Assembly (NCBI RefSeq): GCF_003612055.1
Contig: NZ_RAWB01000006.1
Location: forward strand, 1 to 55,596
Source of the DNA: Corallococcus llansteffanensis
GTDB lineage: Bacteria; Myxococcota; Myxococcia; Myxococcales; Myxococcaceae
Length of the DNA: 55,596 nt
Reading direction: 5' to 3'
Shown: one piece after another, positions 1-55,596 of the stretch
Layout of the letters: each line of letters begins with the position of its first letter
Position numbering within the stretch: position 1 is the first letter of the stretch
Notes under the pieces: generated by a model
The model's input: the letters and a program-made list of their open reading frames with translations, nothing else
The model's database searches: none
Told to the model about the DNA's origin: nothing
Translations under genes and position numbers: made by a program

Positions 1-79
1 CTCCATCCCCGCGCCCGCCTGCCCCGGGGCCTGCCAGCCAGGGTGGAAGCCCGGGCTGGCAGCGGTTAGGAAGGACGCC

Positions 80-448
80 ATGGCGCATCCCGTGAGCTAC
101 GAGGCAACGGTCGAGACCTTCGACGCGCTCGTCCTGGAACCCCGAGACGAGCTGGTGGTGGTGGACTTCTGGGGCCCCGGCTGCCCGAACTGCGACATCT
201 ACGCGGCGGCCGAACCCGACCTCCTGGCGGAGCTGGAGGGCGCGCCCCTGCGCGTCGTCAAGGTCAACGCCTACGAGCACGAGTCCCTGGCCACGCGCTT
301 CGGCCTGCACGGCATCCCCACGTTCCTGCTGTTCCTCAACGGGCAGCGGCTGGGGAAGATGAGCCAGTACTACGGCAAGCCGTACTGGCTGGGCGTCATC
401 CGCGACCACCTGCCGAAGCAGGCCCCGGTCGCGGCCCTGGCGCCCTGA
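80..448 (+). CDS. Thioredoxin-like protein with CPNC active site
   Basis: A 122-residue protein the size of a single thioredoxin domain. The active site reads WGPGCPNC (Cys35 and Cys38), followed about 40 residues later by the family's cis-proline loop GIPTF (Pro80). No signal peptide is visible, so it should act in the cytoplasm as a thiol-disulfide reductase. The CPNC dipeptide differs from the usual CGPC, which in this family shifts redox potential and partner choice; the real substrate is unknown. An AGGAAGG ribosome site lies five bases before the ATG and fixes the start. It converges on the ABC exporter gene with only 13 bases between the stop codons. No cysteine-linked partner gene is nearby. 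Confidence 0.85.
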   Translation: MAHPVSYEATVETFDALVLEPRDELVVVDFWGPGCPNCDIYAAAEPDLLAELEGAPLRVVKVNAYEHESLATRFGLHGIPTFLLFLNGQRLGKMSQYYGKPYWLGVIRDHLPKQAPVAALAP

Positions 449-461
449 GCCGCCCCCCGCC

Positions 462-2324
462 TCACTGGTAGCCGCGCGCCTGGAGCCGGAACAGGTGCGC
501 GTACCGCCCGTCGAGGGCCATCAGCTCGTCGTGGCTGCCCAGCTCCTGCACCGTCCCGTTGTGCAGCACGGCGATCTGATCCGCCATGCGCACCGTGGAG
601 AAGCGGTGGGAGATGACGATGGCGATGCGGTCCGCGGCCAGCGCCTGGAAGCGCTCGAACAGGGCGTGCTCGGCCTCCGCGTCGATGCTCGCGGTGGGCT
701 CGTCCAGGATGAGCACCTCCGCGTCGTCGCGCATGAAGGCCCGGGACACCGCCAGCTTCTGCCACTGGCCGCTGGACAGCTCCTGGCCCTTCTCGAACCA
801 GCCGCCGAGCATCGTGTCGTACTGGCCGGGCAGCGTCTCGATGACGGTGTTCGCCCCGCCCTGCTCCGCCGCGCGGTGGATGCGCGGCCGGTCCTCCAGC
901 GCGGCCACGTGCCCCAGCCCGATGTTCTCCGCCACGTTGAACTGGTAGCGCACGAAGTCCTGGAACACCGCGCCGAAGCGGCCGCGCAGGTCGCCCACGT
1001 CCATGGCCGCCGTGTCGACGCCGCCGTAGAGGACCTTCCCCTCCGTCGGCTCGTACATGCGCAGGAGCAGCTTCACGAGCGTGCTCTTCCCCGCGCCGTT
1101 CTCCCCCACCAGCGCCAGCTTCTGGCCGGGCTTGAGCGTCAGCGACACGTTGCGCAGCGCCCACGCGTCCTTGCCCGCGTAGCGGAAGGACACGTCGCGC
1201 AGCTCGATGGCGTTGCCAGGCCCCCGGGGCGGGCTGAGCGCGGGCAGCACGCGCGGCGTCTCCCCCACCGTGGGGATGTCCAGGTAGGCGAAGAGGTTGC
1301 TCATGAAGAGCGCGTCCTCGTACATGGAGCCCACGCTGGTGAGGATGCCCTGGAACGCGGCCTGCCCCTGCCGGAACACGGACAGGTACAGCACCATGTC
1401 GCCCACGGAGATGTTCCCTGCCGCAGCGCGGCTCGCCACGAAGAGGTAGCAGCCGTAGAAGGCCGCCAGCGACAGCAGGCCCAGGCCCAGGCCCCACGCC
1501 ATGCGCTTGCGCGCGAGCGCCCGGTCCTCCGCGAAGAATTTCTGGAACAGCGTGCGGTAGCGCCCCAGCACCAGCGGCCCCAACCCGAAGAGCTTCACCT
1601 CCTTCACGGTGCTGTCGCGCGTGAGGATCCACTCCAGGTAGTTGAGCTTGCGGCCCTCGGGTGCCCGCCACGAATAGAGCCGGAAGCCCTCCGCCGCCAG
1701 CCGCGCCTCCGCGATGAACGCGGGGATGGACGCGGCCAGCAGCACGAGCACGCTCCACGGCGACAGCGACACGAGCAGCACCGCGTAGGTGGACAGGGTG
1801 ATGACGTTGCGCACGATGCTGAACGCCTGCATCACCAGCGACAGCGGCCGCGCGTTCGCCTCGCGCCGCGCGTTCTGCATCTTGTCGTAGGTGTCCGAGT
1901 CCTCGAAGTGCTTGAGCTCCAGCTCCAGCGCTTTCTGGAGGATGCGCTCGTTGAGCAGGTTGCCCAGGTGCGCGCGCAGCAGGTCCCGCGTGAGCGTGAG
2001 GCCGCGGTCCACCACCGCGGAGCCCACCATCAGCGCGAACTCCGTGGCGACCAGCCCCAGCACCCGCGTGTGCGCCGTGGTGTCGCCCTGGGCCGCCGCC
2101 ACCACCGTGTCCACGATGAGCTTGCCCACCCACGCGATGCCCGCGGGCAGCACGGCGGCCACCAGCGTCAGCAGGCCCAGCACCACCGCGCCCCGGGGGC
2201 TCGCCTGCCAGAAGAGGCGGAAGGTGCCGGGGAGCTGCTTGAAGAGGATGCCCGCGTTCTTCAGGCGGGCACGGAGCGACGGCGGCGGTGGCGTGACGGG
2301 GGGTGACAAGGTGCCGCCCCTCAT
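462..2324 (-). CDS. ABC transporter, fused permease and ATPase (exporter half-molecule)
   Basis: A 620-residue exporter half-transporter: an N-terminal membrane domain of about six helices (hydrophobic stretches from residue about 36) followed by a nucleotide-binding domain. Walker A GENGAGKST is near residue 405, the signature reads LSSGQ near 514, Walker B LILDEP near 537 and the H-loop ISHRF near 570. It should work as a homodimer in the inner membrane; lipids, peptides or drugs are all possible substrates and nothing here decides. The first ATG lacks a good ribosome site, so the start is less certain than the frame. It lies 29 bases downstream of the universal-stress gene on the same strand and is probably co-transcribed with it. 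Confidence 0.88.
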   Translation of the reverse strand: MRGGTLSPPVTPPPPSLRARLKNAGILFKQLPGTFRLFWQASPRGAVVLGLLTLVAAVLPAGIAWVGKLIVDTVVAAAQGDTTAHTRVLGLVATEFALMVGSAVVDRGLTLTRDLLRAHLGNLLNERILQKALELELKHFEDSDTYDKMQNARREANARPLSLVMQAFSIVRNVITLSTYAVLLVSLSPWSVLVLLAASIPAFIAEARLAAEGFRLYSWRAPEGRKLNYLEWILTRDSTVKEVKLFGLGPLVLGRYRTLFQKFFAEDRALARKRMAWGLGLGLLSLAAFYGCYLFVASRAAAGNISVGDMVLYLSVFRQGQAAFQGILTSVGSMYEDALFMSNLFAYLDIPTVGETPRVLPALSPPRGPGNAIELRDVSFRYAGKDAWALRNVSLTLKPGQKLALVGENGAGKSTLVKLLLRMYEPTEGKVLYGGVDTAAMDVGDLRGRFGAVFQDFVRYQFNVAENIGLGHVAALEDRPRIHRAAEQGGANTVIETLPGQYDTMLGGWFEKGQELSSGQWQKLAVSRAFMRDDAEVLILDEPTASIDAEAEHALFERFQALAADRIAIVISHRFSTVRMADQIAVLHNGTVQELGSHDELMALDGRYAHLFRLQARGYQ

Positions 2325-2353
2325 AACGCGCTGCCGGTCGCCGCGCTGGCCTC

Positions 2354-3334
2354 TCAGTCGTGGGCCACGGGGCGGGGTGGGGCCTCACCGTCCGCAAGGA
2401 CGGCGGACGGGGCGACGTGGCGTGAGATGAGCACGTCGCAGCCCGAGCGCCCCAGCACCCCCTGGATGAGCGCCGGGTGCGGCGGCACCGACGACATGCC
2501 CAGGGTCAGGAGGTCCGAGTCGCGCTCGAGGGACTCCGCCAGGATGCCCTCCTGGGGGTCGCCGGTGCGCACGCGGATGCCCAGCTCGCGGCCTGTCTCC
2601 CGGTACGGCGCCAGGAAGCGCCCGAGGGCCTTCCTCGCCGCGTCCTCGCGCTCCTGTCGCAGCCGGAGCCACTGCTCCAGCGGCGCGTCCTCCCGCTGGA
2701 AGGCCGCCTCCTCCTCGCGCGTGTCCACGACGTGCAACACCTCCACGGGCGTCGAGGGCGGGCACAAGCGCAGGGTCAGCTCCAGCGCCCGCCGCGACTC
2801 GCGCGAGAAGCTCACCGCGACGAGGGGCCGGTGGTACACGCGGCCCGGGTGTGGCACCACCACCAGCACGGACGTGTCCACCTCGCGCACCAGCCGCATC
2901 ACCATGCACGCGTCGGGCAGCGGCTCCGGGGGGTACTTCAGGGGGGGGCGGCCCACCACCAGCACCTCCGCGCCCTGCTCCTTCACCAGCGCCCCCGCCA
3001 CGCCCGGCGCGTCGCCGGTGCGCAGCTCCTCGCGCACGTCCACGTCCGGCCGGTGTCGCAACCGCCGACAGGTCGACGTCACCGCGCGGCGCAGACAGCG
3101 CTCCCCGGCCACCGTGCCGTCAGGCCCCTTGTGGCCGTCCAGCGGCGGGCTCACGTGCAGCACGCTGAAGGCCGCCCCGTGCGCCAGGGGAAGCCGCAGC
3201 GCCCGGGCCAGCGCGAACTCCGAGTGCAGGGAGAAGTTCAGCGCCACCGCCACCCGCTTGAGCCCGCGCTGGGCGCGGAGCAGGCCTTCGGGCAACAAGG
3301 GCGGACCGCTCCTGGAAGACACGTTCGGTCTCAT
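2354..3334 (-). CDS. Tandem universal stress protein (two Usp domains)
   Basis: The start chosen (326 residues) is the ATG at 3334, which has an excellent GGAGGG site seven bases upstream; the open frame runs further upstream but without protein-like sequence. Two Usp-fold halves are visible: the first begins LKRVAVALNFS and ends in a VLVVVPH strand; the second begins HRPLVAVSFS and ends GCDVLISRH. The classical ATP-binding glycine motif is degraded in both halves (GRPPLKY and LGMSSVPPH), so nucleotide binding is doubtful. Family members bind ATP or act as stress-linked regulators in the cytoplasm. It probably forms a two-gene unit with the downstream ABC exporter. Function beyond the family is unknown. 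Confidence 0.82.
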   Translation of the reverse strand: MRPNVSSRSGPPLLPEGLLRAQRGLKRVAVALNFSLHSEFALARALRLPLAHGAAFSVLHVSPPLDGHKGPDGTVAGERCLRRAVTSTCRRLRHRPDVDVREELRTGDAPGVAGALVKEQGAEVLVVGRPPLKYPPEPLPDACMVMRLVREVDTSVLVVVPHPGRVYHRPLVAVSFSRESRRALELTLRLCPPSTPVEVLHVVDTREEEAAFQREDAPLEQWLRLRQEREDAARKALGRFLAPYRETGRELGIRVRTGDPQEGILAESLERDSDLLTLGMSSVPPHPALIQGVLGRSGCDVLISRHVAPSAVLADGEAPPRPVAHD

Positions 3335-4015
3335 CACGACTCCCTCCTTCCTCGACCTCGCGGCGCGGACGTCCAGGGGCCCGGCGGGAACTCCACTCAC
3401 GCACGGGCGGGACGGCCGCTGCACGGCGTCACGGGCTTTCGCGTCGCGCGAAGCCTCCATGCACATACGATTCAGGTCGGGCGCTGGATGTGCCACGCGC
3501 CTCGCAGGGACGCTGCTTCCACGACCGGGCGACGGGGCCCCCACTGCCCGCCCGTCCCGGGCATCGGGACAGGGCCGCCGTTACGCGTGAAACGAAGCCG
3601 TCTGTAACGTTTTCAGGGCACGGCACGATGTCGTGCACCGTGACGCGGGCAGGCGTGCGGCCGAGGTCGACGTTTCAAGGAGTTGTGACGTCCAGCCCAG
3701 GACGTTGGTTCAGGGAAGCAGGTCCCGAAGAACGGCCAGCCCTTTGCAATGACCTTCGACCGGCAAGACACCTTGCCATGGGCGGCGGGTCGGACGGCAG
3801 GAAGCAAGGGAGCGGGTCATGCGCGGGGTCATCACCGGACGTGAGGTGGTTGCCAACCTGGGACTTATCTACCGGGAGTTCGGAACAGCCTGTGTGCTGC
3901 GCTGTCTCTGGGTGATGGTGAGTGGCAAATCCACCACCTTCCTCGAAGTGGCGTGTCCCTGCGAGAAGATGCGGAACTGAGAGCAGCGACACCCTTCGAA
4001 GAAGAAGAAACAGCT
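3335..4015. other. Non-coding gap between csbD terminator and universal-stress gene
   Basis: About 680 bases with no convincing gene. Open frames exist on both strands but have mixed third-position GC, no good ribosome sites and no recognisable motifs. It must contain the promoter of the universal-stress gene on the minus strand. A short perfect inverted repeat, GCACGA-TG-TCGTGC, lies at 3623-3636; it could be an operator or a small hairpin. A small RNA cannot be excluded. Confidence 0.5.
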
Positions 4016-4048
4016 CGGGCCGCGGGAAGCACAGGCTTCCGCGGCCCG
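4016..4048 (-). terminator. Intrinsic terminator of the csbD-like gene
   Basis: A strong GC stem of about 14 base pairs (one bulged base) with the four-base loop ACAG. Read on the minus strand it is followed by a T-rich tail (TTTCTTCTTCTTC). It begins about 25 bases after the csbD stop codon, where a Rho-independent terminator is expected. Confidence 0.8.
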
Positions 4049-4073
4049 AATGTTTGAAGGACGGGTGCGCTGC

Positions 4074-4280
4074 CTACCGCTGATACGGATCAGCGTCGCG
4101 GCGCGGCTCCTTGTCGCCGTCCACCGCGTCCTTGATGACGCGCTTGGCGTCCTCGACCTTGCCCTTGATGTTGCCCTTGAGCGTGTCGGCCTTGCCCTCG
4201 GCCTCCAGGGAGCGGTCACCCGTCGCCACGCCCACGGTCTCCTTCACCTTGCCCTTGGCCTTGTCCGTCCACTCACCCAT
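4074..4280 (-). CDS. CsbD-family stress protein
   Basis: A 68-residue, very hydrophilic and charged protein beginning MGEWTDKAKGKVKETVG, the typical CsbD pattern of repeated lysine/glycine/glutamate segments (GKADTLKGNIKGKVEDAK). Members are small, probably disordered or three-helix proteins induced by general stress; their biochemical role is not established. An AGGAGG ribosome site sits just before the ATG. The gene is monocistronic, with its own terminator at 4016-4048 and a 287-base divergent region towards the chemoreceptor gene. Confidence 0.85.
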   Translation of the reverse strand: MGEWTDKAKGKVKETVGVATGDRSLEAEGKADTLKGNIKGKVEDAKRVIKDAVDGDKEPRRDADPYQR

Positions 4281-4467
4281 GGCGTCCTCCTGACGTCGTT
4301 GCGTGAAGCGTTGATGGAGAGAAGGTGGGCATGTCGCGCGCGCTTGGCAGGGGCGATGGCATGCCCGCCCGGCTGCCCCCTTGCCGGAGGGATGTCGCGC
4401 ACCGGACAGCTTGCAGGCCCTGGACCGACCTGCTACCCGCCCGCCCTACCCATTGCGTGCGTGCTAT

Positions 4468-4510
4468 CCAGGGAGACCCTGGAGTTACCGTCACAGAATG
4501 AAGTTGTGAC
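4468..4510. promoter_or_regulatory. Two adjacent palindromes upstream of the membrane chemoreceptor
   Basis: CCAGGG-AGA-CCCTGG lies at 4468-4482 and GTCACA-N9-TGTGAC at 4490-4510, about 60-100 bases before the chemoreceptor ATG and in the divergent region shared with csbD. Their closeness suggests an operator region; the second resembles an inside-out CRP/FNR-type half-site pair. No factor can be named. Confidence 0.4.
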
Positions 4511-4567
4511 ATTGACGCACCCTTTCTTCACGCACAGGCTGTGGGTTCCCCCGGACCCGTCCTCGCG

Positions 4568-6358
4568 ATGAATCCACCTCCGACCCTGTCCCCAGCACGC
4601 GCGCTGCTCCTCAAGCTGCTGATGCTGCGCACGCTCGTCGTCACGGTGGCGGTGGCGCCCGCCATCTACGTCGACATGCAGTTGCTGGACGTGGACTCGA
4701 GCGCGATGGGCTTCGTGCTGGGGGTCGTCACCCCCATCGTCATTGGCGGGCTGGCGCTGGTGGTGCCCATTGGCGCGGTGGGCGCGCTGCTGCGGCACGC
4801 GCTGCACGAGGAGCCCGGCAACGCGCCGGAGCGGCTGCGGCGGCTGTTGCGGCTGCCGGGCGTGCTGACGTTCGTGGAGGCGCAGGCGGGCTGGTTCCTG
4901 GGCGGCATCTGCTTCAACGGCGCCATCGGCCTGGCGCTGGACCGTCCGCCGCGGGTCATCCTGGTGGGCGTGGCGGTGGCGATGAGCGCGGGGCTCTTCA
5001 GCGCGCCCCTCATGTACATGCTCTACGAGCGGACGCTGGCGGCGGTGACGCTGGAGGCCTTCCGCCGCGCGCCGCACGAGCGGCCCGCCGGGGAGGGGCT
5101 GTTCCTGCCCCGGCAGAGCTGGTTCCTGCCGGCCATCGTCGTGTCCGCGCTGCTCATCACGTGCATCACCAGCATCGCGACGTTGCAGCTGCGGCTGGAG
5201 AAGAACCTCTCGTCGCTGGCGGACGACCTGGAGGTGGCGGGCGACTACCGGGGCGCGACGCGGGTGCGCTCGAGCATCGGGCCCCTGCAGAGCGACCTGA
5301 CGACGCCGGTGGCGTTGCTGGGCGGGTTCGCGGCGCTGGGTGCCATCTTCACCGCGGCCTGGGCGGCGCGCCGGCTGTCCCAGGGGGCGAAGGCGATTGG
5401 CGCGTCGCTGGACGCGCTGGTGGAGGGCCGCTCGCAGCCGCCGCAGTGGGTGTCCACGGACGAGCTGGGCGACCTGTCCGCGCGCACGTGGCTGCTCTAT
5501 GAGCAACTGCAGGAGCTGCCCCGGTCGCTGCGCTCGTCGGCGGGGCACCTGGCGCAGGCGGGCACGCGGCTCACCGAGGCGAGCGACCAGCAGAACCGCA
5601 CGATGTCCCGGCAGGCGGCGGCCATCCACCAGGCGCGCACCACGGCGCAGGAGATCCAGCAGACGTCGAAGCTCGCGGCCAGCCGCGCGGGGAACATCCT
5701 CCAGGTGGCGGAGCGCGCGGCCCGGATGGGCAAGCTGGGCGAGGAGTCACTGGCGGGCACGGAGCAGGGGCTCGCGGACATCCGCACCCTCACGAACGGG
5801 CTGAACCAGCAGGTGAGCGACCTGGGCACGCGCGCGCGGGAGGTGGGCCGGGTGTCGGAGGTGGTGAAGTCGCTGGCGGACCAGTCGCACATGCTGGCCA
5901 TCAACGCCGCCATCGAGGCGAGCCGCGCGGGCGAGCAGGGCCGGGGCTTCGCGGTGGTGGCGCGGCAGATGCGCGACCTGGCGGACCAGTCCATCCGGGC
6001 GACGGGCCAGGTGCGCGGGCTGCTGGAGGGCATGGAGGCGGCCACGGGCGAGGCGGTGGTGACGGCGGACAAGAGCGCCCTGGGGGTGGAGGCCGCGCTC
6101 GTGCCGCTGCGCAAGAGCGGCGAGCGGCTGCGCGAGCTCATCTCGCTGGCGCAGGAGTCCGCGCACGCGGTGCGGCAGATCGCCGAGGCCGTAGCGCAGC
6201 AGCACTCGGGTGTGGATCAGCTCTTCCGCGCGGTGAGCGAGATGGACGAGCTGATGGCCGCCACGCTGCGCCAGCTGGACACCACGCAGGCGGCGGCGAC
6301 CGCGGTGGCGCAGGCGACGGGGCAGGTGTCGCAGCTGGCACAGCGGTACGTGTCCTGA
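4568..6358 (+). CDS. Methyl-accepting chemotaxis protein with multi-helix membrane sensor
   Basis: A 596-residue receptor from the ATG at 4568; a GTG at 4541 is possible but adds unconvincing residues. The N-terminal half holds about six hydrophobic segments (near residues 10-35, 45-75, 105-125, 130-155, 190-215 and 245-270) instead of the usual two with a periplasmic domain. The C-terminal half is the coiled-coil signalling hairpin, with the tip [16 protein letters not shown] at about residues 450-465, where CheA and CheW dock. A HAMP linker is not clear. The sensor looks membrane-embedded, so the signal could be membrane state, a lipid-soluble ligand or energy level (inference). It is an orphan receptor 2.4 kb from che operon A. 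Confidence 0.85.
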   Translation: MNPPPTLSPARALLLKLLMLRTLVVTVAVAPAIYVDMQLLDVDSSAMGFVLGVVTPIVIGGLALVVPIGAVGALLRHALHEEPGNAPERLRRLLRLPGVLTFVEAQAGWFLGGICFNGAIGLALDRPPRVILVGVAVAMSAGLFSAPLMYMLYERTLAAVTLEAFRRAPHERPAGEGLFLPRQSWFLPAIVVSALLITCITSIATLQLRLEKNLSSLADDLEVAGDYRGATRVRSSIGPLQSDLTTPVALLGGFAALGAIFTAAWAARRLSQGAKAIGASLDALVEGRSQPPQWVSTDELGDLSARTWLLYEQLQELPRSLRSSAGHLAQAGTRLTEASDQQNRTMSRQAAAIHQARTTAQEIQQTSKLAASRAGNILQVAERAARMGKLGEESLAGTEQGLADIRTLTNGLNQQVSDLGTRAREVGRVSEVVKSLADQSHMLAINAAIEASRAGEQGRGFAVVARQMRDLADQSIRATGQVRGLLEGMEAATGEAVVTADKSALGVEAALVPLRKSGERLRELISLAQESAHAVRQIAEAVAQQHSGVDQLFRAVSEMDELMAATLRQLDTTQAAATAVAQATGQVSQLAQRYVS

Positions 6359-6544
6359 GTCACGGTGCGGGCAGGCCCTTGCGCCGCCCCCGGAGCGCCC
6401 CCTAGATTTCGCGTCGGTCGAAAAACGGCGGACCGGTTCGGTGAGCCCCGGTCACTTCCATGGTGGAAGCACTTGTTCGACCTCCCTCGGGAGGAAGAAC
6501 CCTCGGCCCTTCGTAGGCACCCGTGTGCCTTTTCGAGGCTCGCC

Positions 6545-6913
6545 ATGCATTTGAATCACCTCGACCTGCAGGTCCCCGACGTCCAGGCCACCGCCCGCTT
6601 CTTCACGCGCTACTGCGGCTTCACGTCGCACGCGAAGAACCACGACTCGCCCGCCATCGCCATCCTCGGCGGGCAGGAGGGCTTCGTGCTCGTCCTCCAG
6701 CGCCGCAAGCGCGACTCGGACACCTTCCCCGAGGACTTCCACCTGGGCTTCCTCCAGGACTCCGAAGCCCCCGTGCTCGCCTTCCAGGAGCGCGTGAAGG
6801 CCGACGGCCTGGAGGTCTCCGACGTCATCCGCAACAACCGGGGCACCCTCGTCTACTGCCGCGCCCCGGGCGGAATCCTCGTGGAAGTGAGCTGCCGCCC
6901 CGGCGCCGTGTAG
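6545..6913 (+). CDS. VOC-family (glyoxalase/dioxygenase fold) protein
   Basis: A 122-residue single VOC domain beginning MHLNHLDLQVPDV, the usual first beta strand with a metal-ligand-type His, then a second module with FQERVKADG and ending GGILVEVS, where the last Glu is the typical metal ligand position. The ATG at 6545 has a GAGG site six bases upstream; the longer open frame upstream is leader. Family members bind a divalent metal and act on small molecules or bind antibiotics; the substrate cannot be read here. Its leader holds two small inverted repeats (6455-6469 and 6481-6494). It converges on crtI. Confidence 0.8.
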   Translation: MHLNHLDLQVPDVQATARFFTRYCGFTSHAKNHDSPAIAILGGQEGFVLVLQRRKRDSDTFPEDFHLGFLQDSEAPVLAFQERVKADGLEVSDVIRNNRGTLVYCRAPGGILVEVSCRPGAV

Positions 6914-6943
6914 CGCCGGGCCTCAATGACAGACACCCGGCGC
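6913..6943. terminator. Hairpin between convergent VOC and crtI genes
   Basis: Perfect 8-base arms GCGCCGGG and CCCGGCGC separated by 15 bases, exactly between the two converging stop codons. It lacks a run of T on either side, so it may be a weak bidirectional terminator or a transcript-end stabiliser. Confidence 0.5.
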
Positions 6944-6944
6944 C

Positions 6945-8549
6945 TCAGCCCGCGAGGGCCTGGGGCGCCGGCGGCTTCGCGGCGGCCTGGGGAACGTCCT
7001 CCAGCGGCGGCACGTACGGCCAGCCCGGCAGGCCGCCCTTGCCCGCCTCGCGCGTGAGGTAGTCCGCCGCGATGTTCGCGCTCTCCATGATGGTGAGCAG
7101 CCCGCTGCCCGGGTGCGTGCCGCCGCCCACGAAGTACAGCCCGTCCACCTGCGCGTTCTTCACCCGGGGCCGCAGCGGGCCCAATTGCAGCCACGTGTGC
7201 GACAGGTTGAACACCGCGCCCCGGAACACGTTGAAGTCGTCCCGCCACGTCTCCGCCGTGAAGTAGCGCTCCGCCCTCACGTGCTCGCGCACGTTCCGGA
7301 TGCCCACCTTCTCCAGCATCTTCGGGATGCGCTCGCGCAGCGTCGCCTCCGTCTTCGCCCAGTCCACCGGCCGCGCCGTGTTGGGCGTGGGGACGAGCAC
7401 ATACAGCGTCGAGTGCCCCTTCGGCGCCGCGGAAGAATCCGACACACCCGGGTTGCACACGTAGAAGGGCGGGTCGTCCACGTCCACCGTCCGGTCCTCC
7501 AGCGCGTCGCGGTCCGTCCTGCGCGCGCTCTCCGACAGGTAGATGAGGTGGTGCGGCAGGTCGCCGTACGTCCGGTCCAGCCCGTAGTACGCCATGAACG
7601 TGCTGCACGAATACTTCGCCCGCTCCAGCGACTGGTCCGTCAGCCGGCTGCCCTCGCGCACCTCCGGGGCCAGCAGGTTCTTCGCCGCGTAGGCCAGGTC
7701 CGCGTTCACCACCACCGCGTCCGCGTCCAGCACCTCGCCGCCCTGGAGCTTCACGCCCACCGCCCGGCCCGTCTCCACCCGCACGCGCTCCACCGGCGTG
7801 CCCATGCGGAAGGTGACGCCCAGGTCCTGGGCGCACTTCATCATCCCGCGCGCCAGCGCCCGGAAGCCGCCCTGCACGTGCCACACGCCGAAGGCCAGCT
7901 CGATGAAGGGAATCACGCTGAACACCGACGAGCACGTCGTCGGGTGCAGCCCCAGGTACTTCGACGGGTACGCCAGCGCGTACGTCATCCGGTCGTCGTG
8001 GAAGAACGAGTCCAGCTGCTTGTAGAGCGTCTGCCACGGCTTGAAGCGCAGCGTGGGCGCGAGCCGCCAGGGCGCGTAGTAGCCCAGGCTCCCCGCATTC
8101 GTGCAGATGAACTTCTCGTAGGCGAGCGCGTACTTCTGGCGCCCGTCCTCCATCCAGTCCTTCAGCGCGCGCGCCTTGCCCGCGCCGAACTTCTCCAGCT
8201 CCTGCCCCATCCGCTCCACGTCGCGCCGCGTGTCCAGGTGCGTGCCGTCCCAGAAGTGCACGCGCGTGTTCGGGTCCACCGGCGTCAGCGTGACGTAGTC
8301 CGCCAGGCGCTTGCCGGAGCGGTGGAAGATCTGCTCCAGCACGCCGGGCAACTGGAGGATGGACGGGCCGGTGTCCATGGCGTACTCGCCGTCCGCGCCC
8401 ATCCTGAGCCCCTTCATCCGGCCGCCCGGCACCGCGTCCTTCTCCACCACGGTGACCCGGAAGCCCTGCCCGGCCAGGTTGATGGCGACCGACAGCCCTC
8501 CTGGCCCTGCGCCCACGACGATGACGTGCCGAACCATGTACCCCACCAT
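6945..8549 (-). CDS. crtI: Phytoene desaturase (CrtI/CarC type)
   Basis: A 534-residue FAD-dependent desaturase. The N-terminal dinucleotide-binding motif VVGAGPGG is followed by the acidic VVEKD strand and PGGR. The C-terminal carotenoid-desaturase signature is present (YFVGGGTHPGSGL, then IMESANIAADYL). It should insert double bonds into phytoene on the way to lycopene at the membrane. The length fits the Myxococcus CarC enzyme, which is likewise unlinked from the main carotenoid operon and is light-induced in that organism (knowledge of the family, not seen here). The first ATG is used; a second ATG four codons in (8537) is equally plausible because neither has a strong ribosome site. It diverges from che operon A with a 200-base gap. 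Confidence 0.88.
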   Translation of the reverse strand: MVGYMVRHVIVVGAGPGGLSVAINLAGQGFRVTVVEKDAVPGGRMKGLRMGADGEYAMDTGPSILQLPGVLEQIFHRSGKRLADYVTLTPVDPNTRVHFWDGTHLDTRRDVERMGQELEKFGAGKARALKDWMEDGRQKYALAYEKFICTNAGSLGYYAPWRLAPTLRFKPWQTLYKQLDSFFHDDRMTYALAYPSKYLGLHPTTCSSVFSVIPFIELAFGVWHVQGGFRALARGMMKCAQDLGVTFRMGTPVERVRVETGRAVGVKLQGGEVLDADAVVVNADLAYAAKNLLAPEVREGSRLTDQSLERAKYSCSTFMAYYGLDRTYGDLPHHLIYLSESARRTDRDALEDRTVDVDDPPFYVCNPGVSDSSAAPKGHSTLYVLVPTPNTARPVDWAKTEATLRERIPKMLEKVGIRNVREHVRAERYFTAETWRDDFNVFRGAVFNLSHTWLQLGPLRPRVKNAQVDGLYFVGGGTHPGSGLLTIMESANIAADYLTREAGKGGLPGWPYVPPLEDVPQAAAKPPAPQALAG

Positions 8550-8749
8550 GCCCGGCGCCGTGCCGGCTTGCGACTGTCCCTTCGGGTACGTCCCGCGCGA
8601 AAAAGCGTTTCCTCGCGGGACTCACGGCCGCTCGCCGGGCGTTCCCCTGGAGACCGGGCGCCCTGCCTTCCTGGAGCGTCTTCTAGAGGACGGGCCCACA
8701 TCCTGAATCCCCGGGGTGCGCTGCGTCTTGTACCCTGCGCCGCGCATCC

Positions 8750-9235
8750 ATGAATCCGCTCCCGGAGGCTCGCCCACAGGAAGTCCTGCTGTTCACGCTG
8801 GAGCGGCAGCGCTACGGCCTGCCGGTGGAGGACGTGCGCGAGCTGGTGCGCGCGGCGCGCCTCACGCCCCTGCCCCAGGCACCCGACGTGGTGGAGGGCC
8901 TGCTCAACCTGCGCGGCGAATTGCTGCCCGTGCTGGACCTGCGCCGCCGCTTCCGTCACGCCGCGCGGCCCCTGTCGCCCATGGACCACTTCATCGTCGC
9001 CCACGCGGGCCCGCGTCCGGTGGCGCTGCGCGTGGACCGCGCGGAGGGGCTGCACGTCATCGCCGCCAACGAGTGGGACGCGTCTCCTCGCGAGCTGCCC
9101 GGCGTGGGGTACGTGGCCGGGGTCGCGAAGCTGCCGGACGGGCTGGTGCTCGTTCACGACCTGCGCTCGTTCCTCTCCGAAGCCGAGGCGCTGCAACTGG
9201 ACACCGCGCTCGGGGCCCGGCCGGAGCCCGCTTGA
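8750..9235 (+). CDS. cheW: CheW-like coupling protein, first gene of che operon A
   Basis: A 161-residue single CheW domain: QEVLLFTLERQRYGLPVEDV opens the first beta barrel and the conserved NLRGELLPVLDLR follows, the usual CheW/receptor contact segment. It should sit in the cytoplasm between the CHASE3 receptor and CheA of this operon. Its TGA stop overlaps the proposed TTG start of cheR, the first of a chain of overlaps through the operon. A second CheW lies two genes later, as in Wsp-type pathways (WspB/WspD). Confidence 0.85.
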   Translation: MNPLPEARPQEVLLFTLERQRYGLPVEDVRELVRAARLTPLPQAPDVVEGLLNLRGELLPVLDLRRRFRHAARPLSPMDHFIVAHAGPRPVALRVDRAEGLHVIAANEWDASPRELPGVGYVAGVAKLPDGLVLVHDLRSFLSEAEALQLDTALGARPEPA

Positions 9236-10932
9236 TTGGCGGCAACCTGTCCCCCGGCTTCAAGGACGTGCTCGCCCTGGTGGAGGAGCGCGCGGGGCTC
9301 GCCGCGCCCAGCTGCCTGGCCGCCGCCGAGGAGGGCATCCAGCGCGCCATGGCCCGCGCGAACCTGGTGGACGTGGAGGCGTACCGGCAGCGGCTGGCGC
9401 ATGACCCCGCCCTCTTCGATGACCTGCTCACCGAGCTGACCATCGGGGAGACGTACTTCTTCCGCACCCACGAGCACTTCGACCACCTGCGCCGCGTCGT
9501 GCTGCCCGAGCTGCGCGAGCGCCACGGCCCGGACCACGTGCTGCGCGCGTGGAGCGCGGCCTGCTCCTCCGGCGAGGAGCCCTACTCCCTCGCCGCGCTG
9601 CTGATGGCCGAGGGCTGGGAGGACTACATGATGGTGCGCGCGACGGACGTGTCGCGCACGGCGCTCGCCCGCGCCCGCGAGGGCCGCTACACCGACTGGT
9701 CCCTGCGCGGCCCCTCCGCGGACCGCATGCGCGCCCACCTCAAGCAGGAGGGGCGCCACTACCTGCTGAGCCCGGACGTGAAGCGCCGCGTGCAACTGGA
9801 TTACCTCAACCTCGCGCTGGAGACGTGGCCCTCCGCCGACAGCGGCATCTGGAAGCTGGACGTCATCTTCTGTCGCAACGTCCTCATCTACTTCAACGCC
9901 GCCACCATCGAGGGCGTGGCCCGCCGCCTCCATGCGTCCCTGGACGACGGCGGCTACCTCTTCTCCGGCCCGTCGGATCCGCCGCTCGGCGACTACGCGC
10001 CGTTCGAGGCCGTGCTCACCGAGTGGGGCGTGCTGTACCGCAAGCCCCTGGCCGGCGCGCACGCCGCGCACTTCGTTCCGCTCCAGCCCCTGCCGCCCCT
10101 GCGCGCGGACGGCACGCCCTTCACCCCGGCGCGCGCGGCCCCCGTCACCGCCCGCGTCGCTCCGGGTGGGTTCTCCGCGGAGCGGGCCGCGGCGCCTTCG
10201 TTCCCGCCCGTGTCCCCGGCCACCGACGCGTTCAACGCACGCGCGCCGTGGGACGCGAGCACGCCTCCGTTGGAGCCCGCTCGGGCACCGGAGCCCGCCC
10301 GTGCATCGGAGCCCCACCGCACTTCGGAGCCTGCCCGGCCGCTGGAGCCTGCCCGCACTTCGGAGCCCGCCCGGGCATCGGAGCCCCACCGCACCTCGGA
10401 GCCCGCCCGCTTCACGTTGAACGCGGAGACGTTGGAGGGCGTGCGGCAGGCGCTGGCTCGCGGCGACTGGCGGGAGGCCTCGAAGCGGGCAGGAGCCCAG
10501 GCGGCGGATCCGGAGCACGCCCTGGCGGCGGTGCGGACGCTGGCCAACCTGGAGCCCCGGGCGGCGGTGTTCGCGTGCGGGGAGGCCGCGGTTCGCCACC
10601 CGCTGGTCGCGGGGTTGCGGTATCTGGAGGCGGTGCTGCTCCTGGGACAGGCGAGGCTGCCGGACGCGGAGAAGGCCGCGCGGCAGGCGCTCTACCTGGA
10701 GCCGGACCTCGCGGTGGCCCACCTGCTGCTGGGCCACGTGCTGCGCAGACAGGCGCAGTTCGCCACCGCGGCACGGGCGTACCGCGAGGCAGAAGCGCTG
10801 TGTCGGAAGCTGCCGCCGGAGGCGCTGGTGCCACTGGCGGAGGGAGAGCGCGCGGGAGCCCTGGCGGACGTGGCCCGCGTGGAGTGGCGGCGCCTGGAGC
10901 GCCCCGGGATTGATGGCGGAGAGGCGGGCTGA
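9232..10932 (+). CDS. cheR: CheR methyltransferase with C-terminal TPR domain (WspC/FrzF-like)
   Basis: About 566 residues. No ATG fits; the best start is the TTG at 9232, overlapping the cheW stop with a GGAG five bases upstream. The N-terminal half is a CheR methyltransferase (GETYFFRTHEHF, SAM pocket AWSAACSSGEEPYSL near residue 106, then CRNVLIYF near 214). A proline/alanine linker of hexapeptide repeats follows (residues about 345-394), then two or more TPR units ending near residue 525. It should methylate glutamates on the operon's receptor using S-adenosylmethionine, the TPR part binding partners or regulating activity as in FrzF. The stop overlaps the next ATG by one base. Confidence 0.85.
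   Translation: MIGGNLSPGFKDVLALVEERAGLAAPSCLAAAEEGIQRAMARANLVDVEAYRQRLAHDPALFDDLLTELTIGETYFFRTHEHFDHLRRVVLPELRERHGPDHVLRAWSAACSSGEEPYSLAALLMAEGWEDYMMVRATDVSRTALARAREGRYTDWSLRGPSADRMRAHLKQEGRHYLLSPDVKRRVQLDYLNLALETWPSADSGIWKLDVIFCRNVLIYFNAATIEGVARRLHASLDDGGYLFSGPSDPPLGDYAPFEAVLTEWGVLYRKPLAGAHAAHFVPLQPLPPLRADGTPFTPARAAPVTARVAPGGFSAERAAAPSFPPVSPATDAFNARAPWDASTPPLEPARAPEPARASEPHRTSEPARPLEPARTSEPARASEPHRTSEPARFTLNAETLEGVRQALARGDWREASKRAGAQAADPEHALAAVRTLANLEPRAAVFACGEAAVRHPLVAGLRYLEAVLLLGQARLPDAEKAARQALYLEPDLAVAHLLLGHVLRRQAQFATAARAYREAEALCRKLPPEALVPLAEGERAGALADVARVEWRRLERPGIDGGEAG
10264..10412 (+). repeat. 18-base imperfect repeats encoding the EPAR-type linker of CheR
   Basis: Eight or so copies of an 18-base unit encoding x-E-P-A/H-R-x lie in frame. 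A larger block, RASEPHRTSEPAR, occurs twice almost identically, so the array grew by nested duplication. The copies differ mainly at third positions. The region should be a flexible, possibly length-variable tether between the methyltransferase and TPR domains. Confidence 0.8.
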
Positions 10933-11546
10933 TGCCGAAGCGCGAGGGAGTCATCGACTGGGAGCGGGCGCACGCCCGGCTGGAGGAGCTGGAGCGCGCC
11001 ACCGAGGCGCGGGACACCTTCACGGACGAGGCGGCCCAGGCGCAGCTCGACGCACGCGCGCGTGCCCTGGCCCGTCCCGCCGAGCTCCCGGTGCTGCCCG
11101 GCAGCCAGCGCGAGGTGCTGCGCTTCCGCGCCTCGGGCCAGATGTACGCGCTGGAGTCGCGCTTCATCCTGGAGGTGATGCGCGCGCCGGAGCTCACCCC
11201 GCTGCCGGGCGCGCCGCCCCTGCTGCGCGGCCTGACGCTGCTGCGCGGAGAGGTGCTGCCCGTGGTGGAGCTGGCGCCGCTGTTCGGCCGGCCCGCGGCC
11301 CAGGCCCAGGGCCCGGTGCTGGTGGTGGGCACGACGCGGCCGGAGCTGGGCCTGCGCACGGATGAGGTGACGGAGGTGGCGGTGCTGACGGGCACGGAGC
11401 TGTTGCCCGCGCCCCCCTCCCTGGAAGAGGAAGCGGGCGCGCTGGTAGCTGGCGTCAGCCCGGACGGCACACTCGTCCTGGAGGGAGAGGCCCTCCTGGG
11501 TGACAGCCGTCTCGTGTTCGAGCTGTCCGAAGAAGGAGTCGCATGA
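10932..11546 (+). CDS. cheW: Second CheW-like coupling protein of che operon A
   Basis: 204 residues: a charged, probably helical N-terminal extension of about 60 residues ([20 protein letters not shown]), then a CheW domain ([37 protein letters not shown]). The extension is typical of WspD-like CheW proteins, supporting an alternative-cellular-function pathway. The ATG shares its A with the cheR stop, and the gene's own TGA overlaps the receptor ATG (ATGA), implying translational coupling. Confidence 0.85.
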
Positions 11547-13186
11547 GCATCGGGAATCGCATCGCGCTGGGATTCGGCCTGTCCCTGCTGGTCCTGCTGG
11601 TGATCGCCGGCGTCGCCTTCCAGGGCGCGCGGCAGCTCACCAGCACCACGGAGGGCCTGCTGACGGCCCACGAGAACTTCCGCATCCTGCGCGAGGTGCG
11701 CGCGCTGCTGGTGGACGCGGAGACGGGGGAGCGCGGCTTCGTCATCACCGGCCAGGACAGCTACCTGGAGCCCTACAACGCCGCGCTCGGCAACCTGCAG
11801 GAGGACCTGTCCGCCCTGCGGACGGCCATGGCGCCCTATCCCGAGCAGCGCTCGCGGCTGGCCCGCCTGGAGCCCATCGTCAACGCCCGGCTGGAGCGGT
11901 TGAGGGAGGGCATCCGCCTGCGTCGCGAGAAGGGCCTGGAGGCCGCGACGGGCGTCGTGCTGGACGGCCGGGGCAAGGAGCTGATGGACCAGGTGCGCGT
12001 CATCATCGGCGAGATGCTCGACACGGAGCAGCAGCGCTGGGAGCGCGACGCCGAGGCCGCGCGGCAGTCCGCCCAGAACAGCCTGTGGGTGCTCGGCCTG
12101 GGCACGCTGCTGGGCATGGCCATCGTCGGCGTGGGCAGCTTCGTCATCACCCGCGGCATCACCCACCCCCTGCGCAAGCTCACCCTGGGCGCCGAGCAGC
12201 TGGGCCGGGGCGAGCTGTCCCACCGCATCGACGTGCGCGGCCGCGACGAGATGGCGGACCTGGCGAGCGCCTTCAACACCATGGCCGAGCGCCGCCAGCA
12301 GGCCGAGGTGCAGCTGGCGAAGCAGGCCGAGCAGCGCGAGCACACGCTCAAGACGGTGGCGGACTTCGTCAACCAGCTCGCGGGCGCGTCCTCCGAAATC
12401 CTCGCCAGCACCACCGAACAGGTGGCCGGGGCCCAGGAGCAGGGCAGCGCGGTGACGGAGACGGTGAGCACCATCGAGGAGATCACCAAGACGTCGGAAG
12501 AGGCCGCCGGCCGCGCGCGCGCGGTGAGCGAGTCCGCGCGCCACTCGGAGGAGGTGGGCCGCTCCGGCCGCCGCGCGGTGGAGGAGGCCGTGTCCGCGAT
12601 GGGCGCCGTGCGCGACCAGGTGGAGTCCATCGCGTCGCGCATCCTCGCCCTGGCCGAGCAGGCCCAGGCCATTGGCGACATCATCACCACCGTCAACGAC
12701 ATCTCCGAACAGACGCACATGCTGGCGCTCAACGCCTCCATCGAAGCGAGCCGCGCGGGCGAGCACGGCCGCGGCTTCGCCGTCGTCGCCTCCGAGGTGA
12801 AGGCCCTGGCGGATCAATCCAAGAAGGCCACCGCGCAGGTGCGCCAGATCCTGGGGCAGATTCAAAAGGCCACCCACGGCGCGGTGATGACCACCGAGGA
12901 GGGGACCAAGAGCGTGTCGTCCGCCACCCGCGTCGTCACGGAGGCGGGCGCCACCATCCAGCAGCTCGCGGACCTGCTCACGCAGGCGTCGCTCACGGCC
13001 GCGCAGATCGCCGCGTCCGCCAACCAGCAGGCCACCGGCATCGGGCAGATCCGCCAGGCGATGCATGACGTGAACCAGGCCACGCAGCAGGGCCTCATCT
13101 CGTCGCGCCAGACGGAGCGGGCGATGCAGGACATCAACGCCATGGGCCAGAAGCTCAAGGGACTGCTCGGGGAGTTCGGGCGCTAG
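11543..13186 (+). CDS. Methyl-accepting chemotaxis protein with CHASE3 sensor
   Basis: 547 residues. First membrane helix at about 7-28; a periplasmic CHASE3 domain follows, recognised by its hallmark [17 protein letters not shown] near residue 53; second helix at about 180-205, HAMP to about 260, then the signalling hairpin with tip [18 protein letters not shown] near residues 398-415. CHASE3 domains sense unidentified extracytoplasmic signals. The cognate partners are the two CheWs and the CheA-receiver of the same operon. The ATG overlaps the preceding stop (ATGA). Only three bases separate its stop from cheA. Confidence 0.92.
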
Positions 13187-13189
13187 GCC

Positions 13190-15349
13190 ATGGATCGCGA
13201 CCGGCTGGCGCAGGCACTGCTGGACTCATTCCTGGAGGAGCTGGAGGGGCACGTCGTGTCCCTCAACCGGGACCTGCTCGCGCTGGAGCAGGCCCCGGCG
13301 CGCGCGCGGGAGCTCATCCCCGGCCTGCTGCGCACGCTGCACAGCGTGAAGGGCGCGTCGCGCGCGGCCAGCGCCAGCCGGGTGGAGACCGCCTGCCACC
13401 GGCTGGAGGAGGTGCTGGAGCCGCTCATCCACGGGCGCGCCCCGTCCCCGGACCTCTTCGAGCTGTGCTTCGCCACGGTGGACGCGCTGGACGACGCGGG
13501 CCGCCGGCTGGCGTCGCGCCAGGACCTGTCCGGCTCGCCGCTGGAGGCCCTGCTGCCCCAGCTGGAGCAGGCGGCGCAGGGCACGCCTCCCCCGGCGCCG
13601 GAGCGCCCTCCGGAGCCCGCGCGCTTCCCCCCCGGGCCCGCGCAGAAGGCCGCCGAGCCGTCGCCTCCCGCCGAGGCGGAGCTGCCCGTGACCGTGGTGC
13701 CCGGCGAGGCGCTGCCGGTGCGCGTGTCCGGGCAGAAGCTGGACGCGCTGCTGGGGCGCAGCGGCGAGCTGCGCGTGGCGATGCTGCGCCTGGAGGGGCA
13801 CGCCGAGTCGCTGGAGTCGCTGCGCGACGACGTCGCCGGGCTCCGGGCCACGGTGCGCGGCACGTCCTCCGAGACGACGCTGCGCCGGGTGGAGCTGGAG
13901 CTGGCGCGGGTGGCGCGGGTGCTGGCGCAGGACCGGCGCGCGCTCTTCCAGTCCTCCACCGGCCTGGACGACGAGGTGCGCCGCTCTCGCATGCTCCCCT
14001 TCGAGGAGGGCTGCACGGGGCTGGAGCGCGCCGCGCGCGACGTGGCGCACGGCCTGGGTCGGCGCGTGCGCCTGGAGGTGCACGGCGGCGGGCTGGACCT
14101 GGACCGCTCCCTGCTCCAGTCACTGCGCGAGCCGCTGCTGCACCTGGTGCGCAACGCGGTGGCGCACGGCCTGGAGGCGCCCGAGGAGCGCGTGCGCCAC
14201 GGCAAGGCCGAGGAGGGCCGCGTGGTGCTGTCCGCCCGGCTCCGCGGCAGCCGCGTGGAGGTGGCGGTGGAGGACGACGGGCGCGGCCTGGACCTGGAGG
14301 CGCTGCGCGAGCGCGCGCGGGCCCGGGGGCTGGAGGCGCCCGAGGACGACGCGGAGGCCGCACGGCTCGTCTTCCTGCCGGGGCTGTCCACCGCGGCGAA
14401 GGTGACGGCGGTGTCCGGCCGGGGCGTGGGCCTGGACGTGGTGCGGGCCCAGGTGGAGGCCCTGCGCGGCAGCGTGGAGGTGGCGTTCAAGGCGGGCCAG
14501 GGCACGCGCTTCACCCTGGACGTGCCCCTCACCTTGAGCACCCTGCGCGTGCTGCTGGTGGACGTGGGCGGGCAGGTGCTGGCGCTCGCGAGCGAGGGCG
14601 TGGACCGGCTCTTGCGCCTGGCGCCCTCCGACGTGCGCGAGGTGGAGGGCCGCATGTCCTGGGTGACGCCGGACGCGCTGGTGCCGCTGGCGTCGCTCGC
14701 GAGCGTGCTGGACCTGCCGTCGGGCCCGCCGCGCGCGCGGCCGTCGGCGGTGGTGCTGTCGGCGGGCACCGCGCAGGCGGCGCTGGTGGTGGACGAGGTC
14801 ATCGCCGAGCAGGAGGTGCTGGTGCGCTCCCTGGGCTCGCGCGTGAAGCGGGCGCGGCACGTGGCCGCCGCGGCGGTGCTGCCGGACGGCCGCATGGCGC
14901 TGCTGCTCAACCCGGCCTCGCTCGTGCGCGCGGCGGGAGGACGCCCGTCCGCGCAGTTCTTCCCCACGCCCAAGGAGCAGGCGGTGCGCAGGCGCGTGGT
15001 GCTGGCGGACGACTCGCCCACGACGCGCATGCTGGAGCAGAGCATCCTGGAGGGCGCCGGCTACGACGTCACCGCGTGCGCGGACGGGGCCGAGGCGTGG
15101 GAGCGGCTCCAGGCCGGCGGCGCGGACGCGCTGGTGCTGGACGTGGAGATGCCGCGCATGGACGGCATCTCCCTCACCGAGACCGTGCGCGCCTCGCCCC
15201 GCTTCGGGCGGGTGCCGGTGGTGCTGGTGACGTCGCGGGAGAAGCCCGAGGACAAGGCGCGCGGCCTCAACGCCGGCGCGAGCGCCTACATCGTGAAGAG
15301 CGCGTTCGACCCGACGAGCCTGCTGGAGACGCTGAGGCGACTGCTATGA
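13190..15349 (+). CDS. cheA: CheA histidine kinase with C-terminal receiver (FrzE/WspE-like)
   Basis: 719 residues. The Hpt domain has phospho-acceptor His51 in LHSVKGASRAAS. After a proline-rich linker come the dimerisation helices, the ATPase (NAVAHGLEAPEERV, DDGRG, GRGVGLDVV) and the CheW-like regulatory domain. The last 125 residues are a receiver with an intact acidic pair (VVLADDSPTTR), acceptor Asp in LVLDVEMPRMDG and the conserved Lys in YIVKSAF. The P2 domain seen in classical CheA is missing. The fused receiver may be the output or a phosphate sink, which fits the absence of a separate cheY. The TGA overlaps the cheB start. Confidence 0.92.
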   Translation: MDRDRLAQALLDSFLEELEGHVVSLNRDLLALEQAPARARELIPGLLRTLHSVKGASRAASASRVETACHRLEEVLEPLIHGRAPSPDLFELCFATVDALDDAGRRLASRQDLSGSPLEALLPQLEQAAQGTPPPAPERPPEPARFPPGPAQKAAEPSPPAEAELPVTVVPGEALPVRVSGQKLDALLGRSGELRVAMLRLEGHAESLESLRDDVAGLRATVRGTSSETTLRRVELELARVARVLAQDRRALFQSSTGLDDEVRRSRMLPFEEGCTGLERAARDVAHGLGRRVRLEVHGGGLDLDRSLLQSLREPLLHLVRNAVAHGLEAPEERVRHGKAEEGRVVLSARLRGSRVEVAVEDDGRGLDLEALRERARARGLEAPEDDAEAARLVFLPGLSTAAKVTAVSGRGVGLDVVRAQVEALRGSVEVAFKAGQGTRFTLDVPLTLSTLRVLLVDVGGQVLALASEGVDRLLRLAPSDVREVEGRMSWVTPDALVPLASLASVLDLPSGPPRARPSAVVLSAGTAQAALVVDEVIAEQEVLVRSLGSRVKRARHVAAAAVLPDGRMALLLNPASLVRAAGGRPSAQFFPTPKEQAVRRRVVLADDSPTTRMLEQSILEGAGYDVTACADGAEAWERLQAGGADALVLDVEMPRMDGISLTETVRASPRFGRVPVVLVTSREKPEDKARGLNAGASAYIVKSAFDPTSLLETLRRLL

Positions 15350-16413
15350 AGAACGAACCGTTGCGCATCCTGGTGGCCGAGGACTCGCCCACCGCCCGCC
15401 GGCTGCTGGTGGAAATCCTGCGCACCGACCCGGCGCTCACCGTGGTGGGCGAGGCGCGGGATGGAGTGGAGGCGGTGGAGCTGTGCCAGCGGCTGCGGCC
15501 GAGCCTGGTGACGATGGACATCCAGATGCCGCGCATGGACGGCCTGGACGCCACCCGCCGCATCATGACGGAGGCGCCCACGCCCGTGGTGGTGGTGTCC
15601 ACGCTGGTGGAGCGCGACATCCACACGTCCATGGCCGCGCTGCGCGCCGGGGCGCTCGCGGTGCTCCAGAAGCCGGTGGGGCCGGAGTCGCCGGACTTCG
15701 AGGCGGAGAGCCGCCGCCTGCGCGACACGCTCAAGGCCATGGCCCAGGTGAAGGTGGTGCGCCGCTGGCCGGAGCGCACCGCCGCGCCGCCCGTCCCGGT
15801 GGAGGCCACCACGCCCTCCACCGCCCGCCCGCCGTCCGTGCTCGCCATGGCGGCGTCCACCGGCGGTCCCGCCGCCATGTACCGCATCCTGTCCGACCTC
15901 GGCGGCGGGGACGTGCCGCCGCCGCCCATCCTGCTGGTGCAGCACATCGCGCTGGGGTTCGGTTCGGGCCTGGCCACGTGGCTGGGCACGGCGACGTCGC
16001 TGCGGGTGAAGGTGGCCGAGGACGGCGAGCCCCTGTTGGCGGGCACCGTCTACCTGGCCCCGGACGACAAGCACCTGGGCGTGACGACGGACCACCGGGC
16101 CCAGGTGTCCGGCGCCGCCCCCATCCAGGGCTTCCGCCCGTCCGCCAACTGGCTGTTCCGCGCCGTCGCGGGCGCGTACGGGCGCGCGTCCCTGTCGGTG
16201 GTGCTCACCGGCATGGGGCAGGACGGCCTGGACGGCATCCGCGACGTCCACCAGGCAGGCGGGCACGTCCTGGCCCAGGACGAGGCGACCTCCATCGTCT
16301 ACGGAATGCCCGGCGTCGTCGTGGGGGCCAACCTGGCCCACGAGGTCCTCCCCCTGGGGCAGATTGCCCGCCGCCTCCAGGCGCTCTTCCAGCCAGCCGG
16401 AAGAGGCCCTTGA
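15346..16413 (+). CDS. cheB: CheB protein-glutamate methylesterase, last che gene of operon A
   Basis: 355 residues from the ATG at 15346, which overlaps the cheA stop. The N-terminal receiver has the acidic pair (VAEDSPTARR), acceptor Asp in VTMDIQMPRMDG and Lys in VLQKPVG. The C-terminal methylesterase carries the Ser-His-Asp set: Ser in AASTGGPAA, His in LVQHIALGFG and Asp in LTGMGQDGLDG. The QHIALGFG form is like WspF/FrzG rather than enteric CheB. It should demethylate the operon's receptor when phosphorylated, opposing CheR. Confidence 0.92.
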   Translation: MKNEPLRILVAEDSPTARRLLVEILRTDPALTVVGEARDGVEAVELCQRLRPSLVTMDIQMPRMDGLDATRRIMTEAPTPVVVVSTLVERDIHTSMAALRAGALAVLQKPVGPESPDFEAESRRLRDTLKAMAQVKVVRRWPERTAAPPVPVEATTPSTARPPSVLAMAASTGGPAAMYRILSDLGGGDVPPPPILLVQHIALGFGSGLATWLGTATSLRVKVAEDGEPLLAGTVYLAPDDKHLGVTTDHRAQVSGAAPIQGFRPSANWLFRAVAGAYGRASLSVVLTGMGQDGLDGIRDVHQAGGHVLAQDEATSIVYGMPGVVVGANLAHEVLPLGQIARRLQALFQPAGRGP

Positions 16414-16524
16414 AGTGTTGGTTGAGTGAAACTCATCGTTCCGGGACCGGTGCTGGAATGGCGGCCCTGGTGCGAAGTGTCCATATCGGGTTCCAATGGG
16501 GGCTCCCCCCGTTCCCCCATCCAG

Positions 16525-18264
16525 ATGAGCGCTCCCACGATTGGTCCGGCATACGACGCGGTCTTCGCCGCGATTCCTGATCCTGCCTACCTGCTGGATG
16601 GCACGGGCCGGCTGGTGTCGTGCAGCACGGCCGGGGCTCGAGCGCTCGGAAGGACGGCGGCGGAGCTGCCGGGGCGGCACTGGAGCGAGCTGGGGCTGCC
16701 GACGGAGTCGCTGACGGCGCTGGAGGCCGCGCGAGTCCGGGTGGTGACGCTGCGCGAGCCCACCACGGTGGAGGCGCCCTGGCCGGGAGCGCAGGGCTTG
16801 AGGCTGCACGCGCTGGTGCTCACGCCGCTGGCGTCGGACGCGAACACGCTGCCCTCCGTGCTGGTGACGGCGCGGGCGCTCACGGACGCCGAGGCCGTCT
16901 ATTCGCGCGCGCTGGAGCTGGAGCAGGCGGCGCGCTCGGAGGTGGAGACGGCGGAGCGCCGACGCTCGTTCCTCTACTCGGCGATGACGACGCTGTTCAC
17001 CCACCCGCCGGATCCGCAGGGCATGTACACGCTGCTCGCGCACCTGGCGGTGCCGGACCTGGCGGACTGGTGCCTGGTGGACGCGCTGGAGCAGGGCCCG
17101 TGGGTGGGCCGCGCGGCGGTGGCGTGCCTGGACCCGACGCAGCAGGAGCGCGCCCGCGACCTGCCCACGCGCATGGAGTTGCGCGACGACGCGCCGGTGG
17201 GCCTCTTGCGCGTGCTGCGCACCGGGGAGCCGGAGCTGGTGCCGGCGGTGACGGATTCGCTCCTGCGCGCGGCGGCGGCGGAGCCCGCGCACCCGGCGCT
17301 GCTGGAGGCGCTCCAGGCGCGCTCGTACATGATCATCCCGCTGCGCGCGCGCGGCCACACGCTGGGCGCGGTGACGTTCGTGAGCTCCGGCTCCGGGCGG
17401 CGGTACGGCCCGGACGACCTGGCGCTGGCGGAGGACCTGTGCCTGCGCGCGAGCCTCGCCATCGACAACGCGCGGCTGGTGGGTGAGTCGCGCCGGGCGG
17501 CCCGCGCCCGCGAGGACCTGCTCGCCGTCGTGTCGCACGACTTGAAGAACCCGCTGGGCGTGGTGCAGCTGGGCGCGGCGCTGCTCTTGCGCGGCACCGC
17601 GGGCAAGCCCGGCGGCGAGGCGGTGGCCAAGCAGGCCAACCGCATCAACGACGCGGCCGAGCGCATGTCGCGGCTCATCTCCGACCTGCTGGACTGGGGC
17701 CGCCTGGAGGCGGGCCACCTGCCGCTGGAGCTGGGCGAGCACACCGCCGTGGCGCTGGCCACCGAGGCGCTGGAGTCCATCCGGCCGCTCGCGGAGGCCA
17801 AGGGGCTGCACCTGGAGGCGGACCTGCCGTCGGAGGCGCTGCGCGTGAAGTGCGACCGCGGCCGCGTGCTCCAGGTGATGGGCAACCTGCTGGGCAACGC
17901 GGTGAAGTTCACCCCGCCGGGCGGCACGCTGGCGGTGCGCGCGACGACGCGCGGGGGGTTGGTGAACTTCGACGTGCGCGACACCGGCAACGGCATCGCC
18001 CCGGACGCGCTGCCGCACATCTTCGACCGCTACTGGCAGGCGCGCGACGCGGCCAGCCGGGGCACCGGCCTGGGGCTCGCCATCGCCAAGGGGCTCGTCG
18101 AGGCGCACGGCGGCACCATCCGCGCGGAGAGCATCCTGGGCACCGGCAGCCTCTTCACCTTCACGCTGCCCGTGGCGACCCTGGGCGCGCCCGCCACCGT
18201 CACCCCGGCCCTGGCCGTGGGCGGCGGGGCCCTGGCGCGCCCGCGCGACACCTACGAGCACTGA
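16525..18264 (+). CDS. Soluble sensor histidine kinase, PAS-GAF-HisKA-HATPase
   Basis: 579 residues from the ATG at 16525; a GTG at 16426 would add a poorly protein-like leader, and neither has a strong ribosome site. A PAS-like domain (YDAVFAAIPDPAYLLDGTG) is followed by a GAF domain (residues about 150-320). The H-box VVSHDLKNPLG gives His338. The ATPase is canonical: NLLGNAVKFTPP, DTGNGI, GTGLGLAIAKG. No membrane helices. It lies 111 bases after cheB and could be transcribed with che operon A, but carries no CheW or receptor features. There is no adjacent response regulator, so the target is unknown. Confidence 0.88.
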   Translation: MSAPTIGPAYDAVFAAIPDPAYLLDGTGRLVSCSTAGARALGRTAAELPGRHWSELGLPTESLTALEAARVRVVTLREPTTVEAPWPGAQGLRLHALVLTPLASDANTLPSVLVTARALTDAEAVYSRALELEQAARSEVETAERRRSFLYSAMTTLFTHPPDPQGMYTLLAHLAVPDLADWCLVDALEQGPWVGRAAVACLDPTQQERARDLPTRMELRDDAPVGLLRVLRTGEPELVPAVTDSLLRAAAAEPAHPALLEALQARSYMIIPLRARGHTLGAVTFVSSGSGRRYGPDDLALAEDLCLRASLAIDNARLVGESRRAARAREDLLAVVSHDLKNPLGVVQLGAALLLRGTAGKPGGEAVAKQANRINDAAERMSRLISDLLDWGRLEAGHLPLELGEHTAVALATEALESIRPLAEAKGLHLEADLPSEALRVKCDRGRVLQVMGNLLGNAVKFTPPGGTLAVRATTRGGLVNFDVRDTGNGIAPDALPHIFDRYWQARDAASRGTGLGLAIAKGLVEAHGGTIRAESILGTGSLFTFTLPVATLGAPATVTPALAVGGGALARPRDTYEH

Positions 18265-18415
18265 CGGCGCGCCCCAGCGCCTCGTGCGTGTGCTCCAGGA
18301 ACGCGGAGCTCCAGCAGGTCACCCTGATGCCGACCCAGCAGGCCTGAACCGGCCCGGCCGCCCCGGCCGCCCCCTGTTGCCGCCGCGGGTCAAGCCGTGC
18401 CATGCAGGGCGCCTT

Positions 18416-20197
18416 ATGTCCTTCATGCATCAGGCGCTCGTGTTCCTCGCCGCCACCGTGGTGGCCGTGCCCCTCTTCAAGAAGCTGGGGCTGGGCTCCG
18501 TGCTGGGCTACCTGGCGGCGGGCGCGGCCATCGGGCCCTACGGCGCGGGCCTCATCTCCGACGTGGAGAACATCCTCCACATCGCGGAGCTGGGCGTGGT
18601 GCTGCTGCTGTTCGTCATCGGGCTGGAGCTGCAGCCCTCGCGCCTGTGGAGCCTGCGCCGGTCGGTGTTCGGCATGGGCGGCGCGCAGGTGGTGCTGACG
18701 GGCGTGCTGCTCGCGGGCGTGGGCCGCGTGCTGGGCCTGTCCACGAGCGCGTCCATCATCGCCGGCTTCGGCCTGTCGCTGTCCTCCACCGCGTTCGCGC
18801 TCCAGTTGCTGGCGGAGAAGAACCAGCTCACCGCCGAGCACGGGCAGCTCGCCTTCGGCATCCTGCTGTTCCAGGACCTGGCGGTGATTCCGCTCCTGGC
18901 CGCGCTGCCGCTCTTGGGCGTGTCCGACACGCCGTCCACGGAGCCCGGCTGGCTGATGGCCGTGAAGGCCGCGGGCGTGGTCATCCTGGTGGTGCTGGCG
19001 GGCCGCTACCTCTTGCGCCCGGTGTTCCGCGCGGTGGCCTCCGTGCACAGCCAGGAGCTGTTCACCGCGACGGCGCTGCTCGTGGTCGTGGGCACCGCGT
19101 CGCTCGTCAGCGCGGTGGGCCTGTCCATGGCGCTGGGCGCGTTCCTCGCCGGCGTGCTGCTGTCGGAGTCCGAGTACCGCCATGAGCTGGAGGCGGACAT
19201 CGAGCCCTTCAAGGGCCTCTTGCTGGGCCTGTTCTTCATCGCCGTGGGCATGTCGGTGAACCTGGCGCTGCTCGCGCGCGAGCCCCTGCGCGTGCTGGCG
19301 CTGGTGCTGGGCCTCACCTTCCTCAAGGGCCTGGTGCTGTACGGCCTGGGGCGCGTGGGGCTGAAGAAGCCGGGCTCCGCGCTGAGCCTCGCGGTGGTGA
19401 TTTCGCAGGGGGGTGAGTTCGCCTTCGTCCTGTTCTCGCTGGCGGTGTCCTTCCACGTGATGGACCGCCCGCAGGCGGACCTGCTGGTGCTCGTGGTGGG
19501 CCTGTCCATGGCGGTGACGCCGTTCCTGTCCGCCGTGCACGAGCGCTGGGTGGCGCCGCGCTTCAAGCCCAAGGGCCCGCAGCGCGAGTACGACGTGTCC
19601 CCGGACCAGGACCACCCGGTCATCATCGCCGGCATGGGCCGCGTGGGGCAGGTGGTGGCCCGCCTGCTGCGCGCGCGCCGCATCGGGTTCACCGCCATCG
19701 ACGCGAGCGCGGAGCACATCGACTTCATCCGGCGCTTCGGCAACCAGGTGTTCTACGGCGACGCGTCCCGGCTGGACCTCTTGCGCGCCGCCCGCTCGGA
19801 CAAGGCCCGCGTGTTCGTGCTGGCCATCGACGACATGGCCGCGTCCCTGCGCACCGCGCAGATGGTGAAGGAGCACTTCCCGCACCTGAAGGTCTTCGCG
19901 CGGGCGCGCAACCGCGAACACGCCTACAAGCTCATGGAGCTGGGCATCACGAACCTGGTGCGTGAGACGTTCGACGCAAGCCTCGTCATGTCTAACGACG
20001 TGCTCCAGGCCATGGGCCTCTCCTTCACGGAGGCCCGCCGCACCGTGGAGCGCTTCCGCGAGCACGACGAGTCGCTGATGGTGGAGACGTCCAAGGTCTT
20101 CAAGGACGAGAAGAAGATGATGGAGGTCATCGCCCGCGGCCGCCGGGAGCTGGAGCTGCTCTTCGAGAAGGACGAAGCCGAGCAGAAGTCGGCCTGA
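18416..20197 (+). CDS. KefB/KefC-type monovalent cation:proton antiporter with RCK domain
   Basis: 593 residues from the ATG at 18416; upstream in-frame sequence is not protein-like. About 12 membrane helices of the CPA2 family carry the hallmark [11 protein letters not shown] with the transport Asp, plus [11 protein letters not shown] and [20 protein letters not shown]. From about residue 399 a cytoplasmic RCK/TrkA-N domain follows ([11 protein letters not shown], then GDASRLDLL), which binds nucleotide and gates transport in Kef proteins. The C-terminal tail is charged and helical. It should export K+ or another cation in exchange for protons, protecting against electrophiles or pH stress. 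Eight bases separate it from dctA. Confidence 0.88.
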
Positions 20198-20205
20198 GGA
20201 CGACC

Positions 20206-21534
20206 ATGGCCACGCCTCCAAAGTCCTCCTCGCGCCTGTACCTGTGGGTCCTCGCGGCCATCCTCGCCGGAGGCCTGCTGGGCCACCTGGCGCCCGCCAC
20301 GGCCGTGAAGCTCAAGCCGCTGGGCGACGGGTTCATCTCGCTCGTGAAGATGCTCATCTCCCCGGTCATCTTCCTCACCGTGGTGCTGGGCGTGGCCAAC
20401 GTGGCGGACCTGAAGAAGGTGGGCCGGGTGGGCGGCAAGGCCCTGCTCTACTTCGAGGTCGTCTCCACGTTCGCGCTGATCATCGGCGTCCTCGTCGTAT
20501 CGGCGCTCAAGCCGGGCTCGGGCTTCAACGTGGACCCGCGCACGCTGGACGCGAGCGCCGTGGCGCGCTTCGCGCAGCAGGCGCACGACCAGTCCACGAT
20601 GGGCTTCCTGCTGCACCTCATCCCGCGCACCTTCGTGGACGCCTTCACCGGCGAGGGGGACCTGCTCCAGGTGCTGCTGCTGGCGCTGCTGTTCGGGTTC
20701 TCGCTGACGGCCATCGGCCCCGCGGCGAAGCCCGTCGTCGTGCTGTTCGAGGCGCTGTCGAAGGCCTTCTTCCACATGATTGGCCTGGTGATGCGGCTCG
20801 CGCCCATTGGCGCGGGCGCGTCCATGGCCTTCACGCTGGGGGCCTACGGCGTCACCAGCCTGGGCCCGCTGATGCGGCTGATGGGCTGCTTCTACCTGGC
20901 GTGCGTCGTGTTCGTGCTGGCGGTGCTGGGACCCATCGCGCGGCTGACGGGGTTCTCCATCCTGCGCTTCCTGCGCTACATCCGCGCGGAGCTGTTCCTG
21001 GTGCTGGGCACGTCGTCGTCGGAGTCCGCGCTGGTGCCGCTGATGCAGAAGCTGGAGCGGCTGGGCTGTTCGAAGTCGGTGGTGGGGCTGGTGGTGCCCA
21101 GCGGCTATTCGTTCAACCTGGACGGCACCAACATCTACCTGACCATGGCGGCGCTGTTCGTGGCCCAGGCGCTCAACGTGGACCTCACGCTCACCCAGAC
21201 GGCCACGCTGCTGGGCGTGGCGATGCTCACGTCCAAGGGCGCCTCCGGCGTCACGGGGGCGGGCTTCATCACCCTGGCCGCCACGCTCGCGGTGGTGCCG
21301 TCGGTGCCGGTGGCGGGGCTGGCCCTCATCCTGGGCATCGACCGGTTCATGAGCGAGGCGCGCGCGCTCACCAACTTCATTGGAAACGGCGTCGCCACCA
21401 TCGTCGTCTCCGCCTGGGAGAACGAGCTGGACCGCGACCGGCTCCGCGCCGAGCTGAGCGGACAGCCGCTGCCCGTCACCGAGCCGGAGCAGGCGCAGGC
21501 GCAGGCGCAGGCGGACCCGGGGACGCCTTCGTAG
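20206..21534 (+). CDS. dctA: C4-dicarboxylate:cation symporter (DctA family)
   Basis: 442 residues, DAACS family. Both signature segments are visible: the serine-rich hairpin [13 protein letters not shown] and the substrate motif [17 protein letters not shown], the DctA rather than the glutamate-transporter form. Eight helices and two re-entrant loops are consistent with the hydrophobicity. It should import succinate, fumarate and malate with Na+ or H+ across the inner membrane. GAGGA lies five bases before the ATG. The C-terminal tail ends in an (AQ)n run encoded by four CAGGCG copies. It lies eight bases after the Kef-like gene and its stop codon directly abuts that of the convergent receiver gene. 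Confidence 0.88.
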
Positions 21535-21972
21535 TCAGTGCGTGACGGCCTCGCGCACCGCTTCCTTCAGCACGTCCAGGTCCACCGGCTTGTCCAACAG
21601 CTGCCTCGCGCCCAGGCGCAGCGCCTCCGCGTGCGTCTCCTCGTCCGCGAAGGCGCTGAGCAGCAGCACCGGGCAGGACACGCCCTGGTCGCGCAGCCGC
21701 TCCAGCGCCTCCAGGCCGGTGCGCCCCGGCATGCGCACGTCGCTGACGATGAGGTCCAGGGGGGCGAGCGTGCCGCCCTGCCCCCGCATCATCGCCAGGT
21801 AGTCCCCCAGCTCGAAGCCGTCCTCCACCTCCACCACCACGTAGCCCGCGCGCCGCAGCGTGCGCACCAGCAGCGCGCGCATCGCGTCGTCGTCCTCGGC
21901 CACCAGGATGCGCACGGGGCGCGGCGCATCTTCGGTCAGGGTCGGGTCGGTCATCCAGAGGCGGAGGAGCAT
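21535..21972 (-). CDS. Single-domain response regulator
   Basis: About 145 residues from the ATG at 21972; MTDP at 21954 is an alternative start, and a GGAGGG 15 bases upstream does not decide. A complete receiver: acidic pair in RILVAEDDDAMR, acceptor Asp in LIVSDVRMPG, Thr/Ser switch in LLLSAFADEE and Lys in LLDKPVDLD. No output domain, so it should act by protein contact or as a phosphate shuttle for one of the orphan kinases nearby. It converges exactly on dctA with no bases between the stop codons. Confidence 0.85.
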   Translation of the reverse strand: MLLRLWMTDPTLTEDAPRPVRILVAEDDDAMRALLVRTLRRAGYVVVEVEDGFELGDYLAMMRGQGGTLAPLDLIVSDVRMPGRTGLEALERLRDQGVSCPVLLLSAFADEETHAEALRLGARQLLDKPVDLDVLKEAVREAVTH

Positions 21973-22118
21973 GGCGCATGCCACGTGCCCTCCAGGTCCC
22001 CCGCGGCGTTCAGCACCGGGCGCGAAAGGGGCATCCTGCCCCCGCCGGGGCAATGTGCCCCAGGGCCCCGCGGGGCATCGCGCCCCCCCGTCGCGGCGCG
22101 TCGCTCGGGGACGGGGGC

Positions 22119-22134
22119 TGGCACGGCCAATGCT
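22119..22134 (+). promoter_or_regulatory. Sigma-54 (-24/-12) promoter candidate
   Basis: TGGCACGGCCAATGCT matches the consensus TGGCAC-N5-TTGCW at every defined position but one (A for the first T of TTGC). GG and GC are at the correct spacing. It lies 57 bases upstream of the small secreted-protein ATG at 22191, leaving a normal leader. An NtrC-type activator is encoded two genes downstream. Confidence 0.65.
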
Positions 22135-22190
22135 CTTGTCGCCCGTCAGCCCGCACCCCACTTCTCGCGGGCCTGAAACGGAGTTCCTCC

Positions 22191-22388
22191 ATGAAGCGCA
22201 CGTCCGCCCTCGTCCTCGGCCTGTCCCTGTCCCTCGCCTCCGTGGGCGCCTTCGCCGCCACGCCCAAGGCCGCCAAGGGCACCACCGCCACGCAGGCGAA
22301 GGCCGCCGTGAAGGCCAAGAAGGCGAAGCAGCCGGCCAGCCAGAAGACGCCCGCCGCTCCCGCCGAGAGCCCCAGCACCACGAACTAG
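22191..22388 (+). CDS. Small secreted Lys/Ala-rich protein
   Basis: 65 residues. A textbook signal peptide (MKRTSALVLGLSLSLASVGA) with predicted cleavage after AFA at residue 22 leaves a mature chain of about 43 residues that is almost only Ala, Lys, Thr, Pro, Ser and Gln: basic and probably disordered. GGAG lies nine bases before the ATG. I recognise no family. A sigma-54 promoter candidate precedes it and a kinase/sigma-54 activator pair follows, so it may be the regulon target or the sensed partner of that pair (inference). A periplasmic location is likely. Confidence 0.7.
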   Translation: MKRTSALVLGLSLSLASVGAFAATPKAAKGTTATQAKAAVKAKKAKQPASQKTPAAPAESPSTTN

Positions 22389-22499
22389 TTTCGTACGCCG
22401 TCAGAGCTGTCGTGACGCAGCACCCGCGGTACCCGTAGCGTACCTCCCCGGTCCGTGTGTTCCTTCCCCCTCACGCACGAACCGGGGGTTGCCTTTCCC

Positions 22500-23978
22500 G
22501 TGAAGCTCGCTCGCAAATTCACCCTGGCCCTCGTGCTGCTCGCCGTCGCGGTGATGGCCGGGCTCCAGGTGTTCCAGGTCAACCGGGAGCTCGCCCGGTC
22601 CGACACCGACATGCAGCACGACCACCGGCTGCTGGGCCACACGCTCGCCGGGTCCATTGGCAAGGCGTGGCAGCTCGCGGGCGAGGCCGAGGCGCTCACC
22701 CTGCTCAACCAGGCCAACCGCTTCCAGGAGCAGGTGCGGCTGCGCTGGGTGTGGCTGGATGGCGGGCCGGGCTCCGGCTTCGCGCCGAGCCTGCCGCCCG
22801 CGCTGCTCCTGAGCCTGCGCGAGGGCCATGACGGCTGGCTGCAGGACACCACGAACACGCCCGGCGTGCTGCGCTCGTACACGCCGGTGTTCCTGGGCCG
22901 GCGCGTGGGCGCCATTGAAATCACCGAGTCCCTCTCCGAACAGCAGCAGCACGTGCGCACCACCGTGCTGGGCACCTCCATCGCCACCGCCGCGCTCAGC
23001 GTCTTCTTCCTCCTGGCCGCCATGGCCATGGGACGCAGGCTGGTGGGCCGGCCCGTGGAGCAGCTGGTGCACCTGGCGGGGCGCATTGGCGAGGGCGACC
23101 TCACCGCGCGCGTGCCGCTGCGGCGCGAGCAGGGCGACGAGCTGACGACGCTGGCGGTGGCCATGAACCGCATGGGCGAGCAGTTGGAGGAGACGCGGGC
23201 GCGGCTGGCGTCGGAGACGGCGGCGCGGCTGGCGACGGTGGAGCACCTGCGCCACGCGGACCGGCTCACCACGGTGGGCAAGCTGGCGTCCGGCGTGGCG
23301 CACGAGTTGGGCACGCCCCTCAACGTGGTGATGGGCCGCGCGAAGATGGTGTCCTCCGGAGAAGCGGAGGGCGAGGAGGTGGGCGAGTGCGCGCGGATCA
23401 TCTTCCAGCAGGCGCAGCACATGACCGCCATCATCCGGCAGCTCCTGGACTTCGCCCGGCGGCGGGCCCCGTCGCGCGCGCCGGAGGACTTGTCGCTCCT
23501 GGCCGAGCGCACCCTGTCGCTGCTCAAGCCCATGGCCACCAAGCGCGGCGCCACGCTGTCGCAGGAGGTGCCCTCGGGCTTCACGGTGGAGGTGGACGCC
23601 GGGCAGTTCCAGCAGGTGCTCACGAACCTGGTGATGAACGGGCTGCACGCGATGCACCGGCCCGGAACGCTGAGCGTGCGCTCGCAGGTGGTGCGCGCCA
23701 CGCCGCCCGCGGACGTGGGTGGGCCCGAGCAGGAGTGGGTGCGGCTGGACGTGGTGGACGAGGGCACGGGCATCGCCGCGGACGTGCTGCCCCACGTCTT
23801 CGAGCCCTTCTTCACCACCAAGGACGTGGGCGAGGGGACGGGGCTGGGCCTGTCCGTCTCCTATGGGATGGTGCGGGACCACGGTGGGTGGATTGACGTG
23901 AAGAGCGAGCCGGGCCGTGGGAGTTGTTTCTCCATCTACCTGCCGCCGGGAGCCAACGCATGCCAGGCCGCATCCTGA
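22500..23978 (+). CDS. Membrane sensor histidine kinase with HAMP domain (NtrB-type partner)
   Basis: 492 residues from a GTG at 22500; a GTG at 22455 is an alternative. First membrane helix at residues about 7-22, a periplasmic sensor of about 130 residues with no recognised fold, second helix near 160-180 ([17 protein letters not shown]), HAMP, then the H-box [13 protein letters not shown] with His268. The ATPase is canonical: [29 protein letters not shown]. The catalytic half resembles the kinases that partner NtrC-type regulators. It overlaps the following regulator gene by 19 bases, so the two are surely a cognate pair. Confidence 0.9.
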
Positions 23979-25339
23979 TTGTCGAAGACGAGCGCGAGAT
24001 GCGCGTGCTCGTGGAGAAGGGGCTCCAGCGCCGGGGCTTCCAGCCCGTGGCCGTGGCCGCCGCGGACGAGGCCCTCCAGCGGCTGTCCGCCGAGGACTTC
24101 GACACGGTGCTCACGGACCTGCGCATGCCCGGCATGGATGGCCTGGCGCTGTGCGAGCGCATCGTGCTCAACCGGCCGGACATCCCCGTCGTGGTGGTGA
24201 CGGCGTTCGGCAGCCTGGAGACGGCGGTGGCCGCCATCCGCGCGGGCGCGTACGACTTCATCACCAAGCCCATCGACCTGGACGCGCTGGTGCTGGTGCT
24301 GGAGCGCGCCGTGCAACACCGCGCCCTGCGCGCGGAGGTGCGAAGGCTGCGCCAGGCGCTGGATGAGCGCCAGGACGACGGGGCGCTGGTGGGGGAGAGC
24401 CCCGCCCTCAAGCAGGCGTATGCGCTCATCGACCGGGTGGCGGACGTGGACGCCACGGTGCTCATCACCGGGGAGAGCGGCACCGGCAAGGAGGTGGCCG
24501 CGCGGGCGCTCCATGCGAGGGGCCGGCGCAAGGAGGGGCCGTTCGTGGCCATCAACTGCGCGGCGATGCCGGAGCAGTTGCTGGAGAGCGAGCTGTTCGG
24601 CCATGCGAAGGGGGCCTTCACCGACGCGAAGGCCGCGCGCGCGGGCCTGTTCGTGAAGGCGAACGGCGGCACGCTCTTCCTGGACGAGGTGGGGGAGCTG
24701 CCGCTCACGTTGCAGCCGAAGCTGTTGCGCGCGTTGCAGGAGCGCGTGGTGCGGCCGGTGGGTGGGGACACGGAGACGCCGTTCGACGCGCGCATCGTCG
24801 CGGCCACCAACCGCGACCTGGAGCTGGCGGTGGAGGAGGGCCGCTTCCGCGAGGACCTCTACTACCGGCTGAACGTCATCGGCATCGAGCTGCCCCCGCT
24901 GCGCGCGCGCGGCAACGACGTGCTGCTGTTGTCCCAGCGCTTCATCGAACAGTTCGCGTCGCGCACCGGCAAGCGCGTGGACGGCCTGTCACCGGCCGCG
25001 GCGCAGCGCCTGCTGGCGTACGGGTGGCCGGGCAACGTGCGCGAGTTGCAGAACTGCATCGAGCGCGCCGTGGCGCTCACGTCCTTCGAGCAGCTCACCG
25101 TGGACGACCTGCCGGAGCGCGTGCGCAACTACAGCACGCCGCGCGTGGTGCCGGAGAACACGGACGCGTCGGAGCTGGTGACACTGGAGGAATTGGAGCG
25201 CCGCTACATCCACCGCGTGCTGGAGGCGGTGGGCGGCAGCCGCACGCTCGCGGCGCGCATCCTGGGCGTGGACAGGAAGACGCTCTACCGCAAGCTGGAG
25301 CGCGGCGACGGGGAGCCTCGCGACGCGAAGAAGCCCTGA
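23960..25339 (+). CDS. Sigma-54-dependent response regulator (NtrC family)
   Basis: 459 residues. Receiver with acidic pair (ILIVEDERE), acceptor Asp53 in [11 protein letters not shown] and Lys in [12 protein letters not shown]+ domain with Walker A GESGTGKE near 171, Walker [12 protein letters not shown] and arginine fingers. The sigma-54 contact loop reads GAFTDA (residues 218-223) rather than GAFTGA. The C-terminal Fis-type helix-turn-helix is complete ([20 protein letters not shown]). The ATG at 23960 lies inside the end of the kinase gene. Phosphorylation by that kinase should drive open-complex formation at sigma-54 promoters, the nearest candidate being at 22119-22134. Confidence 0.93.
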
Positions 25340-25800
25340 AGCCCTGGGGCCGAGCGCTGGCCACGGTCGCTCCCGCCCCGTCCGGGGGCCGTCCCCCCTC
25401 CAGCCATCCGCTCCTGCCACAACCCTCCACCATCAGTGCACGGAGAGTGCGAGCGGCGGGCTTCCGTTGACCCAGGGCCCCCGCTTCATCGCGAGCGGAG
25501 TATGGTTCTGCACGGATGCGTCTTGCCCTCTTCCAGACAGACATCGGAGGCGTCACGGTCGGCCCCGTGCCGAAAGCAGGCGACCGGTGCGCTGCTGTCC
25601 CGTTTGTTCACCGGGGCCCCTGCGTTTCCCCGAAGATCCATCCGTCCGAGCAGTCCGTAGGAGCCTGTCTGGACCCCATCCGCCGTCCTGCCTCCGTGTC
25701 CGGCCCTTGAAGCCGGGCACGCGCTGCCCACGCTCCGTGTTCCCTCCCCTGAAGGGGCCCCTGCTCCCCGCACCCCCACACCTTCCCGGCTGATCCGACG
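25340..25800. other. Non-coding gap upstream of PAS kinase
   Basis: About 460 bases with no supportable gene: short frames on both strands show mixed codon-position GC and no motifs. A very short GC hairpin (CCCCG-TC-CGGGG, 25375-25386) soon after the regulator stop could end that transcript but has no T run. It must contain the promoter of the kinase at 25801; no clear promoter motif is seen. Confidence 0.45.
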
Positions 25801-27330
25801 ATGCCCCACGTTCCCGCAAGCCCGCGCTCCCGACCTTCCGCCCCGTCCGCACCGGGTGCGTCAGGCCCGAGCCTGCTCGCGCTGCTGGACGGACTGCCGG
25901 AGGCCTTCCTCGCCGTGGACGCCGGGTGGCGCCTCTGCCACCTGAGCCCCCGCATGCGCGAGCTCTTCGCAGGCTGCGTCCAGCCGGGCGACGACGTGCG
26001 CAAGGCGGTAGGCGCCCCGCTCGCCCTGGGCGAACACCTGCGCCTGGACGCGCCCGCCACCGACCAGGCCGCCGTGCGCTACGAGCACCCCTGGCCCGAA
26101 GGCAACCGGTGCTTCGACGTGAGCGCGCGCCCCGTGGAGGGCGGCCTGCTGCTGCACCTGCGCGACATCACCCCCGAGTACCGGGCCCGCCATGAGCTGC
26201 AGCGCGCCGGACAGCTCTTCCAGGCCGTGCTGGAGGGCACCACCGACGCCATCTACATCAAGGACCTGGAGGGCCGTTACCAGGTCATCAACTCCCCGGG
26301 CGCCCGCGCGCTGGGCCGCACCGTGGCGGAGGTGCGCGGCCACTCGGACGGCGAGCTGTTCCCCGCCGACGAGGCCGCCGTCAACCTCCAGCACGACCAG
26401 GACGTGCTCAAGGCAGGCCGCCCCCTCACCTACGAGGACACGCAGCAGAGCCCCGACGGCGAGCGCGTGTGGCTGACCACCAAGGGCCCGCTGCGCGACG
26501 ACGAGGGCCAGGTGTTCGGCCTGTTCGGCATCAGCCGCGACATCACCCAGCGCCGCTGGGCCGAGGAAGAGGTCCGCAGGCACTCCGAGTTCCAGGAGCA
26601 CCTGATGGGCATCATCAGCCACGACATCCGCAGCCCGCTGGGCGCCATCATGAACTGGTCGCGCGTGCTCGCGGCCGGCGGCCCCGCGGAGGAGACGGCG
26701 CGCACCAGCCAGCGCATCGCCACCGCGGCGGTGCGCATCGAGCGGCTGACGCGCCTCCTGCTGGACTTCACCCGCGCGCGGCTGGTGGGCGGCGTCGTCA
26801 TTGAACCGCGCGGCACGGACACCCAGGAGCTGCTGGCCAAGGTGGCGCACGAGTTCCGCGTGGCCTTCCCCCAGCGCCACATCGTCCTGGAGCACAAGGG
26901 CAACACGCAGGGACAGTGGGACCCGGACCGGCTGGCCCAGGTGGTGTCCAACCTGATGGAGAACGCGCTCAAGTACGGCCCGCCGGACGCGCCCGTGCGC
27001 CTGGCCACGCGCGGCCTGCGCAACAAGGTCGTGGTGGAGGTCCACAACCAGGGCCGCCCCATCCCGGAGGCCCTGCTGCCCCACCTCTTCGAGCCCTTCC
27101 GCCAGGGCCCGCAGACGACGCGCACCCTGAAGATGAGCTACGGCCTGGGCCTCTACATCGTGCGCGAAATCGTCCACGCCCACGGCGGCACCATCGAGGT
27201 CGCCTCCACGGAGACCGACGGCACCACCTTCACCGTCACCCTGCCGCGCCGCGCGCCGCCCAAGAAGGGCCCGCCTCCTTCACCACGCGCGGCATGCCGT
27301 ACACCACGCAGGACGACTCCGCCTCCGTGA
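25801..27330 (+). CDS. Sensor histidine kinase, PAS-PAS-HisKA-HATPase
   Basis: 509 residues, no membrane helices. Two PAS domains (residues about 25-125 and 140-255; the second opens FQAVLEGTTDAIYIKD). The H-box GIISHDIRSPLG gives His274. In the ATPase the N-box is NLMENALKYGPP, but the G1 box reads VHNQGRPI, with Asn where Asp normally contacts adenine; GLGLYIVREI is the intact G2 box. The last 20 or so residues (proline- and arginine-rich) are encoded antisense to the end of the convergent cheB, a 95-base overlap, so they are probably not functional. No adjacent regulator; the output is unknown. Confidence 0.88.
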   Translation: MPHVPASPRSRPSAPSAPGASGPSLLALLDGLPEAFLAVDAGWRLCHLSPRMRELFAGCVQPGDDVRKAVGAPLALGEHLRLDAPATDQAAVRYEHPWPEGNRCFDVSARPVEGGLLLHLRDITPEYRARHELQRAGQLFQAVLEGTTDAIYIKDLEGRYQVINSPGARALGRTVAEVRGHSDGELFPADEAAVNLQHDQDVLKAGRPLTYEDTQQSPDGERVWLTTKGPLRDDEGQVFGLFGISRDITQRRWAEEEVRRHSEFQEHLMGIISHDIRSPLGAIMNWSRVLAAGGPAEETARTSQRIATAAVRIERLTRLLLDFTRARLVGGVVIEPRGTDTQELLAKVAHEFRVAFPQRHIVLEHKGNTQGQWDPDRLAQVVSNLMENALKYGPPDAPVRLATRGLRNKVVVEVHNQGRPIPEALLPHLFEPFRQGPQTTRTLKMSYGLGLYIVREIVHAHGGTIEVASTETDGTTFTVTLPRRAPPKKGPPPSPRAACRTPRRTTPPP

Positions 27331-28261
27331 GCACCACGCCCCCCGCGGCGCGCACCGCGCGCGCGCCCACGAGCCCGTCCTCGCCCATGCCGGTGAGCAC
27401 CAGGGCCACGGCGTCCTTGCCCCACCCCGCCGCCACGCTCTCGAAGAGCACGTCCACCGAAGGATGGTGCGGGGTGCTCAGGGGCTGGCGGTCCAGGCGC
27501 ACCAGGTCCAGCGCGCCGTGCCGCTCCAGCTTCAGGTGCATCCCCGCGCGCGCCAGCACCGCGCGCCCCGGGACGAGCTCCAGGCCGTCGCTTGCCTCCA
27601 GCACCTCCAGCGCGCTCAGCGCGTTGAGCCGCTTGGCCACCGCCTCCGTGTAGCCCGCGGGGATGTGCAGCGCGAGCGCCACCGGCGCGGGGAAGTCCCC
27701 GGGCAGCACCGACAGGAGCCGCGTCAGCGCCTGCGGGCCGCCCGTGGACGTGCCCACCGCCAGCAGCTTCGTGGAGGACGCCGCCCCCGTGCGCGCGGCG
27801 CGGACGCCAGCCTCCCCCGTGACCTCCTGCCCGTAGTGCGGCACCGCGCGGCCCGCGACGCGCACCTTCGCCACCAGCTCCGCGCCCAGCTCATACAGCC
27901 GCTCGGTGGCGAGCGCCGTGGGCTTGTGCACCAGGTCCACCGCGCCCGCCTCGAGCGCGGCCACCGCCAGCTCGCTGTCCGTGCCGGTGCTGCTCACCAC
28001 CACCACGCGTGGCGCGTCCGGCATGCCGGCCAGCGCGCGCAAGAGGCCCAGGCCGTCCAGGGCCGGCATCACCAGGTCCAGGGTGATGACGTCCGGCTTG
28101 AGCTCCGCCACCCGCTCCAGCGCGTCCAGCCCGTCGCGCGCGGTGCCCACCACCTCCAGGCCCTCCGCGTCCGACAGCACCTTGCGCAGCACCTTGCGCG
28201 CGAACGCCGAGTCGTCCACCACCAGCACGCGCAAGGGGGGCGCGGACGTCGGGGCCGTCAT
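27236..28261 (-). CDS. cheB: CheB methylesterase, last gene of che operon B
   Basis: 341 residues. Receiver with VLVVDDSAFARK, acceptor Asp in ITLDLVMPALDG and Lys in LVHKPTA. Methylesterase with Ser in AVGTSTGGPQA, His in LALHIPAGYT and Asp in LTGMGEDGLVG, so catalysis should be intact. The ATG overlaps the cheR stop by four bases. It should demethylate the long soluble receptor of this operon. Its 3' end overlaps the convergent kinase gene by 95 bases. Confidence 0.92.
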   Translation of the reverse strand: MTAPTSAPPLRVLVVDDSAFARKVLRKVLSDAEGLEVVGTARDGLDALERVAELKPDVITLDLVMPALDGLGLLRALAGMPDAPRVVVVSSTGTDSELAVAALEAGAVDLVHKPTALATERLYELGAELVAKVRVAGRAVPHYGQEVTGEAGVRAARTGAASSTKLLAVGTSTGGPQALTRLLSVLPGDFPAPVALALHIPAGYTEAVAKRLNALSALEVLEASDGLELVPGRAVLARAGMHLKLERHGALDLVRLDRQPLSTPHHPSVDVLFESVAAGWGKDAVALVLTGMGEDGLVGARAVRAAGGVVLTEAESSCVVYGMPRVVKEAGPSWAARGAAG

Positions 28262-29079
28262 GGGCCCGCCTTGCTGTAGAAGAACGAGCCGCGCCGTTCC
28301 TCGCAGTGCAGCGCTGTACCGAAACGCATCAGGGACTCCGACGTACCCACCAGCAGGTGCCCCCCGGGCTTGAGCACCCGGGTGAGGCCGTCCACCACGC
28401 GGCGCGCGGTGTCGTCCTGGAAGTAGATGAGCACATTGCGGCAGAGGACGGCGTCAAAGGTTTCCGGCGCCGGGTAGTTCGCGCCGTCCATCAGGTTCAA
28501 CTGCCGCCACTCCACCTTCGCCACCAGCTCCGGGCGCACGCGCGGCCGGCTCCCCACGACGTCCAGCCAGCGGCCCTCCACGCCCTTGGGCAGCGCGCGC
28601 AGGCAGCGCAGGTTGTACTCGCCCGTCCTCGCGCGCTCCAGCGCGCGGGTGCTCAGGTCCGTGGCCAGCAGCGACACGTCCGCGAGCACGCCCCTCGCGT
28701 CCAGGAGCATGGCCAGCGTGAGGGGCTCCTCGCCGGTGGCGCAGGCCGCGCACCACACCCGGGGCTTGAGACCGGCGCGCGCCCGGGGCACCAGCACCTC
28801 GTCCACCAGCGCCTCCAGCGCCTGGGGCTCGCGGAAGAAGTACGTCTCGTGCACCAGCAGGGAGTCCACGAGCGCGTCCAGCGCCTCGCTCCCCTTCGGG
28901 TCGTAGCGGAGGAAGTAGTAGTAGTCGAGCAGCGAGTCGAAGCCCGCGTCCAGCGCGCGCGAGGACACCTTCTCCGACAGCAGGTCCCGGTCCTCCGGGC
29001 CGTAGTGCAGCCCGGCACGCTGCTCGATGAGCATCGTCAGGATGGAGAAGACCTGCGGTGACAGCGGCAGCGCGCTCAT
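28258..29079 (-). CDS. cheR: CheR methyltransferase of che operon B
   Basis: 273 residues from the ATG at 29079, 13 bases after the HEAT-protein stop; the open frame upstream overlaps that gene. CheR all-alpha N-domain (VHETYFFREPQ) then the SAM domain (CAACATGEEPLTLA, CRNVLIYFQDD, GGHLLVGTSES). No TPR extension, unlike the CheR of operon A. It should methylate the soluble receptor. Its stop overlaps the cheB start (ATGA). Confidence 0.9.
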   Translation of the reverse strand: MSALPLSPQVFSILTMLIEQRAGLHYGPEDRDLLSEKVSSRALDAGFDSLLDYYYFLRYDPKGSEALDALVDSLLVHETYFFREPQALEALVDEVLVPRARAGLKPRVWCAACATGEEPLTLAMLLDARGVLADVSLLATDLSTRALERARTGEYNLRCLRALPKGVEGRWLDVVGSRPRVRPELVAKVEWRQLNLMDGANYPAPETFDAVLCRNVLIYFQDDTARRVVDGLTRVLKPGGHLLVGTSESLMRFGTALHCEERRGSFFYSKAGP

Positions 29080-29092
29080 GGGCAAGGGCGCC

Positions 29093-31465
29093 TCAACGCC
29101 CCAGCGCCAGCAGGCAGGCACGCCGCACGTCGGCGTCCTCGTCGCGGTGGGCCGCCCGGTCCAGCGCCTCGCGCGCCTCCACCGTGCCCAGCGCCGCCAC
29201 CGCGGGCGCCGTCGCCCGCCGCCCCGCCGGACTGGCGCCCACCAGCGCCTGCATCAGCGCCGCGCGCGCGTCCGCCCGGCGCATGCGCGCGAGCGCCGCC
29301 ACCAGCAGGGGCGCGGTGGTGTCGTCCGCCACCTCCAGCGCCGCCAGGAGCCCCGGCAGCCGCCCGTCCACCGGCAGCGCCAGCGCGCCCACCACCTGCT
29401 CGCGCAGCATCACGTCCCCCAGCAGCGACACCAGCGACTGGGTGGCGTGCAGGCCGGTGCGCGTGGCGAGGAAGCCCACCGCCGCGCTGCGCACGCCGTC
29501 GTCCCGGTCCCCCGCCGCGCGCAAGAGCGCGGGCAGCGTCTCCGGCGCGTCGTACTCCGCCACCGCCGACAGCGCGACGAGCCGCGTGGCCGGGTCCTCC
29601 GAACCCACCGCCTCCAGCAGCACCGGCAGCGCGTCCTGGCGCCGGGCCACGCCCAGCCCCAGCAGCGCCGCGCGGCGCACGTCCGCGTCCGTGGACGAGG
29701 CCGCCCGGCGCAGCGCCGCCATGGCGCTCTCCGTGTGCAGGTGCGCCAGCGCGTCCACCACCGCCACGCGCACCTGGCCCGCGTCGTCGTTGGCCAGCGC
29801 GACGATGGCGTCCGCGGCCGCCTCCTCGTTGAGCTTCCCCAGCGACTGGCACGCGTAGTAGCGCACCCACGGGTCGCGGTCGTTCAGGCCGCCCAGCAGC
29901 GTGGAGGTGATGCGCGCCTGCTTGTCCGTCTGGCCCAGCGCGCGCATGGCCGTGGCGCGCGTGCGCTCGGATTCGTGGCTGGCGGCGGCCAGCAGCGCGT
30001 CCACCGCGCGCGGGTCGTCGATGAAGGGCAGCCCGTAGATGGCCGCGTCGCGCAGCCGCTCGTCCGGGTCCCGCATGGCCAGCAGCAGCGCGTCCAGGCC
30101 GCGCGGGTAGCCGAAGTAGGCCACGATGCGCAGCGCGGCGCGGCGCTGGCGCGTGTCCGGCGAGCGCGCCGCCTCCAGCGCCAGGGTCTCCGTCACCTCG
30201 CTGCCCAGCGACTGGATGGCGCCCACCACCGCCTGCGCCACGCGCGGGTCCTCGTCCGACAGCCGCGCGAAGAGGGCGGGCACCGCGGACGTGTCGCCAA
30301 TGCGCGACAGCGTCTCCGCCGCCAGCGCGCGCACCGTCGCGTCCCGGTCCTCCAGGCACAACAGCACGTCCGGCACCGCGGCGGCCCTGCGGCCCACGAG
30401 CGGCAGCAGGACCCGGCGCCGCGCGCTGTCACCCTCGCGCAGCGCCTGCAGGATTTGAGCGTCCGCCTCCGAGCCCAGCTCCCCCAGCGCCGCCGCCGCC
30501 GCGCGCGACACGCCCAGGTCCTGCGAGTCCAGCAGCTTGAGCAGCCCCGCCGCCGCGTCCGCGCCGCCCACCCAGCCCAACAGCCGCGCCACCGCGGTCT
30601 TCTCCCCCGCGTCCGCGCCCGTGATGACGTGGGCCAGCCTGCGCCCGGTGGGATGGGGCTCCGCCGAACCGGAGCGCAGCATCGAGGGCACCATGCGCGC
30701 GCCGCCGAAGCGCTGCACCTGCGCGTCGTGGATCTCCACCAGCGCCACCGCCGCCGCGCGCACCGCCGCGTCGTTGCCCCGCTGCAGCATGTTCAGGAGC
30801 GCCGGCACCGCGGCCTCCTGGCCGGTGCGGCCCAGGGCGCGCGCGGCCTCCAGGACGTAGAACGGATCCGTCAGCAGCGCCATCAGCGCCGGCACGACCG
30901 TGGGGTCGCCCGAGCGCCCCAGCACGTCGATGGCGGGGAAGATGCGGAAGAAGTTGCCGCTGCCCAGCGAGGCCAGCAGCGCGTCCACCGCCGCGCCGCC
31001 GCCAATGCGGCCCAGCGCCTCGATGGCGGCCACCGCCACGTTGTCGTCCTCGTGCACGGTGAGTCGCGCCAGGAGCGGCACGGACTGGCGGCTGCGGCGG
31101 CGGCCCAGCACCTGCGCGGCGTCACAGACGATGGCCGGGTTGGGGTCGTCGCCCAGCGCCTCCACGGGCGCCTCCACCTCGCCGGTGGCGGCCGCGAGCG
31201 CGTCCACCGCCGCGGCGATGCGCGCCTCGTTGTCCCGCCGGTGGCACAGCACGTCGCACAGCGGCTTCACCGCGGGGGTGCCCAGACGCGCCAGCGCGGA
31301 CACCACGGCGCGGCGCACCGCCCAGCTGGGCGCGTCCAGCCCGGCCACCAGCGCGGGCAGGCTCGCGGGTCCCTGCCGCGCCAGTTGTTCCACCTCCTCC
31401 ACCCGGGCACGGTCGTCCGAGGAGAGGGAAAGGGGGTGCTGCCGCAGGGTCGAAGTCATCGTCAC
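29093..31465 (-). CDS. HEAT/PBS-lyase-like repeat protein within che operon B
   Basis: 790 residues made almost wholly of about 25 HEAT-like repeats of 30-32 residues, each with the pattern D-x-x-V-R-x-A-A-x-x-A-L-G. Examples are [32 protein letters not shown] and [16 protein letters not shown]. No signal peptide or enzyme motif. It should form a long solenoid scaffold that binds proteins. Its start overlaps the receptor stop by four bases, so it is a coupled member of the che operon. From memory, the Myxococcus xanthus Che7 system contains a HEAT-repeat partner (Cpc7) that binds its CheY; this may be the equivalent. Confidence 0.88.
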
Positions 31466-34005
31466 GCTTTCTGCTCCCTGGGGGGACGGGACGCGCCCGC
31501 GTCCTTGCCTCCCAGCAATCCGGTCAGGTGGGACAGCCCCTCCACCTGCTCACCATGAAGTTTCGCGAGCTGCCCCAGCCGGCCCGCCACCTCCTTCACC
31601 TCCTGGGCGGTCACAGCCGAGGTGCGCGCCTGCTGGGCCGTGGTCACGGCGATCTCCCGCGAGCGGCTCCGCATCTCCTCCACCGACCGCCCCACCTGCT
31701 CGGTCACCGTGGCCTGCTCCTGCGCGGCCCGGGCCACGGCCGCCACGCCCGTGGCCTGCTTCGAGGCGGACGTGGTGAGGGCGGCCAGGGCCTCCGTCTG
31801 CTCGTCCAGCGCGCGCGACGTCGTCCTCGCCACGCGGCGCACCTCCTCCGCGCCGCGCACCAGCGAGGAGAGCGCCTGGGCCTGCTCGTCCGTGGCGCGC
31901 GTCACCTCCTGCGCGAGCTTCGCCACCTGGCGGGTGGCCACCTCGCCCTGCTTGAGGGCGCGGCCCTGCTCCACCATCGCCCGCGTGGACTGGGCCACTT
32001 CCTTGCGCGCGTTGTCCATGGCGCGCGCCACCTCCTGCGCGGCCTTCGCCTGTTCGGCGATGCCGGTGAGGGCGCGCTGGGTGGAGGACGTCACCTCCTG
32101 CGCCACCACGCCCAGGGCGGCCACCTGCTGCCCCTGGGCCGTCACGGCGCCGCTCACCCCCTGCACCAACTGCCGCATCTGCACCGCGTTCTTGGCCAGG
32201 TCCGTGGCCGCGGAGGCCTGCTCCTGCATCGCGCGCGACACCTTCTGCGCCACCTCCGACAGCTGGGTGTTGGAGCGCACCGCGTCGCGCAGCGCCTTGG
32301 CCTGGTCCGCGGTGGCCTGGGTGGTCTGCCGCGCCATGCGCCGCATCTCCGTGCCGCTCTGGGCCAGCGCCTGCGCGGCCTGTGCCTGCTCCGTCGCGGA
32401 CGTGGTGATGACCCGCCCCTGCTCGCTCACCTTCGCCGTGGACTGGGCCAGCGCCTGCACCGCCTGCACCTGCTCCGCCGACGCGCGCGATGCCTCGCGC
32501 ACGTTCTGGCCCAGCTCCTCCACGCCCTTGAGGATGGTGCCCAGCGCCTTCTCCGCGTCCCCCGCCAGCGCCGCGCCCTCGTCCGCCGCGCGCACGCCCT
32601 CGCCCGTGGCGGTGGCCGCCTCGCGCGCTGTCGTCTGGAGGCCCCGGACAATCTTGGCCACGTCCGCGCTCGCGGCCGCCGCCCGGTCCGCCAGGGCGCG
32701 GATCTCCTCGGCCACCACCGCGAAGCCGCGGCCGTGCTCCCCGGCCCGCGCAGCCTCGATGCTGGCGTTGAGGGACAGGAGGTTGGTGCGGTCCGCGATG
32801 AGGTTGATGGTCTGCACGATGTCGCCAATCTCTTCAGCGCGCCGGCCCATCTCCTTCATCACCCCGGACGACTCCACGATGGACTGCCGGATGCGGCCGA
32901 AGCCGGCGATGGAGCGCGCCACCGTGACGCCGCCCTCGCGCGCGCTCGAGCCCACGCGTTCGGCGGCCAGCCGCGCCTCCTCCGTCATCTGCGCCGCGCG
33001 GCGCGTGGACGTCTCCAGCTGCGCGGACGCGGAGGCGCTGGTGGACGCCAGGCTGTTGATGCTCTCCGCGGCGCGGGCCACCGCCTGGGCGGAGCGCGCC
33101 AGCTGCTCGATGGTGGCCGCGTTGGCGTCCACCACGGCCGCGTTCTTCTCCGACGTGGCGGCCACCTCCTCCACGCTGGCGGCCACCTCCTCCACCGTGG
33201 ACGCGGTGGACCCCACGTGCGTCTCCAGGGCCCGCGCGTGCTCCGCCACACCGCGCACGCTGCGCGCGACCTCCTCCGTGGTGGAGGCCGTCTCCTCCAC
33301 GCTGGAGGCCATGCTGGCCGCGTCGCGCGAGACTTCATTGAGCGTCTTGCCCAGGGACACGACGGCGCTGGACACCTGCCCCATGCGCTCGCCCACGCCC
33401 TGCGCGTCCGACGACAGCCGGGAGATGCCCTTGGACATCTCCTCGATGGTGGCGGCCACCTCTTCCGTGGTGGCGGCGCTCGTCTGGTTGCGCACCACCA
33501 GGTCCTCCACCGTGGCGTTCATCTCCTGCACGCTCGCGAGCAGCTCCTCGCTGGAGGCGGCCAGCTCCTCCGCGTTGGCGCTCACGCCCTTCACCGAGCG
33601 CGCCACCTGCTCCACCGTGGAGGCCGTCGCGTCCGAGGAGCCGGCGAGCAGCGCCGCGTCCTTGCGCACGCTGGCCACCGACGCGGCCACCTCCTGCATC
33701 GCGCCCGCGGTGGCCTCCGCCTCCTGCTGCACGCCCCGGGCGGACTCGCTCATCGAGCGCTGGTTGCGCACCAGGGACTGCACCGCGGCGCTCGTCTCCT
33801 CCACCTGGGCGGCCACCGACTCGATGGCGGTGCGCACCTGCTCGCCCGACGCCGCCTGCTCGTTGCCCGCCGAGGCCAGGCGCGCCGCGAGCAGCTCCGT
33901 GGACTGCACGAGCCCCGCGCTCTCCTCCACCTTGGCCGCCGTGCGCTCGGCCAGCGCACGGGCATCGTCCAGGCGGGGGGCGCTGCTACCGTTGTCCGTC
34001 GACAT
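31462..34005 (-). CDS. Soluble all-coiled-coil chemoreceptor of unusual length
   Basis: 847 residues with no membrane helix, no HAMP and no recognisable sensor fold. The sequence is heptad-rich Ala/Ser/Glu/Gln throughout. The signalling tip [18 protein letters not shown] is at residues about 417-435, the exact middle, leaving about 416 residues before and 420 after. The N-terminal arm has repeated Glu-pair blocks resembling methylation sites ([39 protein letters not shown]). If helical throughout it would be a hairpin of roughly 60 heptads per arm. It should act in a cytoplasmic array with the CheW and CheA of the operon. Its start lies within the cheW gene (20-base overlap). Confidence 0.9.
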
Positions 34006-34432
34006 TCGCAGTCTCCTCCCCCACCACGCGGGGGAAATCGATGAGCATCACCAGCCGCGGGCCCACCTGCGCCACGGCCTTCACGAAACCCTTCGCGCCC
34101 TCCACCACCATGGGCGGCGGCGGCTGGATGGTGCGGGGGTCCAACTTCAAGACTTCCCGCGCGCTGTCCACGAGCAGCCCCACCGTGCGCTCGCCCAGCT
34201 GACCCACCACCACCCGCGAATCCAGCGAGCGCGTCCCGGGCGGCAGGCCGAAGCGCGTCCTCGCGTCCACCACCGGGATGACGCGGCCGCGCACCTGCAC
34301 CAGCCCCGCCACGTGCGCGGGCGCGCCCGGCACCGGCGTGGCGCCGGAGAAGGACTCCATCTGCACCACGTCCGCCGCGGGCATCGCGTACTCGGTCCCG
34401 TCCACCTTGAACAACACGTGCAGCACGCTCAT
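33986..34432 (-). CDS. cheW: CheW coupling protein of che operon B
   Basis: 148 residues from the ATG at 34432, which overlaps the cheA stop by four bases. Complete CheW domain: [20 protein letters not shown], then [19 protein letters not shown], then [11 protein letters not shown]. It joins CheA to the long soluble receptor. The longer open frame upstream is the antisense-like third frame of cheA and is not used. Confidence 0.9.
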
Positions 34433-36504
34433 GACACCCACTCCCCCGGACGCGCCGCGCCCTTGCGGCGAACCCCGTGCGCCGCGCCGAGCGCGCCCAG
34501 GTCCAGCACCAGCGTGGGCTTGCCATCTCCCAGGTCCGTGGCGCCCGCCACGCCCGGCACGCGCACCAGCGGGTCCTCCAGGGGACGCAGGACGATCTCC
34601 TGCTGGCCCAGGAGCCGGTCCACCGCGAAGGCCACCGGCTCCCCGCGCTGCCGGACGATGAGCGCCTTGGCGCCCCGGCTGACGCCGGCCTGCGCTGGCG
34701 CCGTGCGGCCCAGCAGCCGCTCCAGCGACAACAGCGGCACCGCCGCGCCCCGCCGCTCCACCAGCCCCAGGCCGTCCGCGCCCGCCGGCCGCACCACGCG
34801 CAGCGCGTCCACGTCGATGAGCTCCTCCACCGTGCCCACCGCCACCGCGTACTTGAGGCCCGCGCATTCGAAGACGATGGCGTCCACCAGCGTCACCGTG
34901 AGCGGCACGCGCAGGGTGAACGTGGTGCCCGCGCCCTTGCGCGTCTCCATGCGCAGTTCGCCGCCCAGCTGCTCCACGACGATGCGCCGCACGATGTCCA
35001 TGCCCATGCCCCGGCCGCTGGTGCTCGTGGCCTCCTGGCGCGTGGACAGCCCGGGCCGGCACAGCAGGTCCAGCAGCCCGTCCACCGACTCCGGCACCGG
35101 CGCGTTCGCCGCCTTCGCCACCGCCTTCGCGTCCACGCCGCGGCCGTCGTCGCGCAGCGTGATCTCCAGCTGGCCGCTGGAGCGCGCGTGGCAGCCCAGG
35201 TGCACCAGCCCCTCCGGGGGCTTGCCCGCCGCGACGCGCTCCTCCGGCAGCTCCAGCGCGTGGTCCACCGCGTTGCGCACCAGGTGCACCAGCGCGGGCA
35301 GCAGCCGGTCCGCCACGGCCTTGTCCAGCTCCGCGTCGCCCACGTCCAGCTCCAGCCGCACCGACTTGCCCGTGGTGCGGCGCAGCCCGCGCACCAGCAG
35401 GGGCAGCCGCTCCAGCACGTCGCCCACGCGCACCATGCGCAGGCGCAGGATGGCGGAGCGCAGGTCGCGCAGCTGCCGGCCGTTCTCCTGGAGGATGGCC
35501 GTCAACTCCCGCGTGGGGGCGCCCGTGGCCGTGAGCGCCGTCACCGCGCGCGTCAGGCGGGAGCGGTTGACGACGAGCGCCGCCAGCCACTCCATGGCCT
35601 CGTCCAGCCGCGACACCTCCACGCGCAGCAGGCCGCCGCCCCGGCGCACCTCCGGCTCCTCCATCTCTTCTTCGGCCACGGCCACGGGCACGGCCGTGGG
35701 CGGCAGCGGCGCCAGGGGGACCGCGGCCTCTTCGGGCGCGTCCGCTTCCAGCGAGCGCACCGTGGCGGGAGCCCCGCCCACCGCGTCCAGCAGCGCCGCG
35801 TCGTCCGAGGAGGTGATGAGCAAGAGCGCGAACGCGAGCGAGGCCCCGCCCGCGGCGGCGCCGGACAGCGGCAGCACCTTCACGATGTCGCCGAGCTTCG
35901 CCACGCGCTCGCGCACGGTGTTGATGGTGAGCCCCTGGGCGGCGCGCCCGGCGGAGGGCACGAAGTCCAGCCGCACCGCGCGCTGCCCCGCCGCGAGCCC
36001 GGCCTCCAGCTGCCCGCGCTCCGACGGCGCCAGCTTCGAGGCGAACGCGGCCTCCGCGTCCAGCACCACGCGCCGGGGCTGGGGGGGCGCCGCCTCCAGC
36101 ACGTGCGGGCCCAGGGCCTCCAGCCGCTCCAGCAGGTTCGCCGGCGCGGGCGACGCCGGCTTTCCGGCGCCCAATTGCCGCACCCGCTGCTCGATGGCAC
36201 GCAGCCCCTCCACCAGCGGCTCCACGCTGGACTCGGGCAGGCGGCCTCCAGCCTGATCCGCCAGGCGCAGGGACGTCTCCATCCAGTGGGCCACGGAGAC
36301 GATGGGCTCCACGTCCACCATGGCGGACAGGCCCTTGATGGTGTGCAGGGCGCGGAACAGCTCACGCACCGCGCGGGGCTGGGCCGCGCCCCGGCGCACG
36401 GCCTCCTCCACGGCAAGCAGGTCGCGCTGCGCGGAGGCGAGCAGCTCATCCACCTCCGCCAGATAGGCGGGGAGGAACTCCGCGAACTCCACGGACGTCG
36501 TCAC
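34429..36504 (-). CDS. cheA: CheA histidine kinase of che operon B
   Basis: 691 residues. Hpt domain with His54 in ALHTIKGLSAM; a second, P2-like region follows (residues about 150-235), then the dimerisation helices, ATPase (NAVDHALELPEERV, DDGRGVD, GRGMGMDIVRR) and CheW-like domain to the C-terminus. Unlike the CheA of operon A it has no receiver, which agrees with a separate cheY just upstream. Start and stop both overlap neighbours by four bases. Confidence 0.92.
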   Translation of the reverse strand: MTTSVEFAEFLPAYLAEVDELLASAQRDLLAVEEAVRRGAAQPRAVRELFRALHTIKGLSAMVDVEPIVSVAHWMETSLRLADQAGGRLPESSVEPLVEGLRAIEQRVRQLGAGKPASPAPANLLERLEALGPHVLEAAPPQPRRVVLDAEAAFASKLAPSERGQLEAGLAAGQRAVRLDFVPSAGRAAQGLTINTVRERVAKLGDIVKVLPLSGAAAGGASLAFALLLITSSDDAALLDAVGGAPATVRSLEADAPEEAAVPLAPLPPTAVPVAVAEEEMEEPEVRRGGGLLRVEVSRLDEAMEWLAALVVNRSRLTRAVTALTATGAPTRELTAILQENGRQLRDLRSAILRLRMVRVGDVLERLPLLVRGLRRTTGKSVRLELDVGDAELDKAVADRLLPALVHLVRNAVDHALELPEERVAAGKPPEGLVHLGCHARSSGQLEITLRDDGRGVDAKAVAKAANAPVPESVDGLLDLLCRPGLSTRQEATSTSGRGMGMDIVRRIVVEQLGGELRMETRKGAGTTFTLRVPLTVTLVDAIVFECAGLKYAVAVGTVEELIDVDALRVVRPAGADGLGLVERRGAAVPLLSLERLLGRTAPAQAGVSRGAKALIVRQRGEPVAFAVDRLLGQQEIVLRPLEDPLVRVPGVAGATDLGDGKPTLVLDLGALGAAHGVRRKGAARPGEWVS

Positions 36505-36908
36505 CCGCGCGACGCCTCGTCCTGGGGCTTCGCGTCCTGGGGCTTCTCCAGGAGGGCCCGGGCCGCGCCCTGGATGGAGTCCGGAGTGAAGGGCTTGGTC
36601 ATGAAGCGGTTCGCGCCGGCCGCGAGCGCCCGCTCGCGGGACGCTTCATCCCCGCGGGTCGTGACGATGATGATGGGCAGCGAGCGCAGGTGGTCCTGGC
36701 CCCGCACGAACTCCACGACCTCGATGCCCCCGATGTCGGGCATGTTGAGGTCCAGGACGAGCAGGTCATACGGCTTGAGCGACAGCTGCTCGATGGCCTC
36801 CAACCCGCTGGACGCCTGCGTGAAGCGGCTCTCCGGGTAGGGGCGCAAGCAGGCGACGACCATCTCGCGCATCACCTTGCTGTCATCAACGACGAGTACC
36901 TCGGGCAT
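36501..36908 (-). CDS. cheY: CheY-like response regulator, first gene of che operon B
   Basis: 135 residues, a complete receiver: VLVVDDSKVMRE with the acidic pair, acceptor Asp in LLVLDLNMPDIGG, Thr switch in IIIVTTRGDE and Lys in FMTKPFTPD. The last 15 residues are a charged tail. AGAGGA lies six bases before the ATG. As the promoter-proximal gene it is the likely phosphorylated output of the CheA that follows, perhaps through the HEAT protein. Confidence 0.9.
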   Translation of the reverse strand: MPEVLVVDDSKVMREMVVACLRPYPESRFTQASSGLEAIEQLSLKPYDLLVLDLNMPDIGGIEVVEFVRGQDHLRSLPIIIVTTRGDEASRERALAAGANRFMTKPFTPDSIQGAARALLEKPQDAKPQDEASRG

Positions 36909-37062
36909 GGCGTCCTCTGGAAACGACCGACCAAGCTAGAACGATTCCGGTCTGCTGAAAGAAATGAGTCACCACGCACACGCCAAGCGTTGGTTTCTCC
37001 ACGCACGTTACTCCGGTGTGTCACGAAGGCCCGCTGCTTCCCAAGGAATCGAACCCAAAGCC
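36909..37062. promoter_or_regulatory. Divergent promoter region of che operon B and REC-PAS kinase
   Basis: This 154-base divergent gap must hold the promoter of the seven-gene che operon B (minus strand) and of the kinase at 37063 (plus strand). It is visibly more AT-rich than its surroundings (for example CTGAAAGAAATGAGTC near 36951). No sigma-54 or other defined motif is found. Confidence 0.5.
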
Positions 37063-38625
37063 ATGCGCTTGCCTCCCTCGCCGCCCACCTCCGCCTTCCC
37101 CCGACCGAGGGGGTCCGACGCATCGGCGGAGGAGGCCGCACCTCGTGTGTGGGTGGTGGACGATAGCGCCAGCGAGGCCCGCTTCATCAAGACGGCGCTG
37201 GGAACGGGGTTCCAGGTGGAAACGTTCCCGGACGGCGCGGCGATGCTCGAACGCCTGCACTCCGGGCGGGCACCGGACGTGGTGGTGCTGGACTGGGAGA
37301 TGCCGGGGATGTCCGGCCCGGAGGTCTGCCAGTTCCTGCGCAGCCAGCCGGAGATGGAGGTCCTGCCGGTGCTGATGCTCACCGCGCACAACCGGCCGGA
37401 GGACCTGGTGCTGGGGCTGCGCGCGGGCGCCAACGACTACGTGGCCAAGCCCTTCCGCACGGAGGAGGTCCGCGCGCGGGTGAACGCGCTGGTGCGCACC
37501 AAGCGGCTGGTGGACGAGGTGCGGCGCGCGGACCGGGAGAAGGCGGAGGCGCTCGCGCAGCTGGACGCGCTCCTCATCTCCTCGCCGGTGGGCCTGTCGC
37601 TGCTGGACCGGGACCTGCGCTTCGTGCGCGTCAACGCGCGGATGGCGATGCTGGACGGGCTGCCCCTGGACGCCTACGTGGGCAGGACGCTCGGGGAGGT
37701 GCTGCCCCGGATGGCCCCCCGGCTGGAGCCCGTCCTGCGCCGCGTGCTGGAGACGGGCGAGCCCGTGGAGGAGCTGGCGTTCTCCATGAAGCAGCCGGGC
37801 GCGGCTCCCGACGCGGACGCCGCCGGCAGCGAGCTGCACCTCATGGTGGGCTTCCACCCGGTGCGCACCACCGGGGGTGAGGTGGTGGGCGTGGGGACGG
37901 TGGTGGTGGACGTCACCCGGCACAAGCAGGCGGAGACGGAGCTGCGCGCGGCCGCGGAGTTCCGCGAGCGCTTCCTGGGCATCGTCGGGCACGACCTGCG
38001 CAACCCCCTCAACGCCATCCGCATGTCGGCCAGCTTCCTCATCGCCAGCGAGCAGATGCCAGCGCCGCTGATGCGCACCGCGGGGCGCATCGTCAGCAGC
38101 GCGGACCGGATGACGCGGATGATCACCGAGCTGCTGGACTTCACCCGCAGCCGGCTGGGCGGCGGCATCCCCCTCACGCCGGGCGCCATGGACCTGGGCG
38201 GGTTGGTGCGCCAGGTGGTGGAGGAGCTGGAGCTGGTCCACCCGAGCCGCGTCGTGAAGGTGACGTCCACCGGGACGCTGACGGGCCGGTGGGACGCGGA
38301 CCGGCTCACCCAGGTCTTGAGCAACCTGGTGAGCAACGCCCTCCAGTACAGCCCCCCGGACAGCGTCGTGGAGGTGTCGCTCCAGGGCGGGCCGGAGCAG
38401 GTCGTCGCGCGGGTGGCCAACCCGGGCGAGCCCATCGCGCCGCAGGAGCTGGGCCTGCTCTTCCACCCCTTCCAGCGCGCGCACACCGGCGCGCACGTGC
38501 CATCCGGGCTGGGCCTGGGGCTCTTCATCTCCCAGCAGATCGTCCGCAGCCACCGGGGGACGCTCACCGTGGAGTCGGACGCGGCGCGGACCGTCTTCAC
38601 CCTGATGCTGCCGCGTGGGAGCTGA
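37063..38625 (+). CDS. REC-PAS-histidine kinase
   Basis: 520 residues from the ATG at 37063. An N-terminal receiver (VWVVDDSASEAR, acceptor Asp in VVLDWEMPGMSG, Lys in YVAKPFRTEE) precedes a short coiled coil, a PAS domain (residues about 175-300), the H-box GIVGHDLRNPLN with His310 and an ATPase. The G1 box is degenerate (VANPGEPI), while GLGLGLFISQQI is intact. No membrane helix. The receiver at the N-terminus means the kinase is itself controlled by another kinase. It resembles the protein at 51544 in every domain. Antisense overlap is absent. Confidence 0.9.
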   Translation: MRLPPSPPTSAFPRPRGSDASAEEAAPRVWVVDDSASEARFIKTALGTGFQVETFPDGAAMLERLHSGRAPDVVVLDWEMPGMSGPEVCQFLRSQPEMEVLPVLMLTAHNRPEDLVLGLRAGANDYVAKPFRTEEVRARVNALVRTKRLVDEVRRADREKAEALAQLDALLISSPVGLSLLDRDLRFVRVNARMAMLDGLPLDAYVGRTLGEVLPRMAPRLEPVLRRVLETGEPVEELAFSMKQPGAAPDADAAGSELHLMVGFHPVRTTGGEVVGVGTVVVDVTRHKQAETELRAAAEFRERFLGIVGHDLRNPLNAIRMSASFLIASEQMPAPLMRTAGRIVSSADRMTRMITELLDFTRSRLGGGIPLTPGAMDLGGLVRQVVEELELVHPSRVVKVTSTGTLTGRWDADRLTQVLSNLVSNALQYSPPDSVVEVSLQGGPEQVVARVANPGEPIAPQELGLLFHPFQRAHTGAHVPSGLGLGLFISQQIVRSHRGTLTVESDAARTVFTLMLPRGS

Positions 38626-38717
38626 AGGACCCGGGCGCCCGCCCGCTCCCGGGCCCTCCGGGCATCTGGCCCCCCCGGCGTCTGGAATTCCTCCAGCCCC
38701 TGCCCTACCGTGGGCGT

Positions 38718-39098
38718 GTGTCCAACACGCAACACTCCATTACCCTGCTCCTGGTCGAGAACAACCGCGATGTCCGCGAGGCGCTGAAGGAAATCCTGGA
38801 GTCGGAAGACTACCGGGTGTTCACGGCGGTCAACGGGCAGGACGCGCTGAACGTGCTGTCGCGGCTGGAGCGGGTCCCGGAGCTCATCCTGCTGGACCTG
38901 GTGATGCCGGTGATGGACGGCCACGCCTTCATCGAACACCTGCACCGGCTGGGCGTGCTGCCCCTGACGCGGGTGCTGGTGCTGACGGCGCACCCCACCC
39001 TGCCGCTGCCCAAGGGCGTGTCCGGGCGGCTGGGCAAGCCGGTGCGGCTGGAGGAGCTCCTGGACGCCATCGCCGTGCACGCCCTGCCGGCGGCCTGA
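38718..39098 (+). CDS. Single-domain receiver with degenerate acidic pocket
   Basis: 126 residues from a GTG at 38718, 92 bases after the kinase and probably in its transcript. The receiver fold is clear: acceptor Asp in LILLDLVMPVMDG, Thr in VLVLTAHPT and Lys in GRLGKPVRLEE. The usual Asp-Asp pair that binds Mg2+ is replaced by Glu-Asn (LLLVENNRD). Phosphorylation may be weak or absent. No output domain. It converges on another single receiver at 39114, with 15 bases between the stop codons. Confidence 0.82.
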   Translation: MSNTQHSITLLLVENNRDVREALKEILESEDYRVFTAVNGQDALNVLSRLERVPELILLDLVMPVMDGHAFIEHLHRLGVLPLTRVLVLTAHPTLPLPKGVSGRLGKPVRLEELLDAIAVHALPAA

Positions 39099-39113
39099 GC
39101 CGGCCGCGGGACG

Positions 39114-39494
39114 TCAGGTGGCGGGAGGGCAGTGCCGGGCCACCAGCGCCAGGAGCTCCGTGATGTCCACCGGCTTGCGCAGCAGGCCCACCGTGCCCGG
39201 GGGCGCCGTGGCGGAGAAGTGGGCGGTGAGCATCAGCACCGGCAGCTCGCGGTAGCGGTCGTCCGCGCGCAGGCGGTTGAGGAACTCGTACCCGTCCATC
39301 ACCGGCATCATCAGGTCCAGCAGGACCATGCACGGCCGGGCGGAGGTGGCGGCCAGGACGTCCAGGGCGAGCTGCCCGTTGGCGGCCTGCAACACCGCGT
39401 AGTCCTCCATCTCCAGCAACTCCGCCACCACCTCACGCAGGTCCGGTTCGTCGTCGACGATCAGGATGGTGGGCTGGGGCCGCGTTCTCAACAC
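39114..39494 (-). CDS. Single-domain response regulator
   Basis: 126 residues, a complete receiver with TILIVDDEPDLRE, acceptor Asp in VLLDLMMPVMDG, Thr in LMLTAHFS and Lys in LLRKPVDITE. No output domain. The 188-base gap upstream is shared with the divergent 903-residue kinase, which is a plausible partner. It is close in sequence to the receiver at 38718 (both have LDLxMPVMDG) and may be its paralogue in inverted orientation. Confidence 0.87.
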   Translation of the reverse strand: MLRTRPQPTILIVDDEPDLREVVAELLEMEDYAVLQAANGQLALDVLAATSARPCMVLLDLMMPVMDGYEFLNRLRADDRYRELPVLMLTAHFSATAPPGTVGLLRKPVDITELLALVARHCPPAT

Positions 39495-39682
39495 GGGGCC
39501 AGCCTACGCAGGTTGCCCTGGTACCGCCAGCAATGACGCCGCCTTGCGCCTCCGCTTGCCCTCGCGCAACCGCCTGCTCGGGACCTGGCCCCAGGCCGGG
39601 TGCCTGGCGACAGCATCCCGCGAGAACCGGCCCAGCCATTGCGCCCCGGGACGGGAGCCCCTAACCGTCCCCTGACACACCC

Positions 39683-42394
39683 ATGAACCTCCTCGCCGAC
39701 CTCATCGAAGCGAACCTGGAAGCGCTGGTGCACCGCTTCGTGGAGGAGACGCGCGGCAGGGAGAGCAGCCAGGGCCTGAAGCCCTCGGAGATCATCACCA
39801 CGCTGCCGGAATACCTGCACGCCGTGGCCGGCATCTGCCGTCACGGCCCCACGCCGGAGCGGCTGGAGACACGCAGGCGCCTGGAGGAGGCCCACATCAA
39901 CCTGCGCCTGCGGGTGGGCGCCACGCAGGAGGACGCGACGGACGAGTACACGCTCCTGGGCCGGCTCATCCCCCGGCTCTGGGCGGACCGGCGGCCCGGG
40001 CAGCAGCCCTCCGCCCCGGAGCTCCAGTGCCTCTTCCAGCAGCTGGAGGAGGCGATAGACCACGTGGTCGCCCTCTTCTCCGGCTACACGCTGGAGGACT
40101 GTCAGCGTGAGAAGCGCTTCCTGCGACAGCTGGACGCGCTGGCACCCCGGCGACTGGCGGCGCGAGAGGACCTGCACGCGCGGCTCAAGCCCCTGGTGGA
40201 CACCCTCTGCCGCGCGCTGAAGGCCTCCGGGGGGGAGCTGTTCCTCGTGGATCCGGACGGCGAGCCGGAGGGCCGGAGGCTGGTCGCCGTCACCCACACG
40301 GAGCACGACGCCCCGCGCCCCGACCGGCCGCGGGTGGACTCCGGGGGGCCGTCCTTCCTGGCGAGGGTGGCCCGCTCGGAGGAGCCCCTGGTGCTGGCCC
40401 AGGCGCACGGGCTGGCCGAGTCCGAGCGCGAGGGCCTGGACGCGCGGGGCTGGAGCACGCTGCTGGGCTTGCGCCTGTGGCCCCACGGCGAGCTGATGGG
40501 CGTGCTGTGCGTGGGCTTCGCGGAGGGGCGCCCCGTGCCGCCGCGGACCAGGCGCTTCTTCGAGACGCTGGTGGAGCACCTCTCCGGCATCCTCGACCGC
40601 GCGCTGCTGATGGGGAAGCTGCACGAAGCCCACGAGCAGTTGGCGGCGGCGGAGACGCGCTACCGGCTGGCGACCCAGGCGGCCGCCGACGCTGTCTGGG
40701 ATTGGGACCTCGTCACGGAGCAACTCACCTGGAGCGGGGGGATGCGGGACCTGACCGGCTTCGCGCCGGAGGAGGCGGGGCCGACCGTGGACTGGTGGGT
40801 CGCGCGCCTCCACCCCGAGGACCGCGAACGGCTCCTCCAGGAGGCGCGGACGGCGCGCGTCCAGGCGGACAGGGAGCTGGAGCGGCTCAACACGCTCCTG
40901 CATCAAGCGCCCGTCGCGCTCGCCATCTTCCAGGGCCCCACGCACGTCGTGGAGCTGGCCAACCCCCGCATCCTCCAGCTCTGGGGACGCACGCGCGCCC
41001 AGCTGCTGCACCGCCCGGTGCTGGAGGCGCTGCCGGAGGTGCAGGGCCAGGGCATCCAGGAGCTGCTGGACGGGGTGTTCACCACGGGCGAGCCCTACGT
41101 GGGCCAGGAGCTGCACGTGCGGCTGGCGCGGGCACCGGGTGGAGCGCTGGAGGACGTGTACTTCAACCTCGTCTACCAGCCGCTGCTGAGCGCGGAGGGC
41201 GCCGTGGAGGGCATCCTCGTCGTCGCCACCGAGGTCACCGACAGCGTGCGGGCCCGGCAGCGCACGGAGGCGCTGGCCGGCACGCTGCGCGTCAGCGAGG
41301 AGCGGCTGCGGCTGGCGCTGGACGCGGCGGACATGGGCAGCTGGGACGTCAATCCCGTCACGGGGGAGTCCTCCTGGAACCCCCGCTTCCGCGCCCTGCT
41401 GGGCCTGCCCCCGGACAGCGAGGTGTCGCTCGAGGAGGCCATGCAGTTCGTCCTCGAGGAGGACCGGGAGATGGTGAAGCAGGCGCTGGCGGAGGCCATC
41501 GCGCGCAAGGGCTCCGGTGAGTACGCGTGCGAGTTCCGCGTGAAGACGCCCGTGGGGGACGGCCAGAAGGTGCGGTGGGTCTCCGGGCGGGGGCAGATCC
41601 ACTTCGGGCCGGACGGCCAGCCCGTGCGCTTCGTGGGCACGGCGCTGGACGTGACGGAGCACAAGCTCGCGGAGGCCGAGGCCCGGCAGCGCGCGGAGTT
41701 CGAGCAGTACCTGGTGGGCATCGTGTCCCACGACCTGCGCAACCCCCTGAGCGCCATCCTCCTGGGCACGTCGTCGCTGCTGCGGCGCGACGAGCTGGAC
41801 GAGCGCTCCACCAAGGCCGTCCTGCGCATCCAGGCCTCCGCCGAGCGGGCGGTGCGGATGATCCGCGACCTGCTCGACTTCACCCAGGCGCGCGTGGGCG
41901 GGGGCATCCCGGTGCACTGCCAGGACCTGGACCTGGCCACGGTCGTGCAGCAGGTGGCGGAGGAGGTGCAGGTGAACTTCCCGGAGCGCGTCCTGCGCAC
42001 GGTCACGACGGGCACCGGGACGCGGGGTTGCTGGGACCCCGACCGCATCGCGCAGGTGCTCACCAACCTGGTCAGCAACGCGCTGAAGTACTCGCCGGAG
42101 GACACGCCGGTGACGGTGCGCGTGGGGGGAACGCCCCGGAGCGCCGTCCTGGAGGTGCACAACGCGGGCGACCCCATCGCGCCGGACCTGCTGCGCCGCC
42201 TCTTCCAGCCCATGCAGCGCGGGGCGCCGGGCATGGACCGCACGACGCGCAGCGTGGGGCTGGGGCTCTACATCGTGCGGCACATCGTGGACGCGCACGG
42301 GGGCTCCATCGACGTGACGTCCACCCCGGAGCAGGGCACCACCTTCACGGTGAAGCTGCCCCGCGACGGCGTCAGGCCGCCCGGCAAGGGCTAG
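39683..42394 (+). CDS. Large soluble histidine kinase: RsbRD-like N-domain, GAF, PAS repeats, HisKA, HATPase
   Basis: 903 residues. The N-terminus (residues about 5-155) resembles the RsbRD/globin-like sensory domain (ALVHRFVEETRG, TLPEYLHAVAG). A GAF-like domain follows (about 170-320), then a truncated PAS (WDWDLVTEQLTWSGG), a PAS (about 405-525) and another PAS (about 535-665). The H-box GIVSHDLRNPLS gives His683. The G1 box reads VHNAGDPI, with Asn for Asp; GLGLYIVRHI is intact. No membrane helix. The 3' part of this gene is repeated almost exactly in the kinase fragment at 43.7 kb. No ribosome site is evident at the ATG. Confidence 0.88.
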   Translation: MNLLADLIEANLEALVHRFVEETRGRESSQGLKPSEIITTLPEYLHAVAGICRHGPTPERLETRRRLEEAHINLRLRVGATQEDATDEYTLLGRLIPRLWADRRPGQQPSAPELQCLFQQLEEAIDHVVALFSGYTLEDCQREKRFLRQLDALAPRRLAAREDLHARLKPLVDTLCRALKASGGELFLVDPDGEPEGRRLVAVTHTEHDAPRPDRPRVDSGGPSFLARVARSEEPLVLAQAHGLAESEREGLDARGWSTLLGLRLWPHGELMGVLCVGFAEGRPVPPRTRRFFETLVEHLSGILDRALLMGKLHEAHEQLAAAETRYRLATQAAADAVWDWDLVTEQLTWSGGMRDLTGFAPEEAGPTVDWWVARLHPEDRERLLQEARTARVQADRELERLNTLLHQAPVALAIFQGPTHVVELANPRILQLWGRTRAQLLHRPVLEALPEVQGQGIQELLDGVFTTGEPYVGQELHVRLARAPGGALEDVYFNLVYQPLLSAEGAVEGILVVATEVTDSVRARQRTEALAGTLRVSEERLRLALDAADMGSWDVNPVTGESSWNPRFRALLGLPPDSEVSLEEAMQFVLEEDREMVKQALAEAIARKGSGEYACEFRVKTPVGDGQKVRWVSGRGQIHFGPDGQPVRFVGTALDVTEHKLAEAEARQRAEFEQYLVGIVSHDLRNPLSAILLGTSSLLRRDELDERSTKAVLRIQASAERAVRMIRDLLDFTQARVGGGIPVHCQDLDLATVVQQVAEEVQVNFPERVLRTVTTGTGTRGCWDPDRIAQVLTNLVSNALKYSPEDTPVTVRVGGTPRSAVLEVHNAGDPIAPDLLRRLFQPMQRGAPGMDRTTRSVGLGLYIVRHIVDAHGGSIDVTSTPEQGTTFTVKLPRDGVRPPGKG
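42143..42352 (+). repeat. Copy 1 of kinase 3'-end duplication
   Basis: This ATPase-coding stretch matches 43730-43939 in direct orientation. By eye the last 157 bases (42196-42352 against 43783-43939) are identical; the preceding part differs at a few positions. Confidence 0.85.
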
Positions 42395-42492
42395 CAGCGC
42401 AAGGCAGGACAGCCCTCCCGTGCAGGGCGGCCGTTGGAGCAGGCCGTCCGCGCCCGCGTCCTTCGCGCCCGCCGCGTGCCTACGCTTGAGGC

Positions 42493-43173
42493 ATGCCTCC
42501 GCATTCGACGCTCGAGGTCGCAAGAGGCGGCGCTCCCTGGGTGGACGTGACGGTGCCGGTCCGCGACGGGATGGTGCACTGGCCGGACAACCCGCCCATC
42601 CAGGTGCGCCACCACCTCTCGCTCTTGAAGGGGGACGCGGCCAACGTGTCGCACCTGTCGCTGGGCGTCCACTCCGGCACCCACGTGGACGCGCCCGTGC
42701 ACTTCCTTCCGGGAGGCGTGGGCGTGGACGCGCTGCCGCTCGACCGGCTGATGGGGGACGTGCGGGTGCTGTCCCTGCCGCGCGGCCCGGCCATCACCGC
42801 GGACGCGCTGCGCGAGCACCTGCCGGCGCGCGGCGAGCGCCTGCTGTTCAAGACGGCCAACTCCTCCCGCCGCTGGGACACGTCCCACTTCCGGCCGGAC
42901 TTCACCTACCTGTCGACCGGGGGGGCGCGCTTCCTGGTGGAAGCGAGGGTGCGCACGGTGGGCATCGACTACCTGTCCATCGCGGGCCTGGAGGAGGGGG
43001 AGGCCACGCACCGGGTCCTGCTGGAGGCGGGCGTGTGCATCATCGAAGGGCTGGACCTGGGACAGGTGGAGCCCGGGCGCTACGAGATGGTGTGTCTGCC
43101 ATTGCGGCTCGCTCACGGGGACGGGGCCCCGGCGCGGGTGCTCCTGCGCTCCCGGATGACCCCGACGGGTTGA
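42493..43173 (+). CDS. Cyclase-family metal hydrolase (kynurenine formamidase-like)
   Basis: 226 residues. The family motif H-x-G-T-H-x-D-x-P-x-H is present as HSGTHVDAPVHF near residue 60, the metal-binding and catalytic set of the cyclase/KynB fold. The opening WVDVTVPVRDGMVHWPDNP and the later IDYLSIAGLEEGEATH also fit. Possible reactions include hydrolysis of N-formylkynurenine or cyclisation in polyketide pathways; no tryptophan-degradation gene is adjacent, so I leave the substrate open. GAGG is only one base from the ATG, so the start could be slightly different. It stands alone between a kinase and a small lipoprotein. Confidence 0.85.
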   Translation: MPPHSTLEVARGGAPWVDVTVPVRDGMVHWPDNPPIQVRHHLSLLKGDAANVSHLSLGVHSGTHVDAPVHFLPGGVGVDALPLDRLMGDVRVLSLPRGPAITADALREHLPARGERLLFKTANSSRRWDTSHFRPDFTYLSTGGARFLVEARVRTVGIDYLSIAGLEEGEATHRVLLEAGVCIIEGLDLGQVEPGRYEMVCLPLRLAHGDGAPARVLLRSRMTPTG

Positions 43174-43340
43174 AGCAGGAGACCCGCACCGCGCACCGGC
43201 CCCTCGACGAGGCCCGGGGATGCTGCTGCACCGCGAGGGCGTCAAGGAGGAGGGGAGGGGGTGCGGCTGGCGTGGAACTGACGCGGGAAAAGAATCCCCG
43301 CAACCTTTCCGGCGCCCCCGGGTTCATCACGGAAACACGC

Positions 43341-43360
43341 GGCGGAGCTTCTTCTCCGCC
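43341..43360 (+). terminator. Hairpin in the leader of the small lipoprotein gene
   Basis: GGCGGAG-CTTCTT-CTCCGCC, a perfect 7-base-pair stem lying 20 bases before the ATG at 43380. It could end the upstream hydrolase transcript (no T run follows) or regulate translation of the small gene. Confidence 0.35.
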
Positions 43361-43379
43361 ATTGCTTCCGGGAGTCCCC

Positions 43380-43622
43380 ATGCGCCGCTCCATCGTCGCC
43401 GCCACCGCCACCGTCGCCTTCTTCCTGGGCTGCGCCACCAACCACGCCTACGCCGAGCGCCAGCCGCGCATGCGCGACGCGCTCGCGCACCTGGAGGCCG
43501 CGCTTTCGGACCTGCGCGCCGCCACCAGCGACAAGGGCGGCCACCGCGCGAAGGCCATCAGCCTCACGGAGCAGGCCATCTCCTCCGTGCGGGACGGCAT
43601 CCAGTTCGACAACCGCCACTGA
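43380..43622 (+). CDS. Small exported helical protein, possible lipoprotein
   Basis: 80 residues. MRRSIVAATATVAFFLGC is a signal sequence with a possible lipobox Cys18; an alternative signal-peptidase I site follows AYA at 25. The mature part is two short helices with the conserved-looking DKGGHRAKAISLTEQAISSVRDGI, a pattern I have seen in small proteobacterial proteins of unknown function. GGGAG lies five bases before the ATG. It precedes the kinase fragment directly, which may mark an old deletion end. Confidence 0.75.
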   Translation: MRRSIVAATATVAFFLGCATNHAYAERQPRMRDALAHLEAALSDLRAATSDKGGHRAKAISLTEQAISSVRDGIQFDNRH

Positions 43623-43624
43623 AG

Positions 43625-43969
43625 CGCCCTTCTGTCCGCGTCCAGACGGTGAGGGGCCTGGCCTCATGGGCGAAGGACTCACCGGAGGGCACCCCCATCA
43701 CCACGCGCCTCCAGGGCAGCGGGGACACCGCCGTGCTGGAGGTGCACAACGCGGGCGACCCCATCCCGGCGGACCTCTTGCCCCGCCTCTTCCAGCCCAT
43801 GCAGCGCGGGGCGCCGGGCATGGACCGCACGACGCGCAGCGTGGGGCTGGGGCTCTACATCGTGCGGCACATCGTGGACGCGCACGGGGGCTCCATCGAC
43901 GTGACGTCCACCCCGGAGCAGGGCACCACCTTCACGGTGCGGCTGCCCCGCGAGGCCACCGGGCGCTAG
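43625..43969 (+). pseudogene. Truncated histidine kinase: only the ATPase C-terminal part remains
   Basis: An in-frame tail of about 105 residues: SPEGTPITT, VHNAGDPIPADLL, GLGLYIVRHI and TTFTVRLPRE, ending in TAG. The N-box, H-box and every sensor domain are missing and no start codon with a ribosome site is present. Over 157 bases it is identical to the end of the 903-residue kinase gene 1.6 kb upstream, so it is a paralogue kept similar by recent duplication or gene conversion. Its TAG lies in the palindrome GCGCTAGCGC, sharing CTAG with the opposite-strand stop of the adjoining receiver tail. It forms the left chromosomal flank of the proposed element. Confidence 0.85.
43730..43939 (+). 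repeat. Copy 2 of kinase 3'-end duplication
   Basis: Direct repeat of 42143-42352, 1,587 bases apart. The last 157 bases are identical by eye, including all synonymous positions, which suggests recent duplication or gene conversion rather than protein-level conservation. Confidence 0.85.
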
Positions 43970-44023
43970 CGCTGCTGGATCATGTCCCGGATGCGCGTGG
44001 CCAGCGCCTCCATGGCGAAGGGC
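43963..44023. repeat. 61-bp direct repeat, left copy (attL candidate)
   Basis: Matches 48901-48961 at 60 of 61 positions (G at 43993 against C at 48931, synonymous for the kinase). The copy encodes, on the minus strand, only the last 20 codons of the hybrid kinase (ALATRIRDMIQQR end) and then diverges completely at 44024. Together with the right copy it brackets 4.9 kb holding recombinase remains, as an integrase core site would. Confidence 0.85.
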
Positions 44024-44169
44024 CTTCTCTCAGGCCTCCATCCCGCCATGTCCCACGGAGTTTCCTGGCGTGCCCCTCAATCCACTCTGGAGGGGCGCAC
44101 TGGGGCACATAGCAAAACATCCTAAAATCAAATCACACGCTCCGGATGATCCGCCCGCAAGAGTACACC
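44024..44169. other. AT-rich junction DNA beside the left repeat
   Basis: No gene. The stretch from about 44105 to 44145 is far more AT-rich than anything else in the window (for example AAAACATCCTAAAATCAAAT). Its position between the left repeat and the recombinase remains fits arm or accessory sites of an integrated element, or simply foreign DNA. Confidence 0.5.
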
Positions 44170-44861
44170 CTATGATTCTGCAGTGGCTTCCGACGGCGCA
44201 GCCGAAGTCAACCGGCTGATCCGCCCGCTTTTCCCTTCGGCACCTGGCTGGGCCAGGTAGACACGGACCGCGGCGATGATGTTCACGCGCGTGGCCGGGG
44301 CCTGCCCCCTGTCGTGCGGATGCTGAAACCACCGCTGCAGGTGCTGCCGCTCCCCCCCCGATGGCCACCCTTTGCGCTTCGAGCCAGTCATGGAGGGCCC
44401 GCAGGCTGACCCGGTATTGCTCGCGGGTGGCGGGCGCGAGCGTCGGCGCCAACGAGGTGAGGAAATGCTCCGCAGTCTCCGGCAGCAGCTTCTTGCGCAC
44501 GCGCAGGCGGTTGTCCACGTTCGACACGTCCTCCACGCGCAGTGCCAGCACCTCGTGCGAGCGCAGTCCGCACAGCAGCCTCGCGGTGGTGAGGCGCCGG
44601 TTGATGGAGCGAGGCTGGGCCGCGGCCTCCCGCTGGGCACCAATGAAGTCGAGCAGCGCCGCATCAGTGAGCTCGCGAACCGTGAGCGCTTTACCCCTCC
44701 CGCACGAAGTCCATCGCGTAGGCGCGCACGGTGCGCGGGGCCAGCCCGCGCAGCGCCAGTGAGCGCAGGAAGGCGTTGGCCTCGGCCACATCTCCGCCGT
44801 CCCCCACCAGCCGGAAGGCACGCGCATCCCCGACGGGGCGCGCGCAGACGTCCGCGCTCAC
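44170..44861 (-). pseudogene. Broken tyrosine recombinase (integrase) remnants
   Basis: Read on the minus strand from a GTG at 44861 (AAGGTGG ribosome site). Frame 1 gives EANAFLRSLALRGLAPRTVR, a core-binding domain start. A one-base shift near 44700 leads to LTVRELTDAALLDFIGAQRE and INRRLTTARL, then abruptly GLRSHEVLALRVEDV, the catalytic-Arg region. Another core-binding start follows (ETAEHFLTSLAP, ATREQYRVSLRALHDWLEAQ), a second shift occurs at an eight-G run (44352-44359), then RWFQHPHDRGQAPATRVNII. The His-x-x-Arg and Tyr boxes are absent. It is a non-functional chimera of at least two integrase genes. Confidence 0.75.
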
Positions 44862-44983
44862 GCCCGCGCCACCTTGCGCCCCGCCGCTGCGGCGCAGCGG
44901 ACTTCAAGGTGGTCCGCGTCGACGCCCGGGAGGGCCTCCAGCCGCGCGTCGCTCCACGCCTGGGAGTTCGCGTCCACATCCCA
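44858..44983 (-). pseudogene. Possible C-terminal remnant of the gene upstream of the integrase
   Basis: An in-frame tail WDVDANSQAWSDARLEALPG, then LEVRCAAAAGRKVARA and TGA, which overlaps the integrase GTG as GTGA, a pattern of translational coupling. A stop codon precedes it immediately, so only about 41 codons remain. I do not recognise the family; support is only composition and the overlap. Confidence 0.35.
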
Positions 44984-45201
44984 TCACAAGGTGGACGGGT
45001 GCTCCCGTCCAGCGAGCGAGCAGCGCGAAGAGTCGGTGCGCGGAGGGTGCGGAGGGGATGGGCTCGAGTTCCCCCGTCACCTGGAGGCGCGTCCGTGGAT
45101 CCGGCCCTTCGCGACGGATGTCTGGCGCGCGCGACCCTGCGTCCCGGCGTCGGGTGCTGGTCACTCGGCACTGCGTCCGTTCCGCGATATGGAAGGCGCC
45201 C

Positions 45202-46098
45202 ATGCGAATCCTCTTCCCTGCCCTGCTGGGCATGACGCTGGCCGTCGCGGGCTGCTCCTCCCCCCCCGCGGTGCAGCCGCCTCCGGACGAGACGCCGGTG
45301 GAGCGCGGCCCCAAGACCATCGCCGTGGACGGCGACCCCAACGGCCTGTGGTGGGACGCGGACAGCGCCACGCTCTACATGGCCGACGACGAGCACAACC
45401 GTGTGCTCAAGTACCGCGACGGCGAGGGCATCTCGTTGGTGGCGGACCTGCCTCCGGCGGCGGCCAGCCCGGGCCTGGGCGCGCTGGCGCGGCTGTCGGA
45501 CGGCACGCTGGTGGTGGTGCGCTTCGGCGGGGGCACCGCGGGCGACGTCGTCTACGTCCGGCCGGACGGCACCTCCGCGGTGATCCCCAACCTGCCCCGC
45601 GAGCGCCGCCGCATCGGCATCACCGTCACCCAGGACGGCCAGCTGCTGGATGGCTACTTCGTGCGCAACAACAACGTCAACGTGGGCAGCGTGGCCCGGC
45701 TGACCCTGGAGGGCACCGAGCAGGAGGTGGTGGGAGCGCTGGTGAAGCCCGTGGGCGTGCTCGCGGTGGGCGACACGCTGTTCATCAGCGACCAGCTGGC
45801 GAACAAGGTGTATCGCTCGCCACTGTCCGCGCCGTCGCAGCTGGTCCCCTTCGCCACGCTGTCCAGCCCGGACCTGCTGGCCGTGGGCCCCAACAACACA
45901 CTGCTCACCGGCAGCCGCGACGGTACCGTGCTGAGCATCAGCCAGTCGGGTGAGGTGAGCGTGCTGGCCGGTGGCTTCCAGCAGCCGCACGGCATCGCCT
46001 ACGACGCGAAGAACAAGCGCCTCTTCGTCGCCGACCACGACGGCACCCCGGAAGACGGCACCGCCCACACCCTGCGCATCCTCCCCTCCGAAGAATGA
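45202..46098 (+). CDS. Beta-propeller lipoprotein (NHL/SMP-30-like)
   Basis: 298 residues. A lipoprotein signal ends in the lipobox LAVAGC (Cys18), followed by a proline-rich tether. The rest shows six or so propeller blades with repeating NGLWWDADSATLYMADDEHN, DTLFISDQLANKVYRS and GIAYDAKNKRLFVADHDG, the SMP-30/NHL pattern. It should sit on the periplasmic or outer face of a membrane and bind a ligand or protein; enzyme residues are not evident. GGAAGG lies six bases before the ATG at 45202. It overlaps the next gene by four bases and must work with that outer-membrane protein. Confidence 0.85.
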   Translation: MRILFPALLGMTLAVAGCSSPPAVQPPPDETPVERGPKTIAVDGDPNGLWWDADSATLYMADDEHNRVLKYRDGEGISLVADLPPAAASPGLGALARLSDGTLVVVRFGGGTAGDVVYVRPDGTSAVIPNLPRERRRIGITVTQDGQLLDGYFVRNNNVNVGSVARLTLEGTEQEVVGALVKPVGVLAVGDTLFISDQLANKVYRSPLSAPSQLVPFATLSSPDLLAVGPNNTLLTGSRDGTVLSISQSGEVSVLAGGFQQPHGIAYDAKNKRLFVADHDGTPEDGTAHTLRILPSEE

Positions 46099-47228
46099 GT
46101 CGCCCGCTCCCGTTCCTCGCCCTGGCGCTCGTGGCGGCCCCGGCCGCCCGCGCGGAAGGGCCCCGCATCGTCCCCACGCTGGTGGGCGAGGTGGACTACC
46201 GCGTGCACGTGGACGACCTCGAAGGCCACAACGGCTTCAACCTGGCCCGCTTCCGCCTGGGCGCCCGGGGCGAGCCCGTGTCCTGGCTGTCCGCCGTGGG
46301 CACCGCGGAGTGGGCGCAGGAGAAGCCCGCCATCATCGACGCGTACGTGGACCTGACCGTCATCCAGGGCCTGCGCCTGTCCCTGGGCTACGCGAAGACG
46401 CCGCTGTTCCCCACCGCGCGAGACCAGAGCATCGAGACGCTCCCCGTCCCGGAGCTGTCCCTGGTGACGAGCGCGTTCTGGCCCCGCCGCGACCTGGGGC
46501 TGGAGGCGCAGTGGATGCCCACCACCCTGCCGCTGGAGGGCTGGCTGCGCGTGGGCAACGGCTCCGGCAGTCCGTTGGGCAACGACAACCCGCAGCCCTC
46601 CGTGGACGCGCGCCTGGACGTGCACGCGGGCGGGGTGCGCGTGGGCGCGGGCGCGCACGTGGAGGACGCCTTCGACCGGCCCGGCATCGGAGGGCGGCTG
46701 CCGCAGGGCTTCCTCTTCTACCGGGCACCGCCGGTGTCCGGCTATCGCACGGTGACCGAGGCGCACGGCCGACTGGACGCGGGCGGGGTGCGCGTGGACG
46801 TGCAGGCGGCGGCCGCGTGGGAGCACCGCTCGCGCGACACGGACGGCAACCCGGCCACGCCCCGCGAGTCCCTGCCCACGATGAGCAGCCAGGGCCTGGG
46901 CGTGGAGGCGTCCTGGGTGCTCAGGGGCAAGCCGCGCGAGGGCGCGCAGTGGCCCCAGGCGCTCGCGGGCGTGGGCTCCGAGGGCATCCCCTCCGGCTCA
47001 CTGGAAGTGGCCGCGCGCTTCGAGCGGCTGTGGCTGGGCCGGAGCGCGGCGGACGTGGTGCCCGGCGGCGCGACGGGGGGCGCGGTGAGCTTCCACTGGT
47101 GGGTGACGGGCTTCCTGGGCGTGGGCGTCGCGGGCTACGTGGACCACTACGACACCCCGCCCGTGGAGGAGCCCACGCGCGACTGGACGTACCTGGCGCT
47201 CCTGCGCACCACGGTCAGCCTGCACTGA
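46095..47228 (+). CDS. Outer-membrane porin-like beta-barrel protein
   Basis: 377 residues. The signal peptide is cleaved after ARA at residue 20. The mature protein is made of alternating polar/hydrophobic strands with aromatic ends (FNLARFRLGARGE, GLRLSLGYAKTPLF, LEVAARFERLWLG) and ends in TYLALLRTTVSLH. A segment like YAKTPLFPTARDQSIETL matches the phosphate-selective porin (OprO/OprP) type fold I remember, at moderate certainty. It should form a channel in the outer membrane. The ATG overlaps the lipoprotein stop (ATGA), so the two form an operon, lying inside the repeat-bounded segment. Confidence 0.75.
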   Translation: MSRPLPFLALALVAAPAARAEGPRIVPTLVGEVDYRVHVDDLEGHNGFNLARFRLGARGEPVSWLSAVGTAEWAQEKPAIIDAYVDLTVIQGLRLSLGYAKTPLFPTARDQSIETLPVPELSLVTSAFWPRRDLGLEAQWMPTTLPLEGWLRVGNGSGSPLGNDNPQPSVDARLDVHAGGVRVGAGAHVEDAFDRPGIGGRLPQGFLFYRAPPVSGYRTVTEAHGRLDAGGVRVDVQAAAAWEHRSRDTDGNPATPRESLPTMSSQGLGVEASWVLRGKPREGAQWPQALAGVGSEGIPSGSLEVAARFERLWLGRSAADVVPGGATGGAVSFHWWVTGFLGVGVAGYVDHYDTPPVEEPTRDWTYLALLRTTVSLH

Positions 47229-47659
47229 CTGCCAGGGAGGCGAGAATCAGCGCTTCAGCCTGTTGGCTGCCGTCTTCCAGCGCGATGCGTTCCAGCTCCG
47301 GGTGCGGTCGTCACTTCGTCTGGGTAGCGCTTCGTCGTGGCCAGCCTCCGCGAGTCCTGGCGGAGCGCGGGCTCGGTCGGAATCTCGTCTTGGCTGAGAA
47401 TGTCGAGGATGGGCACGGCAATCCCGCCCTCATCCTCCGGCACATCGATATCCCAGAGCTGGTGATCCGCTTCCGCGAGGGCTTGTTGAACCTCCTTCAC
47501 TGCGTCTTCACCCGAGTATGGAGGCAACTGGGCAAGCCGCGCACGCAGGCGGGCGGTGTGAAGTTCGACGGCATCGAGAAGGGCGCACTGCTGGAGGCGA
47601 AGGGACCGGGGTATGTCAGGTTCTTCGATGATCTGGACCCGAAAGAGTGGTTCCGTCAT
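47215..47659 (-). pseudogene. Frameshifted minus-strand gene of unknown function
   Basis: Read on the minus strand, the frame EDAVKEVQQALAEADHQLWD continues through ILDILSQDEIPTEPALRQDS to RRLATTKRYPDEVTT. A one-base excess in a run of C (plus-strand GGG, 47300-47302) then throws it out of frame; removing one base continues PELERIALEDGSQQAEALIL to a stop at 47215, a far more natural ending. Repaired it would be about 147 residues. Its first 40 codons lie antisense to the Tox-REase-5 core, so either it was cut at about 47.52 kb or the strands overlap. No family recognised. Confidence 0.4.
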
Positions 47660-47833
47660 TCAGGGGCCCAAGCCCTTGTTGATCAAGCAAGAAGACAGAG
47701 CGAGAAAGTCAAAAGCATAGGACTTCCCATCAAATGGCATGTTGCGGAGCAACAGGCTGCGGATGCCATCCGGAAGCTGTTGATGCGGAGTCGAATCAAG
47801 GGAATTGAAGTCGTCTACACACCGGCGCTTTGA
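47519..47833 (+). pseudogene. Tox-REase-5 toxin tip without its N-terminal delivery part
   Basis: About 104 residues matching the restriction-endonuclease-fold toxin 5 domain: GVKFDGIEKGALLEAKGPGY, EWFRHSGAQALVDQARRQ, IKWHVAEQQAADAIRKLL and GIEVVYTPAL. The nuclease core D-x9-E-x-K (Asp in KFDG, then EAK) is intact. Upstream residues in this frame are not toxin-like and no delivery domain or ATG exists; the only close in-frame start is a GTG at 47558. It is followed after ten bases by its immunity gene. It is most likely a displaced C-terminal cassette of a polymorphic toxin. Confidence 0.78.
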
Positions 47834-47843
47834 GGAAAACACC

Positions 47844-48602
47844 GTGACCGCGAAGCCAGAGCCCAGGACCTACCCTGAGACCTACTACGCAGGCGCCTAC
47901 TGGGGCCCCCGCAGGGAAACAGCCGAGGAATGCGCCAGGCGCACGGCAGACTTCCTCAATCTCCTGGCCCGATGCGATCAATTCCTGGCCCATTGGTACA
48001 AGCCCGCCCGGTCACTCAAGGATGTGCGCAAACATTCATTGATGCCACCCGAAGTACCTGCTCTTGCGGAGTTGTTCCGGCGTGGCGTCAACAGAGAGCG
48101 GGGGGGGCCTGTCATCGAGCAGCTTGGCTATAGCTTGTGGTTCGGCAATGGGGGCTCTGATGGGGATGGCGTCGATCTGCGTATCACCTGCGGGGATTAC
48201 AGCGGCGCCAACCCGAACTCCTGCGTGATGCCCCTCCCGAGGAAGGGACCCGACGCGGCACGGATCCTCACAGTCCCTGCGCTCACAGGCGTGGTGCGCA
48301 GCATGGTTCATTCATGGGAGCCAGATTGGGCGTTTGCCATGTCGGACTCTTATGAGGATGCATTCCCCGAATCCGATACCTCGCCTTTCTCCTTGGGATG
48401 GATGACCTATCTCTCGTCCCGTCTGGGCACGGTGCCGCCGCTTCCTGCTCCTGTGCGCATCGAGCCAGTCGAGGGAAGGGGGACGCTGATCGTCCTGACC
48501 CCCGAACGCTTCACGGTGGCCAACCCCGAACACATCGCGTTGGCGCGGCGCGTGCGCGACCTGCTGGCCCGGGCGGAGCTCATGCCGCCCGCCACGTCCT
48601 GA
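47844..48602 (+). CDS. Imm52-family immunity protein
   Basis: 252 residues from a GTG at 47844 with TGAGGA eight bases upstream; a TTG at 47805 is poorer and would overlap the toxin. The family start YYAGAYWGPRRETAEECARR is present, then HWYKPARSLKDV, LAELFRRGVNRE, YSLWFGNGG and HSWEPDWAFAMSDSYED. Imm52 proteins neutralise Tox-REase-5 nucleases by direct binding in the cytoplasm. It is full length and shows no damage, in contrast to the toxin before it. GC at third positions is lower than in flanking genes, consistent with transfer. Confidence 0.88.
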   Translation: MTAKPEPRTYPETYYAGAYWGPRRETAEECARRTADFLNLLARCDQFLAHWYKPARSLKDVRKHSLMPPEVPALAELFRRGVNRERGGPVIEQLGYSLWFGNGGSDGDGVDLRITCGDYSGANPNSCVMPLPRKGPDAARILTVPALTGVVRSMVHSWEPDWAFAMSDSYEDAFPESDTSPFSLGWMTYLSSRLGTVPPLPAPVRIEPVEGRGTLIVLTPERFTVANPEHIALARRVRDLLARAELMPPATS

Positions 48603-48645
48603 GCGGCATCGGGCCCGGTGTCCGGTAGGGGGCCGTCATGCTCCT

Positions 48646-48687
48646 CCGGTGTGCTCCTCTCCAGCGTGGATTGAGGGAGCACACCGG
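48646..48687 (+). terminator. Perfect 12-bp hairpin after the immunity gene
   Basis: CCGGTGTGCTCC and GGAGCACACCGG are exact inverse complements separated by 18 bases, starting 44 bases after the Imm52 stop. No T run follows. It may end the toxin/immunity transcript or be a structural remnant of a mobile cassette. Confidence 0.55.
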
Positions 48688-48689
48688 GA

Positions 48690-48870
48690 TGGCCGAGCTA
48701 TTACGCTGGCGCCTACTGGACCGGACGACATGAATCGGTCGAGCGGGCCTGCAGCGGGACGACTCCTCTCCTCACTGACGCTCTCCCAGCTCGTGAGCAC
48801 CCTGGCGCTGGCCTGGGAGCCGGAGTGGGGCATCGCCACTTCTGTTGCATGTGTCATTGGCGGAGACAGT
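48690..48870 (+). pseudogene. Decayed second Imm52 immunity gene
   Basis: At 48699 the frame reads YYAGAYWTGRHESVERACSG, clearly homologous to the start of the intact Imm52 protein (YYAGAYWGPRRETAEECA). After a one-base shift near 48770 the plus-one frame reads LALAWEPEWGIATS, matching the intact protein's MVHSWEPDWAFAMS, which lies about 100 residues further on. So the middle is deleted, the frame is broken and the end is lost. The sequence stops at the right 61-bp repeat. Confidence 0.72.
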
Positions 48871-48900
48871 GCGCGAGCTGTTGGACGGAGCAGGGTTGCC

Positions 48901-48961
48901 GCGCTAGCGCTGCTGGATCATGTCCCGGATCCGCGTGGCCAGCGCCTCCATGGCGAAGGGC
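48901..48961. repeat. 61-bp direct repeat, right copy (attR candidate), within the hybrid kinase 3' end
   Basis: The intact partner of 43963-44023. It begins at the palindrome GCGCTAGCGC that contains the hybrid kinase stop codon and covers its last 20 codons. Left of it the sequence bears no similarity to the kinase tail that flanks the left copy, so the homology ends sharply on both sides. Confidence 0.85.
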
Positions 48962-51351
48962 TTGGTCATCATCGCCATGCCCGGCTCCAGGAACCCGGAC
49001 GCCACCGCCGCGTTCTCCGCGTAGCCCGTCATGAACAACACCTTGAGCCCCGGACGCTCGCTGCGCCCCACTTCCGCCAGCTGCCGGCCGTTCAACCCCG
49101 GCAGCCCCATGTCCGTCACCAGCAGGTCCAGCCGGGGCGTGCTCCGCAAGAGCCGCAGGCCCTCCGTCCCGTCGCCCGCCTCCAGCGCGCGATAGCCCAG
49201 CTCCCGCAGCACCTCCACGATGAGCGCCCGGATGACCTCCTCGTCCTCCACCACCAGGACCGTCTCACCCGCCTCGGCCACGTGCGCGTCGGTGAGCCCC
49301 CCGGGCTCCTGCGCCTCCTCCGCCTTGCGCTCCCCCACGTAGCGCGGCAGGTACAGCTTCACCGTCGTGCCCTGCCCGGCCTGGCTGTAGAGCTGCACGG
49401 AGCCCTCCGACTGGCGCGCGAAGCCGTAGATCATCGACAGGCCCAGCCCCGTGCCCTGCCCCAGCGGCTTGGTGGTGAAGAACGGCTCGAACGCCCGCTC
49501 CAGCACCTCCGGCGTCATCCCCGTCCCCGTGTCGCTGACGCTCACGCACACGTACTGGCCCGGCGCCACGCCCCGGAGGCGCGCCGCGTAGGCCGCGTCC
49601 AGGTGCGCGTTGCACGTCTCCACCGTGAGCTTCCCCCCGCCGGGCATCGCGTCGCGCGCGTTGATGGCCAGGTTGAGGACCGCCGTCTCCAGCTGGTTCG
49701 GGTCGCAGCGCGTGAGCCACAGCCCGCCCGCGAGCACCAGCTCCAGCTGCATCTGTTCGCCCAGCGTCCGGCGCAGCAGGTCCTCCATGGACGACACCAG
49801 CGGGTTCACCTTCACCGGCTTGGGATCCAGGGGCTGCAACCGCGAGAACGCCAGCAGCCGGTGCGTCAGCGCCGCGGCCCGCTGCGCGGAGCTCATCGCG
49901 CTGGTGATGAACCGGTCCAGTTCCAGCGTGCGCCCCTGGTGGAGGCGCTTCTGGAGCAGCCCCAGCGACCCGACGATGCCCTGCAGCAGGTTGTTGAAGT
50001 CGTGCGCGATGCCGCCCGTGAGCTGCCCCACCGCCTCCATCTTCTGCGCCTGCCGCAGCGCGGTCTCCGCGTGGGCCAGCGCCTCGCGCGACTCGCGCTC
50101 CTCGGTGACGTCCCGGCCCAGCGCCATCAACGTCCCCTGGCCCGTCTCCACCGCCGACCAGGAGATCCACCGCCACCGCCCATCCTTGTGCCGGTAGCGG
50201 TTGTCCGTGCGGCGGGCCGACGCCTCGTCGTGGAGCGCCTCCACGTACGCGGTGGAGTGCGCCAGGTCGTCGGGATGGATGAAGTTCACCACCGGCGTCC
50301 CCACCAGCTCCGCCTCCTTCCACCCCAGCAGCCGCTCCCAGGCGGGGTTGGCGGCGATGATGTGCCCGTCGTGCTCCAGGGCCACGACGATCATCAGGTC
50401 GTGGCTGAGCCGCCACATCAGGTCGCGCTCGGCGGTGCGCTCCGTGACGCGCGCCTCCAGGGTCTCGTTGAGCTCGCGCAGCCCCGCTTCCGCCTGCCGG
50501 CGCTCGGTGATGTCCCGCGACGCGCCCATCAGCCGCGCCACCCGGCCGTCCGGCCCGGGGAGGGGCCGCGCCTGCATCGACACCCAGTGCACCGAGCCGT
50601 CCGGCCACACCACGCGGGTGTCGAGGTCGGACTCCACCCGCGCCTGGAGCATGCGCGCCACGGCCGCCCGCATCCGCCCCACGTCCTCCGGGTGGATGGC
50701 GGCCTGCAACTCCTCGTAGCTGAGCGGCGCCTCCGGCCCCCGCCCGAAGTTCGCCTTGCACGTCGCGGAGGCGGTGAGCGTCAGCGTGGTCAGGTCCAGC
50801 TCCCACGACCCCAGCCGCCCGGCCTTCAGCGCGAACCTCATCCGGGACTCGTTGTCGCGCAGCTGGCGCTCCAGCCGCACGCGCGCCGTCGTCTCCCGCA
50901 CCACCGCCAGCGCGCCCACGGGCCGCCCCGCCGTGTCGCGCACGGGGCTGTAGTCCAGGTCCATCCAGACGTGCTCGGGCACGCCGTTGCGCGTGAGCAC
51001 CAGGGGCTCGTCCCGGAGCGTCACCGTGCCGCCCGCGAACGTCGTGGCCAGCACGTGGCGGTTGAAGTCCGCCATCTCCGGCCACCCCTCCAACGCCGGC
51101 ATCCCCAACAGCCCCGGGTGCATCCCCTCCGCGACCACCGCGAACGCGTCGTTGTAGAGCAGCACCCCTTCCGCGCCCCAGAGCAGCACCAGCGGCGTCG
51201 TGGACCCGAGCACCAGCTCCAGCGTGGTCCGCAGCACGTCCGGCCACCCCCCGAGCGGCCCCAGCGGCGTCCGGGCCCAGTCGAACGCGCGGATCCGGGC
51301 GCGCAGCTCACCCTCGCCGTCCAGGAAGTCGGGATGTGGGGCCGGGCTCAT
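48904..51351 (-). CDS. Hybrid histidine kinase: PAS repeats, HisKA, HATPase, receiver
   Basis: 815 residues from the ATG at 51351; the open frame runs on upstream only as antisense of the divergent kinase. Three PAS domains (residues about 40-150, 170-295 and 320-430), H-box GIAHDFNNLLQG with His450, canonical ATPase (NLAINARDAM, DTGTGM, GTGLGLSMIYGF) and a C-terminal receiver with VLVVEDEEVIR, acceptor Asp in LLVTDMGLPGLNG and Lys in MMTKPFAMEA. No membrane helix. The His-receiver phosphate would need an Hpt partner; none is nearby apart from the CheAs. Its last 61 bases are the right copy of the direct repeat. It diverges from the REC-PAS kinase at 51544. Confidence 0.9.
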   Translation of the reverse strand: MSPAPHPDFLDGEGELRARIRAFDWARTPLGPLGGWPDVLRTTLELVLGSTTPLVLLWGAEGVLLYNDAFAVVAEGMHPGLLGMPALEGWPEMADFNRHVLATTFAGGTVTLRDEPLVLTRNGVPEHVWMDLDYSPVRDTAGRPVGALAVVRETTARVRLERQLRDNESRMRFALKAGRLGSWELDLTTLTLTASATCKANFGRGPEAPLSYEELQAAIHPEDVGRMRAAVARMLQARVESDLDTRVVWPDGSVHWVSMQARPLPGPDGRVARLMGASRDITERRQAEAGLRELNETLEARVTERTAERDLMWRLSHDLMIVVALEHDGHIIAANPAWERLLGWKEAELVGTPVVNFIHPDDLAHSTAYVEALHDEASARRTDNRYRHKDGRWRWISWSAVETGQGTLMALGRDVTEERESREALAHAETALRQAQKMEAVGQLTGGIAHDFNNLLQGIVGSLGLLQKRLHQGRTLELDRFITSAMSSAQRAAALTHRLLAFSRLQPLDPKPVKVNPLVSSMEDLLRRTLGEQMQLELVLAGGLWLTRCDPNQLETAVLNLAINARDAMPGGGKLTVETCNAHLDAAYAARLRGVAPGQYVCVSVSDTGTGMTPEVLERAFEPFFTTKPLGQGTGLGLSMIYGFARQSEGSVQLYSQAGQGTTVKLYLPRYVGERKAEEAQEPGGLTDAHVAEAGETVLVVEDEEVIRALIVEVLRELGYRALEAGDGTEGLRLLRSTPRLDLLVTDMGLPGLNGRQLAEVGRSERPGLKVLFMTGYAENAAVASGFLEPGMAMMTKPFAMEALATRIRDMIQQR

Positions 51352-51543
51352 CACCAGGACGCTAACGTTGCGCCACGCCCGACTCCATCCCCGGGGGGTC
51401 CCGCGCCGATTCCCGCGCGGGTGCTGGCCCGCGGACACCCTCGGGCCGGCAGGCCTGTCCGCCTGTTCACGGGACGACCTTGGAAACCGGCGGTCTTCCT
51501 GGACAGGGGGGAGCGCGATGGTTACCCAGGTCCCTACTTCCTG
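51352..51543. promoter_or_regulatory. Divergent promoter region between two kinase genes
   Basis: 192 bases separating the hybrid kinase (minus) and the REC-PAS kinase (plus), which are probably co-regulated. No sigma-54 site, long palindrome or other clear motif is visible. Confidence 0.4.
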
Positions 51544-53154
51544 ATGCGTCCCGACTCCTCCTCCCCTCCACGTCCCCTCGTCTGGCTGTTGGAGGACTCC
51601 TCGCTGGAGGCGCGCGCCACCCAGGCGGCGCTGGCCCCCTCGTGCGAGGTCCAGCACTTCGCGGACGGGGCGTCGCTGGTGGAGGCCCTGAGCTTCCACG
51701 CGCCCCCGGACGTGATGGTGCTGGACCGGGAGACGCCCGGGCTCACCGGGCTGGAGGTCTGCCGCTTCGTTCGCGCCGCGCCCCTCACCGCCCAGCTGCC
51801 CGTGCTGCTGCTCACCTCCCACCAGCGCCCCGAGGACGTCGTGGAGGGCCTGGACGCGGGCGCCAACGACTACGCCTTCAAGCCCTTCCGCCCCTCGGAG
51901 CTGGTGGCGCGCGTCCACGGACTGGCGCGCTGGAGCTGGCAGCAGAAGAAGAGCGCGCGCGAGGCGGCGGCGGCGCTGGAGCGCACCCGCCAGACGCTGT
52001 CGCTCGCCCAGAGCACGCTGGAGGAGGTGCGCAACGCGGAGGCCCGCGCCTGGAGGAGCGACCAGCGCTTCCGGCTGGCGGCGCGCGCCACCCGCGACGC
52101 CATCTGGGAGTGGGAGCCGGAGACGGACAGCCTGGACTGGAGCGGCAGCGCCCACGCCGTGCTGGGGACGCCGCAGAGCGGACGCATCCCGCGCGAGGCC
52201 TGGTGGCGCGAGCGCGTCCACCCGGAAGACCTGTCCGCCGTCCGGCGGGGCTTCCGGGAGGCCATCGAGGGCACCGGGGAGACGTGGCAGAGCGCCCACC
52301 GGTTCCTGGGCATCGCGGGCACCTGGCTGGACGTGGAGGAGCGCGCGTTCATCGTCCGGGACAGCCGGGGCCACGCCGTGCAGGTGGTGGGCGCGCTGCA
52401 GGACGTCACCGCGCGCAGGCAACAGGAGGCGGAGGCCCGGAAGCGCAGCGACTTCGAGCGCCAGCTCATCGGCATCGTGAGCCACGACCTGAGAAACCCC
52501 CTGGCCGCCGTCCACCTGACCGCCCGGCTGCTGCTGCGGCGCGAGGGCCTCACCGACGTGCAAGAGAAGCAGGTGCACCGCATCATCCTGTCCACCGAGC
52601 GGGCCGTGCGGATGGTGCGCGACCTGCTGGACTTCACCCAGGTGCGTCAGGGCGGCCTGTCCCTGAATCCGCGCGACATGGACTTCCACACCGTGGTGGA
52701 GGCCGCCGTCGAGGAGGCCCAGGTCGCCTTCCCCGGCCGCGCCATCACCGTGTCCCGCAGCGGCGACGGCCTGGGCCGGTGGGACGCGGACCGGCTGGCC
52801 CAGGTGGTGGGCAACCTGCTGGGCAACGCGCTGAACTACGGCGCTCCGGACGAACCCATCCAGGTGCGCAGCCACGGGCAGGACAGCGGGGTGGTGCTGG
52901 AGGTCCACAACACCGGCGTCCCCATCCCCGACACCTTCCTGCCCCGCCTCTTCGAACCCCTGGAGCGCGGCGTCCCCCACCCCGAGGGCCGGGTGGACCG
53001 CAACATCGGCCTGGGGCTCTTCATCGTGCGGCAGGTGGTGCGCGCCCACGGAGGCACCGTCACGGCGCGCTCCACGCTGCAGACGGGCACCACCTTCACC
53101 GTGTTGCTTCCGCGCCACCGCCCCGGCTCACCGCCAGCGACACCGCCCGGGTGA
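51544..53154 (+). CDS. REC-PAS-histidine kinase, paralogue of the one at 37063
   Basis: 536 residues from the ATG at 51544. Receiver with LVWLLEDSSLEAR (Glu-Asp pair), acceptor Asp in VMVLDRETPGLTG and Lys in YAFKPFRPSE; coiled coil; PAS near 170-295 (WEWEPETDSLDWSG); H-box GIVSHDLRNPLA with His314. The G1 box reads VHNTGVPI with Asn for Asp; GLGLFIVRQV is intact. It shares order and many residues with the 37063 kinase. Its final 20 codons (59 bases) overlap the convergent receiver gene, and the proline-rich tail probably reflects this overlap. Confidence 0.9.
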   Translation: MRPDSSSPPRPLVWLLEDSSLEARATQAALAPSCEVQHFADGASLVEALSFHAPPDVMVLDRETPGLTGLEVCRFVRAAPLTAQLPVLLLTSHQRPEDVVEGLDAGANDYAFKPFRPSELVARVHGLARWSWQQKKSAREAAAALERTRQTLSLAQSTLEEVRNAEARAWRSDQRFRLAARATRDAIWEWEPETDSLDWSGSAHAVLGTPQSGRIPREAWWRERVHPEDLSAVRRGFREAIEGTGETWQSAHRFLGIAGTWLDVEERAFIVRDSRGHAVQVVGALQDVTARRQQEAEARKRSDFERQLIGIVSHDLRNPLAAVHLTARLLLRREGLTDVQEKQVHRIILSTERAVRMVRDLLDFTQVRQGGLSLNPRDMDFHTVVEAAVEEAQVAFPGRAITVSRSGDGLGRWDADRLAQVVGNLLGNALNYGAPDEPIQVRSHGQDSGVVLEVHNTGVPIPDTFLPRLFEPLERGVPHPEGRVDRNIGLGLFIVRQVVRAHGGTVTARSTLQTGTTFTVLLPRHRPGSPPATPPG

Positions 53155-53506
53155 ACTGCTGGATGTCATAGGGTTTCAACAGCAACTCGATGACGTCCGG
53201 CCCGGTGTACTCCTGCGCGCCCTCCCGGTTGGTCGTGGTGAGCACGAAGGGGATGCCGGCGGCGGCCGGGGACGCGGCGAGCTTCTGGAACGCGCTCCAG
53301 CTCAGGTCGAAGGGCACGCTGATGTCGTAGACGATGACCGCCGGGCGGGTCTCCCGCACCAGCGTGGTGAAGTCCAACGGGCCGCGCACGAGGTCCTGCA
53401 CGCGGACCCCCTTCGTCTGGAAGCCCGCGTCGTCCAGCAGCTCCTCCAGCGCCTCGATGAGATCTTCACTTCCGTTGAGCACCAGGACGGTCGGCCGGTT
53501 TCCCAT
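53096..53506 (-). CDS. Atypical single-domain receiver
   Basis: 136 residues. The receiver fold is traceable: acceptor-type Asp in AVIVYDISVPFD, Thr run in VLTTTNREG and Lys in LLLKPYDIQQ. The metal-binding acidic pair is lost (VLVLNGSED), so it may work without phosphorylation or with weak metal binding. The segment after the Asp (VPFDLSWSAFQKL) is unlike normal receivers. It lies 110 bases downstream of the 657-residue kinase on the same strand and may be its partner. It overlaps the convergent kinase end by 59 bases. No good ribosome site is seen. Confidence 0.78.
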   Translation of the reverse strand: MGNRPTVLVLNGSEDLIEALEELLDDAGFQTKGVRVQDLVRGPLDFTTLVRETRPAVIVYDISVPFDLSWSAFQKLAASPAAAGIPFVLTTTNREGAQEYTGPDVIELLLKPYDIQQFTRAVSLAVSRGGGAEATR

Positions 53507-53616
53507 GGTGGACAAAATGGGTCGTCCCGGGAGCCTGAGCAGGGGGACCTGCGCCCGGTGTGAGGCACCGGACAGAGCGCCCGGTGGGCCGCCTGGGCTC
53601 GGGGGCCTGGGGAAGC

Positions 53617-55590
53617 TCAGGCCTGGAGCGTGGGAGGGCCCGCGCGGGGCAGGCGCACGCTGAAGGTGGCGCCCTGGCCGGGGGTGCTCGTCACGGACAC
53701 CTGACCGCCGTGCGCCTCCACGATGCGGTGCAGGCGGTACAGCCCCAGGCCCAGCCCGCCGTAGTGCCGCGTGGGCACCGCGCGCTCGAAGCGGCGGAAC
53801 AGGCCGTCCACCCGGTCCGGCGCGATGCCGATGCCGTGGTCGCGCACCACCAGCAGCGCGCTGTCCGCGTCGCCCTGGACCTCCAGCTCCACGGGCTTGC
53901 CCGGCCCGAACTTCACCGCGTTGGCGAGCAGGTGCATCACCACCTGGCCCAGCCGCAGCGCGTCCCACCGGCCCAGCAGGGGCGAGGACTCGCGCAGCAC
54001 CAGCCGGCACCCCGCGCGCGACGCCGCCTCCTCCGAGCGCGTCATCATGTCGCGCACCACCTGCGTGAGGTCCACCGGGCCCAGGTTCAGCCGGGGCGCG
54101 TGGCTCTGCAGCTGCGACACGTCCAGCAGCCCCTCCACCAGGTCCGCCAGCCGCTGCACCTGGCGGTCCGCCGCCACCAGCGCGCGCTCCAGCCGCTCCG
54201 GCTCCACCTGGTGCCGCAGCTTGAGCGCCGCCGCCGTGCCCTGCACCCGCAGGCGCAGCGCGGCCAGGGGCGTGCGCAGCTCGTGCGCGGCCACCGCCAG
54301 GAACTCGTCCCGCACGCGCACCGCCTCGCGCGTCTCGCGGTACATCCGCAGCTGCTCCGTCACGTCGCCGATGATGCCCGCCATGCGCACCGGCCGCCCC
54401 TGCGCGTCGCGCAGCGCCCGCCCCCGGCTCACGCAGGAGCGGTAGCCCCCACCCGCGTGCCGCAGCCGGAAGGACACGTCGTAGGGCGTGCCCTGCTCCA
54501 GGTGCTGGGCGAGCGCGGACGCCACCTCGCCCCGGTCCTCCGGGTGCACCCGCGCGAGGAACGCGTCGGACGTGCCCGGGAAGTCCTCCGGCTGCAGGCC
54601 CAGCATCTCCAGCAGGCGCGGGCTCCAGTACATCGTCTGGCGGCGCACGTCCCAGTCCCAGACGCCGTCGTAGGAGCCGGACACCACCAGCCGGTAGCGC
54701 TCCTCGCTCTCGCGCGCGTGGCGCTCCGCCTGCTCCAGCAGCCCCACCCGCCGCTCCAGCTGCCGCACCATCGAATACAGGTGCGCCTCCGTGGACAGCT
54801 CGCCGGGCACCGGCGCGGCCAGGGGCCCTTCCGCGCGCGCCTCGCGCAGCACCAGCCCCACCAGCTCGTCGTCGCCCTGGGCCCTGCGCACGAAGCCGTT
54901 GGCCCCCACGTTGGCGGCCATGCGCAGGTCCAGCTCGTCCGGCGCGGTGGCGTGCGTGAGGATGACGGGCACCCGCGCGAGCTTCGGGTCCTGGCGCACC
55001 GCCAGGCACAGCCGGTAGCCGTCCAGGCGCGGCATCAGCACGTCCGCCACGAGGATGTCCGGCCGCCGCCGCCGCGCCAGCTCCAGCGCCTCCAGCCCGT
55101 CCTCCGCCAGCAGCACCTCGAAGCGGAACGGGGCCAGCGCCAGCTGCAACAGCTTGCGGAAGACGGGGTCGTCCTCCGCCACCAGCACCCGCAGGGTGGG
55201 CGCCCCCGCCGCCTCCAGCACCGCGGGGGGCAGCGCCTGGCGCACCGCGTCCAGTCTGAAGCCCAGCGACACGGACGGCGCGAGGAAGCCCGCCACCGGC
55301 AGCTCCAGCCGGCGCACGGACTCCTGCTCCGCCGGCGGCGCCTCCACCCAGAGCGCCGCGCCCGACCCGGCCAGCGCCTCGCGCAGCGCGCCCGGGCCTT
55401 GACTCCCGGGGGGGGTGAGCAGCCCCGCGCCCACCATCACCAGGTGCACCTCCGGGGACTCGCGCAGCACGCGCGCCGCGGGCTCCAGCCCCGCGGCCAG
55501 GAGCACCTGCCAACCCTGGCTCTGGAAGGCCAGACTCAGCAGCTCCCGGTGGGGTCCCGGGGCTTCGACGAGCAGCAGGGTGGGCTTCAT
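53617..55590 (-). CDS. Histidine kinase with pseudo-receiver and receiver N-terminal, PAS, HisKA, HATPase
   Basis: 657 residues from an ATG six bases inside the window edge, so the upstream region is not seen. Residues 1-120 look like a decayed receiver (TLLLVEAPGPHR, no acceptor Asp, VAGFLAPSVSLG). A second receiver (about 133-250) has VLVAEDDPVFRK and acceptor Asp in LVADVLMPRLDG, but Arg replaces the conserved Lys (FVRRAQG). A PAS domain (about 295-410) precedes the H-box VAAHELRTPLAA with His436; the ATPase is canonical (NAVKFGPG, DHGIGI, GLGLGLYRLHR). No membrane helix. Control is probably by protein contact or by another kinase. Confidence 0.88.
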   Translation of the reverse strand: MKPTLLLVEAPGPHRELLSLAFQSQGWQVLLAAGLEPAARVLRESPEVHLVMVGAGLLTPPGSQGPGALREALAGSGAALWVEAPPAEQESVRRLELPVAGFLAPSVSLGFRLDAVRQALPPAVLEAAGAPTLRVLVAEDDPVFRKLLQLALAPFRFEVLLAEDGLEALELARRRRPDILVADVLMPRLDGYRLCLAVRQDPKLARVPVILTHATAPDELDLRMAANVGANGFVRRAQGDDELVGLVLREARAEGPLAAPVPGELSTEAHLYSMVRQLERRVGLLEQAERHARESEERYRLVVSGSYDGVWDWDVRRQTMYWSPRLLEMLGLQPEDFPGTSDAFLARVHPEDRGEVASALAQHLEQGTPYDVSFRLRHAGGGYRSCVSRGRALRDAQGRPVRMAGIIGDVTEQLRMYRETREAVRVRDEFLAVAAHELRTPLAALRLRVQGTAAALKLRHQVEPERLERALVAADRQVQRLADLVEGLLDVSQLQSHAPRLNLGPVDLTQVVRDMMTRSEEAASRAGCRLVLRESSPLLGRWDALRLGQVVMHLLANAVKFGPGKPVELEVQGDADSALLVVRDHGIGIAPDRVDGLFRRFERAVPTRHYGGLGLGLYRLHRIVEAHGGQVSVTSTPGQGATFSVRLPRAGPPTLQA

Positions 55591-55596
55591 CTGGGG

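Follow-up and report, generated by a model that had tools for sequence, protein, structure and literature searches.

Mcp7, the soluble chemoreceptor of the myxobacterial Che7 system, as a probable hairpin rod of about 58 paired heptads per arm

The che7 cluster of Myxococcus xanthus (MXAN_6965 to 6959) encodes the receptor Mcp7 (MXAN_6962), which was tabulated as a soluble protein without a membrane segment, published as 821 amino acids long and placed in class 40H in 2014 (PMC3945109). Mcp7-GFP is seen as one or two clusters that are subpolar and unusually mobile, Mcp7 interacts with CheW7, and McpJ (MXAN_5907) has been described as its sister, the product of a recent duplication (PMC3945109). 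Length is of particular interest for such proteins, as it determines which receptors can share an array; in E. coli, length changes of one heptad are reported to block co-clustering (PMC7534058). Twelve described receptor classes span 24H to 64H (PMC6943060), or, counted per arm, 12 to 32 paired heptads, with "a few rare" receptors exceeding this, each paired heptad giving a rise of 10.5 Å, and the published analysis of array packing deals with coiled coils up to 32 paired heptads only (PMC6628036). This is in line with the upper limit of about 64 heptads in total given in the original prediction for the locus described here. In the cytoplasmic arrays seen so far, those of Rhodobacter and Vibrio, the distance between the two baseplates is about 27-35 nm (PMC3964821; PMC7534058).

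The window, the whole stretch of 55,596 nucleotides of Corallococcus llansteffanensis DNA that was analysed, carries an operon of this kind on its minus strand. By domain matches, its order is cheY7 (36501-36908; Response_reg, 91 bits), cheA7 (34429-36504; Hpt, H-kinase_dim, HATPase_c and CheW domains), cheW7 (33986-34432; PF01584, 109 bits), the receptor gene, a gene for a HEAT-repeat protein of 790 aa, orthologous to Cpc7 (29093-31465; HEAT_2, 315 bits; overlapping the end of the receptor gene by 4 bases), the methyltransferase gene cheR7 (28258-29121; PF01739, 150 bits; start codon uncertain) and the methylesterase gene cheB7 (27236-28261; PF01339, 175 bits, plus a receiver domain). This matches the M. 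xanthus che7 cluster (cheB-cheR-HEAT-mcp-cheW-cheA-cheY). The receptor gene runs from 34005 to 31462, as originally predicted, and encodes 847 aa; the nearest M. xanthus copy among the loci compared, from strain AM003, is 73% identical to it. In all, 28 loci were compared, from Corallococcus, Myxococcus, Pyxidicoccus, Polyangium, Sorangium, Minicystis and relatives, and the operon genes are conserved around the receptor wherever the contig extends; the HEAT gene belongs to the operon in 28 of 28 and immediately follows mcp in 27, lying upstream in the divergent locus L041.

PF00015 is the sole family above its cut-off in the receptor (143.2 bits against a cut-off of 34.6). At E<=0.1 the search, which a very divergent HAMP could escape, gave no HAMP or sensor family, and the 847 aa contain no transmembrane-like stretch; NCBIfam gave generic receptor and coiled-coil matches alone, all far under their cut-offs. 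The original description of a soluble protein lacking HAMP, membrane and sensor domains is thus borne out. The protein is encoded with CheW, CheA, CheR and CheB, the company expected of a methyl-accepting chemotaxis protein, and both the gene order and the solubility without a membrane segment are those of the Che7 receptor; we identify it as Mcp7, the soluble Che7 receptor of myxobacteria. Mcp7 is a known but little-studied chemoreceptor, and its length is apparently undescribed in the literature searched, where nothing was found on longer receptors or on the length of Mcp7 past the remark on rare long ones. Its homologs here are nearly all 844-852 aa long, as against the published 821. Both the identity of the protein and its division into an inner half of 64H size plus an outer addition, described below, go beyond the original prediction.

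The sequence contains a single tip motif, AGEHGRG, whose glutamate is E423 (32737-32739), preceded by 422 residues and followed by 424; the tip thus lies mid-protein, where it had been predicted (about residue 424 of 847). The signalling tip itself (residues 408-436, 32698-32784) falls in a block, 405-436, that is invariant in 29 orthologs, and the Thermotoga maritima receptor 2ch7 aligns around it (phmmer, E=5e-28). The solved structure of 2ch7 superposes on residues 269-575 of the model (3.2 Å over 307 residues), which puts the centre of the hairpin at about 422-423; like 2ch7, Mcp7 would be a receptor hairpin, but one of about 816 residues rather than 307. In this genome the arm past the tip measures 140-165 residues in all but three of the 21 receptors in which a tip could be placed, the three being the ortholog of McpJ (224 residues, exactly 32 heptads and hence class 64H), Mcp7 (424) and one receptor whose frame runs beyond the DNA examined.

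Proline is absent between residues 11 and 840, and the family-averaged hydrophobicity, taken in 42-residue windows, has a period of about 3.5 with a phase constant to about 0.2 residue over residues 1-840. In such windows along both arms the phase is lost solely over the tip, and no stutter or skip in the heptad register was found along either arm. The coiled part, approximately residues 13-830, corresponds to about 58 paired heptads per arm, 116-118 in all, as counted from the heptad phase and the predicted extent of the helices. The original prediction of a chain that is coiled coil throughout therefore holds, its figure of about 60 heptads per arm and 120 in total being slightly high. Set against the length classes, as had been proposed, Mcp7 falls outside 24H-64H, with about 58 paired heptads per arm against a described maximum of 32. 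Class 64H does not describe it either, for there is a break near +/-224 from the tip, past which the coiled coil continues, and the inner half alone fits; the published 40H label is also called into question by the 58 heptads. At 10.5 Å per heptad the rod would be about 61 nm long. Unusual length is in itself not entirely without precedent, since a few rare longer receptors have been mentioned (PMC6628036).

From the observed sequence continuity, conservation, mirror symmetry, operon structure and co-occurrence, we infer a picture of dimer, rod length, hinge, input site and methylation-site use in which Mcp7, as the receptor of the Che7 system, is a continuous paired hairpin rod with a 64H-type inner half and an outer extension; taken as a whole, we consider this explanation likely. 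The chain would fold back once, at residue 423, with its arms paired in one register for about 58 heptads, and the dimer would form a four-helix rod of about 61 nm whose tip, like that of any other receptor, docks CheW7 and CheA7. The outer 27 or so heptads would take the place of HAMP, membrane and sensor modules, joined to the inner half by a glycine-rich joint that is probably a second flexible one, and they would prevent Mcp7 from joining arrays formed by other length classes. The outer rod would also be the likeliest site of signal input, through partners at its base or along the bundle together with methylation over its length, and output would pass from CheA7 to CheY7 and on to the HEAT protein Cpc7. 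A single rod of about 60 nm is nearly twice the longest described class, so its arrays should have an unusual, measurable thickness, with a spacing clearly unlike 27-35 nm. A conserved receptor with about 58 heptads per arm in the tractable M. xanthus group offers a test of how far a signal can reach along a four-helix bundle, as well as of the use of a second hinge and of the spread of adaptation sites. The broader proposal, that Mcp7 stands for a class of about 116 heptads, a soluble 61-nm rod with two hinges in which a doubled coiled coil replaces the sensor, methylation sites lie far beyond the adaptation region and the arrays have a thickness not yet seen, we put forward tentatively, as something that falls a little short of probable.

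Motifs of the receptor methylation type occur at 12 sites in Mcp7, against 3.1+/-1.6 expected, a count that none of 500 heptad-preserving shuffles reaches, and more than half of them are in the outer part of the rod. The motif at E153 is conserved in all 59 orthologs, and those at E181, E237, E279, E539 and E651 in 40-54 of them. With cheR7 and cheB7 present in the same operon, Mcp7 may be methylated at sites spread along the rod. These motifs bear on the possibility that the outer halves serve chiefly as an architectural spacer, with no sensing there, by which opposing receptors overlap in a sandwich between two baseplates that would be far wider apart than the 27-35 nm of the Rhodobacter and Vibrio arrays. 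Such an arrangement suits a soluble receptor with no recognisable sensor domain, and the known cytoplasmic arrays are indeed two-layered (PMC3964821; PMC7534058). The DosM/F9 arrays of Vibrio cholerae, with a rod between two baseplates, illustrate how Mcp7 might be arranged, although DosM has two signalling tips per chain (PMC7534058) and Mcp7 only one. However, the fully conserved E153 and the other outer motifs suggest more than spacing, and no tomography of Mcp7 arrays was found in the literature searched; we regard a role chiefly as spacer as a reasonable possibility but a somewhat doubtful one.

The division of the rod into two halves appears in the AF2 models, which predict helices at 8-199, 224-618 and 649-830 in the window protein and at 2-190, 229-610 and 649-835 in a Sorangium ortholog with its tip at 420. 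The intervening breaks (200-223 and 619-648 in the former, 191-228 and 611-648 in the latter) mirror each other in the two arms to within a few residues in both proteins, at a level, about 195-230 residues from the tip, that is the end of a 64H hairpin; they could also be a modelling artefact of a 60-nm rod. Glycine content and variability (entropy) both peak at this level in either arm, 28-31 heptads away from the tip, and beyond 80 residues from the tip just three glycines are invariant, G193, G205 and G648 (-230, -218 and +225); the heptad phase continues across this level. The glycine-rich joint, with an N side at residues 193-223 (33337-33429) and a C side at 619-648 (32062-32151) that mirrors it about residue 423, is thus a possible second hinge. 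McpJ matches profile positions 161-606 of Mcp7, that is, its inner half, and differs in having HAMP and membrane segments where Mcp7 has about 27 further paired heptads. We read the inner 30 or so heptads (residues 224-618, 32152-33336) as a 64H-type hairpin, in line with the 224-residue arm of McpJ, the AF2 helix and 2ch7, and the outer 27 or so per arm as an addition standing where a receptor normally has its HAMP, membrane and sensor modules. The outer N-arm (residues 8-199, 33409-33984) is predicted as one helix, and the outer C-arm (649-830, 31516-32061), likewise helical, is its proposed partner. A separate multi-helix bundle at the N-terminus was rejected on the models of both proteins: the first 190 or so residues, which the original prediction had named as the stretch to watch for an unpaired bundle of 150-200 residues, are predicted as one straight helix, and a C-terminal helix of equal length matches it. 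Matches by VIA-align to SMC, MukB and other coiled coils had large rmsd values or reflected mere coiled-coil resemblance, and were not used.

Pairing of the inner-half hairpin is known for receptors, and it is the outer arms that have to be considered here. It is conceivable that the inner 64H-like hairpin alone is the receptor and that the outer helices are separate coiled coils, either dimerising with themselves or acting as tethers, and the breaks that AF2 puts into the two arms at the 64H boundary, with the peak of variability and glycine there, would agree with this. But among 59 orthologs, down to about 50% identity, residues 13-826 carry indels in only two, L041 (of 6, 7 and 2 residues) and L044 (a single residue), and none of the 59 has an indel across that boundary, where the heptad phase too is unbroken; the C-terminal end is shorter in L041 and in L091. 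In comparison with Polyangia-type orthologs, Mcp7 has 0.12 gap openings per 100 residues, as against 0.4-1.5 for the operon's six remaining proteins, whose identity is similar or higher. This near absence of indels, together with the unbroken phase, is what a rod with paired arms would require. The two outer arms are also of equal length, and conservation along the chain is symmetrical around the tip (r=0.81 for a centre sum of 844-845, the best of 181 shifts). Restricted to the outer half, this comparison is not decisive, giving r=0.75 for the register centred on the tip and 0.82 for another shift. Mutual information between the arms, averaged on anti-diagonals, peaks at i+j=847-849 in four of four settings, among about 620-660 windows. 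For the inner half alone, i+j=847 is inside the top four windows, and for the outer half alone 845-849 reach at best rank 0-9 of 242-290, a modest and setting-dependent signal. The 200 strongest single pairs showed no enrichment on the mirror diagonal, so that the covariation would be informative solely as an average. The divergent L041, with a one-heptad deletion near the base of the N-arm (66-72) and on the C side a 2-residue gap and a shorter end, is a mismatch that would count against a paired register. On four partly independent signs, namely averaged covariation, symmetrical conservation, a period of 28 and 56 residues common to both arms and the mirrored AF2 breaks, we infer that the outer arms pair with each other, an indirect reading because the AF2 models are monomeric (pTM 0.28) and came without coordinates, and we consider separate outer coils unlikely. 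The double-length paired hairpin of the original prediction is accordingly favoured by phase, indels, mirrored conservation, covariation and the AF2 breaks.

It has low probability, too, that Mcp7 is scaffolded on some other cell structure, much as the nucleoid serves FrzCD, with the rod reaching from there to the CheA/CheW layer. Both are soluble M. xanthus receptors without a membrane segment, and FrzCD binds DNA (PMC12077210). FrzCD differs, however, in its 417 aa, its DNA-binding N-terminus and its two HAMP domains (PMC3945109; PMC12077210), where Mcp7 has no HAMP family at E<=0.1 before its signalling domain and, in the AF2 model, a straight helix at 8-199 with no HAMP-like helix-loop-helix; and the clusters of Mcp7 are subpolar and the most mobile, unlike those of FrzCD (PMC3945109).

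The other part of the original interpretation, signal input by way of the HEAT protein attached along the rod, found no support and is quite improbable. The exact co-occurrence of HEAT protein and receptor (of 195 genomes of the phylum, the same 50 have each) and their conserved adjacency are explained equally well by an output role, M. xanthus Cpc7 being reported, in the account of Darnell 2014 given in PMC11514114, to interact with CheY7 and to affect development. Going by that account, with CheY7 as partner and a developmental role, Cpc7 most likely acts after the kinase, as output rather than input.

Both arms also share a period above the heptad, of 28 and 56 residues. In the C-arm (31546-32475), with autocorrelation z about 4 at 28 and 5 at 56 residues against heptad-preserving shuffles, it is seen as rows of EQ, DQ, AQ or QQ every 28 residues, or four heptads, at 511, 539, 567, 595, 623 and 651 and onward at 679, 707, 735, 763, 791 and 819. 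An origin by one duplication of about 196 residues was rejected, since autocorrelation at 182-210 residues is absent from the N-arm and weak in the C-arm, and repeated units of 28 or 56 residues therefore fit better; the 28-residue EQ spacing is found in the C-arm of McpJ as well.

The pairing of the soluble chemoreceptor Mcp7 with its HEAT protein is patchy in the Myxococcota, being found in 50 of the 195 genomes, and within the same family several genera are without it; a receptor resembling McpJ, the class 64H paralog of Mcp7, is more widely spread in the phylum than the pair. Among the 59 Mcp7 orthologs, substantial indels are confined to that of L041, a divergent locus from a Myxococcales MAG, where the HEAT gene lies upstream of cheY, not 3' of mcp7. 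The N-terminal arm of this receptor has indels of 6 and 7 residues close to the arm base, and its C-terminal arm has a 2-residue indel and a shorter C-terminus.

The window encodes two additional chemoreceptor signalling domains, both on the + strand (5795-6253 and 12527-13081), and several chemosensory genes are therefore grouped together, as is likewise the case in M. xanthus, where che6 and che7 have adjacent locus tags (PMC3945109). L009, another chemoreceptor of the same genome, carries the tip sequence IIAAQAGEHGRPFGVV, with a proline inside the tip, and its C-terminal side comprises at least 603 residues, the frame being open at the end of the DNA examined; it is possibly the ortholog of McpK.

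A 236-base direct repeat, its copies 94% identical, occupies 42142-42377 and 43729-43964. The first copy belongs to the 3' end of a histidine kinase gene (39683-42394), and the second copy of that 3' end is a fragment inside 43220-43969, likely the remnant of a local duplication.

Follow-up and report, generated by a model that had tools for sequence, protein, structure and literature searches.

A Cpc7-type HEAT-repeat protein in the Che7 operon of a Corallococcus-type myxobacterium and a co-inherited receiver-kinase subfamily

The operon and its HEAT-repeat gene

The window, i.e. the whole stretch of 55,596 nucleotides that was analyzed, contains a chemotaxis operon with the gene order cheY-cheA-cheW-mcp-HEAT-cheR-cheB, all genes lying on the minus strand. 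By domain searches and ORF analysis, cheY7 (36501-36908) encodes a single-domain response regulator of 135 aa. Domain searches assign Hpt, dimerisation, ATPase and CheW domains, and no receiver domain, to the 691-aa product of cheA7 (34429-36504). The genes cheW7 (33986-34432, 148 aa) and mcp7 (31462-34005, 847 aa) follow, the latter specifying a cytoplasmic chemoreceptor in which no transmembrane stretch was found, the highest 19-residue Kyte-Doolittle mean being 1.08. The stop codon of mcp7 overlaps the start of the HEAT gene (29093-31465, 790 aa), which was identified from the ORF list, Pfam, orthology and a structure model. The operon is closed by cheR7 (28258-29079, 273 aa when counted from the ATG at 29079) and cheB7 (27236-28261, 341 aa). 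The cheR7 ORF extends back to a GTG at 29121; the tables of PMC3945109 give 273 aa for CheR7 of Myxococcus xanthus. A second che cluster is present at 8716-15349 and consists of CheW, CheR, CheW, a CHASE3-HAMP receptor and a CheA-receiver fusion. In composition it matches Che6 of M. xanthus as tabulated there, and the Che6 and Che7 systems of M. xanthus likewise carry neighboring locus numbers (PMC3945109).

The HEAT gene is read from the minus strand and is predicted to start with GTG; an in-frame ATG lies two codons downstream. The plus strand of the same interval offers only an unrelated reading. The G+C content at the three codon positions (0.82/0.53/0.97) follows the pattern of the neighboring che genes. 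A comparison with the Corallococcus sicarius ortholog gave 99 differences, which fall mostly on third positions (26/15/58 at positions 1/2/3). Thus, the gene is coding. The closest named relatives of the window are C. sicarius and Corallococcus sp. CA053C (96%). Ten stretches of the protein matched Pfam HEAT_2 with an E value of 6.9e-96. A plasmid search with the HEAT query returned partial matches only, none of them covering 80% of the query at one place. A reading as part of a defence system was dropped, as PADLOC gave nothing beyond generic HEAT matches.

At the junction with mcp7, the TGA of the receptor gene and the GTG of the HEAT gene share four bases (...GCGTGACGATG). The initial annotation had pointed to this HEAT start within the receptor stop codon as translational coupling. 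The overlap was confirmed, but the coupling is ordinary, because the same kind of overlap is seen in most loci at three more of its junctions. Overlaps were scored by script in a set of 40 loci (L053-L092) and in a second set of 49 loci (L093-L141), the two sets sharing genomes. In the former, the script placed the receptor-HEAT overlap in frame in all loci but one, i.e. in 39, of which one was falsely assigned (L086, where the receptor frame is broken). The frame is clean in 38 of the 40, and the junction sequence itself is present in all of them, L084 and L086 included. The second set gave 44 of 49. The same four-base overlap was seen at cheY/cheA (35/40), cheA/cheW (38/40) and cheR/cheB (38/40), and was rare at cheW/mcp (7/40) and HEAT/cheR (1/40). 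Coupling is thus a property of the operon as a whole, with no sign of a special link between the HEAT protein and the receptor.

The fold was predicted with AlphaFold from 44 aligned sequences (the window protein and 43 orthologs), and the resulting model reached a pLDDT of 91.7 and a pTM of 0.81. It contains 49 helices of at least 4 residues, one of which is long enough for two. This amounts to approximately 25 helix pairs and bears out the number of repeats originally counted from the sequence. The figure of "27 alpha-helices" given for Cpc7 in a review (PMC11514114) is at odds with the 49 helices of the model. The best PDB matches were designed or scaffold HEAT solenoids. Fold matches were obtained with alphaRep (4zv6_A; VIA Z 26.2, 277 residues, rmsd 6.2) and PP2A-A (2iae_A; VIA Z 21.4, 456 residues, rmsd 8.9); the likeness to alphaRep and to PP2A-A/importin-like solenoids is that of a generic fold and carries no functional information.

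Conservation alternates from helix to helix along the solenoid. In residues 48-214, the first helices of the pairs score 0.80-0.95 and their partners mostly 0.50-0.65; in residues 500-635, the first helices score 0.78-0.88, and most partner helices overall lie at 0.50-0.70. The generic HEAT motif accounts for part of this conservation. The concave face of alphaRep proteins is lined by the helix that corresponds to the conserved one. The alternation, taken together with this position, suggests that in the modeled solenoid the conserved helices line the groove and form two conserved patches (around residues 48-214 and 500-635). These helices are putative binding sites, and one of the patches would hold CheY7.

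Orthology and co-inheritance with Che7

The tables of PMC3945109 list the M. xanthus Che7 components as CheY7 (MXAN_6965, 125 aa), CheA7 (MXAN_6964, 683 aa, without a receiver domain), CheW7 (MXAN_6963, 148 aa), Mcp7 (MXAN_6962, 821 aa, without a transmembrane domain), CheR7 (MXAN_6960, 273 aa) and CheB7 (MXAN_6959, 348 aa). The operon of M. xanthus AM003 (L102) has the same gene order as that of the window, and its CheY (125 aa), CheW (148 aa), CheR (273 aa) and CheB (348 aa) agree exactly in length with the published proteins. The CheA and Mcp ORFs exceed the published lengths (687 versus 683 aa and 850 versus 821 aa; PMC3945109), as from other choices of start codon. Between mcp and cheR, AM003 carries a HEAT ORF of 788 aa that is 79% identical to the window protein over residues 5-790 of the latter. 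When the window's own genome was searched with the HEAT protein, only one match reached E ≤ 1e-60, in keeping with a one-to-one ortholog. By elimination, the M. xanthus HEAT gene is MXAN_6961, the sole free number between MXAN_6962 and MXAN_6960, and we infer that MXAN_6961 is cpc7. Judged by sequence, the window operon is the orthologous Che7 operon of a Corallococcus-type myxobacterium and goes beyond mere similarity. The connection with Che7 of Myxococcus, originally proposed together with the suggestion of a synteny comparison, was therefore correct and is stronger than had been stated, since the two operons are orthologous.

Cpc7 of M. xanthus is described in a review as a HEAT protein that interacts with CheY7, the interaction regulating development (PMC11514114). 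This agrees with the earlier guess that the HEAT protein connects CheY to a non-flagellar output. Che7 is elsewhere said to be associated with a HEAT protein and to couple aggregation and sporulation, and CheA7 and CheA8 are reported there to be involved in the phosphorylation of an orphan regulator (PMC9040617). No published account of the HEAT protein interacting with CheA or with the receptor was found.

The distribution of the gene was surveyed in 484 genomes, comprising a phylum set of 195 and a class set of 289 around the Sorangium genome G195. Cut-offs were E ≤ 1e-40 for HEAT and E ≤ 1e-90 for CheA7 in the phylum set, and E ≤ 1e-60 for HEAT in the class set. HEAT and CheA7 were each found in 50 of the 195 genomes, and both in 49; the corresponding numbers for the class set were 32, 34 and 31 of 289. 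In each of the six discordant genomes (G009, G017, G458, G259, G363 and G385), the lone match is located at or near a contig end; for G259 and G363, another short contig was found to carry the half of the operon with cheR and cheB. In the che7 operon of G358, most of which is kept, HEAT is almost entirely gone and CheR lacks its N-terminal part: the HEAT start runs straight into the C-terminal part of CheR (L155, 11109-11627). A real deletion or an assembly fault are both possible, and a run of N is found elsewhere on the same contig. Apart from contig ends and G358, the HEAT gene and the che genes thus occurred together throughout. Of the conserved but little-known che module that had been proposed, the conservation stands in both genome sets; the HEAT component is Cpc7, which was already published and is little known rather than new.

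The gene order is kept in 39 of the 40 loci L053-L092, and the remaining locus begins inside cheA. In the set L093-L141, which includes Sorangium, Polyangium and Minicystis, the operon is complete and in order in 40 of 49 loci; the other nine are seven loci cut by contig ends, L125, where HEAT stands before cheY, and L137, which is a fragment. In both L125 and L137, HEAT comes first and a divergent receiver-kinase gene lies directly upstream. This arrangement indicates that the position of HEAT in the module is not fixed.

Three loci stand out by the labels of their records. A complete Che7-HEAT-kinase module was observed in a metagenome-assembled genome (MAG) labeled Bdellovibrionaceae (L111; 3.5 Mb, with only one HEAT candidate in the genome) and in another labeled Planctomycetota (L116; 10.1 Mb, label doubtful), which suggests transfer of the whole module. 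A record titled Comamonas sp. KCTC 72670 (L105) holds a Myxococcus-type che7 operon with 79% HEAT identity; its Comamonas label is probably wrong.

Distances between HEAT proteins track those between the other Che7 proteins with r values of 0.89-0.97, the highest being that with the MCP (r 0.967). With a mean pairwise identity of 74%, CheY7 is better conserved than any other protein of the operon (55-64%), which would be expected if it has several partners. Conservation within CheY7 is highest in helix 1, helix 2 and the active-site strands. The face by which CheY7 reportedly contacts Cpc7, alpha4-beta5-alpha5, is not its best-conserved part, so that conservation of this face was dropped as an argument for the contact. 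The flanks of 16 loci, with 90 predicted genes, showed no recurrent non-kinase output gene beside che7; the exceptions are a few groups of only two genes that loci have in common, for the most part loci of Sorangium strains.

A receiver-kinase subfamily linked to Che7

Divergent from cheY7, a plus-strand gene at 36964-38625 encodes a sensor kinase with a receiver (37132-37503) near the N terminus followed by PAS, HisKA and HATPase domains, as found by domain and profile searches. A receiver-kinase is the next-door gene in 33 of the 40 loci of the set L093-L141 that have at least 1.7 kb of upstream sequence. Whole-protein orthology of this neighbor proved unsuitable as a marker: the best match of the window kinase was the che7-adjacent gene in G134, G421, G436 and G267 and was another gene in G195, G026 and G196, and no match passed E 1e-40 in G198, G199 and G380. 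The receiver domain alone separated cleanly. A profile (A3) made from nine che7-adjacent receivers splits the adjacent kinases into one group with 132-206 bits and one with 35-43 bits. The low scores belong to a gene that in Myxococcus and relatives lies upstream of the operon in the same direction (MXAN_6966 type); on account of these scores, it was set apart from the module. An adjacent high-scoring kinase is present in 32 of the 49 loci L093-L141; 11 loci (Myxococcus, Pyxidicoccus and Hyalangium group) are without one, and six are without sequence on one or both sides.

In the window's genome, the kinase at 36964-38625 ranks first (165 bits), followed by a kinase on another contig (149 bits) and by a second member in the window (48649-53154, plus strand; 147 bits), whose receiver at 51568-51933 lies upstream of PAS-HisKA-HATPase; none of the further receivers exceeds about 100 bits. 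In M. xanthus, a gap in the scores follows the only member, which is unlinked to che7 (150 bits), and no receiver above about 99 bits was detected in two che7-free genomes in which 150 candidates each were scored. At 53617-55590, the window holds another receiver-PAS-kinase gene with the length and domain layout of the MXAN_6966-type gene immediately upstream of M. xanthus cheY7. In the window, approximately 15 kb of other genes separate it from the che7 region.

With a threshold of E ≤ 1e-32, which was picked after the gap in the scores had shown, and with 22 or 14 candidates scored per genome in the two surveys, the subfamily was found in 52 genomes of the phylum set and 36 of the class set. 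Every genome with HEAT or CheA7 (51 and 35, respectively) is among the carriers, and the only others are G358, with its damaged che7 operon, and G118. In other words, the subfamily, whose receivers sit at or near the N terminus of PAS-histidine kinases, is present in 87 of 87 Che7 genomes and in 1 of 397 others, counts that are not phylogenetically independent and for which Fisher tests ignore phylogeny. In G118, no che7 was found, and its receiver is the weakest match of its set (120.8 bits). Ten subfamily members, mostly ones encoded apart from the operon, were scanned, and all proved to be kinases. The receiver profile shows no variation at Asp55, Thr85 and Lys107, so that the receiver could be phosphorylated by the CheA of the system. 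A partnership between this receiver-kinase and Che7 was not found in the open-access literature, which leaves the main Che7 papers aside.

A proposed pathway, its rivals and known systems

Most probably, the window carries a cpc7 ortholog in a Che7 operon in which CheY7, seated on the groove of the HEAT solenoid, steers development and not a motor. The cytoplasmic receptor Mcp7 would, together with CheW7, control CheA7, which would phosphorylate CheY7, a regulator without an output domain. CheY7 would then bind the concave groove of the solenoid and change what the solenoid holds, presumably a further client. The processes steered in this way would be development and sporulation, in place of the rotation of a flagellar motor.

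The HEAT protein might instead be a structural part of the Che7 array that scaffolds CheA7, CheW7 and the receptor and conveys no output signal. Its gene directly 3' of mcp7 with the four-base overlap, the distance correlation that is strongest with the MCP, and a cytoplasmic receptor needing some organiser would all fit. This role is nevertheless unlikely, because the review names CheY7 as the partner (PMC11514114), such overlaps are usual across the operon, and in L125 the HEAT gene lies before cheY and away from mcp. Far less credible still is an enzyme subunit of the PBS-lyase type (CpcE/NblB) acting on a bound cofactor. The NCBIfam matches to NblB (E 7e-30) and CpcE (E 3e-24) that would speak for it fall well short of the curated cut-offs (104 of 300 and 86 of 330 bits), as for any HEAT_2 protein, and the best structural matches are the solenoids named above.

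As for the receiver-kinase, it may be a mere passenger, gained and lost over time along with the che7 region. Linked loss is indeed to be expected wherever the two are adjacent, i.e. in the 32 of 49 loci, and the survey counts share ancestry. In genus g37, however, the subfamily kinase lies outside the che7 neighborhood in the genomes looked at (e.g. M. xanthus G098 and G082), yet it is present in 22 of 22 species with che7 and in 0 of 5 without; genus g27 gave 6 of 6 versus 0 of 1. In several lineages, moreover, a subfamily kinase stands directly behind cheB and is co-directional with it. We therefore regard the passenger explanation as improbable.

Accompanying kinases of this kind would form a second tier of Che7, each serving as second kinase or as phosphate acceptor of the same pathway. 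We lean toward the view that Che7, Cpc7 and the receiver-kinase subfamily make up an obligate module, in which either CheA7 phosphorylates the receiver or the HEAT protein binds the receiver as well as CheY7, so that one cytoplasmic array would control between one and four kinases per genome. What is new here is the breadth and strictness of the co-inheritance of HEAT and Che7, and the linked kinase subfamily. The HEAT partner is essentially constant in the Che7 systems of Myxococcia and Polyangia and of two MAGs labeled as other phyla, and is no single-species oddity. The co-inherited kinases are testable candidates for what follows CheY7 and Cpc7 and bear on how spore development, rather than a motor, came under the control of an array of the chemotaxis type.

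With Che7 of M. xanthus, the window operon shares the gene order, the protein sizes, the position of HEAT between mcp7 and cheR7, a receptor without a transmembrane domain and a CheA without a receiver. The two differ in the gene beside cheY7, which is a subfamily receiver-PAS-kinase in the window and a different receiver-kinase in AM003 (REC 42.7 bits), where the subfamily member is encoded elsewhere. A further parallel is Che3 of Rhodospirillum centenum, a non-flagellar che pathway for cysts with a second kinase, CheS3; CheA3 phosphorylates the CheS3 receiver, and CheS3 phosphorylates CheY3 (PMC3868531). By analogy, a CheS3-like second kinase is our best guess for the gene at 36964-38625. 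Both have a receiver near the N terminus, a PAS domain and a kinase, and both would belong to a che pathway of dormant cells. CheS3, however, is of the HWE type and has two receivers (PMC3868531), whereas the window kinases, with HisKA and HATPase_c domains, are of the HisKA type. A HEAT protein, of which the account of R. centenum Che3 makes no mention (PMC3868531), is present in Che7.
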